From a virus, in the IMG/VR virus record IMGVR_UViG_3300025127_007751, positions 1 through 64,000 of that record: DNA of 64,000 bases. The stretch is one strand, 5' to 3'. The notes beneath the pieces were generated by a model. That model searched no databases. It was given only the letters and a program-made list of their open reading frames with translations, and had not been told where the DNA came from. The position numbers and the translations under genes are program-made. Below are positions 1 to 64,000 of the stretch, in pieces; the stretch's first letter is position 1; the number at the start of each line of letters is the position of its first letter.

Positions 1-848
1 TTAATTATTATAGATACTATACCTTCTCGACCTGGCAGGTATTCAGATGCTCTTTCATATAAAGCCCTAAATAATTCATCATAATCATCCACATTAGCAT
101 CCGCAATTATTTGGCGTATTTCTCTGAATTTGTTATCATCAAACGTGGGATTCCATTTAGCTGCTAATGCCTCAATAACTTTATCTATATAATTGGATGA
201 TACTAATACTGATTCATCCAATTTGAGTTGGGAATTAACAGTATTAGCTTGAATAGCATTAATACATTTTCTTAAATCAGGATAAAATTGATTTACTATA
301 CTAATTATATCTTCATTTGTATGACTTATATTTTCTTGATCTAATATTTTTAATAAATGAAGTGCTGTAATTTTTTTAGTAGGTGGAACTACTTTTAATA
401 CTTGACATCTAGATTGTAAAGGATCTATTATACGTTCTACAAAATTACAAGTCATGATAAACCTTGTAGTACGTGAAAATGTTTCTATAATATTTCTAAG
501 TGAAGCTTGAGCTTGTATAGTAAGAAAATCTGCTTCGTCTAAAATAACTACTTTAAGTGGTTTCAAAGAAGCTACACTTGCAAAACCAGATACTTTATCT
601 CTAATAGTTTCAATACCACGTTCATCAGAAGCATTAATATAAACATAATCACAATCTAAATTATTTACTATTAATTTAGCTAATGTAGTTTTTCCTGTCC
701 CAGCAGGTCCATAAAATATAAAATTCTGGATATCATTTTGTTCTAGATATTTTGATATTACGGATTTAATATTTTTATTACCTACATAATTTTCTAATAC
801 ATTAGGTCTATATTTTTCAACTAATAAACTATGCTCCGTATTCACCAT
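1..848 (-). CDS. 44: clamp loader AAA+ ATPase, gp44-like (3' end beyond window)
   Basis: The gene starts at the ATG at 848 and is still open at base 1, so only the first 282 residues are visible. Seen: a Walker A motif GPAGTGKT at residues 47-54, a Walker B VVILDEAD at 100-107 and an SRC arginine-finger motif at 146-148. This is the order found in RFC small subunits and T4 gp44. In that family the ATPase opens the ring clamp (gp45) and loads it at primer ends for the replicative polymerase. It overlaps the preceding small gene by 20 bases. No gp62-like small subunit is visible, though one could follow beyond the left edge. Family assignment is firm; the T4 gene number rests on context. Confidence 0.93.
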   Translation of the reverse strand, partial: MVNTEHSLLVEKYRPNVLENYVGNKNIKSVISKYLEQNDIQNFIFYGPAGTGKTTLAKLIVNNLDCDYVYINASDERGIETIRDKVSGFASVASLKPLKVVILDEADFLTIQAQASLRNIIETFSRTTRFIMTCNFVERIIDPLQSRCQVLKVVPPTKKITALHLLKILDQENISHTNEDIISIVNQFYPDLRKCINAIQANTVNSQLKLDESVLVSSNYIDKVIEALAAKWNPTFDDNKFREIRQIIADANVDDYDELFRALYERASEYLPGREGIVSIII

Positions 849-1101
849 AAATTGAATATTTTTTTTCTGGTTCTGGTATTACTTCCGTTTCCTTAGAATC
901 AATAGCATATAAATTACTTTTAAGAGGTTCTAATCTATAATTACCTTTAAATCCCGTTTTAATCATATAAGCTTCTAATGTATCAGTTAATGATTTATGT
1001 ACAGGACCATCTGGTTCATTTGCAACTAGTCTCCATTTATCTCCGGGAGGTACTCTTCTAGCAATTAGTATGTTTTTTTCTTCAATTTTTGTTTTAGCCA
1101 T
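829..1101 (-). CDS. conserved-looking 90-aa protein between groEL and clamp loader
   Basis: A 90-residue soluble protein with no family I recognise. The N-terminus is Lys/Glu-rich, the middle contains an RRVPPGDKWRLVA segment, and there is no signal peptide, membrane segment or cysteine. It starts 16 bases after groEL and its end overlaps the clamp loader start by 20 bases, so it is translated as part of the same operon. T4 has gp62 next to gp44, but the length (90 versus 187 residues) and sequence give no support for that identity. The coding call rests on tight packing and a clean ATG. Confidence 0.7.
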   Translation of the reverse strand: MAKTKIEEKNILIARRVPPGDKWRLVANEPDGPVHKSLTDTLEAYMIKTGFKGNYRLEPLKSNLYAIDSKETEVIPEPEKKYSIYGEYGA

Positions 1102-1117
1102 AATATACGAAAAATTT

Positions 1118-2737
1118 TTACATCATCCCCGCAAATGGGTCAGCTTGTGGTTGTTTATCTTCCTTTTCTAGTTCATTTACTACTGTACATTCAGTTAATA
1201 AAACAGTACCAGCAATTGAAGCTGCATTTTCCAAAGCTGCAATAGTAACCTTAGTTGGATCTATAATACCAGCTTCTTTCATATCTACAACTTGTTCAGA
1301 GGCTATATCATAACCTGTCCAGCCATCATTACCAGAATTTATTAATCCATCAGCTATAATTTTTCCACCAACTTCATCATGACCTGCATTAACTAATATT
1401 TGACTAAATGGTCTAGCACATGCATTTTTTACAATAGCAGCTCCAGTAGAATTTACTTTTAATCCCGAAGAAGCATATAATAAAGCTGTACCACCTCCTG
1501 GTACTATTCCTTCCTCTACTGCCGCTTTAGTAGCATGTAAGGCATCATCAACTCTATCTTTCCTTTCTTTCATTTCTGTTTCAGTATTACCTCCAACATG
1601 AATGATAGCTACACCTCCAACAAATTTAGATAATCTTTCTTGTAATTTTTCAATTTCAAATGGGGTATCAGCCTTATCTACTTGGTCCTTTAATTCTTCA
1701 ACTCTAGTTTCAATAGCTTCTACAACTCCTTTTCCATCAACAATAGTAGTAGTTTCTTTTTCTACTGTTACTGTTCTAGCTTCTCCAAACCAATCCCAAC
1801 TAAATTTTTCAAATTTCATTCCTTTTTGTTTATCAAATACTTGCCCACCAGTAATTACAGCAATATCCTGTAAAACTAATTTTCTTCTATCTCCAAAATC
1901 TGGGGCTTTTACAGCACAAACCTTCATTGTACCTCTCATTTTATTTACAATAAGGGTAGCTAATGCTTCATTATCTATATCTTCAGCTATGATTAATAAG
2001 GAACGAGCTTGAGCTGATACACTTTCTAAAATAGGTAAAAGTTCTTTTACCTGGGTTATTTTTTGATCAGCGATAAGAATGAGGGGGTTTTCTAGTGTGG
2101 CAGTCATGCTACTATTATTAGTAACAAAATATGGTGACTTATATCCCCTAGGAAACTGCAACCCTTCTACAGTTTCTAAATAAGTTTCACCTGTACGAGA
2201 TTCTTCAATATGTACAACCCCCTCCATTCCTACTTTATCAATTGCGGTCGCAATTAATTGGCCTGTTTCAACATCATTATTAGCTGATATAGTGGCAATT
2301 TGTTCTAATTGTTCTTCACCTGATATATCTTCTGATATGTTTTTTCTTATTGTTTTAACTACCTCTTTAACAGCTGTGTTAATATCTCTTTTAATTTGAA
2401 CTGCATTTTCATTATTATTTAGGGCTGTTAATCCTCCCTTAATCATTTCTCTAGCCAATAAAGTAGAAGTTGTAGTTCCATCACCAGCTTTTTCTGCTGT
2501 TTTAATAGCAGCTTGTTTAACTAGTTGAACACCCAATTCCTCAGTGGGATCCTTCAGTGTTATAGATTTAGCTACAGTTACCCCATCTTTTGTAGATTGA
2601 GGAAAATCATTTTCATTAGCAATTACTACATTTCTACCATTAGGACCTAAAGTTGAAACAACAGCATCAGCCAATGTATCAATACCCTTTACTAATTTAT
2701 TTCTGGATTCAGAACCGAAAGTTATTTGTTTACTCAT
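1118..2737 (-). CDS. groEL: chaperonin GroEL (60 kDa, group I)
   Basis: A full-length group I chaperonin of 539 residues. The ATP-binding segment is intact (DGTTT at residues 86-90, TLGPNGRNV at 29-37), as is the second catalytic region (DDALHATKAAVEEG with its aspartate). The protein ends in a short Gly-Met-Met tail. The start is taken at 2737 (MSKQITFG), which overlaps the groES stop by 8 bases; a longer in-frame start at 2773 would add 12 Lys-rich residues absent from the family. GroEL assembles as double 7-mer rings with GroES as lid and folds proteins in an ATP-driven cage. The phage copy probably folds virion proteins such as gp23, for which T4 uses host GroEL. Every hallmark of an active ATPase is present. 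Confidence 0.97.
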   Translation of the reverse strand: MSKQITFGSESRNKLVKGIDTLADAVVSTLGPNGRNVVIANENDFPQSTKDGVTVAKSITLKDPTEELGVQLVKQAAIKTAEKAGDGTTTSTLLAREMIKGGLTALNNNENAVQIKRDINTAVKEVVKTIRKNISEDISGEEQLEQIATISANNDVETGQLIATAIDKVGMEGVVHIEESRTGETYLETVEGLQFPRGYKSPYFVTNNSSMTATLENPLILIADQKITQVKELLPILESVSAQARSLLIIAEDIDNEALATLIVNKMRGTMKVCAVKAPDFGDRRKLVLQDIAVITGGQVFDKQKGMKFEKFSWDWFGEARTVTVEKETTTIVDGKGVVEAIETRVEELKDQVDKADTPFEIEKLQERLSKFVGGVAIIHVGGNTETEMKERKDRVDDALHATKAAVEEGIVPGGGTALLYASSGLKVNSTGAAIVKNACARPFSQILVNAGHDEVGGKIIADGLINSGNDGWTGYDIASEQVVDMKEAGIIDPTKVTIAALENAASIAGTVLLTECTVVNELEKEDKQPQADPFAGMM

Positions 2738-3107
2738 TTGATATATCTTTAATTTGTTTAATTTCTTCTTCACTCATATTACTTAGAGTATCATTTAAAG
2801 CTTCATTAAAAGATTCTTTTTTATTTACTCTAGCTAATATTTGATTTTCAGGACCAACATAATATTCCTCTCCATTGTAAGGTAATTTAGTAAATCCCAT
2901 TGTTGGTAGAACAACAACATCACCAACTTTTACATTAGTAGTTATCATTTCTCCTGTAATTGTTGGTTTACCAGGGCCAACAGCTACTACAGTTCCCATT
3001 TCGTTTTTTTCTTTACCTAAATCAGGGACAATAATATTCCCATAAGTAGTTTCTTCCTCCTCAAGAGGTTTAACTATGACAGCGTCAAATAGTGCTTCTA
3101 ATTCCAT
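2730..3107 (-). CDS. groES: co-chaperonin GroES with C-terminal extension
   Basis: A GroES-type lid protein of 125 residues. Seen: the N-terminal DAVIVKPLEEE strand, a mobile-loop region ending in NIIVPD (residues 24-29), then GTVVAVGPGK and KVGDVVVLP segments in family order. The family usually ends near residue 97-100; here about 25 further, mostly acidic and helical residues follow (NEALNDTLSNMSEEE and on). The extension is unexplained. The gene overlaps groEL by 8 bases and the preceding gene by 23 bases, so the pair is translationally coupled. T4 replaces host GroES with gp31; this phage instead carries a recognisable GroES with its own GroEL. Confidence 0.95.
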   Translation of the reverse strand: MELEALFDAVIVKPLEEEETTYGNIIVPDLGKEKNEMGTVVAVGPGKPTITGEMITTNVKVGDVVVLPTMGFTKLPYNGEEYYVGPENQILARVNKKESFNEALNDTLSNMSEEEIKQIKDISNE

Positions 3108-3405
3108 CTATATAATTTTTAATTTGATTTTCAATATTTTTAAACTCAATAAGAAAACTATCTAATGATTTATAGTCTTTCTTAGTGTGAAGTTTTTCAT
3201 TACTTATCCACTTTAGTGCTTGTTCAAAATTTGTATGATAAGTTAATGATTTTGTGTAGGTTTTAGTTTTCCCACTTGATCTAAAATGATCTTTATTTGA
3301 TTTTACTTCTACATTTACTGTATAGCAATTCTCGTCTTTAGTAATAAAATATGGATCCAATAAGGGATCAGATATTTTAGTAATACTTTTAGGTTTTCTA
3401 GCCAT
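3085..3405 (-). CDS. conserved T4-like phage protein of unknown function
   Basis: A basic protein of 106 residues starting at MARKPKSI (3405). An in-frame extension to 3435 is possible but would add 10 residues over the upstream regulatory stretch. Visible features are a HFRSSGKTKTY segment, a FEQALKWI segment and the end YIDGIRSTI. I recall similar short proteins in marine T4-like phages but know no function. It overlaps groES by 23 bases, which ties it to the chaperone operon. No membrane segment, signal or catalytic motif is seen. Confidence 0.7.
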   Translation of the reverse strand: MARKPKSITKISDPLLDPYFITKDENCYTVNVEVKSNKDHFRSSGKTKTYTKSLTYHTNFEQALKWISNEKLHTKKDYKSLDSFLIEFKNIENQIKNYIDGIRSTI

Positions 3406-3420
3406 ATAACTTTTTTTTAT

Positions 3421-3440
3421 AACATCAATATACATAAAAC
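3421..3440 (-). promoter_or_regulatory. early-type promoter-like element (GTATATTGATGTTA)
   Basis: On the minus strand this reads GTATATTGATGTTA, 16 or more bases before the start at 3405. The same 14 bases recur before gp32 (27895-27912). Promoter function is inferred from recurrence and position. Confidence 0.45.
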
Positions 3441-3460
3441 AATGTGCTAGGGCACGTTTT
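3436..3460. repeat. inverted repeat arm downstream of hsp20
   Basis: The minus strand reads GTGCCCTAGC-ACATTGTTTT. The plus strand at 3943-3969 carries GTGCCCTAGCTACAATGTTTT, so the two copies form an imperfect inverted pair bracketing hsp20. The arm also contains a 4-bp hairpin (GTGC/GCAC) next to a run of seven T on the plus strand. Confidence 0.7.
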
Positions 3461-3473
3461 TTTAATAAAACTT

Positions 3474-3896
3474 TTATTTAATTTTAATTGATTTTGGTTT
3501 AGCTTCTTCAGCTAAAGGTATAAAAATTTCTAATAGACCATTTGCTAAAGTAGCATCAATATTTCCTAAATTAAATTTAGGAGCTATTTTATACCTTAAA
3601 TCAAATGATTTTTTAGATAAACCATTATGAATCATTCCATCATGAAATTTTTCATTATCTGGTTTGGTATAACTTATTTTTAAAGTATCCCCTTCAATAT
3701 CTAAGACTACGTCTTTTTTAGTAAGACCAGTACAAGCAACTTCAAAATGAAGTCCTGCATCGTCAAAGAAAATATTAAGTGGATGTGGTTGTTTGAAATT
3801 TCCAACAGGTTGAAATGTGCTGTCAGATTTAAAGTGATTCCTAAAAAGGATGTCGAAAGGACTTATATGCCTTTCAAAGATTTCTAATGTACTCAT
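3474..3896 (-). CDS. hsp20: small heat-shock protein, Hsp20/alpha-crystallin
   Basis: A 140-residue alpha-crystallin-domain chaperone. The core runs from about residue 40 to 130 and contains the hallmark NGLLEIFIP (A-x-x-x-x-G-x-L type) near residue 120, followed by a C-terminal S-I-K-I-K that fits the I-x-I anchoring motif. The N-terminal arm is short. Such proteins hold unfolding proteins without ATP and hand them to refolding chaperones. It is the first gene after a promoter-like element, with a hairpin in its leader, and lies just upstream of groES and groEL. The gene plus its UTRs is bracketed by an inverted repeat, so it may have arrived as a cassette. Confidence 0.93.
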   Translation of the reverse strand: MSTLEIFERHISPFDILFRNHFKSDSTFQPVGNFKQPHPLNIFFDDAGLHFEVACTGLTKKDVVLDIEGDTLKISYTKPDNEKFHDGMIHNGLSKKSFDLRYKIAPKFNLGNIDATLANGLLEIFIPLAEEAKPKSIKIK

Positions 3897-3910
3897 ATCA
3901 TTTTTATTTT

Positions 3911-3930
3911 ATGGGGCCGAAGCTCCCGGT
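3911..3930 (-). other. UUCG-tetraloop hairpin in the hsp20 leader
   Basis: On the minus strand GGGAGC-TTCG-GCCCC folds into a GC-rich stem with one bulged A, closed by C(UUCG)G, a very stable tetraloop. It sits about 15 bases before the hsp20 ATG and 60 bases after the gp45 stop, with no T-run. It could protect the mRNA end, mark processing or act as a translational control hairpin. Confidence 0.6.
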
Positions 3931-3942
3931 TAATTTAAAACA

Positions 3943-3969
3943 TAACTTGTGCCCTAGCTACAATGTTTT
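3943..3969. repeat. inverted repeat arm upstream of hsp20
   Basis: Second arm of the pair described at 3436-3460, in opposite orientation. About 19 of 21 aligned bases match once a one-base gap is allowed. Confidence 0.7.
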
Positions 3970-3970
3970 G

Positions 3971-3986
3971 TTTATTATACATATAT
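3971..3986 (-). promoter_or_regulatory. promoter-like element before the chaperone operon
   Basis: The minus strand reads ATATATGTATAATAAA, containing a TATAAT core. Near-identical elements precede the genes starting at 41193 and 54518. It lies just past the gp45 stop, giving a leader of about 75 bases for hsp20. Confidence 0.5.
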
Positions 3987-3988
3987 AA

Positions 3989-4714
3989 CTATTCGTTTCT
4001 AGCAACAAAATATTCACTTTTTATGTTGTCTGAACCAAATAGCAATTTTAAGATTCCCTCATTACTTAATTTTAAAGAACAAGTATCTTGATCTTTATTT
4101 GAATTTAATATATCCTTAAATATATCAGAATCAAAAGGAATACTTAAACTATTATCATTAATAGTACCATTTTGAATTAAGTAAGTAATTTTATTTGAAA
4201 AACCAGTATTATCTCCAAATAAAAATTCACATACATTATTACCATCAAAATCTTTAGTAGTATTAATTAACATTGAATTATTATCACCCAATGCGTTTTT
4301 AGCTTTAATTAAATGATCCACATCTTCTGGTGTTAATTCTATCTCAACAGACCAGTCTTCCGGATCATCATACCAGGTATTTTTACCTAATATTAAAGTA
4401 TCAGCTAATGAATAGGTTAAATCAAAATTAGAATCAGCAATATGCATTTTAGTATATATTGCTTTTAATTTTTCTAATGTTATAACTAAATCTCCATTAG
4501 TAATAGAAATTAATTTATTTAATTTATTTGTATCAAATATACCCAATTCGGCATCTTCTAATTGGAAATTGTCAAGAACAACTTTACATACTCTACCTGC
4601 CTCTCCTGCATATATTGTTAATGTTTTATCTTTAATTCTCCATTTAACCTGGTTATTCAAACCATTTAAATAATACTTGGATATAACACTTGTTAATTGA
4701 CTTTTACTAATCAT
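3989..4714 (-). CDS. 45: sliding clamp, gp45-like
   Basis: A 241-residue acidic protein, close to the 228 of T4 gp45. The pattern is that of two successive clamp folds: an N-terminal half with ITNGDLVITL and a C-terminal half with SIPFDSDIFKDIL and LKLLFGSDNIKSEYFVARNE. It should form a trimeric ring that tethers the DNA polymerase and, in T4, also activates late transcription through gp33 and gp55. It follows the C-terminal polymerase gene by 24 bases with a promoter-like element in between. In T4, genes 45, 44 and 62 are adjacent; here the chaperone genes lie between clamp and loader. Confidence 0.88.
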   Translation of the reverse strand: MISKSQLTSVISKYYLNGLNNQVKWRIKDKTLTIYAGEAGRVCKVVLDNFQLEDAELGIFDTNKLNKLISITNGDLVITLEKLKAIYTKMHIADSNFDLTYSLADTLILGKNTWYDDPEDWSVEIELTPEDVDHLIKAKNALGDNNSMLINTTKDFDGNNVCEFLFGDNTGFSNKITYLIQNGTINDNSLSIPFDSDIFKDILNSNKDQDTCSLKLSNEGILKLLFGSDNIKSEYFVARNE

Positions 4715-4718
4715 AACT

Positions 4719-4732
4719 ATAATATACGAAAT
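4719..4732 (-). promoter_or_regulatory. early-type promoter-like element before gp45
   Basis: The minus strand reads AAATTTCGTATATTATAG, ending a few bases before the gp45 ATG. The CGTATATT core recurs at 15659-15678 and 42121-42136. The short distance to the start would give a very short leader. Confidence 0.4.
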
Positions 4733-4737
4733 TTATT

Positions 4738-5673
4738 TTAGATTTCAAAGGATTTTAATGCATTTATATGAGGATTTAAACTTAATGACCAACCTAAATC
4801 ACTAAAAAACCCTTCTAATTTATTTAATAAAATTGAGTCAAATACTTTTTGCCTATCAGCATAAGTATTTAAAAACTCCTGAACTTTTTCAGGTATGTCA
4901 TAATCAAAAAACGCCAATGCCTCTATTTTATATGGATTATCTTTTAAATAAATCCATTTTACTTTATCAGCCATAGTAATTAAATTATGTTTTCTATCTA
5001 ATTTCCATAACTTTAATAAATCATTATATCTAATTGCAGCCCTTACTGGGGCAGGTGCTCCTTTAAGTATTTCACTAAACATTTCACCAGCTCTAGCTTT
5101 TGCACCTTGGTATTTTTGTAATTTTTTTACTGCTGTAGGGTTACCCAATTTAGCTAAAGGAATAGTACCATCCAAAATCTGAGTTTTAAATGCTTTAATT
5201 TGTTCTATAATGCTTTTATGTTCAGCTCCTTTCAATACCTGTTGTAAAATATTATTAAAAAAATCTCCTAAAATAGGTGGGAAATTAGCTTTCATAAACT
5301 CTAATCCCTTAATATCCAAAACTTCTTTATTTATACCTTCTTGTTTAGTAATCCATTGAGCATATCTTCTAGTAGCTCTAAAATATGCTGATCTTATCAC
5401 ACATTCTGTTTTCATTTCAAGTCTATGTGATTTAATATTAAAACATTCTTTAGCTAATCTATTATAATCTTCAGATATAATATCTTGATATGCTAAAGCA
5501 ACTTTCTCCAACTTACTATCTTTTTCTTCATTAGGTAAACTTTCAAAGTTAGGAAATAAATGCAAAAGTATAGGCTCAGCATTAAAATAGTTTGAATCCG
5601 TGTCCACATAAGCACAATAATTTTGATCATCTTGATCGCAAATAAACCATGGAGTATCTTCTAAATGTTTCAT
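4738..5673 (-). CDS. 43B: family B DNA polymerase, C-terminal part (gp43B)
   Basis: This 311-residue protein begins just before motif C of a family B polymerase: YVDTDS at residues 22-27 holds catalytic aspartates D24 and D26. Further on come ATRRYAQWI (about 100-108) and DIKGLEFMKANFP (120-132), matching the palm and thumb of gp43. It has no exonuclease domain or motifs A and B; those are in the gene at 6319-8028. Together they make 880 residues, close to the 898 of T4 gp43. The two products must assemble to give an active polymerase, since neither alone holds both catalytic carboxylate motifs. Two small genes separate them, so this is a stable split rather than a simple frameshift. Confidence 0.92.
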   Translation of the reverse strand: MKHLEDTPWFICDQDDQNYCAYVDTDSNYFNAEPILLHLFPNFESLPNEEKDSKLEKVALAYQDIISEDYNRLAKECFNIKSHRLEMKTECVIRSAYFRATRRYAQWITKQEGINKEVLDIKGLEFMKANFPPILGDFFNNILQQVLKGAEHKSIIEQIKAFKTQILDGTIPLAKLGNPTAVKKLQKYQGAKARAGEMFSEILKGAPAPVRAAIRYNDLLKLWKLDRKHNLITMADKVKWIYLKDNPYKIEALAFFDYDIPEKVQEFLNTYADRQKVFDSILLNKLEGFFSDLGWSLSLNPHINALKSFEI

Positions 5674-5676
5674 ATT

Positions 5677-5943
5677 TTAAAATTTTCCATCTTCACCAGG
5701 AATTTGTTTTACTCCTGTATCCCTAGTTCCATCAGATCTCATTTTACTATTTCTTTCAAGACTAATTTCATATTTAGTTCCATTTAGTTTAAAAGAACCT
5801 CCTTGTTTTAACATCTTTCTAAAAAAATATTCTTGTTTATCATCCCAAGATTCACTTATTAATAATAATTCATCTTTAGAAATGGTATTACCATTAACTA
5901 AAATATTCATACCTTTTCTTATTGATTGTTTTTTTAAAGCCAT
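5677..5943 (-). CDS. small hypothetical protein inside the split polymerase locus
   Basis: An 88-residue basic protein (MALKKQSIRKGMNILVNG). The C-terminal part is polar and flexible (RSDGTRDTGVKQIPGEDGK). No endonuclease motif (GIY-YIG, HNH, LAGLIDADG) is visible, although homing endonucleases are the usual occupants of such sites. It starts 1 base after the cupin gene stop and ends 3 bases before the polymerase C-terminal gene, so all four genes are read as one operon. Function unknown. Confidence 0.72.
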   Translation of the reverse strand: MALKKQSIRKGMNILVNGNTISKDELLLISESWDDKQEYFFRKMLKQGGSFKLNGTKYEISLERNSKMRSDGTRDTGVKQIPGEDGKF

Positions 5944-5944
5944 A

Positions 5945-6322
5945 TTAATCTCTTTTATAATCGTCTTCTATTCTTACAATGTCATCTTCCCCAAAATATT
6001 CCCCAGTTTGAACTTCAATAAAAATTACATCTTTATCTGTTTCATTCCAAGCCCTATGTTTAGTTCCTAAAGGGATATGAATTGACTCACCAGGATATCT
6101 AAATACTTTATCATCATCAATAATAATAGTCAAATTACCTTCCACTACAACCCATTCTTCCCTTCGTTTAGTATGATACTGGTAAGATAATCTTTGACCA
6201 GGTTTTACTCTTATTCTTTTTACTTTAACTTTAGGATCATCTAAAAGTATCTGGTATTCCCCCCATGGTCTTATTTGTTCTGGATTAGGTAATGAATCCC
6301 ACCATGTATTTAATATTGTCAT
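5945..6322 (-). CDS. cupin, mannose-6-phosphate isomerase type II-like
   Basis: A single-domain cupin of 125 residues matching the C-terminal domain of bifunctional GDP-mannose pyrophosphorylase/phosphomannose isomerases. Seen: RPWGEYQILL, KVKRIRVKPGQRLSYQYHTKRREEWVVVEG with metal-ligand spacing H-x(n)-E, then the second cupin block GESIHIPLGTKHRAWN. The family interconverts sugar phosphates or binds nucleotide sugars; with no nucleotidyltransferase domain here the substrate is uncertain. It overlaps the polymerase N-terminal gene by 4 bases (ATGA). A sugar enzyme wedged between polymerase halves is unexpected; it might feed the sugar pathway inferred from the heptose genes, which is speculation. 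Confidence 0.88.
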   Translation of the reverse strand: MTILNTWWDSLPNPEQIRPWGEYQILLDDPKVKVKRIRVKPGQRLSYQYHTKRREEWVVVEGNLTIIIDDDKVFRYPGESIHIPLGTKHRAWNETDKDVIFIEVQTGEYFGEDDIVRIEDDYKRD

Positions 6323-8028
6323 ATTTCTAATTTAATTTCATTTCTAATTACTTTATTCATATGTTTATTAGCACACAAAGCACTTTCTTGTATAATTCTA
6401 TGGCCTGTTAAAGTAATAGCTTCACTCAATATAGAATAGGACATTCCATATCTAAAAGAAGGTAATGCTGTAGCTCCATATAAACTATTAAGTAGAATTT
6501 TCATAGTGTATTGCATTAAATAAAAATATGCACCTCTTTCCTTATTACCTGATTTAAATGCTTTTTTCATTTCATTTTTATATTTTACCCTTTCATCAAA
6601 CCATTTATTAAGTACTGTAGATAAAGTTGATTCTTTATCTGTAGAAAACATACAACCATTAGCCGATATGGCTAAATTATTTTGTTCAATCATAGAAATT
6701 AATTTCCCAACATCAACTGTAGTTTGTTGTCCCTTAGCATTTTCTACTAATAAATGATCATTTGGGTCTTTTTCTTTTAAATCATTAAGTCCCAATCTAT
6801 TATTGCGATCATCAGCATCTACAATACGTCCCTTAAATGTTTCTTTTCCTATGTTTAAAGACATTATAATAGATGGATATAGCGAAGTTAAATCCTCATC
6901 AAACATGTATTTATATAATCCTGCTTTAGGACAAAATAAAAATCCTCCTGCATAGCCTCTTTTACTCTTAGGATTAGGATCCTTAGCTGGTGGGATTATT
7001 TTTTGTGAAAGTAAGTATGCTGATATAGCTCCATCTTGTGTACCGCTATTAGCATATACTTCACTATAATTATGCTTTCCTTTATGTGATAAATTTTTAG
7101 TTAAAGCTATATATTGGAGTTTTTCATCTAATAATTTTAATATTTCAACATCACGAAAGTTATATTGAATGTATTTTTGTAAATCACTTTCAAATAATCT
7201 ATCTAAATTACCTTCATATTCAACTTTTCCTATACCAGTATATTTTTCTCCAATAGCGTCTAATTTCCAACTAGGTTCGTCTTTCCAACTATATTTTTTA
7301 TGTAACCTCATGTAATCAAGAGATTCAACTCCTATAATATCCACAAATTGGTTACGTTTAAAAAAATATTGATTATTTTTTTTAGCATTTACTATTCCTA
7401 GGGGTGATAACAAATCCGCCCATTCTTTACCTAATACATTACACATTCTATAATATAAATAAGGTATATCAAAAAAATCACTATTATAACCTATTAATAT
7501 ATCGGGGTCTATTTCTTTAAATCTTTCTAAAAATTTAGCTAATAATTCTTTTTCTGTTTTACAAGGTACAATTTCTTTATTTTTAGCTTTAGTTCTTTTA
7601 AGTGCATTTTTATCATCACGAACTAATATAACCCAATTATCTAATGTTTTATCCCAATAAGCTATAGTAGTAATAGGCATAGGAGCCCTTTCAATATATT
7701 CTTCAGTTAATGCCCCTCCTATTTCACACTCAATATCAAAAAATAATTCTTTATGTCCTGTTGAGGGAGTATCATTTATACCATATTTTTCAATTAAATA
7801 TTTTTGATAGGGTTTCATATCATGAAAGTGTAAATTAGGAGTATTTTTATCCCATTTATACACTTTCTTTAAATATTCTCCTCTAGTTCCACGATGAGTA
7901 GAATCTTTTTTATTACATTCTTGATATGCAGTATTATGCCATTCGATTTCATCATAGCCACCTTCGTCCCATAAATGAATCTTATATTTATTATTACCTA
8001 ATCTAGTAGCATAACATTTTTTATACAT
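6319..8028 (-). CDS. 43A: family B DNA polymerase, N-terminal part with 3'-5' exonuclease (gp43A)
   Basis: 569 residues with exonuclease motifs Exo I (FDIE, D98 and E100), Exo II (YNSDFFD, 181-187) and Exo III (Y289-x3-D293), then polymerase motif A (DLTSLYPSII from D379) and motif B (KILLNSLYG, 510-518). The protein stops at 569, exactly between motif B and motif C, which starts the gene at 4738-5673. Role in T4: the replicative polymerase with proofreading. The break falls in a surface-exposed stretch, so two chains could associate. Split gp43 is known in some T4-like phages such as Aeromonas phage Aeh1. The stop is followed at once by the cupin gene (4-base overlap). Confidence 0.95.
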   Translation of the reverse strand: MYKKCYATRLGNNKYKIHLWDEGGYDEIEWHNTAYQECNKKDSTHRGTRGEYLKKVYKWDKNTPNLHFHDMKPYQKYLIEKYGINDTPSTGHKELFFDIECEIGGALTEEYIERAPMPITTIAYWDKTLDNWVILVRDDKNALKRTKAKNKEIVPCKTEKELLAKFLERFKEIDPDILIGYNSDFFDIPYLYYRMCNVLGKEWADLLSPLGIVNAKKNNQYFFKRNQFVDIIGVESLDYMRLHKKYSWKDEPSWKLDAIGEKYTGIGKVEYEGNLDRLFESDLQKYIQYNFRDVEILKLLDEKLQYIALTKNLSHKGKHNYSEVYANSGTQDGAISAYLLSQKIIPPAKDPNPKSKRGYAGGFLFCPKAGLYKYMFDEDLTSLYPSIIMSLNIGKETFKGRIVDADDRNNRLGLNDLKEKDPNDHLLVENAKGQQTTVDVGKLISMIEQNNLAISANGCMFSTDKESTLSTVLNKWFDERVKYKNEMKKAFKSGNKERGAYFYLMQYTMKILLNSLYGATALPSFRYGMSYSILSEAITLTGHRIIQESALCANKHMNKVIRNEIKLEI

Positions 8029-8543
8029 TAAAAGAACTGTTTTAAATTAGGTTTAAAATAATTAATTGATTTCATAACTTTTCTATCCCTAGTTCTATAA
8101 ACTACATATCTGTTTCCTACCTTCTCGTAGTGACATGGCTCAGCTTGTTCTTTAGAGCGGAGGGTGACAGTTTCCATGGCTTCTTCTTCAGTGACGCAAG
8201 ACTTAGACATATTGCTTGCTTGTACTTCTTGATAGGCTGGCCATATCTTATCTTTAAGGCCATGTAACATAACCCCGTTCCCAAGGGAAACATAAGTAAT
8301 ATCACACAAAGCATCCAAAACTTCCACGATGTCTCCGTTTTCGCAAGCTTGTCTATATTCTTCCAATTCTTCAAGTACAAAGTCGTATACGAATTTCCAC
8401 TCCTTCTTTTCTGGTATTGTCGGTTCATAATTGTTTGGTTTGCCAAATGTGGCGTTAAATTGTTCTACCTCATCTACAAATGGAACTAATCCATTAGCTT
8501 CAGGGTCAAATATTTGAAAATCAAATTTTAATTGTTTGCTCAT
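8028..8543 (-). CDS. MazG-like nucleotide pyrophosphohydrolase
   Basis: A helical protein of 171 residues starting at MSKQLKFDF (8543), which overlaps the preceding stop by 4 bases; an in-frame extension to 8600 would overlap far more. The central part shows LEELEEYRQA followed by EVLDALCDITYV, the E-E-x-x-E ... E-x-x-D metal-binding pattern of all-alpha NTP pyrophosphatases (MazG, PRA-PH, dUTPase-like). These hydrolyse NTPs or dNTPs to monophosphate and pyrophosphate. Lying between a phosphoribosyltransferase and the polymerase, it may clean or tune nucleotide pools; in a phage with modified guanine it could remove an unwanted triphosphate, which is inference. Confidence 0.8.
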   Translation of the reverse strand: MSKQLKFDFQIFDPEANGLVPFVDEVEQFNATFGKPNNYEPTIPEKKEWKFVYDFVLEELEEYRQACENGDIVEVLDALCDITYVSLGNGVMLHGLKDKIWPAYQEVQASNMSKSCVTEEEAMETVTLRSKEQAEPCHYEKVGNRYVVYRTRDRKVMKSINYFKPNLKQFF

Positions 8544-8920
8544 TTTAAATAATCTTGTATTGTTTCTGAATCTTCTCTTTCCCATGGATATACAATCCAT
8601 TGTTCACTTATTTCTCTAGCATAAAAATTATATTGAAATTTTGAAGTGGATTTATGGTGTAAAGTAGCCCAGTAAGCACCAGGTGCTTTACTTAATGTTT
8701 CTCCTGTATCATTTATATCATCTACTACTAAAGTATTTTTACCAGGATGAAGTACAAAAGGTAAATTTAACTCATGTGAAATCATTACAGCAGGTATTAA
8801 ACCACCTCTAGGTAATCCCATTACTGAGTCAATAATAGGATATTCCGTTATAATTTTTTTACATAAAATATTTACTAATTCATGTATTTCAGACCATTCA
8901 AGGTATACTTTTTTTACCAT
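8540..8920 (-). CDS. purine-type phosphoribosyltransferase
   Basis: A type I phosphoribosyltransferase of 126 residues. The PRPP-binding motif TLVVDDINDTGETL is at residues 63-76, and MGLPRGGLIPAV (34-45) is the usual upstream loop. These enzymes transfer ribose-5-phosphate from PRPP to a base. The short hood region resembles xanthine-guanine type enzymes rather than orotate enzymes, so guanine salvage is plausible. It lies one base from folE2, whose substrate is GTP, so it could feed that pathway. Substrate is not proven by sequence. Confidence 0.85.
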   Translation of the reverse strand: MVKKVYLEWSEIHELVNILCKKIITEYPIIDSVMGLPRGGLIPAVMISHELNLPFVLHPGKNTLVVDDINDTGETLSKAPGAYWATLHHKSTSKFQYNFYAREISEQWIVYPWEREDSETIQDYLK

Positions 8921-9940
8921 TTATGATATATGAATTAAACTAGACCATGTTTCATGAGAAACATCAGGACAAAACTTACTATTTGGGTGTAAAATAACTG
9001 ACACAGCATCATGTGAATGTAATGATTCCTGATGTGAACATATTACCCTAAAATCTTTTATTCTTTTATCTGCTATTAATTGCTCATATAATAATCTAGC
9101 AGCATCTTCTACAAATTTAAGATATGAACCATTTAATTCAGCAAATGCCATTTCATCTTCTCTTTTAACTACTACTTGAGTTTCTGTATTAAGAGCTTTA
9201 TCACACATTTCTTGTAACTCCTCTATCCAAACCATATCTTCAAATTCAATAGATATTCTGGCTACTGATCTTTGTGAATGGGATACTGTTGCTTTATTTC
9301 TATATTTTCTAGCATATTCAGCTAATTCATAAGAACAAGGACAAGCTGATGAATAAACAAAATCAAAATGAATATATTTTTTTAATTCACCTTGTTTATT
9401 TAAATTACCTTCTAAAGTAACATTATAATATTGGTAGCCTTCATTATCTGATCTTAATGATTTTTTAATAATAGGATAAGAAAATTTAAGTGCAATTTTA
9501 GAATCAAATGTATTTAATTTATCCTTATAAGCATGTAAAATATCTTTTAATTTATCTATACTAAAAGTATGATTTCTAAATTCATAAAATGATCTCATAA
9601 TACGAGACATATTAATTCCTTTTTTATGAGCTTCTAAAGATACAGTACCAGTTACTTTAGTTTCTAATTCTATATTACCATTATCTCTTGTACTATATTT
9701 TAGTGGCAATCTAAAATTATGAATACCCACTTGTTGAATAGCAACAGGAGATCCTTGAATTAGAGATGAAGGGCCATTTTGTAGATCAGGGAATGTTTCT
9801 ATATCTTCCTTAGTGGCTACATACTCTGAATCATAATCTCTATTTGGTTCATTATATTTTACGGAATGTTCATTTGGTTCTGGTTCTTTGTAGGAATCTA
9901 CATCTCCTACCCATTCATATTTTTTTATAAATTTACTCAT
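8921..9940 (-). CDS. folE2: GTP cyclohydrolase FolE2 (type IB)
   Basis: A 339-residue GTP cyclohydrolase IB that opens GTP to dihydroneopterin triphosphate, first step of 7-deazaguanine synthesis. Family hallmarks: LEAHKKGINMSRIMRSFYEF, the catalytic cysteine in SACPCS, and H-E residues near the C-terminus (VSHETWSSLIHIS). The longer frame opens with a TTG at 9955, but ATG at 9940 lies just past the flavodoxin stop (9945) and starts with MSKFIKKYEWVGD, so I use it. With QueD, QueE and QueC it completes a phage-encoded route to preQ0. FolE2, unlike FolE, can work without zinc. Confidence 0.95.
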   Translation of the reverse strand: MSKFIKKYEWVGDVDSYKEPEPNEHSVKYNEPNRDYDSEYVATKEDIETFPDLQNGPSSLIQGSPVAIQQVGIHNFRLPLKYSTRDNGNIELETKVTGTVSLEAHKKGINMSRIMRSFYEFRNHTFSIDKLKDILHAYKDKLNTFDSKIALKFSYPIIKKSLRSDNEGYQYYNVTLEGNLNKQGELKKYIHFDFVYSSACPCSYELAEYARKYRNKATVSHSQRSVARISIEFEDMVWIEELQEMCDKALNTETQVVVKREDEMAFAELNGSYLKFVEDAARLLYEQLIADKRIKDFRVICSHQESLHSHDAVSVILHPNSKFCPDVSHETWSSLIHIS

Positions 9941-9944
9941 ATCT

Positions 9945-10457
9945 TTACTTATCAATATAATATTCTTTTTTTAATTGTTCAACCCATTTTTTAAGTCTTT
10001 CCTGTGTAAGTTCGGGTTGATTATCTTCATCTAAACATAAACCATAGAAAGTACTAGCATCAACTAATGACTTGGGGGTTTCATCTAAGTCATATGAGTC
10101 ATCGTTTTCCGTATAACCAATAACTTTGCCTCCATTTTCTATAATAACTTCAGCTAATATACCTATACCATCACAAAACCATTCTTCATATCCTAATTGA
10201 TCTCCTAAACCAAAAATAGCCACTGTTTTATCTGTAAAATCTATTGTTTTAAATTCTTCAAAATAATCTTCCCAATCACTTTGAAGCTCACCATCATACC
10301 AAGTAGGTATGCCTAATATAAATTTATCATGATCCCAATCTTCCAGAGTTAAATCTGCAACAGTAGTAACATCAATACCATCTATTAACTTAGTTATATC
10401 TTCAGTAACTAATTCTGTATTACCAGTATCAGAACCATAAATCAATTTTATACGCAT
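9945..10457 (-). CDS. fld: flavodoxin
   Basis: 170 residues. The FMN phosphate loop GSDTGNTE is near residues 8-15, aromatic isoalloxazine contacts are in IPTWYDGELQSDWEDY and FGLGDQLGYEEWFCDG, and the length matches long-chain flavodoxins. Flavodoxin delivers low-potential electrons; bacterial QueE is a radical-SAM enzyme reduced by flavodoxin, and queE starts right next to this gene with a 10-base overlap. I infer that it powers QueE. An alternative role is to help the ribonucleotide reductase. Confidence 0.96.
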   Translation of the reverse strand: MRIKLIYGSDTGNTELVTEDITKLIDGIDVTTVADLTLEDWDHDKFILGIPTWYDGELQSDWEDYFEEFKTIDFTDKTVAIFGLGDQLGYEEWFCDGIGILAEVIIENGGKVIGYTENDDSYDLDETPKSLVDASTFYGLCLDEDNQPELTQERLKKWVEQLKKEYYIDK

Positions 10458-11230
10458 CTTTCAGTATTAAATGCCATAATATGAGAACGGCCTGTAAAAC
10501 GCCATCCTTTATCTCTGACAAAATTCATAACAATTGGATAGGATTCAAATAATGAATCTCTATCATCACCAGCAGGCATAGCCCAAATTTTTTCTGCTGG
10601 TATGTTTAATTTTTCTATCATTTCATCTACTTCGGGAACCATAGATAATTCTTTATCTATTACAGGTTTAATATGATAATCAGAATGATAATCAATAGAT
10701 TGCTTAATAGCATCTAAATTCATTCTTTTTGAATTATGCTTTTTAACCATTTTCTCATCTACTGTTTCTCCCTGAGGTGTTACAGCTCCCACCACTGGAA
10801 TACTGTTGCTAAACTTAGGACTAATAGATAACAGATTAATAGGATAATCGGTAGGTAGGAAATGGGATCCTTCTGTTTCAATCGTGATAAAAATTTCTCT
10901 ATCATGAGCAAAATGGGTTAGTTCATTTACTAAAGCAGGATGCATTGTGGGAGAACCTCCTGTTAGCATCATTTCTTTAATATGAGGATGCTTATCATAC
11001 ATGTCAATAATATCTTGAAAATTATAAGTACCTTTCTCTGGATGAATACTTGTATACCAAGAATCACACCATCCTCCTTCTCCAAAATAACATCTATGAG
11101 TGCATCCTGTTGTTCTAACAACAATTGTTGGGTAACCCTGTCTGGAACCTTCTGATTGTACTGCTGTATATAATTCTAATACAGGAAGTGTTTTTTGATA
11201 GTCACCTATCCTTTTTAATTTTCTGTGCAT
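10448..11230 (-). CDS. queE: 7-carboxy-7-deazaguanine synthase QueE (radical SAM)
   Basis: 260 residues. QueE converts 6-carboxytetrahydropterin to 7-carboxy-7-deazaguanine using S-adenosylmethionine and a 4Fe-4S cluster. Seen: the substrate segment LYTAVQSEGSRQGYPTIVVR, the cluster cysteines C43, C47 and C55, the MMLTGGSPTMHP loop that binds SAM, and IETEGS. The cysteine spacing is C-x3-C-x7-C instead of the usual C-x3-C-x2-C: five extra residues (FGEGG region) sit between the second and third cysteine, ahead of the family's W-C-D. Everything else fits QueE. The gene overlaps flavodoxin by 10 bases. Confidence 0.94.
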   Translation of the reverse strand: MHRKLKRIGDYQKTLPVLELYTAVQSEGSRQGYPTIVVRTTGCTHRCYFGEGGWCDSWYTSIHPEKGTYNFQDIIDMYDKHPHIKEMMLTGGSPTMHPALVNELTHFAHDREIFITIETEGSHFLPTDYPINLLSISPKFSNSIPVVGAVTPQGETVDEKMVKKHNSKRMNLDAIKQSIDYHSDYHIKPVIDKELSMVPEVDEMIEKLNIPAEKIWAMPAGDDRDSLFESYPIVMNFVRDKGWRFTGRSHIMAFNTERCV

Positions 11231-11272
11231 ATGTTAATTTTTTAAAGTGGTTTTACAGTCACTATATAAAAC

Positions 11273-11737
11273 TTATTCACTAAAATAAGCTGCATTTTTA
11301 CCATGTTCCATAAACTTAACTTTGGTAACTCTTACTCTACCTTCAGTTTCGGTATCAACAAACTTATTTAGTTTGGTATAAATATATTCAGCAAATTTCT
11401 CCGCGCCAGTTGCTGGTATTACTCTTACTTGAGCTACACCTGCTTTATCCATTTCTTTAAATGCATTAATATATGGATCATCTTCAGCAACAATTAAAGT
11501 ATGATCAAACATATAATCCATCCATTCTTTAGGTGATTTACCATCAATTTGAGTTTTTGCCCTTTTCATTCCTCCAAAATCCCAAACCCAATTTCTTTCA
11601 TCTAAACCACCTTCAAAATATACTTTAAATGAAATTCCATAACCATGAACAAATCTACAGTGTGTAGTTTCTGCTTTCCATTGACGGAACACTGTACTAA
11701 ACCCGTCAAATACTTTACTTGATTGATATTTACCCAT
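11273..11737 (-). CDS. queD: 6-carboxytetrahydropterin synthase QueD-like
   Basis: 154 residues of the 6-pyruvoyl-tetrahydropterin synthase family, making 6-carboxytetrahydropterin from dihydroneopterin triphosphate. The active-site stretch is FRQWKAETTHCRFVHGYG: nucleophile C27, with H26 and H31, and Y33 where classical enzymes have the last His of H-G-H. This FRQW...HC...HGY form is, as I recall, typical of a phage and proteobacterial subfamily. D78-H79 supplies the distal catalytic pair. Placed between queE and thioredoxin; it overlaps the thioredoxin gene by 8 bases. Confidence 0.93.
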   Translation of the reverse strand: MGKYQSSKVFDGFSTVFRQWKAETTHCRFVHGYGISFKVYFEGGLDERNWVWDFGGMKRAKTQIDGKSPKEWMDYMFDHTLIVAEDDPYINAFKEMDKAGVAQVRVIPATGAEKFAEYIYTKLNKFVDTETEGRVRVTKVKFMEHGKNAAYFSE

Positions 11738-11978
11738 TATAAAAATTTAAAATTGTTTCATCTGGTTGTACCCCAACCATTCTGTTTAACTCATTTCCAT
11801 TGCCATCTACTAAAACTAAACAGGGAACATTTCTAATCCCATATTTAGCTGACATTTCTCTATTTTGGTCAACATCAATTTTTTTATAACTAATTTGACC
11901 AGATAATTTCTCCATTCTTGGAGCTAATGCTTTGCATGGACCACACCATGATGCTGTAAAATATAATATTTTTTTCAT
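11730..11978 (-). CDS. trx: thioredoxin
   Basis: An 82-residue minimal thioredoxin with the active site FTASWCGPCK and the cis-proline segment RNVPCLVLVDGNG. It is shorter than the usual ~105 residues because the N-terminal strand-helix is trimmed, as in T4 thioredoxin (NrdC, 87 residues). It can reduce the phage ribonucleotide reductase encoded at 20.6-23.5 kb, and could also serve enzymes of the preQ0 cluster in which it sits. Start and stop overlap both neighbours by a few bases. Confidence 0.95.
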   Translation of the reverse strand: MKKILYFTASWCGPCKALAPRMEKLSGQISYKKIDVDQNREMSAKYGIRNVPCLVLVDGNGNELNRMVGVQPDETILNFYNG

Positions 11979-12172
11979 ACTAATTCTTCTATTATGCCTA
12001 TTAACTCACTCAATATAAGAACCCCTACTGCAAAAGGCACGGAATACAGTAAAAGTCCATAACCAACTAATCTAAATCCAGATTTAATAAAACTAACAAT
12101 TTGATGCCATTTTTGGTTAGGCATATATTCCAAATTATCTCTATCTCTTTTTATATCATTTATATCTATCAT
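11975..12172 (-). CDS. small single-pass membrane protein
   Basis: 65 residues; a charged N-terminal half (residues 1-30) is followed by one hydrophobic segment (LVGYGLLLYSVPFAVGVLILSE region, about 35-58) and a short acidic end. It overlaps thioredoxin and the methyltransferase-like gene by 4 bases each (ATGA), which makes it a convincing coupled gene. No known family is recognised. Confidence 0.72.
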   Translation of the reverse strand: MIDINDIKRDRDNLEYMPNQKWHQIVSFIKSGFRLVGYGLLLYSVPFAVGVLILSELIGIIEELV

Positions 12173-12861
12173 AATTTAACTTTTTGATATATTAATTTAA
12201 CATTATTACCTACTAAGTCCTTACTTAATTTTCTCCAATTACTATTACCTTCTTCAATATAATGGTAAACATTACTACCCTTACCAATAATAGGATAATT
12301 AATTGTAACTTTTTCTATATCACCTTTTCTTTCTGGTGGAGTATCATAAGTATATTCTACCCAAGTATTCATAAACCAATTATCATCTATAATTAAAACA
12401 GAACCAATGGGCATTTTATTTTCAATTGCTATAAATTCCCTCCAACAATGTAATGCAGATGGAAAAGGATTTTTTATATTAATATCATAAGAATCTAAAT
12501 GAACTAAATTAGGAATAACTTTAGTATTATTTAAAAATTCTACAGAATCCCCAACATTGTGGTTTACCTTTAAATTTAAATTTTTATAAAATTTTTTACT
12601 TTTATTTACTACTGAATTAGAAATATCAACTGAATGAAACTCACCTCCTGTCAACTCACTTAATTTAGCAAAAAATGCCCCAAAACAACCGTCATTAATA
12701 TCCTGAGATGCTCCTGTTTCTATACAATTAATTTTGCCAGGAGAAAAAAGAGGTAAAATATCTAAAAGATTAGTTAATTGGTTTTTTCTCCAGGGGGTTA
12801 ATTTAAAATGTTTTTTAAAAAAATCAGCAGCCTCAAAAACGGGATGTTTAAATTTTTTCAT
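12169..12861 (-). CDS. SAM-dependent methyltransferase-like protein
   Basis: 230 residues with a Rossmann-like order: INCIETGAS (motif I position), FHSVDIS (acidic end of strand 2), NVGDSVEFL, LVHLDSYD and VLIIDDNW. This matches class I methyltransferases of the Methyltransf_24 kind, often found near glycan or natural-product genes. The glycine-rich loop is weak (ETGAS), so catalytic activity is uncertain. No DNA-methylase N/DPPY motif is present. It lies in the preQ0 operon region. Confidence 0.65.
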   Translation of the reverse strand: MKKFKHPVFEAADFFKKHFKLTPWRKNQLTNLLDILPLFSPGKINCIETGASQDINDGCFGAFFAKLSELTGGEFHSVDISNSVVNKSKKFYKNLNLKVNHNVGDSVEFLNNTKVIPNLVHLDSYDINIKNPFPSALHCWREFIAIENKMPIGSVLIIDDNWFMNTWVEYTYDTPPERKGDIEKVTINYPIIGKGSNVYHYIEEGNSNWRKLSKDLVGNNVKLIYQKVKL

Positions 12862-13057
12862 TATCTTTATCCTTTAAATTACTATTATAATCTAATATAA
12901 ATCCTACCGCTACTATCAAATTCATACTAATAGAAGATAAAATTTCTATAGCATCGTGAAAGTTATGAATAGATAAATGGATATGACCAACAACCCAAAA
13001 AGGTATAGCTAAATTTTGACTTATCCAAATTAATAAAAATTTTATAAAATCTTTCAT
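12848..13057 (-). CDS. small membrane protein
   Basis: 69 residues with two hydrophobic stretches (FIKFLLIWISQNLAIPFWVV, then SISMNLIVAVGFIL) and a charged tail. It overlaps the methyltransferase-like gene by 14 bases and starts 12 bases after the tRNA 3' end. No family recognised; the call rests on packing and ATG start. Confidence 0.65.
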   Translation of the reverse strand: MKDFIKFLLIWISQNLAIPFWVVGHIHLSIHNFHDAIEILSSISMNLIVAVGFILDYNSNLKDKDNEKI

Positions 13058-13069
13058 ATTAAAAATTTG

Positions 13070-13142
13070 TTGGCTCGCTAGGGATCGAACCTAGACTCTT
13101 CTGGACCAAAACCAGACGTGTTGCCAGTTACACCACGAGCCA
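13070..13142 (-). tRNA. trnQ: tRNA-Gln (anticodon UUG)
   Basis: On the minus strand a 73-base cloverleaf: acceptor TGGCTCG pairs with CGAGCCA, anticodon stem TCTGG/CCAGA encloses loop TTTTGGT with anticodon TTG, and the T arm contains GGTTCGATCC. Discriminator base is A; CCA is not encoded. It reads CAA codons. It lies between queC and a small membrane gene, but is not itself a queuosine target, since those have GUN anticodons. Confidence 0.96.
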
Positions 13143-13149
13143 AGTGTAT

Positions 13150-13944
13150 TTATGCTGAATAATCAGCTAATACTTTCTCAACTGAAGCTTTTGCCACTTC
13201 ATAAGAAACAGGTCCCGTTTCATCTTCATATTGAACGGGATCAGGTCTTCCTAATGCTATAAATGCTTCGATTCTCTCAACTGATGATGCTGATTTATAA
13301 TCAGAATTACCACTTGGATAAGGTTTATAAGATGTATTTGTTCTCTTATATACTTCATCAAAGTCAATATCTAATACACCACAAAGATATTCTCCATCCT
13401 GTAATATACCATACTTGTCAGTATCAAGATAAGGTGTAAAATAACCTACTCTTTCAGCTTCCCAATTACCAATCCTAAAAGCTGCATCATCTGCATCTCT
13501 AAATTCTTGTCTACAATCAGGATAAACCGCATGATCACCAGCATGTATTCCTAAACAAATATCAACTTGCTCCTGTGTAGCATTTGCTTTAGATAAAGCA
13601 ACTGCCTGTGTAATAGAAGCAAACATTTTATTTCTATTAGGTACTACTGTTTCTTTCATATTTTCTTGCTCGTAATGACCTTCTGGAACATCATCTCCAC
13701 CTTGTACTAAGGCTGAGTTTAATAAGTCAACTAAACCATCAAGTTTAATTTGCTTATATGTTACATTATGTCCTTTACTAGCTAAATAATCTATAAGAGA
13801 CTGTGCTCTTTCTAATTCAACTCTATGCTTTTGACCATAATCAAAAGATAAAGCTGTTACTGAATCATACTCAGATAACGCTCTAAGTAAAAGTGTGGAA
13901 CTATCCATCCCGCCACTTAGCGAAACAACTGCATGTTTACTCAT
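13150..13944 (-). CDS. queC: 7-cyano-7-deazaguanine (preQ0) synthase QueC, zinc site lost
   Basis: 264 residues. The ATP-pyrophosphatase loop SGGMDSS is at residues 10-16, and ALSFDYGQKHRVEL, VVPNRNKMFAS and LGIHAGDHAVYPDCR follow as in QueC, which turns 7-carboxy-7-deazaguanine into preQ0 with ammonia and ATP. The C-terminal zinc site is replaced: where the family has T-W-S-C-Y and C-G-K-C-G-T-C-V-E-R, this protein has TNTSY (S205) and DYKSASSVER (D215, S218, S221). All four ligand positions are thus non-cysteine while the surrounding residues are kept. The rest looks active. It follows dpdA by about 60 bases. Confidence 0.93.
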   Translation of the reverse strand: MSKHAVVSLSGGMDSSTLLLRALSEYDSVTALSFDYGQKHRVELERAQSLIDYLASKGHNVTYKQIKLDGLVDLLNSALVQGGDDVPEGHYEQENMKETVVPNRNKMFASITQAVALSKANATQEQVDICLGIHAGDHAVYPDCRQEFRDADDAAFRIGNWEAERVGYFTPYLDTDKYGILQDGEYLCGVLDIDFDEVYKRTNTSYKPYPSGNSDYKSASSVERIEAFIALGRPDPVQYEDETGPVSYEVAKASVEKVLADYSA

Positions 13945-14007
13945 AATAATAATTGATTTAAATTTTGCCAGGTATTATAAAGCGTATAGGCAAACGCATT
14001 TCGTTCT

Positions 14008-14022
14008 TTATACATATGAATT
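14008..14022 (-). promoter_or_regulatory. promoter-like element before queC
   Basis: The minus strand reads TTCATATGTATAAAG at the very end of dpdA, 64 bases before the queC start. It matches the TATGTATAA core found before other early-type genes. Confidence 0.4.
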
Positions 14023-14814
14023 AACTTTTTTAATTCCATTTATTTCTCTAAATAATGTTGTATTATGTAAAACCATTAAATAATCAACATTTTTAAAATC
14101 TATATCAAAATGGTCATTCATATTTGCTTTAGGTTTTTCTGTTAACCCACTTTCTTTATACATTATACCTTCTAAAGCAGCCATAACTGGGTTTGATGTA
14201 TCTATAGATTTAATAAATTTACAATCTCTATACCAACCAAATTCTTGAGGTACTGAGCATCCTAATAGGTGAATATTATCATAATCACTTAATTCTTTAT
14301 CATGGTACAGAGAACTAATAAAACTTAGTCTACCTAATGCCCTACCTAAATCCTTATTAGGATGAGGAAATAAATCATTATACCAGGTAGCACCATAAGA
14401 TATTGCTATTTTTTCATAACCTAGTTCCTTTAAACTTCTAAAACTTTTATAAGCATCACTATAATCTTTACCTTGAGCTACAGCCATGGCTATACATTTT
14501 TTAGGCATAGGTATTTGTTTCCAATACTTTGCATAAACATGAGTTTGGGTATAATCCATCCATTCATCTGGTACTATAAATTCATTAGGTTCTAATTTAT
14601 ACAACCAGTGTTTTAATCTATCCCATTTATATGCCTCACCTAATTCATGTAGTGAATTATCCATAACAATATATCTTCCCTCCTTTTTAGCATCTAAAAA
14701 ATATTGTTTATACTCCTCATCTTGATCTAATAAATGGGGTAGACAGTAGTCATAATCATTAAATTCTTGGGATGCCTTTAACAGGCAACGGGGTACTTCG
14801 TGACTTACTTTCAT
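14008..14814 (-). CDS. dpdA: DpdA-like DNA 7-deazaguanine transglycosylase (TGT family)
   Basis: 268 residues starting at ATG 14814 (MKVSHEVPR); a TTG five codons upstream overlaps a promoter-like element and is disfavoured. Seen: IVMDNSLHELGE (candidate catalytic Asp early in the barrel), AVAQGKDYSDAYKSFRSLKELGYEKIAISYG, IHLLGCSVPQEF and SIDTSNPV. This is the order of queuine tRNA-ribosyltransferase barrels and of short phage DpdA proteins, which swap guanine for preQ0 in DNA. There is no tRNA-binding zinc domain. Directly upstream of queC, with the complete preQ0 pathway following, DNA is the likely substrate. The product would be deoxy-preQ0, as no QueF or amidotransferase is seen in the window. 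Confidence 0.8.
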   Translation of the reverse strand: MKVSHEVPRCLLKASQEFNDYDYCLPHLLDQDEEYKQYFLDAKKEGRYIVMDNSLHELGEAYKWDRLKHWLYKLEPNEFIVPDEWMDYTQTHVYAKYWKQIPMPKKCIAMAVAQGKDYSDAYKSFRSLKELGYEKIAISYGATWYNDLFPHPNKDLGRALGRLSFISSLYHDKELSDYDNIHLLGCSVPQEFGWYRDCKFIKSIDTSNPVMAALEGIMYKESGLTEKPKANMNDHFDIDFKNVDYLMVLHNTTLFREINGIKKVNSYV

Positions 14815-14815
14815 A

Positions 14816-14830
14816 ACTATATTATACAAA
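14816..14830 (-). promoter_or_regulatory. promoter-like element before dpdA
   Basis: The minus strand reads TTTGTATAATATAG, with a TATAAT core, ending a few bases before the dpdA ATG at 14814. It may drive the preQ0 gene cluster; the leader would be very short. Confidence 0.45.
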
Positions 14831-14855
14831 CCTTTATTTAAATCTCCAAATAACT

Positions 14856-15002
14856 CTAAATAGTTCTAAATCTTCTTGAGCTGTTCCAATAAACTCTAGG
14901 TGTTCCACCTAAATATTTTTTGCGATATACTCTATCATTAAAATCATTTCTAATTTGATTTAATTGGATATTTCCATTTTGTTGGTCATTATTACTTGTC
15001 AT
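14856..15002 (-). CDS. 48-aa small protein, translationally coupled
   Basis: A short gene whose ATG (15002-15000) overlaps the upstream TGA stop by 4 bases (ATGA). The product is Asn/Gln-rich at the start and very basic and aromatic at the end (RVYRKKYLGGTPRVYW, then SSRRFRTI). The stop TAG is at 14856. No family recognised. Coupling and a clean frame argue that it is real. Confidence 0.6.
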   Translation of the reverse strand: MTSNNDQQNGNIQLNQIRNDFNDRVYRKKYLGGTPRVYWNSSRRFRTI

Positions 15003-15496
15003 TTTTTAGCGGGGCGGCCTCTACGGCTTTTTATAAAAATTTTATTATATTTTTCTTCAATTTGATAATACAAATCTAATATTGTGCCTATACATATATC
15101 TACTTCTTGGTTTATTTCATCTCTTGATATATCAAAATTTTTCATGAAATGTTTATATAAACTATCTAATTTATCTGCCTCATCCCGCTCATGATCTTCC
15201 CATAATCTTTTTCTTCTTGCACCTAATAATTTAGATTTTTCTAAATATTTTTGATAATCACCTTCACATTCATCTAACATTTCATTTAGCATATGTTCGC
15301 AAAGCCAGGCCTGTAATTGGTAAGGGCCCTGATCAAAGTCACCATTAAATATTTTATCACGGAAATCAGCTTTATTAGGTAATGGTTTATTCCTAGATTC
15401 ATACCATCTCCACCACCTAAATTGATTATAATTTAATTTCTGGAACTTAGTAAGTTCTTTTTCAATAAATTTTCTACTTTGTGCTACATTAAACAT
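14999..15496 (-). CDS. hypothetical protein with basic RGRP tail
   Basis: 165 residues from ATG 15496 (MFNVAQSRKF), which begins right after the stop of the upstream small gene at 15498; a start at 15526 would overlap it by 29 bases. Rich in aromatic and charged residues (NQFRWWRWYESRNKPLP), mostly helical, ending in SRRGRPAKK, an AT-hook-like R-G-R-P that could contact the minor groove of DNA. The RadA-like protein at 41291-42094 has the same tetrapeptide near its N-terminus. Function unknown. Confidence 0.72.
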   Translation of the reverse strand: MFNVAQSRKFIEKELTKFQKLNYNQFRWWRWYESRNKPLPNKADFRDKIFNGDFDQGPYQLQAWLCEHMLNEMLDECEGDYQKYLEKSKLLGARRKRLWEDHERDEADKLDSLYKHFMKNFDISRDEINQEVDICIGTILDLYYQIEEKYNKIFIKSRRGRPAKK

Positions 15497-15497
15497 A

Positions 15498-15638
15498 TTA
15501 ACAAGGGCAAAATACCCATAGGGCAAAATATAATATATAAAAAACTAATGCAATAAACAAAAAAGAAATAATGCCTTCAACTGGTTTTTTAAGAAATTCT
15601 TTGACTGCATCTCTATTGAATTTGTACCATTCTCTCAT
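15498..15638 (-). CDS. 46-aa small membrane protein
   Basis: A short gene from ATG 15638 to TAA 15498. The N-terminus is charged (MREWYKFNRDAVKEFLKKP) and is followed by a 22-residue hydrophobic helix (GIISFLFIALVFYILYFALW), ending in FCPC. It is preceded at about 30 bases by the CGTATATTTACCC promoter-like element. Likely an inner-membrane protein; function unknown. Confidence 0.62.
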   Translation of the reverse strand: MREWYKFNRDAVKEFLKKPVEGIISFLFIALVFYILYFALWVFCPC

Positions 15639-15658
15639 AACTTTTATTTTTGATTAAC

Positions 15659-15678
15659 GGGTAAATATACGAAATAAT
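15659..15678 (-). promoter_or_regulatory. promoter-like element CGTATATTTACCC
   Basis: The minus strand reads TTTCGTATATTTACCC about 25 bases before the ATG at 15638. The 13-base core CGTATATTTACCC recurs exactly before the RadA-like gene (42121-42136). Confidence 0.55.
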
Positions 15679-15696
15679 ATCCGGGAATCCAAATTT

Positions 15697-16848
15697 TTAC
15701 ATGGAAGGTTTAAATCTTTCTATTTCCTGATTTAACCTATTCCATTCATCACTTCCTACTGGATTTTTATCTCTGTCTAAGTATAAACTAGATAAATCTC
15801 TTCCATCAACAACTCCATCTTTATTATAATCTAAACTGGAATCATAGTGTTCTCCATCGTTACCATTTTGACCTATTATATCCATTCGTTTTTCATCTTC
15901 TTCTGTGTATTTAAATGGATAATCGCTGTCATTTCTACTAAATAGCTCAGCATGGATATCTTCTTCAGTAATTTCTATAGGTTTTTTTGGTTTATCCTCC
16001 ACGGTTTCTCCATATAAATTTTCCTTATACTTTTTTTTTGGAAATGCTTGAAGCCAAGAAAAATTAGCTGCAATTACTAAACAAACAGCTAAAGGATCAA
16101 ATACAAAAATTATAACTAAAAGTAAAATATTAATGATTTTATCCATAGGATAACCAGTTAAACCCGATAGATACTTAAGGGGTCCTAATTCTCCAGCCAC
16201 TTCTACGTTATTATCTAATTCAAGTATTTCACGTTGATATTTACGTAATGAATCTACTGCGATTTCTCTTTTTACTTGTATATCTTTTCTATTTTCTTCC
16301 TCAACTTTGATACGACTTTGTGCCAAGCGTAACTCAGACGTGGAAATGGTGTTTCGAACGCCTCCAACCACACTGGTGTCCTTGATTTGGATAGACTGTG
16401 ATTTGGCATTAGAAAGAGTACTAATATTGTCCAGTATTTGTTGAAGTTCTTTATCATATCTATTTAAATCTATTTGGTAAAAATCTACTTTTTGCTGTAA
16501 AAATTTCTTTTCATTATCTACATAGGTAAGTTGGTTAAATGTATCCTGATAAGCTGCGGAAAGAAAACCATATATACCCATACTTGTAATTAAAACTAAC
16601 GTAATAGTGGCTATGGTTAAATAAAATCTTAAGTATTTATTAATTTCCGACCAATATTGATAAAGTAACGAAGCAGTAACTAGTTTAGCCACTTCTAATG
16701 ATCCCGCCATTATAATTACTTCAGTACTAGCTCCAGCAAATAACTTACTTAACCCAAAAACAGAATAAAAAGCTGCCGAACCAGAGACTGATAGTGCAGA
16801 AAATCCGATAAGGAAAGGTAAAAATCCTTTTTTTAAATTTTTAAGCAT
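15697..16848 (-). CDS. multi-pass membrane protein with coiled coil and calcium-loop-like tail
   Basis: 383 residues. Hydrophobic segments at about 10-38, 42-65, 72-97 and 235-262 flank a long charged coiled-coil region (about 105-215). After the last membrane span comes a cytoplasmic-type tail with DYNKDGVVDGRDLSSL, a D-x-N-x-D-G-x-x-D-x-x-D loop of the dockerin or EF-hand type. The architecture resembles DUF4407-like membrane proteins. It opens the run of envelope-related genes. A late-motif element lies only 2 bases before the ATG. No enzyme activity is indicated. Confidence 0.75.
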   Translation of the reverse strand: MLKNLKKGFLPFLIGFSALSVSGSAAFYSVFGLSKLFAGASTEVIIMAGSLEVAKLVTASLLYQYWSEINKYLRFYLTIATITLVLITSMGIYGFLSAAYQDTFNQLTYVDNEKKFLQQKVDFYQIDLNRYDKELQQILDNISTLSNAKSQSIQIKDTSVVGGVRNTISTSELRLAQSRIKVEEENRKDIQVKREIAVDSLRKYQREILELDNNVEVAGELGPLKYLSGLTGYPMDKIINILLLVIIFVFDPLAVCLVIAANFSWLQAFPKKKYKENLYGETVEDKPKKPIEITEEDIHAELFSRNDSDYPFKYTEEDEKRMDIIGQNGNDGEHYDSSLDYNKDGVVDGRDLSSLYLDRDKNPVGSDEWNRLNQEIERFKPSM

Positions 16849-16850
16849 GG

Positions 16851-16860
16851 TTATAAATAT
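16851..16860 (-). promoter_or_regulatory. late-type promoter-like element, unusually close to a start
   Basis: The minus strand reads ATATTTATAACC, ending 2 bases before the ATG at 16848. This fits the late element but leaves no room for a leader, so its function here is doubtful. Confidence 0.35.
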
Positions 16861-16888
16861 AGGAAGAAGTAATAGAAAAGCCTACTAA

Positions 16889-17497
16889 TTATACTATATC
16901 CTTACTTTCAAGTAAAGTATAACTAAAGGAATTACCCCAAATTTCTCTAGCTGTTTGGCAAATATCTAAAAAAGTATGCCAATCATCATTATCAGCTATA
17001 ACTTGACACCCAGCAGACCATTTATCCACTCTAATGGATTTGCCACCAGCTCTACCAGTTGCTCTATGAATATTAATACCAAATAGTCCTTCATCAACAT
17101 TATCTTCGTTTAGATCATATTTACCATCTTTATTTTTATCTCTATAAACTTTAACTGGTTCTTTTTGTCCTAAAGCTAAATATTTACCTTGATGTAGTCT
17201 TAATTTATGGGATCCTCTATATTGACCCGGTTTTAAAATAGCAACACCCTTTTTATTTAATAAATTTTGTTCCCAATGAGAACCGGGATCAGTAGTACAT
17301 TTAAAGCAATGAAATTGCCATTCTCCATCTACTTTATAGGATAAAGTTAAACAATCATCAAAAGCATTAGTTACCCTACCTTTTGTTTCCGAATTTCTTA
17401 CTCCAATAATATTTACATCATAATCCCCACCTGTAAAATATTTATAACCTTTACTAGCCATAGCGGCTTCAATTTGTTCTCTTGTATAACAACTCAT
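16889..17497 (-). CDS. peptidoglycan enzyme, L,D-transpeptidase-like (putative endolysin)
   Basis: 202 residues without signal peptide. The C-terminal half contains INIHRATG with H144 and WSAGCQV with C164, resembling the H...S-x-G-C core of the YkuD (L,D-transpeptidase) fold, in which the cysteine attacks peptidoglycan stem peptides. The N-terminus (residues 1-60) may be a small helical domain; DKNKDGKYDLNED looks like a calcium loop. It lies 2 bases after a holin-like gene, which argues for a lytic role such as a cysteine L,D-carboxypeptidase or endopeptidase. The catalytic Arg of canonical enzymes is replaced by Gln-Val after the Cys, so this is a divergent branch. Confidence 0.68.
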   Translation of the reverse strand: MSCYTREQIEAAMASKGYKYFTGGDYDVNIIGVRNSETKGRVTNAFDDCLTLSYKVDGEWQFHCFKCTTDPGSHWEQNLLNKKGVAILKPGQYRGSHKLRLHQGKYLALGQKEPVKVYRDKNKDGKYDLNEDNVDEGLFGINIHRATGRAGGKSIRVDKWSAGCQVIADNDDWHTFLDICQTAREIWGNSFSYTLLESKDIV

Positions 17498-17499
17498 AA

Positions 17500-17757
17500 T
17501 TAATCTTTTTTATTACCAAATATCTTCCCTACTTCAGCTATACCAAAACAACCTAGTACAACTATAACAAAGGAATCATAAATAAACTCATTAATAACTA
17601 AATCTTTTCCCAAATATCCAGTAAGTAAATCAGCAAAAGCAAATACAACCATTACAGCAAAAGCTATAAATCCAACTACTGATTTTTCGTTTATGTCGTT
17701 CTTATCATCAAATAAATTTTTGAATCCCATCCATTTACGTTTTAAAATATTAAACAT
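17500..17757 (-). CDS. holin-like protein
   Basis: 85 residues: charged N-terminus (residues 1-28), hydrophobic segment about 29-48 (VVGFIAFAVMVVFAFADLL), a short loop, then hydrophobic segment about 57-76 (FIYDSFVIVVLGCFGIAEV) and a lysine-rich tail. This size and two-span layout is typical of class II holins, which open the inner membrane to release endolysin. It sits directly before the peptidoglycan enzyme. A late-motif element lies 28 bases upstream. Assignment is by topology and position only. Confidence 0.65.
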   Translation of the reverse strand: MFNILKRKWMGFKNLFDDKNDINEKSVVGFIAFAVMVVFAFADLLTGYLGKDLVINEFIYDSFVIVVLGCFGIAEVGKIFGNKKD

Positions 17758-17784
17758 TAAACAACAATTTAGTGAAACGATTTA

Positions 17785-17794
17785 TTATAAATAT
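17785..17794 (-). promoter_or_regulatory. late-type promoter-like element before holin
   Basis: The minus strand reads TATATTTATAATAAAT, 28 bases before the holin start at 17757 and just past the lipoprotein stop. Confidence 0.5.
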
Positions 17795-17795
17795 A

Positions 17796-18329
17796 CTAAT
17801 CTAGTAAATATCCATATGGAGTAGCATTAACATCTAAACCTATTGGCCAATTTTCTAGTCTTAGATCCACAGTCATATTTCTTTGAATGTATGGATTAAA
17901 AAATTCTCCTTGTGCTTCTAAAGAAATACCATTGCTTACACTTAAAACATCTACATTATTCCAAACTATATACTCTTGATCACCTGGTATTTCTACTCCA
18001 GCATATTTGTTATCTGGACTTTCCCAAGTATAGTTTCCTAAGTCTAATAATTTTTCATCATCATTAGCATCTGAGTCTAAACAATATAAAGCAAAGTGTT
18101 GCCTATCCAATCTTGGTTCTCCATCATCAACTTGTAGATAAAGAATAAATATTTTTTTTACAATATTATTTTCATATTTTCTACCAGCAAAAGTTTTAAT
18201 TTGAGCATATCTTTCATATGGATCAAAGGATTGTCCATCTAGGCTCATTTCTATGGAAGGTAAAATTTCTTCTTTTTCACAACTAGTAAAAGTAAAGAAA
18301 CATAACAGTATTAATAATAATTTTTTCAT
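17796..18329 (-). CDS. surface-type lipoprotein
   Basis: 177 residues. Signal peptide MKKLLLILLCFFTFTSC with a lipobox cysteine at C17. The next residues E18-K19-E20-E21 match the C-x-K-(D/E)-(D/E) signal that sends lipoproteins to the cell surface in Bacteroidetes. The rest is a beta-rich domain of unknown family with a D-S-D-A-N-D-D-E acidic loop. A surface lipoprotein made during infection could block further adsorption (superinfection exclusion) or act as outer-membrane partner in lysis. No enzyme motif is seen. Confidence 0.82.
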   Translation of the reverse strand: MKKLLLILLCFFTFTSCEKEEILPSIEMSLDGQSFDPYERYAQIKTFAGRKYENNIVKKIFILYLQVDDGEPRLDRQHFALYCLDSDANDDEKLLDLGNYTWESPDNKYAGVEIPGDQEYIVWNNVDVLSVSNGISLEAQGEFFNPYIQRNMTVDLRLENWPIGLDVNATPYGYLLD

Positions 18330-18338
18330 TTTTAAAAT

Positions 18339-18740
18339 TTAAAATGCTCCAGCAGTTTTAACTTCTTCTATTGCTTCTTGCAATTCTTCCAAGTTTACAG
18401 GACATTCTAAATCTAGACCTGCCTTGAAACTTTCCTCAGCCACCCCATCTTTAAAAATTATTATTGTGGGGGCCATTCTCACCCTATATTCCTTTTTAGC
18501 TTTAGGTGCTTTACCTATATCAACTCTATAATATTTAACTCCTTTTATTTTGTCCCAATCACTAAATGCATTTATTTCATTGAACTTAGCCCAAAATTCT
18601 ACTACAACTATTGAAGATTCGTCATCTCCAAAAGCATCTTTGTTATTAATTATTTTATCAAGTGATGAATCATCTGCCCAATCTTGGGAAAAACTAGCAA
18701 AAGGTAATGCTAGCATTAAAATAAGGATAAAATCCCTCAT
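18339..18740 (-). CDS. secreted thioredoxin-fold protein lacking the CxxC pair
   Basis: 133 residues from ATG 18740 (MRDFILILMLALPFASFSQ), a signal peptide with a predicted cut after SFS; longer in-frame starts overlap the upstream gene. The mature part follows a thioredoxin pattern: VVVEFWAKFNEIN where W-C-x-x-C would stand, YYRVDIGKAP, VRMAPTIIIFKDG with the cis-proline. Both active cysteines are absent, so it is not an oxidoreductase; a binding or scaffold role in the periplasm is more likely. It begins 1 base after the stop of the TM/coiled-coil gene. Confidence 0.75.
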   Translation of the reverse strand: MRDFILILMLALPFASFSQDWADDSSLDKIINNKDAFGDDESSIVVVEFWAKFNEINAFSDWDKIKGVKYYRVDIGKAPKAKKEYRVRMAPTIIIFKDGVAEESFKAGLDLECPVNLEELQEAIEEVKTAGAF

Positions 18741-18741
18741 A

Positions 18742-19026
18742 CTACCTATTTTTTTGGATCTCATAAAGACGCTCATCAATCTTTTCGATTTCTTCTAAAA
18801 TCTTATCTACATCGTCTTGTGTATCCATTATTGTTTGTCGAATTAATTCGTCTTTTAAATCATATTCGATCCTGTCTATCTCCGGTAATGGTAGTTCCTT
18901 TGCTTCAGCTATATCAGCTTGTAATGTGTACCACATACCAGCTAACATAACTACAAAAGTTACTATCATACCAATTGTTTTTAAGTCTAAAGTTACTTTA
19001 GTATCTTCACCTATCTGTTTTGCCAT
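18742..19026 (-). CDS. N-terminal membrane anchor plus coiled coil (spanin-like topology)
   Basis: 94 residues: one hydrophobic segment at about 15-36 (LKTIGMIVTFVVMLAGMWYTL) followed by a charged helical region (about 37-94, with QDDVDKILEEIEKIDERLYEI heptads). This N-in, C-out layout is that of inner-membrane spanins such as Rz, which with an outer-membrane lipoprotein fuse the two membranes at lysis. The neighbouring lipoprotein and barrel genes fit that idea, but length and topology alone do not prove it. Confidence 0.6.
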   Translation of the reverse strand: MAKQIGEDTKVTLDLKTIGMIVTFVVMLAGMWYTLQADIAEAKELPLPEIDRIEYDLKDELIRQTIMDTQDDVDKILEEIEKIDERLYEIQKNR

Positions 19027-19027
19027 C

Positions 19028-20263
19028 TTATCTAAATGTAAAATTTACTCCAAATGTTGTTATAAAAAATTCTGAATCCCACATCTTAGTATATTCACCT
19101 TCAGCAAATATCCCTATTGATTTACTTAATTTCCAACCAATATTAGCTCCAGCCTGATAATCCCACCATTGTTCTCCTTCAGCTGCATCAGCTAAACCAT
19201 ATTGATCCCAATCATTTCTATATAAATAAGAAAGTGGAACTCTACCAAAATCATCTTTATCACCCATTACATATTCATGATAAGGTAAAAATGCTGAACC
19301 ATATAAATGCATCCAGAAATTAGATTTATAATGATAAAAATCAAAACCTACAACTGGACTAACTAATCCAAATGTACCAGTATTACCTAATATTTCATCA
19401 TTATATCTTGAAATTAATCTTTTGTAAGGACCATCTCTAAATTGAGGGTCTGAAGATGCTACAATTACACCTTCTGGGTTCCACCAAAAATAACCTCCTA
19501 TATTTTGTTCTTCACCAGTAATTGGATTATAAATGGTAGTAGTATAGTAAGCATCTTGGTAACCATATTCATAAGCTAGTTCATACCAATAATTAACTTG
19601 TGAACCATCTGGGTTTAAAGCACTAACCCAAATTTCATAAGGATTAACCCCATAAACTCTTTCGTGTGTTCTAAAAGCGGCACCAGCTGAAATACTAAAT
19701 TTCTTTCCTATTGGTAATCTTGCCCTAACATCTGCAGCATTATAGTTAAAATCAAATGCTCCTTGAAATCTTGATTCTAATTTTACGATATGATACTTAC
19801 CTGTATGTCTTAAAAAGTATCTTTGGTTTTCCCATTCTTCACCTCTACGTCTTTCTTTTTCAAAGTGGAATAAATATTCCCATCCTTGAACAGCTGAAGT
19901 AGGAGCTATAAGTGCGTTTTGTCTTTCTACGTTTTGGTCTCCAGTCCAAAAATTACCTGGTTTTCTTTCGTATCCAAATCTTCCTAATTTACGAATACCG
20001 AATCCAATTCTATAATCAGATGGAAAGTATTCAGTTACATCTTCCACAATGGGGACATCATATAAACCTGCTCCCTCAGGTTGTCTAATTAAATATTTTT
20101 TATTGGATGATTCATAGGGTGCTCTATAATCCCCAGCAGCGTAAACAGTAGAGTATTTAAAGAAATCATTATAAAATTCCTTAAATATGTTTTTCTTTTC
20201 CTTTTCTTGTGAATTAACTGGGAGGGCCAGAAGTAATGCAACAATTAGTACTAATATCCTCAT
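19028..20263 (-). CDS. outer-membrane beta-barrel protein
   Basis: 411 residues. Signal peptide MRILVLIVALLLALPVNSQ, then alternating polar and aromatic strands throughout (for example YRIGFGIRKLGRFGYE, GKKFSISAGAAFRTHE, AGANIGWKLSKSIGIFAEGEY) and a C-terminal strand EFFITTFGVNFTFR ending in an aromatic-plus-Arg, as outer-membrane barrels do. No plug or TonB box is seen. A phage-made barrel could change the receptor surface, act as a porin in infected cells, or help envelope breakdown. Transcribed from a late-type element directly behind a terminator. Confidence 0.82.
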   Translation of the reverse strand: MRILVLIVALLLALPVNSQEKEKKNIFKEFYNDFFKYSTVYAAGDYRAPYESSNKKYLIRQPEGAGLYDVPIVEDVTEYFPSDYRIGFGIRKLGRFGYERKPGNFWTGDQNVERQNALIAPTSAVQGWEYLFHFEKERRRGEEWENQRYFLRHTGKYHIVKLESRFQGAFDFNYNAADVRARLPIGKKFSISAGAAFRTHERVYGVNPYEIWVSALNPDGSQVNYWYELAYEYGYQDAYYTTTIYNPITGEEQNIGGYFWWNPEGVIVASSDPQFRDGPYKRLISRYNDEILGNTGTFGLVSPVVGFDFYHYKSNFWMHLYGSAFLPYHEYVMGDKDDFGRVPLSYLYRNDWDQYGLADAAEGEQWWDYQAGANIGWKLSKSIGIFAEGEYTKMWDSEFFITTFGVNFTFR

Positions 20264-20285
20264 ATTATTATCTTATTATATTTGG

Positions 20286-20295
20286 CTATAAATAT
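20286..20295 (-). promoter_or_regulatory. late-type promoter-like element before the barrel gene
   Basis: The minus strand reads ATATTTATAGCC, 23 bases before the ATG at 20263 and immediately after the T-run of the terminator at 20296-20324. Confidence 0.55.
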
Positions 20296-20324
20296 AAAAA
20301 AGGGGAATGCTAATGCATCCCCCT
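20296..20324 (-). terminator. rho-independent terminator
   Basis: The minus strand forms GGGGATGC-ATTA-GCAT(T)CCCC with one bulge, followed by TTTTTTAT. It ends the unit containing the gene at 20349-20579 and is followed at once by a late-type element. Confidence 0.85.
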
Positions 20325-20348
20325 ATAAAATTTCTACGTAATCTTATA

Positions 20349-20579
20349 TCATTTTTTCATTATATGAATAAGAACAAAGGCACCCACTAAACCTAGTAGT
20401 CCCTCAGCATTAAGATTACCTAATATTCCCATAATATTATCCACTACAGATATATTATTCCAAAAAGGAATACCTACTCCTCCAAATAATACTTCAAGTA
20501 CTATTCCGAGTGCTATAACTGAAATGCCAATTTCAGTCAGTTTGTTGGCCCAAGAGCCAATCTTAGTTAAAATTTCCAT
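20349..20579 (-). CDS. small two-span membrane protein
   Basis: 76 residues from ATG 20579 (MEILTKIGSW). Two hydrophobic segments (IGISVIALGIVLEVLFG, then LLGLVGAFVLIHIMKK) separated by a Gly/Asn-rich loop. It lies downstream of nrdA and ends at a terminator. The layout is compatible with a second holin or antiholin, but no family is recognised. Confidence 0.65.
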   Translation of the reverse strand: MEILTKIGSWANKLTEIGISVIALGIVLEVLFGGVGIPFWNNISVVDNIMGILGNLNAEGLLGLVGAFVLIHIMKK

Positions 20580-20646
20580 AAAAAATTGAATTTTAGTTAA
20601 ACAAAATGTAACTAACAACTATGAAGAATAACATTAATACATATGA

Positions 20647-22362
20647 TTATCCATCGCAAGATACACAATCTGCCATTCTTGAACCAAGGTCGCCCTTGAT
20701 AACACTGTCAGTTCTTAAATAATAGAGTGTTTTTATTCCAAGCTTCCACGCCTCCATATGCACCTGATTTATCCATTTCGGTGAATCATTGGGATCAAAT
20801 GACAAATTCAGAGATTGAGTTTGGTCAATATATCTTTGTCTTATTGCCGCTTGGCGCACAAGTTCTAATTGATTTATTTCGGAAAACGTTAAAAATAATT
20901 CCTTTTCATCAGGAGTTAATATAGTATCTGGTAGGTTTTGTACAGAACCTCCATCTTGTAACATTTGATCCCACCATTTATTTTTATTTTGGTTTTTACT
21001 TTCTAATAGTGCTTCTAATACTTTATTTTTTCTAATAAAAGTACCCTTGGCACCATTAAAAGTGTAAACATTAGCTGGTAAAGGTTCTATACCTGCACTT
21101 ACTCCTCCACAAATTACTGAATTAGAAACAGTGGGGGCAATAGCCAAAATATGAGTATTTCTCATTCCAGTTCCCCTACACCAAATAGGCTCTCCATATT
21201 CTTGAGCTAATTCCATTGATGCTTTTTCGGCTTTACTTCTTATATCTGAAAAGATATTATGTGTATGTGCAGTAGAAGCTATAGAATTAAATGGTAAATT
21301 TTTCTGTTGTAAAAAAGTATGCCATCCCATAATACCTAAACCTAATGCCCTACCTTTTTTAGCATGATTATGAGTTCTAATTAATGAATCTTTACCATTA
21401 GATTTGTCTATAAATTCTTGCATTACTCCATCTAAAAACCAGGTTGCTAATTCAACAGTATCAGTATTAACCCATTCATCATATTTAGCAACATTTAAAG
21501 AAGATAAACAACAAATAAATGAATGCCATTCATCAGTAAATAAAGTAATTTCAGAACAAATATTAGTCATTGATACGTCTAAATTATTTAATCTATAAGC
21601 AATAGGATTGTCTTTATTTACATTATCCTTATACATTATATAAGGTTCACCAGTTTCCATTCTTGCCTTTAAAACAGTAGCCCAAGTACTTAGAGCTTCC
21701 GGATCTCTAGATTCTAATTTACGCATAAAAGTATCTCCTACTACTACACATTGATGTAAGTTTAAACACTGTCTATTGGGATCCCCTTTGGGTCTTCTAA
21801 TTTGTAAAAACTCACCAATATCTGGATGTTCAATATCTAAATTAACTGATGCTGCTCCTCTTCTTACATTACCTTGATTAGTTGCTATAATAGTTGAATC
21901 ATAAATTTTAGCCCAAGGTACAACACCTTCTGATTTTCCATTACCTGCTATTTCAGTACCTCTAGGTCTAATTTTAGATAAACCAATACCAACCCCTCCT
22001 CCTTTTGAAGTTAATCTCATAAGTTCAGCATTAGTTAAACCAATACCTCTTATAGAATCAGGAGTATCAATACCATAACATGAAATAGGTAAACCCCTAT
22101 CTGTACCCATGTTAGATATTACTGGTGAAGCTAAGCCTAACCAACCATTCCACATAATTTTGAAAAACTTATTTTCTAATTCAGGTTTTTTTAGTCTAAA
22201 GGCTGCTGCCTTGGCAACCCTTCTATAAGCTTTTCTAACATCCTCTCCAGGAAGCAAATAACCTTTGGATATAGTAGCTAAAGATATTTCATCCATCCAT
22301 TCTGGATATTGTTTACCTGGTTCCCAATTACTGTAATCTACTTGTAATGCGTTATTTTCCAT
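20647..22362 (-). CDS. nrdA: ribonucleotide reductase class I alpha subunit NrdA
   Basis: 571 residues, about 190 shorter than E. coli NrdA because the N-terminal ATP-cone is missing, so dATP inhibition of activity should be absent. Seen: GLPISCYG with C95, the catalytic N-I-C-S-E (N267, C269, E271), a C284-C285 pair that may supply the other active-site thiol, SKGGGVGIGLSKIRPRG and the C-terminal CVSCDG redox tail. It reduces NDPs to dNDPs with NrdB. Thioredoxin for re-reduction is encoded at 11730-11978. Only a small lipoprotein gene separates it from nrdB. Confidence 0.96.
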   Translation of the reverse strand: MENNALQVDYSNWEPGKQYPEWMDEISLATISKGYLLPGEDVRKAYRRVAKAAAFRLKKPELENKFFKIMWNGWLGLASPVISNMGTDRGLPISCYGIDTPDSIRGIGLTNAELMRLTSKGGGVGIGLSKIRPRGTEIAGNGKSEGVVPWAKIYDSTIIATNQGNVRRGAASVNLDIEHPDIGEFLQIRRPKGDPNRQCLNLHQCVVVGDTFMRKLESRDPEALSTWATVLKARMETGEPYIMYKDNVNKDNPIAYRLNNLDVSMTNICSEITLFTDEWHSFICCLSSLNVAKYDEWVNTDTVELATWFLDGVMQEFIDKSNGKDSLIRTHNHAKKGRALGLGIMGWHTFLQQKNLPFNSIASTAHTHNIFSDIRSKAEKASMELAQEYGEPIWCRGTGMRNTHILAIAPTVSNSVICGGVSAGIEPLPANVYTFNGAKGTFIRKNKVLEALLESKNQNKNKWWDQMLQDGGSVQNLPDTILTPDEKELFLTFSEINQLELVRQAAIRQRYIDQTQSLNLSFDPNDSPKWINQVHMEAWKLGIKTLYYLRTDSVIKGDLGSRMADCVSCDG

Positions 22363-22364
22363 AT

Positions 22365-22541
22365 TTATTGATTTTTATGACAAGGAGAAACATAATAAGT
22401 AGTTTTATACTTATCCTTTACTTGTATAACTTTAACAGTATCTCCCTTTTGAGTTATTGAAGTTATGTAGGATACTGTTGGAGGAGTATATATTATCTCC
22501 GCACATCCAAATAAACATATTAATAAAATTAAATATTTCAT
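22365..22541 (-). CDS. small lipoprotein between nrdB and nrdA
   Basis: 58 residues from ATG 22541 (MKYLILLICLFGC), a short lipoprotein signal with lipobox L-F-G-C. The mature part (about 45 residues, AEIIYTPPTVSYITSITQ) has one further cysteine near the end (VSPCHKNQ). It starts 3 bases after the nrdB stop and ends 2 bases before nrdA. Small lipoproteins of this size occur as outer-membrane spanins or as superinfection exclusion factors; neither can be decided from sequence. Confidence 0.68.
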   Translation of the reverse strand: MKYLILLICLFGCAEIIYTPPTVSYITSITQKGDTVKVIQVKDKYKTTYYVSPCHKNQ

Positions 22542-22543
22542 TA

Positions 22544-23530
22544 TTAAAATAAATCTGCGGCATCCCATTTTTGAACACCTTTACTATAATTTGTTACTCT
22601 ATTAGCAAAGAAATCTGTATGTTGTTTCCCAGCTGATAATGAGTCAAACCAACTCATTCTTTGTACTGCTTCTTTATCTATGCCATTAACTATTGGCTCG
22701 TATCCTAAATCACCCATTTTAGTATTTACTCTATGTTTGATAAATGAAACTAAATCATATTTAGAACATCCTTCTAAATCTCCCATTTCATATACTTTAT
22801 CAATAAAATCTAATTCTAATTTTAAAGATAATAAAGCTGCCTCCTCAACCTGTGCCTTTAATTCAGGTGTATCTAATTCAGGATGTTCTTTTAATAAAGT
22901 TCTAAATAACCAACAACCGGCATTTGAATGTAAAGATTCATCTCTAATACTCCATTCAACTATTTGTCCTACTCCTTTAAGTAAATTTCTAAGTTTAAAC
23001 GATAATAAAACAGCAAAAGATGAAAATAAATTTACTCCTTCAGTAAAAGCTGAAAATATAGCTAATGATTTAGCTCTTTCATGCCAATTAGGATTGCCAT
23101 CATGGTCATCTCTTACATTCATTAAATTTTCTATTTTAGCCATTGTGGTTTCATCCTCTAAAAATTCAGCAAAATCATCTAAACCTAGTTCTTCATTTAA
23201 AAGTGAATAAGCTTCCGCATGTATAGTTTCAAAACACCCAAAAGTTACAGCCATAGCTATTACTTCTGGTTTTCTAAACCATTTAGTAACTAATGTTGAC
23301 CAGTAGTCATTTACAACAGTTTCAGTTTGTGCAAATCCCTTTAAAATTGAACCAATTATATTTTTTTCAGTATCTGTTAAATTTTGTTTCCAATCATTAA
23401 CATCAGCCATCATTGGAACTTCTGTCCATAACCAATGTGCTTGTTGTTGTTTCATATAAAAGTCAAAAGCTTCTGGGTATTCAAATGGTTTATATACTAT
23501 TCTCTCTTGTTTTAATGATTTTTTTGCCAT
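22544..23530 (-). CDS. nrdB: ribonucleotide reductase class I beta subunit NrdB
   Basis: 328 residues. Dinuclear metal ligands fit the family: E70 in FAQTETVV (Glu where E. coli has Asp), E101 and H104 in FETIHAEAY with radical tyrosine Y108 four residues after the His, then FTEGVNLF and RDESLHSNAG for the second half. It houses the tyrosyl radical that starts catalysis in NrdA. Its C-terminal tail (VQKWDAADLF) is the usual anchor to the alpha subunit. It follows the helicase gene by 18 bases. Confidence 0.96.
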   Translation of the reverse strand: MAKKSLKQERIVYKPFEYPEAFDFYMKQQQAHWLWTEVPMMADVNDWKQNLTDTEKNIIGSILKGFAQTETVVNDYWSTLVTKWFRKPEVIAMAVTFGCFETIHAEAYSLLNEELGLDDFAEFLEDETTMAKIENLMNVRDDHDGNPNWHERAKSLAIFSAFTEGVNLFSSFAVLLSFKLRNLLKGVGQIVEWSIRDESLHSNAGCWLFRTLLKEHPELDTPELKAQVEEAALLSLKLELDFIDKVYEMGDLEGCSKYDLVSFIKHRVNTKMGDLGYEPIVNGIDKEAVQRMSWFDSLSAGKQHTDFFANRVTNYSKGVQKWDAADLF

Positions 23531-23548
23531 ATTAATTTTTTTTAAATG

Positions 23549-24916
23549 TTACTTTTCTAACTCAAAAAACTTTTTTCTTAATAACTGTTTGTCAAATTGG
23601 TCTACATCAGTATCAAATTTATTTGTCTGAGTTTTAGGAGCCAAATTTTCTTCTTCAGTATCTTTGTAATCAAATACTTCAAAATGACCAGTTGAAGTAT
23701 CAGCTTTAACTGAAAAAGTAAGACCATCCATCCCATATCTGTTTTTCATAATATGATATCTTCCAGTGCCGTTTACTTTATCTTCTTTCTTTCTTGATAA
23801 AGACATTGCAAAATCGGAAATCATCATTTTATCATAGGATCCTGCCGCTTTATCTCCTTCAATTATTTTATCTTGTGCACCCGCTCTATTAACTTGAGAA
23901 ACAGACCAAATAGGAATATTTAATTGCCTAGCTAATCCTTTTGTGCTGCTATAAATATCATCAATTTCATCCTTACGTTCACGAGATCGTTTTCTTCCTG
24001 CAAGAAGATCAACATAATCTATTAGTACTAAATCTGCTTTAATCCCCATGTCTGCACATTTATTCAAATGGGATTCAATTGTACTAACAGTTGCCCTACC
24101 TGTTGGAAATTCCTTGATAACTAAATTACCTGGTAGTTGAGGTATTGTAGAATCCACCTTATCTCTAAAATTATGAATTTTAGTAACTGGTATTTTAGTA
24201 AAGAAAGCATCATATCGTTTTCCAACATAATCTTCTCCTAATTCTAATGTATAATGTAAAACATTATACCCTAATCTAACAGCATAACCTCCTAAAGCTA
24301 CAAGAGACCACGATTTACCACCTCCAGGATTACCAAAAATAAGACCAAAATCTCCATTTCCCAATCCACCTTGGAGTAATTCATTAATACGTTCCCAAGG
24401 AGTAGGTACAGTTGTTCTTGAATTTTCTCTATAACGTTCTTCAATATCTTTAATATATTCATGGCCTAAATTTTTATCGTTACCTGCTTTTAATGCATTA
24501 TCAACAATATTTCTAATACCATCAAAATCACCAGCTTTAAGTAAATCTACTGATGTCATTAATGCTTTTTTTAATTGTTGGTTTTTACAAAAATTAGTAA
24601 ATTCTTCTTGAACATAATCTAAATCCTCATCTGAAGCAACGTAAGCTTGTTTAAGTTGTTCTTTTATATTTAGTTTTAAAACATCATTATCTAATTTTTG
24701 TAATTCAACTTTTAATACTTCTAAAGATGGTGTAGTATGGTATTTATCATAATATTTTAAAATTTCTTTAATAGCCCATTTTTGGGCACTATTTTCAAAA
24801 TACTCATCACTAATAATATCATGTATATTAGTTAAAAACTCTTTATGAGTTAATAATGATGATAATATTTTAATTTGGAACTCAGTTCCGTATTGATTAA
24901 TACTATTTAATGTCAA
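23549..24916 (-). CDS. 41: replicative DNA helicase, gp41/DnaB-like
   Basis: 455 residues. N-terminal helical domain (1-150), then RecA-type ATPase with Walker A GNPGGGKS at 195-202, LVLIDYVDLL (Walker B), WSVSQVNRAG and the arginine-containing GRYHIMKNRYGMDG end block. It is the hexameric helicase that opens the fork ahead of gp43. The start is TTG (24916): it overlaps the TGA of the upstream nuclease gene by 4 bases (TTGA), an in-frame stop lies just before, and no ATG follows for over 100 codons. No primase is visible in the window. Confidence 0.94.
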   Translation of the reverse strand: MTLNSINQYGTEFQIKILSSLLTHKEFLTNIHDIISDEYFENSAQKWAIKEILKYYDKYHTTPSLEVLKVELQKLDNDVLKLNIKEQLKQAYVASDEDLDYVQEEFTNFCKNQQLKKALMTSVDLLKAGDFDGIRNIVDNALKAGNDKNLGHEYIKDIEERYRENSRTTVPTPWERINELLQGGLGNGDFGLIFGNPGGGKSWSLVALGGYAVRLGYNVLHYTLELGEDYVGKRYDAFFTKIPVTKIHNFRDKVDSTIPQLPGNLVIKEFPTGRATVSTIESHLNKCADMGIKADLVLIDYVDLLAGRKRSRERKDEIDDIYSSTKGLARQLNIPIWSVSQVNRAGAQDKIIEGDKAAGSYDKMMISDFAMSLSRKKEDKVNGTGRYHIMKNRYGMDGLTFSVKADTSTGHFEVFDYKDTEEENLAPKTQTNKFDTDVDQFDKQLLRKKFFELEK

Positions 24917-25953
24917 ACCTTATAACCTTTAAATTGTGAAAAAACATCTTTTAACCATATTTCTAAATTTCTAATCATACCCCCTAATTGGTCCGAATTA
25001 TAAAATTGAACAAACATATCAATATTTAACTCAGGAATATCCTCTTTAATTAATTCATCTAAATATACATCTTCTTTAACACTAATCATAGGAGTACCTA
25101 AATCCATAACCTTAAAACTTGTTTCTATTCTATCCTGATCTTGTACTACTCTGGAATATACAACATGCTCTTTAAATTTCCTAGCTGATATATCAAAAAT
25201 ATCTCCTAATGATAACATTTTATATTGTAATTCGGGAAACTTTTTAAATATTCCCTTGACACCTAAACCTTTAACTCCAGGTATATTATCTGAGTTATCT
25301 CCTAATAATGTTTTATATAAAATAAAATTTTCGGGGATTACTCCATATTTTTCTTTTACCGTCTTAGGAGTATAATATTCTTTTTCTATGGGTCTATAAA
25401 CAATAATTTTATCAGTAACTAATTGTAAAAAATCTTTATCTGATGAAACTATAAAACATGTAGAATTAAATTTATTAACTAATTTTTTAGATAAAACTGC
25501 TATAATATCGTCTGCCTCTACTTTATCTATTAACGTAGTTTTTACAGGTAATAATTTTAAATACTGAATTACTCTTACTATTTGGTCTATTTTAGAATCA
25601 TGCTCTTCTTCTAATGAATCAAAGGCATCCCAATTAGTTATTCTTTGTAAATTTCTTTTACTTTTATATTCGGAGAGCAGATTCTTTCTATTAGCAGTAG
25701 AACCCGCTCCATCGAATACAACGTAAACAGAAGTAGGATTAGTTTGTCTAATCATTGCACCTAAAGAACGAAAGAATCCACCTAATCCCCCTATATGAAC
25801 TCCATCAGGATTAACCATATTCATCATGGCAAAATTTCTAAAAAATAAATTTAAACCATCTATTAATAAAACTTTATCATGTCTTTTTAATATTGTCTCT
25901 TCCCCTTGCTCCTGGACTTCGTCCAACAACTTAAATAGTTCTTTACGTTTCAT
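24913..25953 (-). CDS. rnh: 5'-3' exonuclease / flap nuclease (T4 RNase H-like)
   Basis: 346 residues of the FEN family: VLLIDGLNLFFRNF (first Asp), VYVVFDGAGSTANRK, KVEADDIIAVL (acidic cluster), FIVSSDKDFLQLV and the helix-hairpin-helix GDNSDNIPGVKGLGVKG. Such enzymes remove RNA primers and flaps from lagging-strand fragments, as T4 RNase H does. It is read between uvsX and the helicase; its stop overlaps the helicase TTG. Confidence 0.93.
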   Translation of the reverse strand: MKRKELFKLLDEVQEQGEETILKRHDKVLLIDGLNLFFRNFAMMNMVNPDGVHIGGLGGFFRSLGAMIRQTNPTSVYVVFDGAGSTANRKNLLSEYKSKRNLQRITNWDAFDSLEEEHDSKIDQIVRVIQYLKLLPVKTTLIDKVEADDIIAVLSKKLVNKFNSTCFIVSSDKDFLQLVTDKIIVYRPIEKEYYTPKTVKEKYGVIPENFILYKTLLGDNSDNIPGVKGLGVKGIFKKFPELQYKMLSLGDIFDISARKFKEHVVYSRVVQDQDRIETSFKVMDLGTPMISVKEDVYLDELIKEDIPELNIDMFVQFYNSDQLGGMIRNLEIWLKDVFSQFKGYKV

Positions 25954-25956
25954 AAT

Positions 25957-27030
25957 TTATTCTGGTTCTTTTTCAAATTGGGAGATGTCTTGTACTTGTT
26001 CTCCCTCTTCTACCACATCAAAATCCATTCCACCCAATACTTTAGACCATTCTTTAGCATGATCATTTTTGTATTTTTTTAACTCATTTGGGTCATCATT
26101 AATAAAACCATGAGGTGTCATTACAATTCTACCTCTTGTTGTAACACCATTAATATGGTTTTTATCAATTTGCAAATTAGCTCTTTTAGCAAATTCTACT
26201 TGCTTACCATCTTTAATTGCTTTAATTTTAGATGTTCCAGCAGTCATAATATTACCAAATGTAACTACAAATGTTGAATCAAACCACATTGCATAACCAC
26301 CTTTATTCATTAGTTTAGGTTGTCCCATAGGTGATTCTGGTTTTAATGTCCAAACTTTATTAACACAAACTAATGTATTAGTAAATGGTGAGGATTCTTT
26401 TCTAGATAATGTAATTTTTTGATTTACATTATTTCCAAATTGGGTTGACATAGCTCCAGCGTTCCATTCATTATTATTTTTATTTGATTTAAGTGACATT
26501 TCACAAGGTACAGAACCAATACTATCCCATAAGAATAATAAATCATAAGGTAAATTACCTTTTTTCTGTTCATCCATTAAATCTAAAATAAATACAGCTA
26601 CATCTTCAATTGAATTAATAGTTTCTCTATCTACATAAATAAAATTACCTTCATAATCAATAATTTCACCCTCATCATTTCTAGTAATATTAATATCAAG
26701 ACCCATTTGAATTGCATGTTCCCAATTCCATTTCATCTCAGTAATAATAAAAACAGGTAATATGTCTCTTTTTTGAGCTGATACTGCTGCTTCGATCATT
26801 GCTGTTGTTTTCCCTGTGTCGGAGTGTCCTCTTAGTAACACAATATGTCCCATAGGAATACCAGGAATGGAAGTAACGTCTTGAAACGCTTTGGATAATG
26901 GGATCCAATCCTGGTCTTTAAATTTTATATTCTTATCTAAACCTTTTTTGTTCTTAAAAGCATTAAGATCAAACTTAGATTGAATTTCCTTAGAGACTGC
27001 CGCCGATAGTGATTTACTTTTCCTTGGCAT
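25957..27030 (-). CDS. uvsX: recombinase UvsX (RecA family)
   Basis: 357 residues. Walker A GHSDTGKT at 68-75, Walker B LLFLWDSIGS, an acidic residue after VFIITEMKW, and a polar acidic C-terminus (EGEQVQDISQFEKEPE). UvsX coats ssDNA and drives strand invasion for recombination-dependent replication and repair, displacing gp32. It lies 2 bases after gp32 and 3 bases before the nuclease gene, a compact recombination operon. Confidence 0.93.
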   Translation of the reverse strand: MPRKSKSLSAAVSKEIQSKFDLNAFKNKKGLDKNIKFKDQDWIPLSKAFQDVTSIPGIPMGHIVLLRGHSDTGKTTAMIEAAVSAQKRDILPVFIITEMKWNWEHAIQMGLDINITRNDEGEIIDYEGNFIYVDRETINSIEDVAVFILDLMDEQKKGNLPYDLLFLWDSIGSVPCEMSLKSNKNNNEWNAGAMSTQFGNNVNQKITLSRKESSPFTNTLVCVNKVWTLKPESPMGQPKLMNKGGYAMWFDSTFVVTFGNIMTAGTSKIKAIKDGKQVEFAKRANLQIDKNHINGVTTRGRIVMTPHGFINDDPNELKKYKNDHAKEWSKVLGGMDFDVVEEGEQVQDISQFEKEPE

Positions 27031-27032
27031 AA

Positions 27033-27875
27033 TTAAAATGGTAAGTCATCAACTTCTTTACTATCCTTTTTATCATCAAACAAACTATCAAATTCATCAT
27101 TTTTAGTTTGTTTTGCTTTAGAAGTATCTAAACTAAAATTAGATGATGGTTTATCATCAAATTCCACAGCTGGTTCAGATGAAATATCACCTTCATCACC
27201 CTCATCTTCAGGTGATAACCATTTTTCCAAAGCGGATTTCATTTCATCAAACGTATATCGTTTAAATAATTCCTCAGGATTTGGTTGTTCTTTTAACCAT
27301 TTTTCAACTGTAGTAGAATCTTCACTAAGTGGTGAAGTTTTAAGTCTAACCCTTACTGATGATTTATTATAAGGAGTGCCAGTAGATTCAGGACCTACAG
27401 TTTCTACTGTTAGATCTCTACCACCAGATATATCTGTGTAGTCTCCAATTTCTTCATCAACAGCAAGTGCTAATAACTCTTCATATACTTGTTTTCCAAA
27501 TTGCCATAGTCTAACACCTTTATCTTCTTCACCTCTAACTAATACAGGAGCAAAAATTCTAGTTTTAGCATCTAACTTTTTGGCTAGTATGTAATTTTCT
27601 TTATTATACTCTTCTCTAAGTTTTTGAGCAAATAAGTGAATTGGGTCTTTTTCATCCCAATTTAGGGGTGAAATCATAACCTTATTAGTAATCCCATAAT
27701 AAAATTTTAATTCTTTAAATGGGTTATTTTTATTGTACGTAGAAGGTACAATCCTAATTTGGGACTTTCCTACTGGTGGTCTCCAGAATATCTTAGTATA
27801 ATCTGTTTTTTGACCGCTAGTATTTTGTTTTTGTTGGAGCCCATCCAACTTCTGTTTAAGTAACGATAAATCCAT
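27033..27875 (-). CDS. 32: single-stranded DNA-binding protein, gp32-like without zinc site
   Basis: 280 residues, basic N-terminus, OB-fold core (about 28-205, IFWRPPVGKSQIRIVPS and FKELKFYYG) and an acidic tail with flexible linker. T4 gp32 has a zinc site made of His and three Cys; this protein has no cysteine at all. The last residues are D-D-L-P-F, very like the D-D-D-I-P-F tip of bacterial SSB that docks repair proteins, rather than the T4 tail. It protects ssDNA and organises gp43, gp41 and UvsX. An early-type promoter-like element lies upstream. Confidence 0.88.
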   Translation of the reverse strand: MDLSLLKQKLDGLQQKQNTSGQKTDYTKIFWRPPVGKSQIRIVPSTYNKNNPFKELKFYYGITNKVMISPLNWDEKDPIHLFAQKLREEYNKENYILAKKLDAKTRIFAPVLVRGEEDKGVRLWQFGKQVYEELLALAVDEEIGDYTDISGGRDLTVETVGPESTGTPYNKSSVRVRLKTSPLSEDSTTVEKWLKEQPNPEELFKRYTFDEMKSALEKWLSPEDEGDEGDISSEPAVEFDDKPSSNFSLDTSKAKQTKNDEFDSLFDDKKDSKEVDDLPF

Positions 27876-27894
27876 ATTTATAACTTTTTTAATG

Positions 27895-27912
27895 TAACAT
27901 CAATATACAAAA
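27895..27912 (-). promoter_or_regulatory. early-type promoter-like element before gp32
   Basis: The minus strand reads TTTTGTATATTGATGTTA about 20 bases before the gp32 start at 27875; the 14-base core is shared with the element at 3421-3440. Confidence 0.5.
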
Positions 27913-27937
27913 TAGTAATTCAAAAACCAAATAATTT

Positions 27938-28669
27938 TTAAATAATTACTACTCCTTTTTTTTCAATAACTTCTAAGGCACATTCTTGTGCATAATTAAT
28001 ACTTTCAATTAAACTGCTTCCATTAAGAAGTTGAAAAATAAAAGCAGCGAAAAAAGTATCTCCGGCACCAGATAAATCTGAAACCTCAGCTTGTCTTGGT
28101 GGTGGTAAAATAGTATTTTTATATCTTACTCCTTTTTCACCTAATGTAATTAATAATTCCCCTTTTAATTTTAAATTAGAAATTTTACTTTCATTATTTT
28201 CAAATTCGGTTTCATTTATTTTAATAAATGAGGCATTATTAATCCATTCACCAAATATTTTTTTAGTATCTATAAAAGAAATAGGATATAAATTAACTAA
28301 TTTTTCAATATCTTCCTCTTGTAGAAAACCTTTATTATAATCACTAATAATAACTACATCAAATTTACCTATTTCTTCAATATTTTTTATTCTTTCACAC
28401 TGGTCATTTTCATCAACTCTAAGTAACATTTGATTAGTTTTAATGTCAACTAATCTTGTTTTTTCTATTTTAGTATCATTAGTTAATAATTTAATATTCC
28501 AATCAGGGGCTAAGCTTTTTAAGTTATTATAAACATTTTTAGCCATACCTCCATTTTCTGTTCTATTTATAGGGTTAAAAACAGGAACTGGTGCCTCGGG
28601 GCAAATTCTTTTACATTCACCGTAAATAAATTTATCTTTACAACTGTCTCCTACAACTAATACTTTCAT
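27938..28669 (-). CDS. hldE1: heptose-7-phosphate kinase, HldE N-domain-like (PfkB family)
   Basis: 243 residues. The opening VLVVGDSCKDKFIYGECKRICPEAPVPVF matches the G-D-x-x-x-D ... R-I-S-P-E-A-P-V-P-V signature of the HldE/RfaE kinase domain, and DLSGAGDTFFAAF near the end is the PfkB catalytic G-A-G-D. HldE phosphorylates D-glycero-beta-D-manno-heptose 7-phosphate at C1. About 70 residues shorter than the usual ~315, with the middle lid region reduced. It overlaps the nucleotidyltransferase gene by 4 bases; in bacteria the two domains are normally fused. It is thought to feed the heptosyltransferase at 45181-47439. Confidence 0.85.
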   Translation of the reverse strand: MKVLVVGDSCKDKFIYGECKRICPEAPVPVFNPINRTENGGMAKNVYNNLKSLAPDWNIKLLTNDTKIEKTRLVDIKTNQMLLRVDENDQCERIKNIEEIGKFDVVIISDYNKGFLQEEDIEKLVNLYPISFIDTKKIFGEWINNASFIKINETEFENNESKISNLKLKGELLITLGEKGVRYKNTILPPPRQAEVSDLSGAGDTFFAAFIFQLLNGSSLIESINYAQECALEVIEKKGVVII

Positions 28670-29049
28670 TTATTTAATAAATTTGAAGTTGAATAATCAC
28701 CAATTCTATCGAAATATACAATTTTTTTAGCATATTGCCCACCTACTATTTCTTTTCCCTTCCAATCACTCCCAACAACTAAAACATCAGGTTTAGTTAT
28801 TTCTACTAACCATTCTAAATGGTCTTTATTATCAAAAACCATTACTTTATCTATAGCCTTTAAACTTTCTAAAGCATAAACTCTATCTTCTAAATTGTTA
28901 TATGGTCTATCTGGTCCTTTATCTTGTGATATTTTTTCATCTGAGTCAATGCCTACTATAAGTTCATTGCCCAAAGACTTAGCATAATTAAATAATTCAA
29001 AATGACCTCTGTGGAGAATATCAAAACAACCATTTACCCAAATTTTCAT
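28666..29049 (-). CDS. hldE2: heptose-1-phosphate adenylyltransferase, HldE C-domain-like
   Basis: 127 residues. Motifs of cytidylyltransferase-like enzymes: NGCFDILHRGH (residues 6-16, nucleotide-binding H-x-G-H), the middle block VGSDWKGKEIVGGQYAKKIVYFD, and the end block STSNLL (I-S-T-S type). This is the C-terminal half of HldE, which makes ADP-heptose from heptose-1-phosphate and ATP. A glycerol-3-phosphate cytidylyltransferase would look similar, but pairing with the kinase favours HldE. Coupled to the kinase by an ATGA overlap. Confidence 0.85.
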   Translation of the reverse strand: MKIWVNGCFDILHRGHFELFNYAKSLGNELIVGIDSDEKISQDKGPDRPYNNLEDRVYALESLKAIDKVMVFDNKDHLEWLVEITKPDVLVVGSDWKGKEIVGGQYAKKIVYFDRIGDYSTSNLLNK

Positions 29050-29065
29050 AACCTAATTTTAACTT

Positions 29066-29533
29066 TTATAAATCTATAATTCTATGTATTTTAGTATTTA
29101 ATTGATTTAAATCATTATGTTGAGTTAATAAAATACAATTTTTATAGTGTTGCCAATCAACTTGATAGTTAGTGTCTACTACACCACCATTTAACCTTTT
29201 AATTAATTCGTTAAGGGCATTAATTGTATATAAAGTATTAGATTCTTTTTTTCTATGGACTAGAATGGTATTATCAGGAATAGAACCAACATTAGCTTGT
29301 TCTACATTATATGTAACAACAAATTCATCTTTACCTACAATTTCAAGAACAAATAACTTATTATAAATTATTGTATATTTGCTCTTAATATCTTCAATTA
29401 AAGAATCAAGACCTTCAAGATCTGTAAATGTACAAAATAGTTTATTATTCAAATCTCCTAATATTTGCGTATTATGATCTAAATCATAATTCGGTTTATA
29501 CATATTAGGATTACTCTGTAAAATTGTAGTCAT
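29066..29533 (-). CDS. hypothetical protein next to polymerase-like gene
   Basis: 155 residues, mixed alpha/beta, no cysteine-rich or membrane region. Segments such as FTDLEGLDSLIEDIKSKY and EFVVTYNVEQANVG are visible but match no family I know. Its start overlaps the end of the family-A polymerase-like gene by 23 bases and it is followed 17 bases later by the nucleotidyltransferase. The coupling suggests a partner role with one of its neighbours. Confidence 0.7.
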   Translation of the reverse strand: MTTILQSNPNMYKPNYDLDHNTQILGDLNNKLFCTFTDLEGLDSLIEDIKSKYTIIYNKLFVLEIVGKDEFVVTYNVEQANVGSIPDNTILVHRKKESNTLYTINALNELIKRLNGGVVDTNYQVDWQHYKNCILLTQHNDLNQLNTKIHRIIDL

Positions 29534-30782
29534 ACCCTTTTATTTCTTTTGTGTTTAACTTAAACTTACTAAATATTAATCTAATCTTATCTAAAAGATC
29601 CGTTTCTTTTTCATCTAAATCGAATAAAAATGAATCATAAGTATATAAAATTAATTTAGTATTATAATCTTTTAATAAAGAAAACATCTCCCATAATATC
29701 ATAACATTTGTTGACGTCTCCAAGTTTTGTAAAATATAATTAAATAATTTTTGCGGATTCATGTTCTCATAATTATTTTTATTAAAAACGTAATTAGAAA
29801 CAGGACAAATAACGTCCTTTCCCTCCTCAAAATTAGTCCAAATATTCCGTATATACTGTTTTATTTTTTGAAAATATTCCAGATGCTCATATTGTCTAAA
29901 AACACCTCCATATAACTGTTTAAACGTAAGTTCTTTAGATTTAGCATAGCTTACTCCGTAAAGCTTCGCCATATGACTATGAATATCCACAGTGGGGAAA
30001 TTATAATCAATGAGGCTACAAGACAAGCTAGGATGATAGGCACTGATATCAATTTCACAAAATATATTATTGCTCGGTATAAATGATTTTCTACATCCAT
30101 TTTCTTTATTAAGTGCTGCATAATTTACTCCTTTAAATTTATTACTAGGTCTAGTTGTTAATGTTTTTAAGTTGTACTGACTGTGGACGTATTCACCTGA
30201 TACCTCATGGAAGTACTCTTTGAAGGTTGGTACGTGTATTCGTAATCCACTTCGCTCGATAGCGTTGAAAACCACTGATACCCTGTTGTTGAAGAACTCA
30301 CTATATTTTGTTTTTTCATTTTTGATATTATCTTTTAGATCCCTAAAAATTTGCTCACATAATTCATAATGCTTGACAATAGGAATAATTAAATTTAATT
30401 CATCATTATCTCTATGTTTCCTATAGTAATAATCATGTGTAATTGTTGAAGGTCGTATATACGTAGTAGGAGGTATATTAATGTCATAAAGAGTTTTTAG
30501 TGGAAAATAATGTAATATTTCTTTTTTATCCCTACAATATAAAATATCAAATTTTTTAAGTATAGCGTCTATACCCGTTTTATTTACATTAATTCCTTCA
30601 CTATGGTTAATACATATAATATAACCTTTATCCGCTAAAATCGGTTTCAAATACAGTAAAGATACATTATTTTTAGCCGGGTGGGTTAAATCATTATAGG
30701 GAATAATTTCTATAAATGCTTCTTTATAACCACTATTGTAAAAACACTTTAACTGCTCTATATCTTCTATAAGCCAGTACAT
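29511..30782 (-). CDS. family A DNA polymerase-like protein
   Basis: 423 residues. The second half carries PolA landmarks in order: TLTTRPSNKFKGVN (T-x-T-G-R-x-S-S-x-x-P-N-x-Q-N region), RKSFIP, motif A CEIDISAYHPSL with D245, DIHSHMAKLYG, motif B with K283, F287 and Y291-G at the same spacing as K758, F762 and Y766 of E. coli Pol I, and motif C YTYDSFLFD with D383 (H-D-E changed to Y-D-S). Both catalytic aspartates are present. Residues 1-160 do not show intact exonuclease motifs. This is a second, divergent polymerase beside the family B enzyme; lesion bypass, repair or terminal synthesis are possible roles. Confidence 0.78.
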   Translation of the reverse strand: MYWLIEDIEQLKCFYNSGYKEAFIEIIPYNDLTHPAKNNVSLLYLKPILADKGYIICINHSEGINVNKTGIDAILKKFDILYCRDKKEILHYFPLKTLYDINIPPTTYIRPSTITHDYYYRKHRDNDELNLIIPIVKHYELCEQIFRDLKDNIKNEKTKYSEFFNNRVSVVFNAIERSGLRIHVPTFKEYFHEVSGEYVHSQYNLKTLTTRPSNKFKGVNYAALNKENGCRKSFIPSNNIFCEIDISAYHPSLSCSLIDYNFPTVDIHSHMAKLYGVSYAKSKELTFKQLYGGVFRQYEHLEYFQKIKQYIRNIWTNFEEGKDVICPVSNYVFNKNNYENMNPQKLFNYILQNLETSTNVMILWEMFSLLKDYNTKLILYTYDSFLFDLDEKETDLLDKIRLIFSKFKLNTKEIKGYDYNFTE

Positions 30783-30804
30783 ATAACCTTTTATTTACGT
30801 AATG

Positions 30805-31629
30805 TTAATAACTATTTCCTACGTCTCCAAATCTTCTTCTTCTTTTTTTAAGAACTATTGGTAATAAATTTCTATGTTTATTTTCTATATGTTGCCTTCC
30901 CTCCATAGGTCCTTTACCAGGATGGATATGATAAAAACCAATATATTCTCTTCCCGTATCTTCAATTATATATTCACCTCCAGAAGTATATAAGTTTTCA
31001 TTATCACCAAATTTAAAATATTCATCATATCTATCCCTAAAATAACTAGTTAAACCTGATATATTAAAGTTATTCTGTGTTCTTTTAATTGTATTTTCAT
31101 TTATTGTTACTACTTTTTCTAGTAAACCTGTTATTACCCAGGGAAGTTGAAAGGCAAAGTATAAATTATAATCTACATTAGGTTCTCTTTTAGCATAAGA
31201 AGAATAAGTATCAAAATTTACTTCAACAATGTAGTCATCATTATTTCTAGATACAAAATATCTTTGAAATTCTCCAATTTTATAATTTTCTTTAGTAGGA
31301 ATTGGATAGAATGGTTTGGGTCTAGGTGGGGGTACATCAGCTAAACCTAATTTATTATTTTTTAAATAAGCAACGGGTGCTGTATACTGATTATGATCAG
31401 GTTGAGCATTCATTGGGTTATTTATTTCTACATCTAATTCAAATGTTTCTAATGGTACAGCTGTTGTTAATAGAACATTAGGTGGGTTATTTGGGTTTTT
31501 ACCACTGTAGTATCTTCCTGATGATGTTTTAAAATAAAAACCTACGTACTCATCCCCATTAGAGGCATAACTTAGCTCCTTACCAGAGGTATATAAATTA
31601 GTTTTTATTTGTGAAGGTGGAAAATACAT
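30805..31629 (-). CDS. structural protein with internal duplication
   Basis: 274 residues from ATG 31629, one base after the stop of the hub-amidase gene; a longer frame would open with TTG and overlap it. Two copies of a module, NLYTSGKELSYASNGDEYVGFY near the start and NLYTSGGEYIIEDTGREYIGFYH near residue 225, show an internal repeat of about 35 residues with consensus N-L-Y-T-S-G...E-Y-(V/I)-G-F-Y. A proline-rich stretch (VPPPRPKPFYPIPT) joins them. Probably a baseplate or tail appendage, last of the tail operon. Confidence 0.72.
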   Translation of the reverse strand: MYFPPSQIKTNLYTSGKELSYASNGDEYVGFYFKTSSGRYYSGKNPNNPPNVLLTTAVPLETFELDVEINNPMNAQPDHNQYTAPVAYLKNNKLGLADVPPPRPKPFYPIPTKENYKIGEFQRYFVSRNNDDYIVEVNFDTYSSYAKREPNVDYNLYFAFQLPWVITGLLEKVVTINENTIKRTQNNFNISGLTSYFRDRYDEYFKFGDNENLYTSGGEYIIEDTGREYIGFYHIHPGKGPMEGRQHIENKHRNLLPIVLKKRRRRFGDVGNSY

Positions 31630-31630
31630 A

Positions 31631-34600
31631 TTATTCTGGGTATTGAGTTTTTCTATTTTGGGAAAAATTAATAATTGTTTCAATTAACTGTATTGATGGA
31701 TAAACATCATATTTACCCGAACCTAAGTATGAGTTATGGGTATAAATTCCTTTAACATTATTTCTAGCATTTTTAGATTTTTTGTTTTTCTTTGGGAACA
31801 TATCTTCATACCATTGTTTAGCTGCTGGTCTTAATTTGCCGCCACTAGTAAAAAAGTCTTTTGGAGCAAGAGGAATGGAAAATTTATCAGACCACGCGGC
31901 TATAACTATCCCCATTCTTTCAAGTTGTTTTTGAGGATATCTTTGATAATAACTATAACCTCTATAAGAAATATATTTATAGTATCTACCAGATGATGAT
32001 TTATAATCATGTTGACCTTTATCTACTAATTTTACTGGTCTTGATACTCCACCCCATTTTTCATCAGTTCTAGTAACACCAAGCCCCGGGGAATAATAAG
32101 TAGCGGTTTTATCAAGATAAGTTCCAGATTTCTTTTTTAGAAAACCAAGACATTCAAGTTCCATTGATAAACTTGGTTTAGAAGTAGAAGAACCAGCTCC
32201 AGTATTATTAGACCAATACTCATCAGCAAACATTTGTTCATAACCCCCATCTCTAGTAATTACATAATGTGTGCAAAGAGGAAATGTTTTAACAGATGAA
32301 TAAGACCCATCATCCTTTTTCTTTTTTCTTACTGGTATTTTGCTATCAGGTTCAGTCATTCCCCAAATTTGAGCACAGGTTTCTGCACCATAGTTACCAG
32401 CAGTGTGGTGTAATATTATTGTTTTTTTCTCACTTACTTCAGGGTAATATAATAATCCAGATGGAGAGTTATTATTAATCATACTTACCCTTGTTGCATT
32501 AGTTCCTTTTAAAGAAGTAGTTGGAAACTCACCCTGATTTACTAAAGCTGTGTATTCTTTTACATAAACTCCATCTATGTTTTCCCCTTGGGGAGCATCA
32601 TTCTTTTTATATTTTCTTTCTTTTGGTGCCTTATCTAATTTTGGCAAAGATAAGGTTTCTAAAGTTGTAGTCCATAAATTATTAGAAATATTATGGTCAA
32701 CTTTAGTTATAACAAATTTTAGAGAATCAGGATAATTGCTAGGAAGAAAAGCTTGATCAATATTAATTCTATTATAAATATTAATACCAGATAGACCATC
32801 AATAGTAAGCCCTAATTGTAAAGGAATAAAACCTGTATTATTAGAAACTATACCATCTTCTTCATAACTTAATTTATCTCTTTCGGATAAAAATGCTTTA
32901 AAAGAGGAAATTCCCTGTTTTATAAAATCTTTATTTATTTCCCAATATTGTGCTCCATCAGGACCAATTGAATCTCTTTGTTTTATATCACCATTTACTC
33001 CAGCAAAAGAAAAACTTTCTAAAAAACCACCAAAAGCCCTTATTAAATAATTAAAATAATCATTAATTGCAGCATTACTTGAAAGTACTACATCGTAATC
33101 TTCTGGGGTTAATTGAGCTACGGATTCTTTAGTCAATTTGTAAGCATAATCTTTAAGTTGGGTTTCATATTTTGTAATATATTCACTTGGTGTTTTAGAG
33201 TATTCAGTAATTGTTGGTGATGAACTCCTTGTATCGTAATTTATAGTTTGTTTTGTAATCCAACTTATACCAGGTATTGTAACGTTTTTATGTTGTTTTC
33301 CCTTAGGATCAGTAAAAGAAAATTTAACACCGCCATTAGTAGATCCACTTACTTTAAGGGTTTCTTTTAATTTGTTAAATGCTTCATTTTTAAGTGCCAC
33401 ATCATCCGTTTCCGCAGTTTCCTCGGCTTCAGATTTTATTGTTTTACTTCTACTATTTTTAGTATATTTTTCTTCAAATCTATTTTTTAATCCTTCATTC
33501 CATTTATTAAAAGGTAAAGCAGTTAAATTATTAGTATCTGAATTAGATGCAGCTGCCCCAATAGAAATTATATTAATTAAATCTGGTGATATTTTGGTTT
33601 GAAAATTAAAATCTTTTACAAAATTAGACTGATTTGAATCGGGGTTAAAACCAAAAATCTCAAAAGTAGGATCTTTTGATTCACTTGATTTTTTATTATC
33701 GGAACCTTTAGGTTGATTTTGTTCTAAAATATTGAAATTTATATCATCAGTTACTATGGGTTCTAATTTAGTTACCCCAGCCATAGATCTATTAATACCA
33801 TTACATAAATTTTGTAAAAACCCAAATATACTAATATTACCTTCTGAGTCAGTATTTGTGTCGATACATCTTAATAGAAAAGTAAAGTTCATATATAAAT
33901 TCATTAAATTACCATAATAAACCCCACCTGATTCTTTTTTTACAAAATCTTTTCTACCATGAAATTTAGTTAACATCTGATAAGTTGTGTCACCTGTAGT
34001 AAAAGCTCCATCTACTATTTGTTCAGTAAATATTGGTTTATAAACACAAACTCTGGGGTCAAAAGGAATAGAATTAAGTTCATAATTACATTTAATTTCA
34101 TCACTAGCTACAAATTGTATTTGAGGAGTAGATTTAGTAGATCCATTTTTTACTTCCTTATTTACTATATCAAAAAAATCTGTTAAAAATTCACCTAAAG
34201 CTATAAAATGTCTATTATCATAATTTTTTCCTAATTTATTTCTTACATAATTAGTTTCATATTCAGCTGATCCTGAGGCTGCAAATGTACCCCCTAAATC
34301 AGGAAGATATAAATAATTTTTATCAGTATAGGGAAAATCTGCTTTAGTAATATTTAAATCAATACTAATTAAATCACTTCCCAAATTAGCTGTATTTCTA
34401 ATTTTTTTAATTCCTTCTTCCGATGTTGTATCAACTCCCTCCTTTGAAAGAATTTGTGCATTTATATTTCTTTTTACTGTTTCTGAAATTCCAGAACTTG
34501 GTACATTAGCTCTTAGGGAAGTAATAACACTACCTAAAGTAAGTAAGTTAAGTGTAATATCATATGTCCCATCACTTTGTAAATCCCAAGAAAAATTAGT

Positions 34601-35407
34601 TACTTTACCAAAAAATCCATCATAATTACCCTGATAAGCTTTTCTTTTGGTCTCAATAGCTGATAAAATTTCTTTTTGTTGGTATGATTTACCTTCCGTA
34701 AACCATAAATCTTCTAATAATGTTGTTTCTGTATCTGCAATATTTGCACCTAATTCTGAAATACCTTCAGCGTATTTATCCCAACCATATTCTAATAACA
34801 TAACATAACCTAACCTTAAATATAGTAATTCAATTATACCAAATTGGAATTTATTATATGCTTTTATTGTTACAGTAGCTTTTTTAATTGATCCCCTATT
34901 TACACAATCAACGTTTACATCAATAATACCAGGAACAGGTTGCAAGCCCCTAGTGATTCCTATACCCCCATAAAGTGAGTTATTAAAAAGATTTGATTTG
35001 CTAGTTGCTACACCTGATCTAGAATCATAAATAGTTGGGATTTTTTCAACAATAGTATCATCCCCTTCTCCCGATGTGGTTTTATCATACCCAGGAGTAA
35101 CTTTTTGAGTTGTATTAAATAAAACAAAATTTTTAGCTAATTTTAAACCTTTAAATTGTTCTATATCAAAAGTAGAAGTATAACCAGAAGTACTAACTAA
35201 ATCTTTTAATTTTTTTTCTGCTTTAGAGGTAATTTCAACACCTGAAGCTAATTTTACCCAAGAATTTCTATTATTTAGATAATTAATAACATTATTATCT
35301 CTAACTAAAGGATTTTCATTGTAACCCGCCCCAGCAATTGCTTGTCTAGTTTTAATTTGGTTTAAATATACTTCATTAATATTTTCTCCTAATATATTTC
35401 CTGTCAT
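31631..35407 (-). CDS. baseplate hub protein with C-terminal amidase domain
   Basis: 1258 residues. The first ~900 are beta-rich structural sequence (VDVNVDCVNRGS-like; GIIELLYLRLGYVMLLEYGWDKY near 200) as in hub proteins. The C-terminal ~250 residues form an N-acetylmuramoyl-L-alanine amidase (Amidase_2/PGRP fold): ILHHTAG with a zinc His, LCTHYVITRDG, SMELECLG and THNSYLGSGKYDVYP with the second His and the activating Lys. T4 carries a lysozyme in gp5 at this site; this phage has an amidase instead, for local cell-wall opening at entry. Cell-wall activity is well supported; exact equivalence to gp5 or gp27 is not. Confidence 0.85.
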   Translation of the reverse strand: MTGNILGENINEVYLNQIKTRQAIAGAGYNENPLVRDNNVINYLNNRNSWVKLASGVEITSKAEKKLKDLVSTSGYTSTFDIEQFKGLKLAKNFVLFNTTQKVTPGYDKTTSGEGDDTIVEKIPTIYDSRSGVATSKSNLFNNSLYGGIGITRGLQPVPGIIDVNVDCVNRGSIKKATVTIKAYNKFQFGIIELLYLRLGYVMLLEYGWDKYAEGISELGANIADTETTLLEDLWFTEGKSYQQKEILSAIETKRKAYQGNYDGFFGKVTNFSWDLQSDGTYDITLNLLTLGSVITSLRANVPSSGISETVKRNINAQILSKEGVDTTSEEGIKKIRNTANLGSDLISIDLNITKADFPYTDKNYLYLPDLGGTFAASGSAEYETNYVRNKLGKNYDNRHFIALGEFLTDFFDIVNKEVKNGSTKSTPQIQFVASDEIKCNYELNSIPFDPRVCVYKPIFTEQIVDGAFTTGDTTYQMLTKFHGRKDFVKKESGGVYYGNLMNLYMNFTFLLRCIDTNTDSEGNISIFGFLQNLCNGINRSMAGVTKLEPIVTDDINFNILEQNQPKGSDNKKSSESKDPTFEIFGFNPDSNQSNFVKDFNFQTKISPDLINIISIGAAASNSDTNNLTALPFNKWNEGLKNRFEEKYTKNSRSKTIKSEAEETAETDDVALKNEAFNKLKETLKVSGSTNGGVKFSFTDPKGKQHKNVTIPGISWITKQTINYDTRSSSPTITEYSKTPSEYITKYETQLKDYAYKLTKESVAQLTPEDYDVVLSSNAAINDYFNYLIRAFGGFLESFSFAGVNGDIKQRDSIGPDGAQYWEINKDFIKQGISSFKAFLSERDKLSYEEDGIVSNNTGFIPLQLGLTIDGLSGINIYNRINIDQAFLPSNYPDSLKFVITKVDHNISNNLWTTTLETLSLPKLDKAPKERKYKKNDAPQGENIDGVYVKEYTALVNQGEFPTTSLKGTNATRVSMINNNSPSGLLYYPEVSEKKTIILHHTAGNYGAETCAQIWGMTEPDSKIPVRKKKKDDGSYSSVKTFPLCTHYVITRDGGYEQMFADEYWSNNTGAGSSTSKPSLSMELECLGFLKKKSGTYLDKTATYYSPGLGVTRTDEKWGGVSRPVKLVDKGQHDYKSSSGRYYKYISYRGYSYYQRYPQKQLERMGIVIAAWSDKFSIPLAPKDFFTSGGKLRPAAKQWYEDMFPKKNKKSKNARNNVKGIYTHNSYLGSGKYDVYPSIQLIETIINFSQNRKTQYPE

Positions 35408-35409
35408 AA

Positions 35410-35715
35410 CTAAATACTTTCATTAAAGGCATTATATTGTGCTATTGCTCCCCCTACATTTTGTGGAATACGTATTTGAACTCCAAAAGGTGGAATTATA
35501 GAATTTTGTTCTAATTGGGGGTTGGCAACTGAAATTAACCACCAAAGACTAGAATCACCATAATACTGCTGAGCTAAAATGTCAAATCTATCACCTTCAT
35601 CTGTATAAACATAAATGTCATTGAAGCTTAAGGGTATATCTGGGTATTTGGTTGTTCCATAATATCTTTTTCCCTTATCTGTTGAAAATGAATCTATTTT
35701 ACTATATCTACTCAT
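35410..35715 (-). CDS. 53: baseplate wedge protein with LysM-like fold, gp53-like
   Basis: 101 residues. YVYTDEGDRFDILAQQYYGDSSLWWLISVANPQL followed by IPPFGVQIRIP is the LysM-like pattern (D-x-L-x-x-I-A-x-x-x-Y-G-x-x-x-x-W-x-x-I-x-x-x-N) found in gp53 and related tail proteins, which clamp baseplate wedges together. It overlaps the next upstream gene by 8 bases and ends 2 bases before the hub-amidase gene. Family fold is well supported; T4 equivalence by position. Confidence 0.82.
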   Translation of the reverse strand: MSRYSKIDSFSTDKGKRYYGTTKYPDIPLSFNDIYVYTDEGDRFDILAQQYYGDSSLWWLISVANPQLEQNSIIPPFGVQIRIPQNVGGAIAQYNAFNESI

Positions 35716-37867
35716 CTTTAATTAAATATTGATAATCTGCAGAATTAGCCGTTGGATTACCTGTTGGACCATAATTTGTTGTATAACCGTTAGTTAATGC
35801 TATAAAATGTTCTTTACCTACATTATTAATAACACCTTCTCCTTTATCTGTTGGTAACGCAGATCCACTATTTTGATTAGCGTCTATTTCACCAAATGTA
35901 TTTTGTTGTACCCTTGGTACAAATTTTTCTATTGGAATAAAGTTAAAACCACTAACATTTATTCTATGAGGCATTTCTTTAACTGATTGATCAGATCCTC
36001 CATTTTCATCTATTGCTACTTCCCAAGGTGAATCTGTAGGTATTTCATAAGTAAAAGATGTTACAATACCAGGTTGTTCAAAAAAGTAACCACCAACAGT
36101 TAAAGTAACTAAATTCCCCCTCATATATCCAAATTTAGAATAATCTGGCGCCATCATTGAAGCCATATAGTTTAATTTTTGATACATAACCATTAATTCT
36201 GGTTTTGATTGGGCTACTACAGTCCAACCTAAATTAACAGATCTATCATATCCTTGATAATTATAGAAATTTTCTCCACGACCCATGTATTTTTGAGTAT
36301 CCCAAGTTGCATTATAAGAATCTGACATTTCATTTATAAAAGCTCTAAAATGCATATAAGTTTTTTTACTAGGATCATTATTATCAATAACACCGATTCT
36401 AAACTTAACTAAGTCATTTAAATCACTATCAAAAGTTGTACCACCAATATCATTTTTATATAAAACTTTACCCGTTATCTTATCTAGAGCCCCTAATGGT
36501 TTTCCAGTAGCAGGATCAGTTATACCCTTAGAATAAGATAATTTTTGGGTTGGAGAATAACCTCCTGGATTTCCTAATGATACTCTATTTTCTATATTTT
36601 CTGTTAAATAATCAGGTGATTGGGGTTGGTCACTTAGATTTTGTCTAAAATCTTGTAAAATTTGTCTTCCTGTGTATATATTATTTTTTCCACCATCATT
36701 AATTGATCCAGATGAAACCGAGTTCATTAATTGACCATAATCTAAAGTAGTACCTAATCCTCTAACATTGGCCGTATTAGAAATAAAACCATCTTGAAAA
36801 ACATTATTACTCCATTCTTTAATTTCTCCAGTATTAATATCATCATTAGTAGTTTTATATTCTTGGCCTACAACATCCAATAAATTGACCCCCATTAAAG
36901 TTTCGTAAACTCTACTTACTGAACTAGGGTTAAATATTTTAGCACCCTGGAAATTAATATTTCTTGGATTTTTGAAAATAGAATAATCTTCAAAACCTGG
37001 ATTAGAACCAGAAACAGTATTACTTAGGGTTCCACCAAATATAGCTCTAATTATATTGCCTAAAAAAGTTCCTCCAGGAGTTTTTATTTGAGTACCAAAA
37101 AAGCTATTATTATTTAAAAAAACATTATTTCTTCCCGTTCTATCTGAAGCTAATCTTATATTAGTTTTTCCAACACCAACAACAGAACCGGGACCTCCTG
37201 AGTAGTCATACAAAATATTTTTTCCATTACTATTTCCAATTATATGAGTATTATAAAAAGAAACCAATCTACTTAGGGTTTCTCCCCCATTATTAGCTTG
37301 AAATCTTTCTTGTGCTGCATCAGTTTCAAAATAAATAGGATTTCTTAAAGGTAATCTATTTAGGAAATTAGTAAGTGTAACACCCCCACTAGCATTAGAT
37401 TCAGAAGTAGAAGCAAAGGGATTTATACCTTGTTTTAATAAATGGCCTCCAAAGGCATTTACACCAGCTTGTGCTAAAGTAGAGGTAGGTAAGTAAACAC
37501 CATTATTTAATGGTAATCTGTTTGAGTCAAATGGGTTAAAATTACTTAAAAAACCCGCATTTGAATTATCCTTAGCTTTTATATTTACAGAAGTTCTAGA
37601 TAATATTTCCTGTTTAGCTGTAAATAAAATACCATTAGGTGATTTTAAATCAGTAAACATTTTATTTAACCTAGATACATCCTGTACTGATCTACCTGGG
37701 GCCAATGTTCCTCCCCTTAGAAGAAAATCTTCAACTTCTAAAGCGGGGTTAATATCACCAGTAGGTATAGGAGTTGTAATATATGGTTGACCACTACTAG
37801 CACCATCACGTCTATCCCTCCCATACCTTAATGATTTAAGATCGGTTGTAAGGTTAACTAGGGGCAT
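35708..37867 (-). CDS. baseplate / tail-tube junction protein (gp48/gp54 position)
   Basis: 719 residues. The last third (about 520-660) contains YMGRGENFYNYQGYDRSVNLGW, KPELMVMYQKLNYMAS, GYMRGNLVTLTVGGYFFEQPGIV and DSPWEV, a pattern I recall from baseplate tail-tube initiator proteins of T4-like phages. The first two thirds are Asn/Gly-rich with no known motif. Situated between tape measure and gp53, as gp48 and gp54 are in T4. Much longer than those (364 and 320 residues), so it may combine roles. Confidence 0.65.
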   Translation of the reverse strand: MPLVNLTTDLKSLRYGRDRRDGASSGQPYITTPIPTGDINPALEVEDFLLRGGTLAPGRSVQDVSRLNKMFTDLKSPNGILFTAKQEILSRTSVNIKAKDNSNAGFLSNFNPFDSNRLPLNNGVYLPTSTLAQAGVNAFGGHLLKQGINPFASTSESNASGGVTLTNFLNRLPLRNPIYFETDAAQERFQANNGGETLSRLVSFYNTHIIGNSNGKNILYDYSGGPGSVVGVGKTNIRLASDRTGRNNVFLNNNSFFGTQIKTPGGTFLGNIIRAIFGGTLSNTVSGSNPGFEDYSIFKNPRNINFQGAKIFNPSSVSRVYETLMGVNLLDVVGQEYKTTNDDINTGEIKEWSNNVFQDGFISNTANVRGLGTTLDYGQLMNSVSSGSINDGGKNNIYTGRQILQDFRQNLSDQPQSPDYLTENIENRVSLGNPGGYSPTQKLSYSKGITDPATGKPLGALDKITGKVLYKNDIGGTTFDSDLNDLVKFRIGVIDNNDPSKKTYMHFRAFINEMSDSYNATWDTQKYMGRGENFYNYQGYDRSVNLGWTVVAQSKPELMVMYQKLNYMASMMAPDYSKFGYMRGNLVTLTVGGYFFEQPGIVTSFTYEIPTDSPWEVAIDENGGSDQSVKEMPHRINVSGFNFIPIEKFVPRVQQNTFGEIDANQNSGSALPTDKGEGVINNVGKEHFIALTNGYTTNYGPTGNPTANSADYQYLIKDE

Positions 37868-37876
37868 AATTTACAT

Positions 37877-38065
37877 TTAAGCTTGTACGTTTCCTGTAGT
37901 ATCAACAGCTCTTGGTGAATCAGAAACATAATCTTGGTAAGTACCATCCGAAAATGTATTATTAATTGGAATAGTACTACCATCTTTTAATGGTCCTTTT
38001 GGTGTTTCACCTTTTAATGGAGTTAATGTTGATCCTTTTTCTTCAAATTTTTTTAATAAAGGCAT
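37877..38065 (-). CDS. small proline/threonine-rich virion-region protein
   Basis: 62 residues, unstructured-looking (GSTLTPLKGETPKGPLKDGS), no membrane segment or cysteine. It has a late-type element 28 bases upstream and ends 9 bases before the baseplate gene. Function unknown; real by position, start and spacing. Confidence 0.6.
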   Translation of the reverse strand: MPLLKKFEEKGSTLTPLKGETPKGPLKDGSTIPINNTFSDGTYQDYVSDSPRAVDTTGNVQA

Positions 38066-38092
38066 AATTTTAAATTTAAAAATTGTTATTTG

Positions 38093-38102
38093 TTATAAAT
38101 AT
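38093..38102 (-). promoter_or_regulatory. late-type promoter-like element
   Basis: The minus strand reads CATATTTATAACAAAT, 28 bases before the ATG at 38065, in the gap behind the tape measure gene. Confidence 0.5.
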
Positions 38103-38103
38103 G

Positions 38104-40143
38104 TTACTGGATTGGAAATGCGCTTAAGCCTGCTACTGTACCCACTTGTATTGAATCCATATTAAGTTTAGGTTCAGGTTTATTTGCTATAGTTTTAAGT
38201 AAATTTTTCATTTCCATTAATTCCTTAGCCGCTTTATCATCTCCTGTATTTCCCGTTTGTATATTAGGTGAAACAGCAATACCATCTCCTGCTGCTGTAA
38301 CTGTTGTAGCTCCAAATTTATCAGTAATAGTAAAAGGTCCTTTACCAGGGGGTGCAACACCATCAGCAACAGCATTTATTGTACCTGCAACCACCGCAGC
38401 AGCGGCTATACCTGCAATAACTGGGCCAGTTGCTACTCCAAATGATAAAGCTATTGCCATTGCCGCAGCAGCTGCAGCTGCTATAATTAAAAAATTACCT
38501 AGCTTAGCCATTTGATCACCTAAATTTTCGGTAGCTATTTTTTGTTGCTCCTGTAAAGAAAGTGCTTGTTCTTGTCTTACAATTTCAGCAGCATTTCTTT
38601 CTTCTTCTTTCTTTAATTCCTCATCTTTTTGAGCTGCTAAAGCTTCACCATTAAGTACCTGATCAGATAATTGATCTACAGACATTCCTAAAGCTGCAGC
38701 TAAAGCTTGTTGTTGAATAACATTCATATTTTGAAGTTCCTCTAAACTACCCGCTTCTCTAACTAGCTCCCTCATTAAGCCTTCTTGATCTCCAACTAAG
38801 GCTGCTTGTCTAGCTGCTTCTAAATTTAAATCCCTACCAAGTAATAGCTCGGCTTCCATTTCTTTTTCAATAGATGATTGAAAGTCTAAAAGTTGACCTG
38901 CAGCACCTGCTATTGCATCCATTTCTACACCTAGTGATTTAGCAACAGATACAGCTTTAGCTAATCCACCTGGGAATTTATCAAGATTTAATCTTGTTTG
39001 ACCTGTAATTTTACCTGCGTCTTCTAAAACATTTTTAAGGTTTAATCTAATTCCAAATTCTTTTTCTGCACTACGTAACTGTTCGGCTGCATTTAAACTT
39101 AGATTTTTTACGGGTTTTCCAGTTGCCATAGCTAATTTAGCTAATTCTCCAGTAGATTCAGCCGATAATTTAAGTCTTCCTTGTAATTCTCCTGCTGCTT
39201 CCGCAACTTCTTTATCAAAAACAATTGCGGTACCACCTAAAGCAGTATTTAGGGATTTTATACCCTCCATTTGTTCTTTAAAAGTAATTTTTGTTAAGTC
39301 TCCAAGAAAATCACCAACTGTTCCCGTTAATTCAGTTTTAAGTGCTTTAGCTTCGTCTTTAGACATACTAAGATCCCTTGCTAAATCGGTTACTTTTTGG
39401 TCTGAGTCTAAAAATATTGAAGTTAATTTACTAGCAACAGCAAAAAGAGCACCAGCCGCTAAAGCTGACTTATCTAAATTATCGAACATGTTGCCAACTT
39501 GAATTTTAGCTTTTTTAAAGGCATCTCCTGTTTTACTACCAGTAGATACCATATTTTCTATATCAGCTTTGGATTGTTTAGAAGCAGCATCCATATCAAA
39601 AAACTTATTAAGGGCTCCTAAACCAATCTTATCAAGAAGATCTGTTGTTGCTTTACCAATTTTGGAAATAATATTAAGAGATTTCTCCTGAGCTTTTATT
39701 CTATCAAGTTCTATATTTAATAGTCCCTCTTCAGTATCAAGTGATTTTAATAAGGCTTCATTATCTTCTTCACTAATTGCAAGTCCCTCAGCTCTTGCTG
39801 ATTCAATATCGTCTAAAACTTGTTGTCTTCTATTTTGTACATCATTTATAAGTTGTTCGGCTTTAGCTTGACTTCCGGCACCTTTATCAATTTGTTCCTG
39901 TAATTTTTTTCTTTCATCTCCTGTTTTTTTAGTAGCTTCGGCTGCTTTAGATAAACCTTTATTAAATTGTGTTTGTAATTTTTCTAAAATTTTAGCATTA
40001 TTTATAGATTTTTCCTGAGGAGTAAGAAAGCCCTCCTTAAATGTAACAGCTAAAGATTTTAAGGTAGTATCCAGATCTAATAATACCGACTGTAAGTCTT
40101 CGGCATTATCACCTGCTTTTTTAATATCATCACCAATTGCCAT
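38104..40143 (-). CDS. tape measure protein
   Basis: 679 residues: long helical, Lys/Glu/Gln-rich regions (1-190 and 450-545), an Ala-rich hydrophobic segment at about 548-590 (IIAAAAAAAMAIALSF, then VIAGIAAAAVVAG) and a flexible C-terminus. This is the build of tail-length rulers, which span the tube and pass into the membrane at DNA ejection. It follows the two overlapping chaperone-like genes and precedes baseplate genes, the standard position. Sequence similarity to T4 gp29 is not obvious. Confidence 0.85.
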   Translation of the reverse strand: MAIGDDIKKAGDNAEDLQSVLLDLDTTLKSLAVTFKEGFLTPQEKSINNAKILEKLQTQFNKGLSKAAEATKKTGDERKKLQEQIDKGAGSQAKAEQLINDVQNRRQQVLDDIESARAEGLAISEEDNEALLKSLDTEEGLLNIELDRIKAQEKSLNIISKIGKATTDLLDKIGLGALNKFFDMDAASKQSKADIENMVSTGSKTGDAFKKAKIQVGNMFDNLDKSALAAGALFAVASKLTSIFLDSDQKVTDLARDLSMSKDEAKALKTELTGTVGDFLGDLTKITFKEQMEGIKSLNTALGGTAIVFDKEVAEAAGELQGRLKLSAESTGELAKLAMATGKPVKNLSLNAAEQLRSAEKEFGIRLNLKNVLEDAGKITGQTRLNLDKFPGGLAKAVSVAKSLGVEMDAIAGAAGQLLDFQSSIEKEMEAELLLGRDLNLEAARQAALVGDQEGLMRELVREAGSLEELQNMNVIQQQALAAALGMSVDQLSDQVLNGEALAAQKDEELKKEEERNAAEIVRQEQALSLQEQQKIATENLGDQMAKLGNFLIIAAAAAAAMAIALSFGVATGPVIAGIAAAAVVAGTINAVADGVAPPGKGPFTITDKFGATTVTAAGDGIAVSPNIQTGNTGDDKAAKELMEMKNLLKTIANKPEPKLNMDSIQVGTVAGLSAFPIQ

Positions 40144-40155
40144 AAAGATGTTTTG

Positions 40156-40165
40156 TTATAAATAT
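40156..40165 (-). promoter_or_regulatory. late-type promoter-like element before tape measure
   Basis: The minus strand reads ATATTTATAACAAAAC, 13 bases before the ATG at 40143. Confidence 0.5.
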
Positions 40166-40178
40166 TAAAAAATGAAAT

Positions 40179-40529
40179 TTATTTGTATGAAGAACGTTTA
40201 AAAGCTTGTTTAGGATTTTGTTTATTAAACTTAGGAGGATTAATCTTTCCCGTTTTTTGATCTAAAATATTAGTTGTACCTTTTCCTTTTCTGGAATCGT
40301 TCATTTGTTTAGTTAATTTTTTATTGTATTCATCTATTTCATTAAATACAAATTTTCTTAACCAAATAGGCATATTATATACAGTACCAAAATCATAGCC
40401 ACCATTACCATGGTAAACAATATTATGGATTTGAGTAAATAAATTTTTACGAAATTCCCCAGAATTACTTAACGTCAGGCCAAAAAAACGATAATCCAAT
40501 GGGAATGTTTGCTTTTTCGTCTGATCCAT
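40179..40529 (-). CDS. tail assembly chaperone-like second frame
   Basis: 116 residues if started at the ATG at 40529, but the frame stays open upstream within the preceding gene, which it overlaps by 65 bases. Sequence is basic and ends in a Lys/Asn/Pro-rich tail (KFNKQNPKQAFKRSSYK). Located between a gp26-like gene and the tape measure, it stands where lambda-type phages carry the T frame of the G/GT pair. Two T7 runs (40534-40540 and 40482-40488) in the overlap could allow a +1 or -2 shift, giving a fusion of about 337 residues. Independent start and fusion are both possible. Confidence 0.68.
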   Translation of the reverse strand: MDQTKKQTFPLDYRFFGLTLSNSGEFRKNLFTQIHNIVYHGNGGYDFGTVYNMPIWLRKFVFNEIDEYNKKLTKQMNDSRKGKGTTNILDQKTGKINPPKFNKQNPKQAFKRSSYK

Positions 40530-41193
40530 CGGGAAAAAAAGTCAGATCTACGTCTGGTTGGATTTCTTTTATAAAGCTTCTAATTGCTCTGGCATCCCGA
40601 GCTAATAAATATTTATCAATAAATTCGCGTATTTTTTTAGTTTCGGTTTCTCCCTCAACAGCAGTAATTGTATATTTTAGTCTAGTAGTACTAGTAGCAC
40701 TTGAATTTTTATTTATTCTTCTTAAACTTTCCAATTCTCTATTAATTTTACTTTCATCAGCATGCTTTAATAACTTTAATTTAATATTTGTTTTTGAAGC
40801 TGGAAGCGTAAAATCAAAGCTATTTTCAGCATTCCATAAACTTTCATTAGCTTTAACAAATTCAACTTTAGATAAATCTATATTATATTTTTCACCATTA
40901 TATTCGAAATTATAATCGTTACCGTAACCTAAAACTCTTGCGGCAACCATAATAGCATTTTTATCTCCAATTAATAAATCATCATAATTAATTTTACTTA
41001 CAATTAAGGATTTAAATAATTTATCTAATACTGTGCCATTTTTAATATAAGATGAATTAGATAATATATCTTCTTCCTTAGCAGTCATATACTTAATTTC
41101 TACTTTGCCACTAGAAAGTGGATTATCTTTATCATAAAGTAAACCTTTAGAGGGTAAATCTACTGTTTCAGTAGGTAATTTAAATTCAGCCAT
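40465..41193 (-). CDS. 26: gp26-like baseplate hub / tail assembly protein
   Basis: 242 residues opening with EFKLPTETVDLPSKGLLYDKDNPLSSG, then KVEIKYMTAKEEDIL, a pattern (L-P-S-K-G-x-x-Y ... M-T-x-x-E-E-x-I-L) I recall for gp26-like proteins of marine T4-like phages. The position immediately before the tape measure is that of tail assembly chaperones. It ends in LSFFWPDVK, where a run of seven T lies just before the stop. The overlap with the next gene is 65 bases in a different frame. Confidence 0.72.
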   Translation of the reverse strand: MAEFKLPTETVDLPSKGLLYDKDNPLSSGKVEIKYMTAKEEDILSNSSYIKNGTVLDKLFKSLIVSKINYDDLLIGDKNAIMVAARVLGYGNDYNFEYNGEKYNIDLSKVEFVKANESLWNAENSFDFTLPASKTNIKLKLLKHADESKINRELESLRRINKNSSATSTTRLKYTITAVEGETETKKIREFIDKYLLARDARAIRSFIKEIQPDVDLTFFPDGSDEKANIPIGLSFFWPDVK

Positions 41194-41220
41194 AATCTTT
41201 ATTTATTTATAACATTGTTG

Positions 41221-41238
41221 ATTATACATATATAAAGT
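41221..41238 (-). promoter_or_regulatory. promoter-like element before the gp26-like gene
   Basis: The minus strand reads TATATATGTATAATCAAC, some 28 bases before the ATG at 41193, right after the terminator at 41242-41265. A TTATAAATAAAT stretch follows closer to the start. Confidence 0.45.
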
Positions 41239-41241
41239 AAG

Positions 41242-41265
41242 AAAAAGCTTGACCTAAGCCAAGCT
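41242..41265 (-). terminator. rho-independent terminator behind the RadA-like gene
   Basis: On the minus strand stem AGCTTGGC / GTCAAGCT (8 bp with one G-T pair), loop TTAG, followed by TTTTTC. Nearly the same hairpin as at 42184-42210. Confidence 0.85.
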
Positions 41266-41290
41266 ATTTTCTACAGTAAATAATTAAAGG

Positions 41291-42094
41291 TTATATTGCC
41301 ATATTTAATGGCTCGGTAAATAACCAACCGACATGATCTTTAACATTTAAACTAAAAAACAATTTATCCATTTGACCACCTCTTCGGTTTTTACTAAACC
41401 AAATAGCTCTACCACCATCTTGTTGGAATTTAATATGAGCCATTGCGGTAATCATGTGTTTAAACCTGTTACTACCGGCGAATTCTCCACCTTTAGTAAC
41501 CTGCTGAATAATCATAAAATTAGTGTTTCTTTTACTTTGATTTTCAGCTTTATTATGTTTTTCAAATAAATTTAACAGTTGAGTCTCTGCATTTTTCATA
41601 GTACCACCATGGAAATCTACAACAGCAACTGCTAGTTCGGCAAATGAATCTATTAAAACTGAATCCCATCCTTCATGAAGAATAGATTTTAAAATAACTA
41701 ATGGATCATTTTCAATCCAATCACCCATAAATAAAATAGGTAATTTACCGAATTTAGGAAATCTTTTAACCATACCAACCATATCAATCTGATTCATCTC
41801 ACCAGAAATAAATAAAACTTTATGGCCATTTTTTTTCATATTAGCAAGCATATCAAGTAAAACAGTAGTTTTACCAACACCTGGATCTCCAACAAATGCT
41901 ACGTTAGTACCTTTCATCATACCTCCTTCACTAGAAAGTAAACTATCAATTTTAGTACCAGTTTTCATTGGGACAAATAGCTCAGGATTGAACTTAAAAT
42001 CATCCATCATCATTGTTGATGGTTTGAATCTATTAACGATTTTACCAACTTTACGGCTTGGTCTACCTCTTTTAATTTTTACTATGTTTGACAT
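41291..42094 (-). CDS. RadA-like RecA-fold ATPase
   Basis: 267 residues. Walker A GDPGVGKT at 69-76, VLFISGEMNQIDM (RadA/KaiC-type strand after the P-loop), SVLIDSFAEL (Walker B), and FMIIQQVTKGGEFAGSNRFKHMITAMAHI, the Q-x-T-K-x-G-x-x-A-G pattern of RadA/Sms that follows a catalytic strand. The N-terminus is basic with R-G-R-P instead of the RadA zinc finger, and the Lon-like C-terminal domain is missing. It is distinct from UvsX (25957-27030). Role could be branch migration or DNA repair. It sits alone between late tail genes with its own promoter-like element and terminator. Confidence 0.82.
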   Translation of the reverse strand: MSNIVKIKRGRPSRKVGKIVNRFKPSTMMMDDFKFNPELFVPMKTGTKIDSLLSSEGGMMKGTNVAFVGDPGVGKTTVLLDMLANMKKNGHKVLFISGEMNQIDMVGMVKRFPKFGKLPILFMGDWIENDPLVILKSILHEGWDSVLIDSFAELAVAVVDFHGGTMKNAETQLLNLFEKHNKAENQSKRNTNFMIIQQVTKGGEFAGSNRFKHMITAMAHIKFQQDGGRAIWFSKNRRGGQMDKLFFSLNVKDHVGWLFTEPLNMAI

Positions 42095-42120
42095 AACCTT
42101 TATTATTATTAATTATTTAC

Positions 42121-42136
42121 AGGGTAAATATACGCT
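42121..42136 (-). promoter_or_regulatory. early-type promoter-like element before the RadA-like gene
   Basis: The minus strand reads AGCGTATATTTACCCT, sharing the 13-base core CGTATATTTACCC with 15659-15678, about 27 bases before the ATG at 42094. Confidence 0.55.
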
Positions 42137-42183
42137 TCCTCCTTACGGTAACCAAATTTTTCCGCGGGAGTCTTTAAAAGAAA

Positions 42184-42210
42184 TAAAAAAAGCTTGACAA
42201 GAGTCAAGCT
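42184..42210 (-). terminator. rho-independent terminator behind gp19
   Basis: On the minus strand a perfect 8-bp stem AGCTTGAC / GTCAAGCT with loop TCTT, followed by TTTTTTT. It closes the sheath-tube transcription unit. Confidence 0.9.
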
Positions 42211-42238
42211 AATTTTAAAAAGGGGTGGGTATAAATTT

Positions 42239-42727
42239 TTAGAAATTCAATACACAGTAATCTGGTTGTACTGTCATTGTTAATTCCTGAGCCGTATTTT
42301 CAGTATCCCAATTGAAATCACCAAAACTTGCTTCAGTAATAAATGCTCCTTTAATAATCCATTCAGATACTATATCACCTACTGGACCTAATACATTAAT
42401 AGTAAGATCTTTTTTATAGAAATCACTATAACCGTCTCTACCAGTTACTGATTCGTGGTGTAATCTTACCCACTCCATTACTGCTTGAGCACCAGAAGGG
42501 GTTATTGGATCAAATAATGTGAAATCAATTGTATTCCAAACAGTTTTACCTTTAACATACCTTTGAACATTGATATGATTTAAGGGAACAGAACCTTGAC
42601 TAACTGATACTGCTGATACTCCCTTCATAATATACGAAGGAAAACCATCAACAAATAAAATAAATCTGTTAGCTTGTTTTGGCTCAAAAGCTGTGAAAAA
42701 TACTTCGTTTGGGTTTAATACTGCCAT
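42239..42727 (-). CDS. 19: tail tube protein gp19
   Basis: 162 residues, the usual gp19 length (163 in T4). Pattern: NPNEVFFTAFEPKQANRFILFVDGFPSYIMKGVS at the N-terminus, VWNTIDFTLFDPI, AVMEWVRLHHES and the end WDTENTAQELTMTVQPDYCVLNF, as in phage tube proteins. Hexameric rings stack on the tape measure to form the DNA channel. Directly follows the sheath gene, with a late-type element in between and a strong terminator behind. Confidence 0.95.
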   Translation of the reverse strand: MAVLNPNEVFFTAFEPKQANRFILFVDGFPSYIMKGVSAVSVSQGSVPLNHINVQRYVKGKTVWNTIDFTLFDPITPSGAQAVMEWVRLHHESVTGRDGYSDFYKKDLTINVLGPVGDIVSEWIIKGAFITEASFGDFNWDTENTAQELTMTVQPDYCVLNF

Positions 42728-42743
42728 TTTATGTTTTTATTTA

Positions 42744-42753
42744 TTATAAATAT
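42744..42753 (-). promoter_or_regulatory. late-type promoter-like element before gp19
   Basis: The minus strand reads ATATTTATAATAAATA, 16 bases before the ATG at 42727. Confidence 0.55.
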
Positions 42754-42768
42754 TCTATTTTTTAACTT

Positions 42769-44835
42769 TTACGCTGGGAATGTTGCCCCTGTTGGTAATA
42801 CATTGAAATCTAGTATAATAAATTCAGCTGTTTTAGTTGGTTGTAGGAATATTTGACCTATCAACTCATTTCTATCTATTACATCTGGTGTATTATTACT
42901 TTCATCCATTACTACTTTAAAGGCATACAATCCTTGTCTTTGTTGTACACTTTCTAAATATGGGTTAACTTGCGTTAAGAAATTCTGTCTTGTTGCTATT
43001 GTATTTTGTTCAAATACTAAATTATCAGCAATCTGAGATATGAAATCTTTAAGTGCAATTAACAATCTTCTAACATTAACTCTATCTAAAGCACTAGCTG
43101 CTTTTTGTAGTGTTTTCTGACCAAATACTACTACGCCCTGTTGTGGGAATGTAGCTAATGGGTTTACATTTGCTTCATATAATGTATCTCTATTACCTGA
43201 AGTTAATTTTCTTTCAGCTCTAACAACTTGACCTAATCCTCCTCTTGTTATACCAGCTGGTGCAAACCAAGGATCACTAGAAGCATCTGTAAATGCATAT
43301 ACACCAGGCATTAATGTTGATGCTGGTACATATACTAATTGAGCCGTATTAGGATCTACTGTTTGAACCCAAGGCCAATAAGTTGAAGCATAACTAGAAT
43401 CAAATGACGCAGCCTGTTGTGTTACAGTACCTATTTGAGAATTATAATTAACTAAATCTACAATAGCAATTGCATCACCTCTTGCTACAGTATTGTTAAC
43501 TAAACTTGTTATTTGAGTAGCTCCAGTATCACTATTAGCATTTATTAAACCAGGTATTGTAATTACATTATATTGGTAAGCATCTGTATTGGCTAATAAA
43601 GCTATAGCATTATTATAATCTGAACCTTTTAATCCTTGAGCATTACTATTATTAATAAATTGGTAAAAATGAGATCCATTAGCACCATAACCTACTCCCG
43701 GGATATTTGAACCAGAAGCACCACCAAAAGAACCTGATGAAACTAAAGGTAAACTTGGGAAAAATTCACTTTTAGCTGATCCATCATTATTGAAATAATT
43801 AGGTGTAGGTTTATTAACGGCTTTAACCCTTACATAATTAGAAATATTAGGGAAAGAACCGGATTCTTGGATAAATGTTTCACCTCCTTGAGTTACTAAA
43901 TTTTTATCAACATCACCTATTACTCTAGAAATATAATTATTAGCAAATGGATCTAATGATACATTATTATAAGATTCTAAAACAACTTTTTGGTTGTTAT
44001 TATCATTACCTCTTCTTATAATTAAAGAAAATACACCTGATCCTGAGTTTACATTTGTTACTTCCCATCTAACATTATCTTCACTTCCGGATATTAAAGC
44101 TCCATTACCATCAACTACTTCACCACTATCATTGTCCATTATTATACCTTCCGAAATTGTTTCTAATTCAAAAGAAGATGTATAATTAAATAATCCAATT
44201 ACTTGTGATACTCCTTGACCAGGTAAGGTGATAGATAAATCAACACCGTCAGCTGTATTGGATATAGATGATGAATCAATAGTTAATATATCACCTGGGG
44301 AATAATTTTCACCAGGTAAATTTATTTGAATAGCAGATGAACCTGAACCACCAGCATCTATAGTAATATCTACCGTAGCTCCATCTCCATTTCCTGTTGA
44401 AGAAGTTAAAGGAACTTCAGTATAAGCACCCACAGAACCCGAAAATGTTCCATTATTAATAGTAAATGAAGCTATACTTGCACTTATGTTAAAATTATTA
44501 CTAAATGGATTATCCTCTGTTATAACTGCAGAAGATGTAGCTGGAGTAAATGATCCAGATACTACTCTTGTTACTAATAAAGATTCACCTCCATTTTGGA
44601 AGTAGTTATTTGCTGATATTGAAGTTAGATAAGAATATTGATTTGATCCACTTTCTAATGCCCCACCAAAAATAGCTTGAAATGAACTAAAGGAACTTAC
44701 TAATGTAGGAATTTCTACTGGTCCTTTAACAGTTGGACCTATAATCGCTGCTCCCCTAGCTAATGGTTGACTAGTAACGAAAGATTGATCATTTTCTCTT
44801 GCTAATACTCCAGGAGATAATAATGTTTCTGCCAT
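42769..44835 (-). CDS. 18: contractile tail sheath protein gp18
   Basis: 688 residues (T4 gp18 has 659). N-terminus LLSPGVLARENDQSFVTSQPLARGAAIIGPTVKGPVEIPTLV is the standard sheath opening; the C-terminal third has APAGITRGGLGQVVRAERKLTSGNRDTLYEANVNPLATFPQQGVVVFGQKTL and VRRLLIALKDFISQIADNLVFEQN, the conserved core. The middle (about 150-420) is a variable, Ser/Gly/Asn-rich surface domain. It contracts to drive the tube through the envelope. A late-type element lies 27 bases upstream. Confidence 0.96.
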   Translation of the reverse strand: MAETLLSPGVLARENDQSFVTSQPLARGAAIIGPTVKGPVEIPTLVSSFSSFQAIFGGALESGSNQYSYLTSISANNYFQNGGESLLVTRVVSGSFTPATSSAVITEDNPFSNNFNISASIASFTINNGTFSGSVGAYTEVPLTSSTGNGDGATVDITIDAGGSGSSAIQINLPGENYSPGDILTIDSSSISNTADGVDLSITLPGQGVSQVIGLFNYTSSFELETISEGIIMDNDSGEVVDGNGALISGSEDNVRWEVTNVNSGSGVFSLIIRRGNDNNNQKVVLESYNNVSLDPFANNYISRVIGDVDKNLVTQGGETFIQESGSFPNISNYVRVKAVNKPTPNYFNNDGSAKSEFFPSLPLVSSGSFGGASGSNIPGVGYGANGSHFYQFINNSNAQGLKGSDYNNAIALLANTDAYQYNVITIPGLINANSDTGATQITSLVNNTVARGDAIAIVDLVNYNSQIGTVTQQAASFDSSYASTYWPWVQTVDPNTAQLVYVPASTLMPGVYAFTDASSDPWFAPAGITRGGLGQVVRAERKLTSGNRDTLYEANVNPLATFPQQGVVVFGQKTLQKAASALDRVNVRRLLIALKDFISQIADNLVFEQNTIATRQNFLTQVNPYLESVQQRQGLYAFKVVMDESNNTPDVIDRNELIGQIFLQPTKTAEFIILDFNVLPTGATFPA

Positions 44836-44862
44836 CTTATTTTATTATTTAATATTGTTTTA

Positions 44863-44872
44863 TTATAAATAT
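44863..44872 (-). promoter_or_regulatory. late-type promoter-like element before gp18
   Basis: The minus strand reads ATATTTATAATAAAAC, 27 bases before the ATG at 44835. Confidence 0.55.
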
Positions 44873-44891
44873 TAAAAACCTTTTCAAAAAA

Positions 44892-45146
44892 CTATTCTGC
44901 TACAGTTATTTCTCCTTTTCCTAAATCAATGTTTCCATTTCCATATTTAGTTTGAAGTTCTTTAGCTACTACATTAGATTTTTCTTGTAAATCCGCTAAC
45001 TTTTCTAATACCACACCTCTTTGACCATCTAATAGGGCCTTTTGAATATCAATTCTTCCTAAGTCAAGGGTAATATTATCGTTTTGTTTTTGAAAATCTA
45101 CTAGTTTTTTTAGTTCTTCGTCTGATAACTTTATTGTTTTACTCAT
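44892..45146 (-). CDS. small coiled-coil protein
   Basis: 84 residues, almost wholly helical with heptads (SDEELKKLVDFQKQNDNI, then RGVVLEKLADLQEKSNVVAKELQ) and an acidic end. No signal or membrane segment. Located between the glycosyltransferase and the sheath gene with a late-type element 12 bases before its start. Could be a chaperone or minor virion protein; no family recognised. Confidence 0.68.
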   Translation of the reverse strand: MSKTIKLSDEELKKLVDFQKQNDNITLDLGRIDIQKALLDGQRGVVLEKLADLQEKSNVVAKELQTKYGNGNIDLGKGEITVAE

Positions 45147-45158
45147 AATACAATTTAT

Positions 45159-45168
45159 TTATAAATAT
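45159..45168 (-). promoter_or_regulatory. late-type promoter-like element
   Basis: The minus strand reads TAATATTTATAAATAAAT, 12 bases before the ATG at 45146. Confidence 0.5.
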
Positions 45169-45180
45169 TAATAAAAATTT

Positions 45181-47439
45181 TTAGGTTAATAACCTAAGTG
45201 CCTCCTCTAATACCCTATCTGGGGTAATAGACTTTTGGCAAATATGCTGTAATTCTGTTCCTTTGTTAATAGGACACCAATTCCAATCTCCAGCATCAAA
45301 TTGAAATTCTTTTTTATTCCAACAACTATTACAAACATTAAAGTTTTGTAATTTAGTTATATTTTTTGTAAATTCATGATCGGGCTCAGTAAAATTATTA
45401 ATCATTAATGTATGCTTATTTAGTGCCCAATTTATCCAAGATAAACCCGAACCTAAACCTATAAATAAATCTGCATGATATAAGTAATTAAATAATTCAT
45501 TCCAAGGTAAGTTATGTCTATCTATAATATTTATTCCTTTAAACCCATTTTTACTTAGCGCAACAATATTATAACCTTTACTATACAACTTTTTAGATAA
45601 TTGCTTCCAATTTTTATGAGTCCATTCTTTGCATGCGGCAGTTGCTTGAGGGCCTATACAAATGTATTTATTTTTTAAGGGTCTTTCACCAGGTGTAAAA
45701 TCTACTCCATAATTAATTTCTTCAAAATCTAAACCTAATATATCAGAAGCTGATTTGATTAATGGTACTGTTTGAGGTAAAGTAGGATTTAAATTACCAT
45801 TATCCCATTTTCCCTTATTACTAAACCAACCCACTTTATAATGAGCATAACAAACAAAACTACTTCCGGGATTAATAAATTTAATATCCTTATATTCCTT
45901 TAAATTTTCAAACCAATAATTATGAAATGTACTAAGAACTAATTTACAATTATATTTATTTTTAAATTTTACTGCTTGAGGAACCCAAGCTAAGGTATCT
46001 CCTATTGATTTGGAATCAATAGCAATATAAACTACTTGATTTTCTAAATTTAACTTATGTACTATTTCACCATTAATTTTTATTACCCAAGGAATATAAT
46101 ATTCTTTATTACATTTAGTCCACATATTATTACTAATAGTATCACTAAAAATTAGTTCATTTGTATCTCCATTAATAAACTCAACAAAATAATTATTTTT
46201 TTCATTGCCCTTAATTTCTACAAAAGGTCCATTAGTAAAATTTATTATTAATTCATTTTTTTCTTGATAATTATTTAAAAAAGTAGTTAATTCATTATTA
46301 GCAATTTCTGCAACTCTATCCCAATTATAATTTTTATGAATTAATTTAGCATCCTTTATTGCCTGTTTTTTATGTTTTTTATAATTTTTATAAGCATCCC
46401 TCATTACTAATGATAAATCATCAAAATCAGGCTCATAATAATTACCAGGTATGGATTTGGGAGCAGGGATTTCTTTTTTTATTTTTACCGGAAGTCCTTT
46501 ATTTTTTGCAAATTCCAACTGGCCCGAACAATTAGAATATATAGATGGAGTTCCACAAGCCATAGCCTCAATTAGAGGTAAATTCCAACCTTCACTTCTA
46601 GCACAAGATAAGAATATATGTCCTTTTTTTAAATATTTTATATAATCCTCTCTAGATACAAAAGATTTAAACTTTAACCTAGGATCATTAGGTATATTAT
46701 ACTTTTTAATTCTTTCTTCAGTTGTATTACAACCATCTAAATCTTTACCAAAGATATTATCTACTGATAGTATTAAATCAACTGGTTCAGAAGGATCAAA
46801 GGTAGATAAAAAAGTTTTAATTATTTCAGTAGTAGATTTTCTATATTCCCATCTACCAAAAAGAACAAATTTAAATCGTCCGTCATAATCTTTATGTTCA
46901 ATATTATCGTTAGGATAAAAAGTATTTACATCTACACCTTCAGGAATTACTTTTACTTTATTAGGACTAGCACCTTGTTTAATAGTATTATCTGCTTGCC
47001 ATTTAGTTGGTACCCATAATTGGTCAAATTCTAACCATTTATTAAAAAAATCTTCTGGTTGTTTAGTTGATTCCCATACATTATAACCTATTTTAGGACC
47101 TAAATAATCATGGTAATAATAATGATGATTAGTTTCTTGAAGTACTATATTTATATTATGATTAAAATTATTTAAAGTATTAGAATAAATGGGTTGATCT
47201 ATTAGATCTTTTCCATTCCATAATGTTTGAATATTTAATAATTTTTTATCTACACTATTAATATAACTTTCACTATTATGGGGTTCGTCATTTAATTCAT
47301 TCCATGTATTACCTACAGTAAAATTTCTTATTTTGACTTTAGCTAGTTTGGATAAATGTCTAAAAAAACTACGGGAGTGTGCATTATAACCCGTATTCCC
47401 AATATAACTAGTATGAGCAAATATATGAGGTTTAGTCAT
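45181..47439 (-). CDS. two-domain glycosyltransferase: GT4 plus BAHT-type O-heptosyltransferase
   Basis: 752 residues in two enzymes. Residues 1-395: GT4 glycosyltransferase with GNTGYNAHSRSFFRHL, VIPEGVD (165-170), FGRWEYRKS and the donor site ARSEGWNLPLIEAMACGTPSI (280-300). Residues 396-752 match the bacterial autotransporter heptosyltransferase family (TibC/AAH): a beta domain (INFTNGPFVEIKG... YYIPWVIKI, 399-455), then the GT9 part YIAIDSKSIGDTLAWVPQ (471-488), YICIGPQATAACKEW and GLGSGLSWINWAL, and four cysteines C703-x2-C706-x15-C722-x11-C734 around DWNWCP and CQKSITP, as in the iron finger of TibC. TibC moves heptose from ADP-heptose to Ser of repeat proteins. It directly follows the Ser-rich fibre genes. 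Confidence 0.82.
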   Translation of the reverse strand: MTKPHIFAHTSYIGNTGYNAHSRSFFRHLSKLAKVKIRNFTVGNTWNELNDEPHNSESYINSVDKKLLNIQTLWNGKDLIDQPIYSNTLNNFNHNINIVLQETNHHYYYHDYLGPKIGYNVWESTKQPEDFFNKWLEFDQLWVPTKWQADNTIKQGASPNKVKVIPEGVDVNTFYPNDNIEHKDYDGRFKFVLFGRWEYRKSTTEIIKTFLSTFDPSEPVDLILSVDNIFGKDLDGCNTTEERIKKYNIPNDPRLKFKSFVSREDYIKYLKKGHIFLSCARSEGWNLPLIEAMACGTPSIYSNCSGQLEFAKNKGLPVKIKKEIPAPKSIPGNYYEPDFDDLSLVMRDAYKNYKKHKKQAIKDAKLIHKNYNWDRVAEIANNELTTFLNNYQEKNELIINFTNGPFVEIKGNEKNNYFVEFINGDTNELIFSDTISNNMWTKCNKEYYIPWVIKINGEIVHKLNLENQVVYIAIDSKSIGDTLAWVPQAVKFKNKYNCKLVLSTFHNYWFENLKEYKDIKFINPGSSFVCYAHYKVGWFSNKGKWDNGNLNPTLPQTVPLIKSASDILGLDFEEINYGVDFTPGERPLKNKYICIGPQATAACKEWTHKNWKQLSKKLYSKGYNIVALSKNGFKGINIIDRHNLPWNELFNYLYHADLFIGLGSGLSWINWALNKHTLMINNFTEPDHEFTKNITKLQNFNVCNSCWNKKEFQFDAGDWNWCPINKGTELQHICQKSITPDRVLEEALRLLT

Positions 47440-47495
47440 TTATAACTTAATTTTGGGGCATAATGTAAAAAGATTTTATTGAATATCCAAATACT

Positions 47496-47804
47496 TTACC
47501 AAGGTAATCCAATCGCTTTGGGGTGATCAAAATCAATAATAATCTGATTAATAGAAGCTGAATTGTTAGTTTTTAAAGTATCTACATCTAAACTACCAGT
47601 AAACCAACTTAAAACCTTAGATTCATTTAAGTCTTCATAATTAATAAAATCACTATCCGAAACTGAACCAGTAGTTAAGGTAATTTCATCATTAATTTCT
47701 ACTGAGTGGGAATTATGTATAGTTTGAAAGCTATAAAAAACTTTATCCACCATACCAGTGTTTTGATTACGTTCTAAATTATCTATAATCCAATTATGTT
47801 CCAT
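47496..47804 (-). CDS. short virion-associated protein (..GLPW end)
   Basis: 102 residues: HNWIIDNLERNQNTGMVDKVFYSF, then YEDLNESKVLSWFTGSL and the end AIGLPW. This matches a family of short phage proteins (strand-rich N-terminus, Y-E-D-L-x-E-x-x-V-L-x-W helix, P-x-P-W-like end) commonly encoded beside tail fibres. Function unknown. Starts 14 bases after the giant fibre gene. Confidence 0.7.
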   Translation of the reverse strand: MEHNWIIDNLERNQNTGMVDKVFYSFQTIHNSHSVEINDEITLTTGSVSDSDFINYEDLNESKVLSWFTGSLDVDTLKTNNSASINQIIIDFDHPKAIGLPW

Positions 47805-47817
47805 TTTTTATTAATTT

Positions 47818-50800
47818 TTAAAAGGAGCTACCATCGAAAATTTTATATCTTAATTTAACAGCAATACTAATACATCTAGTTCCTAAATTACTTAAACCAC
47901 TACCAAAAAATATAGTAGTATCCGTGTTTTCTGAGTAAACCCTTTGCTGTAGAGGAATATCTCTATAATACATGGCAAAGGTATTAGTTTGCCCCTCTAA
48001 TTGTAACCATTGATTTATGGTAGTGGCTGGCACTTGAGAGACAGTATTACTACTATTGTTAACGGTACCCTGTCTAACTACTATATTACCACTTGTTGTA
48101 GGTAGTGTACCAGATCCTGGATTCATTTTACATAAGAAAAATGTTTCTGTTATTACACAAAAAAGATTTGAACCAGGATTAGACATTAAGTTTTGTGATC
48201 CTCCCGCTATTATTGTAGATCTAGGAAATGTATAAGTGGATTCCATCATATCCCTAACAACTTCTCCACTTGTATTAACACCTAAGGTATTAACAGTTCC
48301 ATTATTATTTTGTTGTCCAGTTGGGAAAGAAGATCCACTAGCAGCAAATGAATAACCATTAAATTTAACAGCAGTATTTAGCACCTCCATTGCTGGAGTA
48401 TTATTAGTATTTATTTTAAGTGCTCCAGAATTAGTAGTTATTTCATTACCACCTGAACTATGTATAATTCTTAAATCATAATCATCACTTGCAGGGGCTT
48501 TAAAATCTATAAATCCACCACTAGAACCACCGACCTCTACGGCCGCAAAACCACCAGCATTAGTTAAAGTTAAAACACCACCAGATAAAGTACTTGACTC
48601 AACTGTAACATTAGGAGAAGACCCATTTAAAGTTAAAATACCATTATCCGTTGTTCCAGATAAAGTTACAGTACCACTAGAACCACTTGTACCACTTGAA
48701 CCAGAAGTTCCACTTGATCCAGAAGTACCTGGGTTACCATCTCCACCAGAAGAACCACTTGTACCACTTGAACCAGAAGTTCCACTTGATCCAGAAGTAC
48801 CTGGGTTACCATCTCCACCAGAAGAACCACTTGTACCTGAAGAACCTGAAGTACCATCACCACCAGAACTACCACTTGTACCGGAAGAACCAGAAGTACC
48901 ATCAGAACCGTCTCCACCTGATGAACCTGAAGTACCGGAAGAACCTGATGTACCAGAATTACCTGAAGATCCACTTGAACCACTAGTTCCATTATTACCA
49001 CTTAATATAAACCCTATTGCATCACCATCTGAAAATATTGCCCCAGATCCAGTTGATGAATCCGTAGTACAAGTTAATATTTGAGTATTTGAACTATAAC
49101 TTGCATTAGCTGTTACATTTAAAACTATAAAAGAAGTAGGACTGGAAACTTTATAAAGTCCCAATTTGACATTATTAGTACCAATAGAAGAAAGTATATT
49201 AGCTATACTAGCATTATTAATATTTTCTTTACTTATTCGTAAAGAGTTAATAGTACTATTATCATTATTAGAAGTACTTCCAAATTGGAATTCTCCAGAA
49301 GACTGATTTGAAGGTGATCCTGTACTATATCCATCAAATTCAGATTCAAAAATAAATTTAGGTAAACCGGAAGAACCACTAGAACCCGATGTACCACTTG
49401 AGCCACTAGTTCCAGAAGAACCACTTGTACCAGAAGAACCAGAAGTACCAGAGTTACCTGAGGAACCACTTGTACCACTTGAACCTGACGTACCTGAACC
49501 ACCTGAAGATCCACTTGTACCAGAAGAACCTGATGTACCATCTCCACCAGAAGAACCAGATGTACCAGAAGAACCTGATGTACCAGAAGAACCTGATGTG
49601 CCCGAATTACCACTTGAACCAGAAGTTCCACTTGAACCAGAAGTACCATCTGAACCATCACCACCAGAACTACCACTTGTACCACTTGAACCACTTGTTC
49701 CTGAATTACCAGAAGAACCCGAAGTACCTGAAGAACCACTAGTACCTGGTGAACCATCACCACCTGATGAACCTGAAGTACCAGAAGAACCTGAAGTACC
49801 TGAATTACCTGATGAACCAGATGTACCAGAAGATCCAGAAGTACCTGTATTACCAGAAGAACCAGAAGTACCTGATGAACCACTTGTACCTGAAGAACCC
49901 GCTCCTGCTGGGCCTTCTATAACATTACCACTTGAATCAACTTGTAAAGTTTTGGCTGCAGTACCAGTAAAGTTTCCTGATCCATATCCATTAAGTTTTA
50001 ATTGTTGGGTTGAAGCTAATCTAAGAGCTTCAACTAAAGTTCCTGAGGAATTCATTGTTGAAACTTTAAAGTAACCATCTTCACTACTTGCGGCTCCACT
50101 TTCAGCAAAACCTCCAATTTGAGCTCTTTCTATTTCATTAGTAGTTGAATTTCTGTTACTACTAAAAGAAATTATTCCTCCAGTATTTGATGTTTCAAAC
50201 TCACTATCATATATTTTTAGCCCTGCTAATGTGTCAAATGAATCTCTTTCATAAGTTATTTTTTGAGAACCACTTAAATTTAACGAACCTGTCATATTTA
50301 AATTAGTACCATCAAAAGTTAACTTAGCTTCTGCATTTAATTCACCTGCTATACCTGTTGCAGTTGTAACTCTATTATTAATATTATTATAAATTATAGC
50401 CGAACCACTAGAACCAGAAGAACCACTTGTACCACTAGACCCGGAAGTTCCACTTGAGCCACTAGTTCCAGAATTACCCGAAGATCCCGAAGTACCTGAA
50501 GAACCTGAAGTACCAGAATTACCACTTGAGCCAGAAGTACCAGATGAACCACTTGTACCAGAGTTACCACTTGAACCGCTTGTTCCAGATGAGCCACTTG
50601 TTCCAGAAGAACCACTTGTTCCTGAGTTACCACTTGAACCCGAAGAACCTGATGTACCTGAATTACCAGATGAACCAGAAGAACCAGATGTACCTGAAGA
50701 ACCTGAAGTACCACTTGAACCCGATGTACCACTATCTCCCTTATCACCTGTAACTACAAAGGAAACTACTATTGCTTCTCCAGCACTAAAAGGAGAAGTA

Positions 50801-52983
50801 GCTGATGATGCTTGTTCACCTATATTTATTGTCCAATAAGTACCTTGGTCTGTTAGATCTGAAATAGAAAATAATATAAAGTTTTCTTCAGCAAATTTAT
50901 CAGCCATTCGCATATGACCTTTTACTGCTGAGGTTGAGCTATCTATTGTTTGTAAAAATGATTCAATACTATCACCATCCGCAGTTGTTTGGGAAATGGC
51001 TGCAATGGTTGAAGTATTTTGATTTGATTGATTTAATCTTATATCCCCATTCCCTGGGTCCGCACCAATATTTGTGTTAGCTTCAAAATCATAATTAAAG
51101 GAAGCACCACCAAAGTTACCATCTTGACCTGATGTACCACTTGATCCACTTGTTCCAGAGTTACCTGATGAACCACTAGTACCTGAGGAGCCGCTTGTAC
51201 CAGAATTACCACTTGAACCGGAAGTACCACTTGAACCAGAAGTTCCAGATGAGCCACTTGTACCAGAATTACCACTTGAACCAGAAGAACCTGATGTACC
51301 AGAATTACCTGAAGAACCTGAAGTACCAGAAGAACCAGAAGTACCATCAGAGCCGTCTCCCCCTGATGAACCTGAAGTACCACTTGAACCAGATGTACCA
51401 GAATTTCCAGAAGAACCACTTGTGCCACTTGAACCTGATGTTCCTGAATTACCTGATGAGCCACTTGTACCACTAGATCCTGAAGTACCTGAGTTACCTG
51501 AAGAACCACTTGTTCCACTAGAGCCTGATGTTCCTGAAGAACCTGCTCCAGCTGGGCCCTCTATAATATTACCACTAGCGTCTACTTGTAGTGTTTTTGT
51601 TGCCGTTCCAGTGTAAGTACCAGAACCATATTCATTAAATATTATTTGACCAGTATCGTTTATAGTAAAAGCTTGGGTAGCTGAGCCTGCCTCAGTAGAT
51701 CTATAAGCCCATTGAAGTTTACCATTAGAATCTATTTCTTGAGTCCAAATTTTAACTCCATCCCTTGATTGTCTAATACCTGATTTTGCAGCAGTAGAAC
51801 CACTAAGATGTAATTTACTTCTAGGAGTAAGTGATCCAATACCTAAATTTCCATTATGTGAAAGAAACATTTTAGCTGTTACACCATCACTACCAGTAGT
51901 AGAAAATTTAATACCACCTAATGAACTGAAATCATCTAAAGGTGAAGAGAAAGTAGTAAAGTTAACAACAAAAGTATTTTTTTCATTACTTTCATCATCC
52001 CAACCAAATCCAGCTTTATTTACACCATCTTGGACTAAAGTAACTTGAGGATCATAAGTTGTATCACTAGAAGTAACAGATATTTGTAAGTTTTTATTAT
52101 CTGGATCATAATATAAAAATTCATTTAAACTTTCTGTATCAATAACTAATAAATAACCATCATTAATTCTTGTATTACCATTAACCCTTAACCTATTACT
52201 TGCGTTTATAGCCGTTCCAACTGCCAGATTTGTACCATCAAAAAGTAAATTAGCTTCAGCATTTAGTTCACCTTGAACTCCAGTTGAAGTTGTTACACGA
52301 TTATCCCCTAAATTTGTTATTGTTGCAGTTCCACTTGAACCCGAAGAACCTGATGTACCTGAAGAACCTGAGGTACCACTTGATCCACTAGTACCAGAGT
52401 TACCACTTGAACCAGAAGTTCCACTAGAACCACTAGTTCCAGAATTACCACTAGATCCTGAAGTACCACTAGATCCAGAAGAGCCACTTGTTCCGCTTGA
52501 ACCAGAAGTACCAGAGTTACCTGAGGAACCACTTGTTCCACTTGAACCTGATGTTCCGGAAGAACCTGCTCCTGCTGGTCCTTCTATTATATTTCCAGAA
52601 GAATCAACTTGTAATGTTTTAGTAGCTGTACCAGTATAAGTTCCTGATCCGTATTTGTTGAATTTTATTTGACCACTATTTAATATTTGTTGACTAGTAT
52701 CATTATTAGTTTCAAAATCAATATCCGAACTTAATTCTAATTTAGAACCATCCGAGTTATTGGTCTCAAGTGCTATATTACCTACGTTATTTATTAAATT
52801 TGCATCACCACCTGGTTCAAGAACAAGTTTATTAAAATCTGTTGGTGAATCAATATCAGTTCCTATTACTGCGTTAGCGGAACTACCACCGGTGTAAGAA
52901 GAAGCTGTAACTTGGCCAGTTACATTTAGAGTATTTAAGTGAGCGTCAGAACCGCTAGTTATTACTTTTTTCCAATTTGGCAT
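47818..52983 (-). CDS. giant tail fibre with five collagen-like Ser/Thr repeat regions
   Basis: 1721 residues. N-terminus MPNWKKVITSGSDAHL is shared with the fibre at 53499-54518 and probably binds the baseplate. Five Gly-X-Y regions (GTS, GSS, GNS, GGD, GSD triplets, nearly no proline) lie at about 139-218, 477-623, 745-862, 1024-1205 and 1327-1437, separated by globular beta modules; the lead-in YTGTATKTLQVDSSGNIIEG occurs three times. The C-terminal ~200 residues (from about STYTFPRS) have no repeats and are the likely receptor-binding tip. The triplets would form a trimeric helical shaft rich in hydroxyl groups, a plausible substrate for the glycosyltransferase downstream. Confidence 0.88.
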   Translation of the reverse strand: MPNWKKVITSGSDAHLNTLNVTGQVTASSYTGGSSANAVIGTDIDSPTDFNKLVLEPGGDANLINNVGNIALETNNSDGSKLELSSDIDFETNNDTSQQILNSGQIKFNKYGSGTYTGTATKTLQVDSSGNIIEGPAGAGSSGTSGSSGTSGSSGNSGTSGSSGTSGSSGSSGTSGSSGNSGTSGSSGTSGSSGNSGTSGSSGTSGSSGTSGSSGSSGTATITNLGDNRVTTSTGVQGELNAEANLLFDGTNLAVGTAINASNRLRVNGNTRINDGYLLVIDTESLNEFLYYDPDNKNLQISVTSSDTTYDPQVTLVQDGVNKAGFGWDDESNEKNTFVVNFTTFSSPLDDFSSLGGIKFSTTGSDGVTAKMFLSHNGNLGIGSLTPRSKLHLSGSTAAKSGIRQSRDGVKIWTQEIDSNGKLQWAYRSTEAGSATQAFTINDTGQIIFNEYGSGTYTGTATKTLQVDASGNIIEGPAGAGSSGTSGSSGTSGSSGNSGTSGSSGTSGSSGNSGTSGSSGTSGSSGNSGTSGSSGTSGSSGGDGSDGTSGSSGTSGSSGNSGTSGSSGSSGNSGTSGSSGTSGSSGTSGSSGNSGTSGSSGTSGSSGNSGTSGSSGTSGQDGNFGGASFNYDFEANTNIGADPGNGDIRLNQSNQNTSTIAAISQTTADGDSIESFLQTIDSSTSAVKGHMRMADKFAEENFILFSISDLTDQGTYWTINIGEQASSATSPFSAGEAIVVSFVVTGDKGDSGTSGSSGTSGSSGTSGSSGSSGNSGTSGSSGSSGNSGTSGSSGTSGSSGTSGSSGNSGTSGSSGTSGSSGNSGTSGSSGTSGSSGNSGTSGSSGTSGSSGTSGSSGSSGSAIIYNNINNRVTTATGIAGELNAEAKLTFDGTNLNMTGSLNLSGSQKITYERDSFDTLAGLKIYDSEFETSNTGGIISFSSNRNSTTNEIERAQIGGFAESGAASSEDGYFKVSTMNSSGTLVEALRLASTQQLKLNGYGSGNFTGTAAKTLQVDSSGNVIEGPAGAGSSGTSGSSGTSGSSGNTGTSGSSGTSGSSGNSGTSGSSGTSGSSGGDGSPGTSGSSGTSGSSGNSGTSGSSGTSGSSGGDGSDGTSGSSGTSGSSGNSGTSGSSGTSGSSGTSGSSGGDGTSGSSGTSGSSGGSGTSGSSGTSGSSGNSGTSGSSGTSGSSGTSGSSGTSGSSGSSGLPKFIFESEFDGYSTGSPSNQSSGEFQFGSTSNNDNSTINSLRISKENINNASIANILSSIGTNNVKLGLYKVSSPTSFIVLNVTANASYSSNTQILTCTTDSSTGSGAIFSDGDAIGFILSGNNGTSGSSGSSGNSGTSGSSGTSGSSGGDGSDGTSGSSGTSGSSGGDGTSGSSGTSGSSGGDGNPGTSGSSGTSGSSGTSGSSGGDGNPGTSGSSGTSGSSGTSGSSGTVTLSGTTDNGILTLNGSSPNVTVESSTLSGGVLTLTNAGGFAAVEVGGSSGGFIDFKAPASDDYDLRIIHSSGGNEITTNSGALKINTNNTPAMEVLNTAVKFNGYSFAASGSSFPTGQQNNNGTVNTLGVNTSGEVVRDMMESTYTFPRSTIIAGGSQNLMSNPGSNLFCVITETFFLCKMNPGSGTLPTTSGNIVVRQGTVNNSSNTVSQVPATTINQWLQLEGQTNTFAMYYRDIPLQQRVYSENTDTTIFFGSGLSNLGTRCISIAVKLRYKIFDGSSF
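48672..49003. repeat. tandem repeat encoding Gly-X-Y region V
   Basis: Imperfect 9- and 18-base units (GGTACTTCTGGATCAAGT type on the minus strand) encode GTS-GSS triplets. Synonymous changes between units suggest selection keeps the protein repeat while the DNA drifts. Confidence 0.9.
49369..49915. repeat. tandem repeat encoding Gly-X-Y region IV
   Basis: Longest repeat block, about 180 codons of GTS/GSS/GNS/GGD triplets. The opposite strand reads as false Pro/Glu/Val-rich or Leu/Gln-rich frames that should not be annotated as genes. Confidence 0.9.
50398..50750. repeat. tandem repeat encoding Gly-X-Y region III
   Basis: About 118 codons, mainly GTS, GSS and GNS triplets, preceded by a GDKGDS collagen-like lead. 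Confidence 0.9.
51116..51555. repeat. tandem repeat encoding Gly-X-Y region II
   Basis: About 145 codons of GTS/GSS/GNS/GGD triplets following a GPAGAG lead. Confidence 0.9.
52330..52569. repeat. tandem repeat encoding Gly-X-Y region I
   Basis: 80 codons of GTS/GSS/GNS triplets directly after GPAGAG. Confidence 0.9.
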
Positions 52984-53046
52984 ATCTATTCTATTAGGTT
53001 GGCTACTGTTTTATCAGTCCACTTCCCTTACGGGCCTTAATATTTG

Positions 53047-53056
53047 TTATAAATAT
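53047..53056 (-). promoter_or_regulatory. late-type promoter-like element before the giant fibre
   Basis: The minus strand reads ATATTTATAACAAATA, 64 bases before the ATG at 52983, giving the longest late leader in the window. The leader contains a CCC-GTAA-GGG mini hairpin. Confidence 0.5.
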
Positions 53057-53071
53057 ATTTAGATTTTTAAT

Positions 53072-53254
53072 CTATTTAGGAATAGGTGGTTTTTTTTCAA
53101 TTTCTTCCTTTTTTTCTATATTTTGAATTTTGGTAATTAATTTAGCTTGAAGCATGCCTATAAACATTGCATCAATTCCAGTAATTGGAATATAATCTAA
53201 TGCTTTTCTTAAGGCTCTTAGTTCTCTAAGACTTAATTTTTGCAAATTATACAT
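53072..53254 (-). CDS. small helical protein near fibres
   Basis: 60 residues: LRELRALRKALDYIPITGIDAMFIGMLQAKLITKIQNIEKKEE, then a KPPIP tail. Mostly helical. Starts 2 bases after the preceding gene stop. Possibly a fibre-assembly helper; no family recognised. Confidence 0.62.
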   Translation of the reverse strand: MYNLQKLSLRELRALRKALDYIPITGIDAMFIGMLQAKLITKIQNIEKKEEIEKKPPIPK

Positions 53255-53256
53255 AA

Positions 53257-53460
53257 CTATTTATTTAATTCTTTAAATTTTTCTTGTAATTTTAAAGTTG
53301 TATTGTAACAAATTTCTACATATTCACCTTTAAATAAACTGTTTTTAATTGTTACTAATAGAAATTCTAATTCTCGTGCTGTTAATTCGACGTCAATAGT
53401 AGGTGGTTCAGATTTTTTTGTCTTGCCACCTACTACTAAATTTTTAGTATTAAAACTCAT
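53257..53460 (-). CDS. small protein near fibres
   Basis: 67 residues from ATG 53460 (MSFNTKNLVVGGKTKKSEPP); an upstream start at 53487 is possible. C-terminal helical half VELTARELEFLLVTIKNSLFKGEYVEICY. I recall similar short proteins in marine T4-like phages next to tail genes, function unknown. Confidence 0.66.
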   Translation of the reverse strand: MSFNTKNLVVGGKTKKSEPPTIDVELTARELEFLLVTIKNSLFKGEYVEICYNTTLKLQEKFKELNK

Positions 53461-53498
53461 AAACCAATTTAATATTTTATAAAACAATTTTTAATATA

Positions 53499-54518
53499 TT
53501 AAGAATATATAAAGATGTCTTGTGATGATGAAACAAAAATATTACCCTTTTTAACATATTGTGAGGCAATAGTTCCTGTTTGATCAGCACCACTTCCACC
53601 TACTACTACAGCTGCCATAAATGCATCTGGTGTAAATGCTGCTGAGCCATCTCCAGCGTCAAACGATGAAGTAACTGCCCATCTTGTTGTACCTGCATCG
53701 TATGCAAATAATTCACCTTTATCTTGTGTTGTTTGTTGTACAACTATACCACCATCTCCAACTGTAGTTGAACCAGAAGCTAATAGTACAAACCTATCCT
53801 TAACTAATAAATTTTCTGTATTTCTAAATGAGGCAGTACCATCAACAGTTAAATCATGAGTAATAATAACATCACCTGTAACTGTTAATAATCCATTACC
53901 ATCGGAACCTCCCGCACTAGCAAAAGTTAAATTTTCTTCAGCATTTAACTCTCCTGGGGTACCTGTTGAAGTAGTTACTCTATCATTTCCTTCATTAGTA
54001 ATAGTAGCAGCACCACTAGAACCTGAAGAACCACTTGAACCACTTGTACCAGAAGAACCACTTGTTCCTGAGTTACCACTTGAACCTGAGGTACCACTTG
54101 AACCACTTGTTCCTGCAGCACCAGAAGAACCTGAGGTACCACTTGAACCAGAAGTACCGTCATCACCAGCTTCACCAGAAGAACCACTAGTTCCAGAAGA
54201 ACCACTTGTACCAGAAGAACCAGAAGTACCAGAATCACCTGAAGATCCACTTGTACCACTTGAACCGGAAGTACCAGAATTACCTGAAGAACCTGAAGTA
54301 CCACTTGAACCACTTGTTCCCGAATTACCTGAAGAACCTGATGTACCTGAAGAGCCACTTGTACCCGAAGATGCAGCGTTTTCTCTTGTACCAACTACAC
54401 CTGAGGGGTTAATTGTTAGTACTGTGTCTTCACTGCCTTGTGTTGATAAATTAGATAGGGATAATTGAGCTAATTCAGCATTAGATCCACTAACTATTAC
54501 TTTTTTCCAATTTGCCAT
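53499..54518 (-). CDS. tail fibre with one collagen-like Ser/Thr region
   Basis: 339 residues. N-terminus MANWKKVIVSGSNAELAQL matches the giant fibre, so both may mount on the same site. Gly-X-Y triplets (GTS/GSS/GNS, one GEAGDDG break) run from about residue 49 to 171. The module TITNEGNDRVTTSTGTPGELNAEENL follows, also present in the giant fibre (ITNLGDNRVTTSTG..., NNINNRVTTATG...). The C-terminal 150 residues are beta-rich (GDVIITHDLTVDGTASF). Probably a shorter, alternative fibre or adaptor. Confidence 0.85.
   Translation of the reverse strand: MANWKKVIVSGSNAELAQLSLSNLSTQGSEDTVLTINPSGVVGTRENAASSGTSGSSGTSGSSGNSGTSGSSGTSGSSGNSGTSGSSGTSGSSGDSGTSGSSGTSGSSGTSGSSGEAGDDGTSGSSGTSGSSGAAGTSGSSGTSGSSGNSGTSGSSGTSGSSGSSGSSGAATITNEGNDRVTTSTGTPGELNAEENLTFASAGGSDGNGLLTVTGDVIITHDLTVDGTASFRNTENLLVKDRFVLLASGSTTVGDGGIVVQQTTQDKGELFAYDAGTTRWAVTSSFDAGDGSAAFTPDAFMAAVVVGGSGADQTGTIASQYVKKGNIFVSSSQDIFIYS
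54006..54371. repeat. tandem repeat encoding the Gly-X-Y region of the short fibre
   Basis: About 122 codons of GTS/GSS/GNS triplets with the same DNA units as in the giant fibre, so recombination between the two genes is possible. Confidence 0.9.
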
Positions 54519-54537
54519 TTTATTTAGAAATTATATT

Positions 54538-54553
54538 TTATTATACATATATT
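54538..54553 (-). promoter_or_regulatory. promoter-like element before the short fibre
   Basis: The minus strand reads ATATATGTATAATAAAAT about 22 bases before the ATG at 54518; almost identical to 3971-3986. Confidence 0.5.
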
Positions 54554-54556
54554 ATT

Positions 54557-54955
54557 TTAACCTAAACCCACATAAAAATTATTAGAAGAATAAATAATTC
54601 CTCCTTCCTTTGCAGTTGGTAATGAATCAAATTCAATTAATTGTAAAACTCCATCTCCATCGATTTTAACTCCCTGATTAGTTGTAGAATTTTTAATTAA
54701 CATTAGGTCATCCGAAGTTGTATCACTTACTTGAAGTCTTGCACCTGCTGAAGCTTCGCCAATACCTAATCTAGTACCATCAAAAATTAATTTAGGATTA
54801 CCTTTTATTGTTTCTGTGCCTCCAGTAGCTGTTAATAAATAATTATTAACATTGTTAAGTATAGTTAAACTACTTCCTCCTCCACCACTACCTTGTTGTT
54901 CAGTAGCATAAGAACCAACTTTTAAACTATCTACAAATCTTACGTTATTAGCCAT
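54557..54955 (-). CDS. small fibre-like protein
   Basis: 132 residues. After an N-terminal VRFVDSLKVGSY and a GSGGGGSS linker comes LTILNNVNNYLLTATGGTETIKGNPKLIFDGTRLGIGEAS, the same module found in the two long fibres (N-x-V/I-N-x-x-x-x-T-A-T-G ... L-x-F-D-G-T-x-L). It lacks the collagen repeats. Likely a tail appendage built from the shared module. Starts 1 base after the gp15-like gene stop. Confidence 0.75.
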   Translation of the reverse strand: MANNVRFVDSLKVGSYATEQQGSGGGGSSLTILNNVNNYLLTATGGTETIKGNPKLIFDGTRLGIGEASAGARLQVSDTTSDDLMLIKNSTTNQGVKIDGDGVLQLIEFDSLPTAKEGGIIYSSNNFYVGLG

Positions 54956-54956
54956 C

Positions 54957-55943
54957 TTAATTTTTTAATTCAGTTCCCGGGGTTATATCCGAAATACTTG
55001 ATACATTACCTATATTATCTCTATTTCTTCTTGTTCTTCCATCTTTTGTTTTAGTTACACCCTCATCAAAAATTTCTGAGTTTGCTGTTGTTTCCATTTG
55101 AACAATAAACTTAGATTTGGAATTAAATTTAGAAATTGAGTGCATTTCTTTTTGTATTGTATCAGGTATTATATACCCATATAATCTTATATTAAATGTT
55201 CCTTTTACTATTCTATCAGAACCTAAGTTAGATTGTGTTGTTGTTTCAAAACTATCTATAAAGGCTCTAAATTTAAATCTTTCTGGATTGCCCCAATAAG
55301 CATCTGAAGCATATTCACAAGCTTCTATAATTTTATTTAACTGTTCCATATAGTAAGTTTGTATTAAACAACTATATTCTAAAGTTAGATAATCAGGCAC
55401 TGCAACAGCATAGTATTGTTTTGCAGGGATTTTATTATTTATAGCAGAAAAATTACTATAAAAGTTTTTTGGATTATAAGCTCTTTGAAACGATGCATAC
55501 AGATTAGGATCATTAGCATCCAATTTATTATATACAGTTCTATTTTTTGTAACTGTATTTCTTTTAGCTACAATAATAGGTAACATTATTGCACCTTTTT
55601 TATCTCTATAATAACCATCTCTTTGAAAAGATTTCCATCTTTCTGGTGATCCATAAATTATTGGTACATTTCTTCTTTCTCCATTTTGATAAACAAATGG
55701 TTTAATAACTTCTTTAAAATAAAAAAATACGGCTTCATCTATATCTTTTAATCCAATAGAAAAGGGTTTTGATGTATCATTTTTCCAAGATAATTTTTCG
55801 GATCTATTGAATGGAATACCAGTTTCATTTTCATTAGTAGGTAATGGAATATTAGGATTACCATATCTTGGATCAGTAGGCCTTTGTTGGTCTATACTAA
55901 TTTGCTTTTGTGTTTTAGGTATTGGTTTTCTTATTCTTGCCAT
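54957..55943 (-). CDS. 15: proximal tail sheath stabiliser, gp15-like
   Basis: 328 residues. VFFYFKEVIKPFVYQNGERRNVPIIYGSPERWK and GAIMLPIIVAKRNT, then LTLEYSCLIQTYYMEQLNKIIEACEYAS and GTFNIRLYGYIIP correspond in order to T4 gp15 (residues RVPITYASKEHF, LPRINL, YELSIFTRYEDDMFQIVEQIL, WSLTFEVNGWMYP). Gp15 forms the terminator ring at the top of the tail. The C-terminal 50 residues are polar and variable. Overlaps gp14 by 1 base. Confidence 0.82.
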   Translation of the reverse strand: MARIRKPIPKTQKQISIDQQRPTDPRYGNPNIPLPTNENETGIPFNRSEKLSWKNDTSKPFSIGLKDIDEAVFFYFKEVIKPFVYQNGERRNVPIIYGSPERWKSFQRDGYYRDKKGAIMLPIIVAKRNTVTKNRTVYNKLDANDPNLYASFQRAYNPKNFYSNFSAINNKIPAKQYYAVAVPDYLTLEYSCLIQTYYMEQLNKIIEACEYASDAYWGNPERFKFRAFIDSFETTTQSNLGSDRIVKGTFNIRLYGYIIPDTIQKEMHSISKFNSKSKFIVQMETTANSEIFDEGVTKTKDGRTRRNRDNIGNVSSISDITPGTELKN

Positions 55944-56473
55944 TAAAATCTTTCTTTAAAAGGTGAAATTGCCACTTTATCAGCTGGTATATAATAAGTT
56001 GAACATAATATGGATAAATTAGACCCAAATAGCTGTAAGTTTGGGTTTAAAGGATTTGGAGTTCCATCAGAGTTATTATTAGGATAATCAGGATTTTTAC
56101 CACTAAAATATTGGTTAGCTACCGTACTTTGTACTCCATAATAAGCTTCTTGATATAATACTATATCACCAACTTCTGGGACTATGTTAGCATCAACTAA
56201 ATCATCTCTTAAAAAATAAAAATCAATTCCCTGTTGAAATTGTATTCCTTCTTCATCTTCCGGAAATGATTCATCTTGTCTATTAATTAAACAATTAAAT
56301 AAAAAGGGCCCATTATAAAATTTTTCTTCAGCTGCTTCACCATAAATGTTTACTTTAGTTTCTTCTAACTTAAATTGATAAAAAGCTGCCTGTTGGGTAA
56401 TTACATTACCCATCAATTCTCTATTAACAGTCCTTATGAGAGATACATCTCTCTGTCTTGCAAACATTGCCAT
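55943..56473 (-). CDS. 14: neck protein, gp14-like
   Basis: 176 residues. N-terminus RDVSLIRTVNRELMGNVITQQAAFYQFKLEETKVNIYGEAAEEKFYNGPFLFNCLINRQDE, then VGDIVLYQEAYYGV corresponds to the G-D-L-I-Y-F-P-x-x-x-x-x-F-E-I block of gp14. It joins head and tail with gp13. Overlaps gp15-like by 1 base and follows gp13-like by 1 base, the T4 order 13-14-15. Confidence 0.78.
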   Translation of the reverse strand: MAMFARQRDVSLIRTVNRELMGNVITQQAAFYQFKLEETKVNIYGEAAEEKFYNGPFLFNCLINRQDESFPEDEEGIQFQQGIDFYFLRDDLVDANIVPEVGDIVLYQEAYYGVQSTVANQYFSGKNPDYPNNNSDGTPNPLNPNLQLFGSNLSILCSTYYIPADKVAISPFKERF

Positions 56474-56474
56474 A

Positions 56475-57653
56475 TTATCCTATATAAATTACTCTTGGTA
56501 CTTGATCTAATTCCCTTAAAACAGCTTCCTGTTCTTTTACTCTTCTTTCCAATACATTAGCTCTAGATGTTTCATCAAAATAAGCTCTTAATCTTTCTAA
56601 TAAAGCTGTTTTTTCGGCTGTGGCAGCTGCTAGTAAATCAGCTTGATTTAAAGTCATATCAGCATTAGGAATTGGTATTGTACTATATTTACCTCTAACA
56701 TATCCTAAAATTTCTTTACATAAAGCTAATGTATACTCAAATATCCATTGTCTACCAACTGAATTAATCAACCTATAAACTGGGTTTTGGTAGGGCATAT
56801 TAGACACATTTGTAATTTCATTACAAGCTGGTATTATACTGCTACTAATTCGCTCATTTCTTTCTATATATTCAAAAAATAAATTACCACATGAACCATC
56901 AAAAGCTATTCTTCCATCTAAAACACCAGGTATTGGAAAAATTCTAATTACATTATTATGTATTTCAAATGAATAATTAGACATTCTAACCATTTCATTC
57001 ATCTCCAATTGTTGAATGATTTGTATATCATAATTTAGGGGCATCATTAAATAACCCAAACCTTCAGAAGCAAAACCACCTACACCCATAACTCCAGCAG
57101 CCATTGCGCCTCCAAAACCAAAACTATCAAAAGGATTTAAATATAAGGCTGAAGCTGGTAATGGGTTTTGGTAAAATACTCTTTTTATTTCAATACTACC
57201 TGTTATGCCTTGTTCCTTAGCCCAAATTTTCAAATCATAATCTTGAACACTAGCACTTAATGGAATACTCCCTTTATACCACGTTATATTACCGCCAACT
57301 CCTGCTTCTTCACCATATTGCTCGGATAATCTAACTATTTCTTCAAAATTGGGTTGTACAATAACTTCATTAAGGTTAATATTTTCATAAGGCAAACCTT
57401 TTAAATCTAAAATATTTTCTCTAATTAAATAAGCATAGAGTTCATTTCCGTAAGTTGTAATAGCTTCTTCAAAAGCAGTAAAAAATGAACTTGATTGAAG
57501 TTCAATATCCATTAAAGGATAACCTAATCTTGTAGCACAAAATTTAGTTACTTTAATACAATCTTCTTGAAATTCAACATCATTGTTATAAAATCCAAAT
57601 GGTACAGCTTTAGGATTCCAAATTGGATCACCATCATAAATTGGAATATTCAT
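56475..57653 (-). CDS. 13: neck protein, gp13-like
   Basis: 392 residues (T4 gp13 has 309). Conserved-looking blocks are IELQSSSFFTAFEEAITTYGNELYAYLIRENIL and FEYTLALCKEILGYVRGKYSTIPIPNADMTLNQADLLAAA with a helical C-terminus. The central PVYRLINSVGRQW is typical of head-closure proteins. A Gly/Ala-rich hydrophobic patch at about 180-205 (FGFGGAMAAGVMGVGGF) is unusual. First gene of the neck group, 16 bases after a late-type element. Confidence 0.75.
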   Translation of the reverse strand: MNIPIYDGDPIWNPKAVPFGFYNNDVEFQEDCIKVTKFCATRLGYPLMDIELQSSSFFTAFEEAITTYGNELYAYLIRENILDLKGLPYENINLNEVIVQPNFEEIVRLSEQYGEEAGVGGNITWYKGSIPLSASVQDYDLKIWAKEQGITGSIEIKRVFYQNPLPASALYLNPFDSFGFGGAMAAGVMGVGGFASEGLGYLMMPLNYDIQIIQQLEMNEMVRMSNYSFEIHNNVIRIFPIPGVLDGRIAFDGSCGNLFFEYIERNERISSSIIPACNEITNVSNMPYQNPVYRLINSVGRQWIFEYTLALCKEILGYVRGKYSTIPIPNADMTLNQADLLAAATAEKTALLERLRAYFDETSRANVLERRVKEQEAVLRELDQVPRVIYIG

Positions 57654-57668
57654 ATTTAATTTATTTTA

Positions 57669-57678
57669 TTATAAATAT
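57669..57678 (-). promoter_or_regulatory. late-type promoter-like element before the neck genes
   Basis: The minus strand reads ATATTTATAATAAAAT directly after the T-run of the terminator at 57680-57705 and 16 bases before the ATG at 57653. Confidence 0.6.
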
Positions 57679-57679
57679 G

Positions 57680-57705
57680 AAAAAAAAGACCTCAAATTGA
57701 GGCCT
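57680..57705 (-). terminator. rho-independent terminator
   Basis: On the minus strand AGGCCTCA-ATT-TGAGGTCT (8 bp, one G-T pair) followed by TTTTTTT. Closes the unit with the gene at 57733-58584. Confidence 0.88.
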
Positions 57706-57732
57706 AATTTATATTTTGAAAATCAATTAATT

Positions 57733-58584
57733 TTAAATTGATATTTTTAAAGTTCCACCATCATTATAAACTTGACCTACAACACCAGGGTCTGAAGTTG
57801 GTAAACCTGACATAAATAAAACTTGACCTGCACTAGCAGTTATATTTAAACTACCAGTTATTTCCACTGCTGTTTTATTGGTTCCTATTCCTAGTGATCC
57901 ATGTTTAAATCTTGAAGGTTCTTCTAAACTTGAAGTTACTTGTAAGCTACCACTTAATCTCATTGTATGGCCCGCAGTTAAATTCTTACCGGAAAATTCA
58001 CTACTATTTCCTTTAACTTCAAAAGCATTAGCATTTACACCATTTCCAACTAAAGAATTGGATCCAGTTATTCTTAAACTACCAGTTATTCTTACTTCAA
58101 CACCTTGACTAGCTGCAGCAAAAGCAGAACCAGATGGTATAACTGTAAAAGCTCTAGAACCTGATACATGTGTTGTTTCTGTTGGGCCACCACTTGAAGT
58201 ATACCAGAAAGTAACTTCATTTTGTATTGAATCTTGACCTAATTGAGTTTGTGCACTATGAACTACACCTGAGCCACTTACATTTCCTATATTATTTTGG
58301 TTTAGTGTAGCTAAAGCACTTGTACCATCAGTAAATACAATTGAGTCAGGAGAAACAAATAAATCTTTAAATGGATTAGTAACCGAACCTAATGTGGCAG
58401 CTGCTTCAGTAGGTATAATACTACCAGATATACCCATGCTTCCACTTACTATTAAACTACTTGAAACAATAAGTGAACCACTTATTTCATGTGAACCAGT
58501 AAAAAATCTAAAATTATTATCTAATTCTTCTATTGTTAAAGCCGAACCTTTTCCGTCTGATCCTGTTCTGAATGTTAATGCCAT
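57733..58584 (-). CDS. virion structural protein, Gly-Ser-rich beta repeats
   Basis: 283 residues rich in G-S-(L/M/I)-x-(V/I)-S-G-S repeats (GSLIVSSSLIVSGSMGISGSII near 36-57; RITGSLRITGSNSL near 166-179; EITGSLNITASAG), a regular beta pattern of fibre and appendage proteins. The N-terminus TFRTGSDGKGSALTIEELDNNFRFFTG is a common opening of marine phage fibres. Function as whisker or fibre is inferred. Confidence 0.7.
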   Translation of the reverse strand: MALTFRTGSDGKGSALTIEELDNNFRFFTGSHEISGSLIVSSSLIVSGSMGISGSIIPTEAAATLGSVTNPFKDLFVSPDSIVFTDGTSALATLNQNNIGNVSGSGVVHSAQTQLGQDSIQNEVTFWYTSSGGPTETTHVSGSRAFTVIPSGSAFAAASQGVEVRITGSLRITGSNSLVGNGVNANAFEVKGNSSEFSGKNLTAGHTMRLSGSLQVTSSLEEPSRFKHGSLGIGTNKTAVEITGSLNITASAGQVLFMSGLPTSDPGVVGQVYNDGGTLKISI

Positions 58585-58605
58585 GTTTTATTAAATTAAA
58601 TTTTA

Positions 58606-58615
58606 TTATAAATAT
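58606..58615 (-). promoter_or_regulatory. late-type promoter-like element
   Basis: The minus strand reads ATATTTATAATAAAAT, 22 bases before the ATG at 58584. Confidence 0.55.
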
Positions 58616-59160
58616 TAAGAGGAACCTACAAGGTACTCTATTCTAACGTTTTCCTTATTGGCTTTAGCTTTTATACTATATAAAGAAGCAAAAGAAGAAA
58701 AATATTGCAAATCTACATAACCTTCAACTACATAATCATAATAATTAGAGCTATCAAATTGGGCATTAGAAAGCATTATAGATTTACCTGGGTCTAATCT
58801 AAATATACCTTCATCACCGGAACCTACATTATCGGAATTAGGTGAATCTGAGTCAGGACTATTTTGTACTAAATATAAAGATACATAATTATTTTTATCT
58901 AAATTAGTAAATCTTAAATACTTAACTGTATCTCTTACAAATGAACCTGCTACTTGAGATGATTCATCATCTACAAATCTTAATAATTCTACTCCTGTTT
59001 TTTCAAATGTTGTTGATATTGTATCAACACGCCTAACTAATTGACAAACTCCAGGAATAATTACTCTATTAAATGCTTGTTCTAAATTACCATTTGGTAA
59101 TTCAATGCTTTCTTGAATTACAACAGAAAGTGATCCAGTAGGGTTACAAATTGATGCCAT
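58615..59160 (-). CDS. virion-region protein of unknown function
   Basis: 181 residues, beta-rich, acidic, with a D-S-D-S-P-N-S-D-N loop (NSPDSDSPNSDN near 104-116) and the pattern NNYVSLYLVQNS. No signal, no membrane. Located between capsid and neck genes behind a double late-type element. May be a head decoration or neck protein; not recognised. Confidence 0.68.
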   Translation of the reverse strand: MASICNPTGSLSVVIQESIELPNGNLEQAFNRVIIPGVCQLVRRVDTISTTFEKTGVELLRFVDDESSQVAGSFVRDTVKYLRFTNLDKNNYVSLYLVQNSPDSDSPNSDNVGSGDEGIFRLDPGKSIMLSNAQFDSSNYYDYVVEGYVDLQYFSSFASLYSIKAKANKENVRIEYLVGSS

Positions 59161-59169
59161 ATATTTTGG

Positions 59170-59206
59170 TTATAAATATGAGGTTTATTGTTATAATTAT
59201 AAATAT
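59170..59206 (-). promoter_or_regulatory. tandem late-type promoter-like elements after gp23
   Basis: Two ATATTTATAA elements (59170-59179 and 59197-59206) stand in a row between the gp23 terminator and the gene starting at 59160. Confidence 0.55.
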
Positions 59207-59212
59207 AAAAAC

Positions 59213-59242
59213 AAAAAAAAAGCCCGACTAAAAAGCCGGGCT
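59213..59242 (-). terminator. rho-independent terminator behind gp23
   Basis: On the minus strand AGCCCGGC-TTTTTA-GTCGGGCT (8 bp, one G-T pair) followed by a run of eight or more T. The most GC-rich hairpin in the window, insulating the abundant capsid mRNA. Confidence 0.93.
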
Positions 59243-59269
59243 AATTTATTGCTAATTAAATATATCTAA

Positions 59270-60982
59270 TTATAGAGTATTTAGTCCAGCTACGTTAATT
59301 AATCCGTAGAATTCTGGTCTTACCATTTTCTTAGCATATCTAGTTAATAGACCTTTTCTAGGTACGAACGTATCTGGATCGTATACTAGAGGAGTCATAA
59401 TTAACGGGATATATGGAGCGAATACAGCACCACTTTCTAGGAACTGAGAACCTCTATATCCTAATAGGATTTGGTTAGCAGTCATATAAGGGTTTTTGTA
59501 AACTTTTTGTCTGTCATTTAATGCACCTACTTTTTGTACACCAAATGCATAGCTCATTTCAGCAGCATCACCATTAGAAGTTGAAGCAAATCCTGGAATT
59601 GATTCTAGGATAGTTGCAACTGTTGGAGATACTACCATAAAGTTAGCACCACCTCTAAGTGTTTTCTGATGAATAATATTACTTAACTTTTGGATTTTAG
59701 TTCCTAAAGTTTGGAACCATTGTCCTTGGCTATTGTAGAATCCTAGATCTGATTGTACTATTGTAGCACCAGTTCCAGTGATTGCTTGGTTGTTAACAGC
59801 TGACCAATTTTCTGTTCCTGCAGCAGCAGAATCAATCAACATACTTAAGATTTCCAAGTCTATTTCTAATGAAATATACTCACTTAAGATTGAAGTTAAT
59901 TCAGCTTCAGCATCTAGAGCATGGTAAGCGTTAAGATCTTGAGCGAACTCAGGCGTCCAAACAGCTTTTAGTTTTCTAGTTTTAGCAACAATAGCAGATG
60001 ATTGCATCTGAATGTTGATTTCTGGAATAACTTGGTCTGGGCAACAATCCTTGCTCTCATCGTTAAAAGAGTTTGGTTGTGAGTTACCAGCTTCAAAATC
60101 ACCTCTAAATCTATCAGTTGGTTGTAATTGATAGTTTACCCATACAGATCCTGTAGCGGCATTACCACCTAAACCAAATTTAGATTTTGATACAACAAAA
60201 GTTACATTAGCACCACCATCATAGTCAGTAAATTCTGATACCTGAGCACCAGGAATTGTACCATCTGATCCAGTGATAACTGCAGCTGAAAGAGAACCTG
60301 TGAATATGTTGAATCCTTTAACACCTTCAAAATCACCAAATGATAGTGATGAAGTAGGTACTGTTAAAGCCCAATAGTGACCAGCAGCAACAGAAGCTGA
60401 AAAATCACTATTAAAATTCGCCTGATCCCAAGTTGCGTCAGTTGCAACTAATCCAGTTTGTTCAACTTTTGATTGTGTATTTTGGACTGAATATCCAAAT
60501 CTACCTGATCCGTAAAGACCACCTTCGTTTGTATTACCAAAAGGAGCATTGTCTGCATCTCTATTTCCATATAAAGACTCACCAGCACCGAAAGGTGTTT
60601 TAGCGCTTCCGTATTGGAAATCTAGATAAAATACAAGACCTGAAGGTAAATTCATAGGTTGTACAGATACGAATTCTTGAGCAGCGATTTGTCCGAAGAC
60701 TTTTCTAACAAGTGGTAAAGCTACACCAGCCCACTGTCCACCAATGTTCACTCCAGTTTGTGATTGGAATGTACCAGATGAAACAGGACCGCCACCTGTA
60801 GAACTTTGCTCAACAACAAGTTGCTTAGCTTGATTTTCAAGGATAATTCCCATGTTATTTTTGTGGGCACCTTGTAAACCTTCTAATAAACCTGTTTTTT
60901 CCCATTTCCCTGCTAATTTAGCAGCATCACTTTGTAGTGATTGGTATGGGTTTGCACTTTCTAATAAAGAATTTAAACTCAT
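59270..60982 (-). CDS. 23: major capsid protein gp23
   Basis: 570 residues (T4 gp23 precursor has 521). N-terminus MSLNSLLESANPYQSLQSD, then GQWAGVALPLVRKVFGQIAAQEFVSVQPMNLPSGLVFYLDFQYG is the hallmark gp23 core; SRFGYSVQNTQSK..., IPEINIQMQSSAIVAKTRKLKAVWTPEFAQDLNAYHALDAEAELTSILS and GVFAPYIPLIMTPLVYDP follow. The N-terminal arm holds Leu-x-Glu type sites (for example IILEN near 46-50) that the gp21 protease may cut. Ends in the strongest terminator of the window. No late-type element was found directly before it; it may be read through from gp22. Confidence 0.97.
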   Translation of the reverse strand: MSLNSLLESANPYQSLQSDAAKLAGKWEKTGLLEGLQGAHKNNMGIILENQAKQLVVEQSSTGGGPVSSGTFQSQTGVNIGGQWAGVALPLVRKVFGQIAAQEFVSVQPMNLPSGLVFYLDFQYGSAKTPFGAGESLYGNRDADNAPFGNTNEGGLYGSGRFGYSVQNTQSKVEQTGLVATDATWDQANFNSDFSASVAAGHYWALTVPTSSLSFGDFEGVKGFNIFTGSLSAAVITGSDGTIPGAQVSEFTDYDGGANVTFVVSKSKFGLGGNAATGSVWVNYQLQPTDRFRGDFEAGNSQPNSFNDESKDCCPDQVIPEINIQMQSSAIVAKTRKLKAVWTPEFAQDLNAYHALDAEAELTSILSEYISLEIDLEILSMLIDSAAAGTENWSAVNNQAITGTGATIVQSDLGFYNSQGQWFQTLGTKIQKLSNIIHQKTLRGGANFMVVSPTVATILESIPGFASTSNGDAAEMSYAFGVQKVGALNDRQKVYKNPYMTANQILLGYRGSQFLESGAVFAPYIPLIMTPLVYDPDTFVPRKGLLTRYAKKMVRPEFYGLINVAGLNTL

Positions 60983-61011
60983 TGTTTTAAATTTAAGGGT
61001 TATTAATTATT

Positions 61012-62394
61012 TTAAATTAAACCTGCTAATTTTCTCATTCTGTCATAGACAGCATTTGATTCAATTATTGGTTTCTTAGCTTCAGATATTACACCTGTAG
61101 CTTTTGAAGCACTACCTTGTATAGGTCTTGTTTTAGATATAGCTTTATTAGCAATACCTTCATTTAAAGTTTCAAATACAATTTTAGCTTCCTTCACTGA
61201 GGATGCTTTGTCAAATGCTTTAAGCACTTTAACTTTTTTATCCTCTGATAAATTTTTAGACTTGAAAATTTTGTTTGTGTAAAGGAGTTTAGCATTTAAA
61301 AGGTTAACTTCATTCAATTCTTTTTTAAGCTCTTCAATTTCTTGCATTGCTTCTTTGAATCTCATTTTTTCGGTTTCTTTTTCGATTTTGGAATCATCTT
61401 TGTCTCCATCCTCGTTTCCGACACCTCTTTCACCTTTTACTCTACTTTTTCTTTCTTCCATTTTGTCTTTGTCTTTGTCTCCATGAGCCATTTCGTCTAT
61501 TTCAACATCAACATCAACAGAATCCTCTACTTCAACATCATCCATCATGTCCATCTCTTCGAATTCTTCGCCAGCTTCGATAGTTCCATCTGATACCATA
61601 TCTTTAATGACATCTTCAATGAAACCTTTTAGATCATCTTCAGACATATCTTCTAGATCTACGTCTTCGTCTTCCATGTCCTCTTTTTCGTCTTTCATAC
61701 CATCTAAATAGCCTTCTTCTTCGGCATCAGTTCTAGCATCTTCCTTAACGTCATCTTTGTCGTCAGCTTTCATTGCTTCTTCCATTTTGTCGTCTTCGTC
61801 TTTTGCTTCTGCTACCTTAACATCTTTCGCATCTGCACCAGCATCTTTTGCTAGTTTAGAAATTTGATCCATGTCATCTCTTACAGCGTCAATTGCCTTG
61901 TCATCTTCAACTTTGTCTTTGATGTCTTTAGCATCTTCACCTGCGTCTTTAGCTAATTTAGAAATCTGATCGGCGTCGTCACGGATAGCGTCAACTTCTC
62001 TATCGATTTCTTTTTTATCTGAGTCTGATAATTCTTCATCAAGCTCTGCTAATAATTCGTCAAGATTAATCTCGTCAAGCTCTTCTTTAGCTTCTTCGAC
62101 TTCTTCTTTTTTCATATCATCTTCTCCGTATTTTTTCATGGATCCATATTCGTCGACTTTTTTGTCATCGTCCATAGCTTCTTTTTTTACGTCGTCTTCG
62201 CCGTATTTTTTAGCCATTTCTTCTTCCATTTTGTCGTCTTCTTTATCCATTTCTTCTAACTTTGCAGATAACATTGATTTTAGATGAGGTGTAAAAGCTT
62301 CTTCAAGAGCAAGCTTAGCATTCGCAATTGCAGTTTCTTTAACAGTCTTAGCATCAGCGATTGCTTCTTTTAGCAAATCTCTATTTGTTGCCAT
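61012..62394 (-). CDS. 22: prohead scaffolding protein gp22
   Basis: 460 residues, extremely acidic and helical, with long Glu/Asp/Lys runs. A duplicated unit of about 30 residues occurs near 135-190: IRDDADQISKLAKDAGEDAKD and VRDDMDQISKLAKDAGADAKD. The C-terminal part (about 340-460, KSKNLSEDKKVKVLKAFDKASSVKEAKIVFETL, then KPIIESNAVYDRMRKLAGL) is more conserved and probably binds gp23. Nearly twice the T4 length (269). Degraded by gp21 after assembly. Placed between protease and capsid gene as in T4. Confidence 0.88.
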   Translation of the reverse strand: MATNRDLLKEAIADAKTVKETAIANAKLALEEAFTPHLKSMLSAKLEEMDKEDDKMEEEMAKKYGEDDVKKEAMDDDKKVDEYGSMKKYGEDDMKKEEVEEAKEELDEINLDELLAELDEELSDSDKKEIDREVDAIRDDADQISKLAKDAGEDAKDIKDKVEDDKAIDAVRDDMDQISKLAKDAGADAKDVKVAEAKDEDDKMEEAMKADDKDDVKEDARTDAEEEGYLDGMKDEKEDMEDEDVDLEDMSEDDLKGFIEDVIKDMVSDGTIEAGEEFEEMDMMDDVEVEDSVDVDVEIDEMAHGDKDKDKMEERKSRVKGERGVGNEDGDKDDSKIEKETEKMRFKEAMQEIEELKKELNEVNLLNAKLLYTNKIFKSKNLSEDKKVKVLKAFDKASSVKEAKIVFETLNEGIANKAISKTRPIQGSASKATGVISEAKKPIIESNAVYDRMRKLAGLI

Positions 62395-62419
62395 AATCTC
62401 AAAAAATTAGTTTGTGAAA

Positions 62420-62480
62420 TACGATTATTAAGAATCGTAATAAGAATTATTAAAAATTAACACCATATAAGGGATGGTGT
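62420..62480 (-). other. two hairpins between gp21 and gp22
   Basis: The 121-base gap before gp22 holds a perfect 7-bp inverted repeat TACGATT/AATCGTA (62420-62439) and ACACCAT/ATGGTGT (62460-62480), the latter followed on the minus strand by TTAATTTTTAAT, so it may be a weak terminator after gp21. Their role in balancing protease and scaffold is a guess. Confidence 0.55.
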
Positions 62481-62515
62481 ATTACGGTTATACGTATATG
62501 AATATTCCTAAAAAA

Positions 62516-63121
62516 TTAAAAAACTGGGCAAGAACCCTTAGAACAAAGAATTTCAGTTATTATTTTATTTACATTAGTATAATCATAAGTAAAAGTTTGT
62601 TGACCCTCTTTTAATACTGACATAAATGAACCTGGGTTAGAAGGGGTTGAAACAAAATCCCAACATAATAATTCAAAATCATCCTGTACCTCCATAACAC
62701 TACCATTCTGTTCTAATGAACCCATACCTCTAGATGATACACCTACTGTAATTCCGTTTTTTATTAATTCTTTTAATATATTACCTGATGGGGTAGGTAA
62801 GATTTCAATAGTCCCCATTAATTGATCTCCATCCCAATTATAACCAGTTACAATATGAGATACATTTTTTAAATTAATTACTGTTGATTCGGGGTGATCA
62901 AGTTCGCCCATTGAGCGTCTTTCTTTTACTAGTTGATCGTATTTTTCCATTTCACGATCCCATAACTCTTTTTTGTAATATCTACCATTACCATTTTTTA
63001 CTTCAGCAGTAGCAAGGATACCTTCAACAATTAAGTTTCCGTTTTCCCTATTTACATTTTCAGTTAATTGAGAAGGTGAAACTTTAATAGCATGTGTTTC
63101 TATTAATAGTTTCTTACTCAT
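62516..63121 (-). CDS. 21: prohead maturation protease gp21
   Basis: 201 residues of the U9/S78-like herpesvirus-type protease fold: GNGRYYKKELWDREM, MGELDHPES with catalytic H76, and VGVSSRG with S129 or S130, followed by FELLCWDFVSTPSNPGSF. It cleaves prohead core and gp23 during capsid maturation. Start overlaps the previous stop by one base (TAATG). Length near T4 gp21 (212). Confidence 0.93.
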   Translation of the reverse strand: MSKKLLIETHAIKVSPSQLTENVNRENGNLIVEGILATAEVKNGNGRYYKKELWDREMEKYDQLVKERRSMGELDHPESTVINLKNVSHIVTGYNWDGDQLMGTIEILPTPSGNILKELIKNGITVGVSSRGMGSLEQNGSVMEVQDDFELLCWDFVSTPSNPGSFMSVLKEGQQTFTYDYTNVNKIITEILCSKGSCPVF

Positions 63122-64000
63122 TACGATTGGTTTATAGCATATGCAGATGTAGACTGGCCTACTTTTTTAGGATCTAGAAATGGTTTTTGTTTACTTCTTG
63201 TTGGGTTATTTTTTTCATTCCAACTAACTGCATCCATTTCATCAATTTCTTCAGCTTCGTCTACTACTTCAGTTTGTTGGTATTTTTTCCCGGACATTTT
63301 TTCATACATTTTTTCCATTTTAGCTCTTCTTTTTTCCAAAAGCTTAACTTCTTTCATCATATCCTTCATTTTCTTTTTATCAATTAATTCTGCTAAATTA
63401 TCATCTTCATTTATTGAATTAATTCTATCAGATTTTTCTTGAATGTAATTACTAAGAAATTCTAATTGAGCTTCCATTTTAGTTATTTCACCAGCTTTTC
63501 CTATTTCAGCTAATTTAGTATCAATAGATTCTTTTTTAGGTTTTTTAGCCATTGCTTTTTTAATTGCCTTATCTCTAGCCGCTAAGTAATCATCTGAATC
63601 AATGTCTCCGTCTCCATCATGATCCTTACCTTTTGCTTCCATAGTATCAGAATAAGATACAGCAGTACCTTCATCTTCCATCTCATCCATAGGTAATTTT
63701 TCTTCCTCTTTTTCTGCCATCATTTGTTTAATTACCTGACCTGACATAGATGCTAAGGACATTGGGTTTCCACTTGTAACTACACTTCCTAATTCCTCAT
63801 TAATTGGTTCCTTTGGGCAACATTCCTTATCTTCTTTTACTATTTGATAACTATCACCACCATCTTTTAATTTTTCACTAAATCCACTACCACCATAAGT
63901 TTCTCCATCATTTTCTTGTTGTTTTGATTCTTCGTAACCTAAGCCCTTGACACCAAATTGGCCTTCTTTTACATAATGTAATGGATCTTTAGCTAAGTTT
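63121..64000 (-). CDS. prohead core-type acidic protein (5' end beyond window)
   Basis: The frame is open to base 64000, giving at least 293 residues; an internal ATG at 63762 exists but upstream codons (KECCPKEPINEELGSVV, KEGQFGVKGLGYEES) look coding, so I take the gene as cut by the window edge. Contains a calcium-loop-like DHDGDGDIDSDDYLAARD, a long charged helical stretch (KKKMKDMMKEVKLLEKRRAKMEKMYEKM) and an acidic end. Its place before gp21 fits prohead core proteins gp67 or gp68, or an extension of the portal gene. No function is proven. Confidence 0.72.
   Translation of the reverse strand, partial: NLAKDPLHYVKEGQFGVKGLGYEESKQQENDGETYGGSGFSEKLKDGGDSYQIVKEDKECCPKEPINEELGSVVTSGNPMSLASMSGQVIKQMMAEKEEEKLPMDEMEDEGTAVSYSDTMEAKGKDHDGDGDIDSDDYLAARDKAIKKAMAKKPKKESIDTKLAEIGKAGEITKMEAQLEFLSNYIQEKSDRINSINEDDNLAELIDKKKMKDMMKEVKLLEKRRAKMEKMYEKMSGKKYQQTEVVDEAEEIDEMDAVSWNEKNNPTRSKQKPFLDPKKVGQSTSAYAINQS

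Follow-up and report, generated by a model that had tools for sequence, protein, structure and literature searches.

Why should a marine phage carry, next to the genes of its tail, one protein composed of two glycosyltransferases? The question is raised by a stretch of 64,000 nucleotides (called here the window) from a 64,967-base virus record, a marine phage of T4-like myovirus character, as judged by genes of sheath, tail tube, gp32-like protein, ribonucleotide reductase and PolB-type polymerase. The polymerase (569 aa, 6319-8028) matches no more than roughly the first half of the domain model for polymerases and is possibly split; a Cpn60 chaperonin of 551 aa is also phage-encoded (1118-2773). 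Among named matches to the tail sheath, that of Flavobacterium phage immuto is the best (46% identity), and a search at the DNA level returned no named relatives. The gene in question is located on the minus strand at 45181..47439 (ATG at 47439, stop at 45181) and encodes a protein of 752 aa (P0001), while the plus strand of the same segment contains many stops and no open frame. The answer that we consider reasonably probable is an enzyme with two active sites, which would transfer heptose onto serines of the phage's own collagen-like fibres and then add a second sugar with its GT4 half.

The chain begins with a GT4 domain (aa 1-392, 46264..47439, minus strand), recognised by Pfam PF00534 (2.2e-12) and by Foldseek as a GT4/GT-B fold, with an E-x7-E motif at E283/E291 in the Glycos_transf_1 half that is kept in all fused relatives aligned. 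It is followed, on the same strand, by a TibC N-terminal beta domain (aa 396-462, 46054..46254), which is defined by the TIGR04414 match from residue 397 and by the strands of the model (Pfam TibC_1st gives here a weak 13 bits, under its cut-off of 27), by a GT9-like catalytic domain (aa 469-702, 45334..46035; PF01075 1.4e-10 and the TibC residue columns), and by a four-cysteine finger (aa 703-734, 45238..45333). Residues 397-746 score 226.1 bits against NCBIfam TIGR04414 (hepto_Aah_TibC), above the curated cut-off of 200; six of the seven relatives scored against the same model reach 166-194 bits and stay below it. The heptsyl_trn_I profile gives the C-terminal half 30 bits only, against 226 for TIGR04414, and TibC structure 4rap matches this half with E = 6e-38 in a PDB sequence search. 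The AlphaFold model of the full chain has a mean pLDDT of 83.5 and a pTM of 0.57, because of which the placement of the two halves relative to each other is uncertain; it bears on the folds and not on acceptor or sugar. Foldseek with this model finds TibC (4rap, TMt 0.80, E 3e-26) and, separately from that match, GT4-type GT-B folds (3oy2 with TMt 0.68, MshA, HepE and SdgB). That one chain holds two glycosyltransferase folds independent of each other, and that the second one is TibC-like, had been proposed in an earlier note on this DNA, and both points are upheld, the former by HMM, PDB and structure searches, the latter by the TIGR04414, 4rap and Foldseek matches; the same note spoke of a polymerising enzyme, in favour of which there is no sequence feature.

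In TibC the catalytic base is Asp110, the donor residues are Thr226, Lys230, Trp305 and Arg286, the last contacting adenine N1, and iron is held by Cys339/342/358/370 with spacings x2, x15 and x11; the enzyme acts on serine, not threonine, and its beta-hairpin thumb is required for the dodecamer (PMC4358343). In the columns of TibC, the fusion protein has D481 at D110, T600 at T226, K604 at K230 and W668 at W305. All 25 phage sequences compared share D481, K604 and W668, and the position of T600 is occupied by T or S, that is, the catalytic base and three of the four donor-binding residues are conserved across the set. The position of Arg286 is L649 in the fusion protein and Leu, Thr or Val across the fused clade, and Arg was noticed only in two loci, L037 and L042 (loci are numbered here with the prefix L). 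The donor nucleotide may differ from that of TibC, as Arg286 is replaced. The cysteines C703-x2-C706-x15-C722-x11-C734 align without gap to the TibC iron ligands (4rap alignment) and all three spacings are identical; the finger had been correctly likened to TibC before, with the last spacing wrongly called shorter, since x11 is the last spacing of TibC itself. Of 25 aligned phage sequences, 24 retain all four cysteines, and in L029 (9989-12289) they are jointly replaced by N, I, D and A with D481 and the fold motifs remaining, a joint loss which fits one metal site. The thumb hairpin is about 10 residues shorter than in TibC (270-279 missing), and a short thumb is found also in those bacterial homologues that are linked to GTSGSS proteins. 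Judged from these residues, the fusion chain looks catalytically competent and metal-binding, and, because Arg286 is replaced and the thumb shortened, its base recognition and oligomer state are probably unlike those of TibC.

The fusion is common to about 35 viral contigs. Viral contigs yielded 45 loci on searching. About 31 of these align over most of the fusion length with 56-61% identity, the rest being fragments or TibC without this GT4; further ones came from a second sample, anchored on the tail tube. The architecture varies between relatives. L009 and L019 encode GT4-TibC-PIG-L deacetylase proteins of about 1245 aa (PIG-L at about aa 1055-1160), L034 has the order GT9-GT4-TibC, and Microcystis phage Mel-JY01, which is an isolate, combines GT4, a middle part annotated as FkbM methyltransferase, and TibC. 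A 640-aa "cytidylyltransferase-like" protein of Mel-JY01 was examined and could not be tied to heptose. In L035 and L036 GT4 and TibC are separate overlapping genes, and in L044 the partner gene of TibC encodes a GT4 plus methyltransferase protein. Because relatives split GT4 and TibC into overlapping genes or fuse further glycan-modifying domains, it is plausible on these gene architectures that the sugar put on by the TibC half is extended by GT4. Right behind the fusion gene, L021 has another GT9/TibC-like gene of smaller size (12259-13140). Genes of sulfotransferase, APS kinase and nucleotidyltransferase are located just upstream of GT4-TibC in L002 (7776-9803) and suggest a decorated, sulfated virion glycan.

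The enzyme and fibre genes are situated between neck and sheath both in the window and in relatives. The upstream boundary of this cassette is a neck-region protein (54957..55943, minus strand) of conserved position in relatives, labelled gp14-like for its place beside head/neck genes, and the downstream one is the tail sheath (42769..44835, minus strand, Pfam Phage_sheath). A small DUF7936 protein (47496..47804, minus strand, PF25590) separates the fibre and enzyme genes, and a similar one is present in the same cassette of L002, L024 and L224. In relatives with both boundaries visible, the fusion gene stands between the gp14-like gene and the sheath, and its place among virion genes is a conserved one.

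A second group of genes concerns the donor. The window contains two mutually overlapping minus-strand genes proposed for donor synthesis, one for an HldE C-domain-like nucleotidyltransferase (RfaE domain II, 127 aa, 28666..29049, TIGR02199 5e-32) and one for a short HldE N-domain-like PfkB kinase (RfaE domain I, 243 aa, 27938..28669, TIGR02198 4e-35, PfkB match 3.5e-17). Both score below the cut-offs of these models, which are still their best matches (110.6 bits against 181.5 for TIGR02199 and 121.5 against 345 for TIGR02198); no GmhA was found. TibC, HldE-C and HldE-N are consecutive with overlapping ends in L044 and L045, and L036 presents a run of GT4, TibC, HldE-C, HAD-like, cupin, HldE-N, a small gene and sheath. 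A mannose-6-phosphate isomerase-type cupin of the window (5945-6322, PF01050 6e-30) resembles the cupin of that L036 cluster.

Such genes could also be read as tools which alter host surface glycans (LPS or capsule) in infection and block superinfection. Both GT9 and GT4 count among the classic families of LPS enzymes, and HldE is an enzyme of the LPS-core pathway; moreover, in pelagimyophages, which are marine and T4-like, rfaE together with glycosyltransferases was earlier seen in this same region (the host-recognition cluster) and was interpreted as a means of host LPS change (PMC7029224). For the present enzyme this explanation is considered unlikely, since the C-terminal half is nearest to a protein O-heptosyltransferase and not to WaaC/WaaF (226 vs 30 bits), the TibC iron finger is retained, the gene of the window sits among virion genes adjoining fibres, and the bacterial homologues accompany small secreted repeat proteins.

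The phage's own fibres are of special interest as acceptors. Two collagen-like fibre genes, both upstream of the enzyme gene and both on the minus strand, encode the proposed substrates. The larger protein (1721 aa, 47818..52983, Pfam Collagen 1e-71, PF01391 236.9 bits) has 212 Gly-X-Y triplets, with Ser at Y in 188 of the 212, mostly Ser, Thr or Asn at X, and Pro at 4 of 424 X/Y positions. The smaller one (339 aa, 53499..54518, Pfam Collagen 3e-17, 62.7 bits) has 40 triplets, 36 of them with Ser at Y, and Pro is absent. Both are above the Pfam cut-off for the collagen Gly-X-Y repeat. As a Ser-rich collagen fibre adjoins the enzyme gene and HldE-like genes are present, these are the likely acceptor and donor source for the enzyme; the earlier note had overlooked both.

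The association was also seen in a sample anchored on the fibre and collected via its C-terminal, non-collagen domain; it comprised 80 loci in 38 clusters. Serine makes up at least 0.59 of X/Y positions in eight clusters, six of which have TibC while the other two end at a contig edge; in the remaining 30 clusters (Ser at most 0.18, one 0.39) TibC was found in none. This gives 6/6 against 0/27 assessable clusters, with p about 1e-6 when phylogeny is ignored. In the fibre tree the TibC-positive Ser-rich fibres form one clade (100/98), and the association in phages may stem from one event; since the statistic rests on a single clade, the weight was shifted to the bacterial link described below. 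In both of the long contigs tested, L090 (119 kb) and L120 (120 kb), TibC lies away from the fibre and a Ser-rich collagen is encoded elsewhere (Ser 0.64-0.65), and distant TibC lineages (L042, L073, L091, L102 and the Microcystis phage) have adjacent collagens with Ser of 0.37-0.57. Exceptions are L069, L074 and L101, TibC-positive yet with Pro-rich collagen (Ser about 0.01); L112 has one Ser-rich and one Pro-rich collagen, and L201 encodes a (GTSGTS)n fibre with TibC absent from its 68-kb contig. Universal adjacency of TibC and collagen was rejected, as at several loci TibC follows the gp14-like gene directly and the stretch examined shows no collagen. In L069 (3455-4069) and L074 (3495-4109) the TibC cassette includes an oxygenase of the 2OG-Fe(II) kind, similar to PKHD/prolyl hydroxylases, and a comparable 204-aa gene is present in L101, whose collagen is Pro-rich. 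The oxygenases of L069 and L074 are hinting at phage collagen hydroxylation, perhaps another route to the same end.

Evidence from bacteria was obtained by retrieving homologues with the TibC sequence alone, which gave 12 bacterial-genome contigs. One of them, L224, is a contig of viral origin within a MAG, and it was the only one of the 12 in which the GT4-TibC fusion was found; the TibC homologues of the others have 34-38% identity and carry no fused GT4 of this kind. In L227-L230 and L232-L234, TibC stands beside small secreted or lipoprotein-like proteins with runs of GTSGSS, GTSGTT or GSSGSS, the taxa being Methylobacter, Methylococcaceae, Polaromonas, Acidiferrobacterales, Arenicellales and two other Gammaproteobacteria. 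A Schekmanbacteria contig (L225) has a Ser-rich repeat protein about 5 kb from TibC, and no repeat protein was seen beside TibC at L231 or L235. Whole-genome queries with GTSGSS (E <= 1e-3) gave matches in four genomes of 2.6-6.1 Mb, all less than 1 kb from TibC, and the chance of all repeat matches falling within 1 kb of it is about 4e-13, on the understanding that weaker repeats elsewhere in those four genomes may fall under the threshold. Among relatives of the Acidiferrobacterales genome, only 2 of 369 were over the cut-off in a class-scale TibC search, a number too small for statistics. The bacterial link is independent of phage ancestry. TibC-family genes are connected in genomes with Gly-(Ser/Thr)-Ser repeat proteins as well as with HldE-like genes.

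It has to be considered whether the target is a different virion protein, or a region of the fibre outside the Gly-X-Ser repeats, with the Ser-rich collagen being mere shared ancestry. The single clade of TibC-positive fibres is in agreement with this, and so are the Pro-rich collagens coexisting with TibC in L069, L074 and L101 and the loci without a nearby collagen. The independent pairing of TibC with (GTSGSS)n proteins in bacteria, together with the Ser-containing collagens beside TibC of distant lineages, makes such a target quite unlikely.

We infer the acceptor, the donor sugar, the order of the two steps and the effect on the fibre as follows. The phage would modify its own collagen-like tail fibres during virion assembly. 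Heptose would be activated by the short HldE-like enzymes of the phage together with the host, the TibC-like half would O-heptosylate serines of the Gly-X-Ser repeats, mostly the serine at Y, and the GT4 half would then attach a second sugar. The outcome would be a hydrated, sugar-coated fibre holding its shape despite repeats that are almost without proline.

Heptosylation of fibres has to be set against a true BAHT acting on a host autotransporter and carried as a moron gene. TIGR04414 is named after autotransporter partners, and homologues of E. coli and of Salmonella plasmids are so annotated; nevertheless this origin is very improbable, because no autotransporter gene was found in the window or in the neighbourhoods of relatives that were read (the neighbours in the window being fibre, DUF7936, sheath and tube), the thumb is about 10 residues short and Arg286 is missing, both of them described as conserved in BAHTs. 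The window also contains FolE2 (8921-9955), radical SAM (10448-11230) and QueC (13150-13944) genes, which are likely a 7-deazaguanine pathway, perhaps with a role in DNA modification, and DNA-sugar transferases are frequent in phages. That the enzyme glycosylates modified phage DNA, a reading to which the deazaguanine genes lend themselves, is nonetheless hardly credible, as enzymes of the TibC family have serine in proteins as their acceptor (PMC4358343), the gene belongs to the virion module, a long way from the deazaguanine genes, and in bacteria the link is one to proteins that are secreted.

If the fibre is heptosylated as proposed, the range of TibC heptosyltransferases is no longer limited to the adhesins of bacteria and takes in phage particles as well as small proteins that are secreted; sugar-coated phage tail fibres then have a concrete enzyme, an acceptor and a pathway for the donor. 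It would also explain the possible stability of long collagen-like fibres with almost no proline, and a group of phage glycosyltransferase genes hitherto ascribed to host LPS change would gain a virion-assembly function. More tentatively, and with somewhat less confidence than in the enzyme itself, a second, so far undescribed class of TibC-type enzymes may be suggested, with short thumb and with Gly-(Ser/Thr)-Ser repeat proteins instead of autotransporters as substrates, in phage fibres and among small secreted proteins of bacteria. Its phage members would be multi-domain glycan assembly proteins with their own heptose-activation genes, and the proline-poor fibres would be stabilised by sugar instead of hydroxyproline; GT4, GT9, PIG-L deacetylase and methyltransferase are counted as partners, and one relative has genes of sulfotransferase and APS kinase close by. 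TibC, GT4, phage glycosyltransferases, phage rfaE and collagens bearing sugars are already known; the open literature searched yielded no account of a TibC-type fusion in a phage, of its link to Gly-X-Ser collagen or of the matching bacterial repeat proteins.

In comparison to known systems, the enzyme shares with the BAHTs TibC and AAH (TIGR04414; PDB 4rap, 4rb4) the fold (TMt 0.80), the catalytic Asp, the donor-site Thr, Lys and Trp and the cysteine spacing; in contrast to them it is fused to GT4, has a short thumb, is devoid of Arg286 and is encoded beside fibres instead of an autotransporter. With retaining GT4 glycosyltransferases (PDB 3oy2 of PBCV-NY2A, HepE, SdgB) it has in common the GT-B fold and E-x7-E, the difference being its fusion to a GT9-type protein glycosyltransferase. 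The ADP-heptose synthase HldE (RfaE) has homologues of both its domains in the window, and such genes stand by TibC in L044 and L036, but those of the window are two separate short proteins below the equivalog cut-offs with a shortened kinase domain. Virion glycosylation is described for mycobacteriophages Che8, Corndog and Myrna (Freeman et al. 2023, cited in PMC12363180), where a phage sugar-coats its own virion proteins, as is here proposed from genes; the glycosyltransferases and acceptors in that account are other ones, and no TibC fold or collagen repeat is reported in it. Glycosylated collagen-like proteins are represented by BclA of Bacillus spores and by mimivirus collagen (PMC8968730). 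Like the phage fibres they are built of collagen-like Gly-X-Y repeats, theirs carrying sugars and those of the phage being proposed to do so. BclA and mimivirus collagen have other acceptor residues and unrelated transferases, whereas the pairing in the phage is that of Gly-X-Ser repeats with a TibC-type enzyme.
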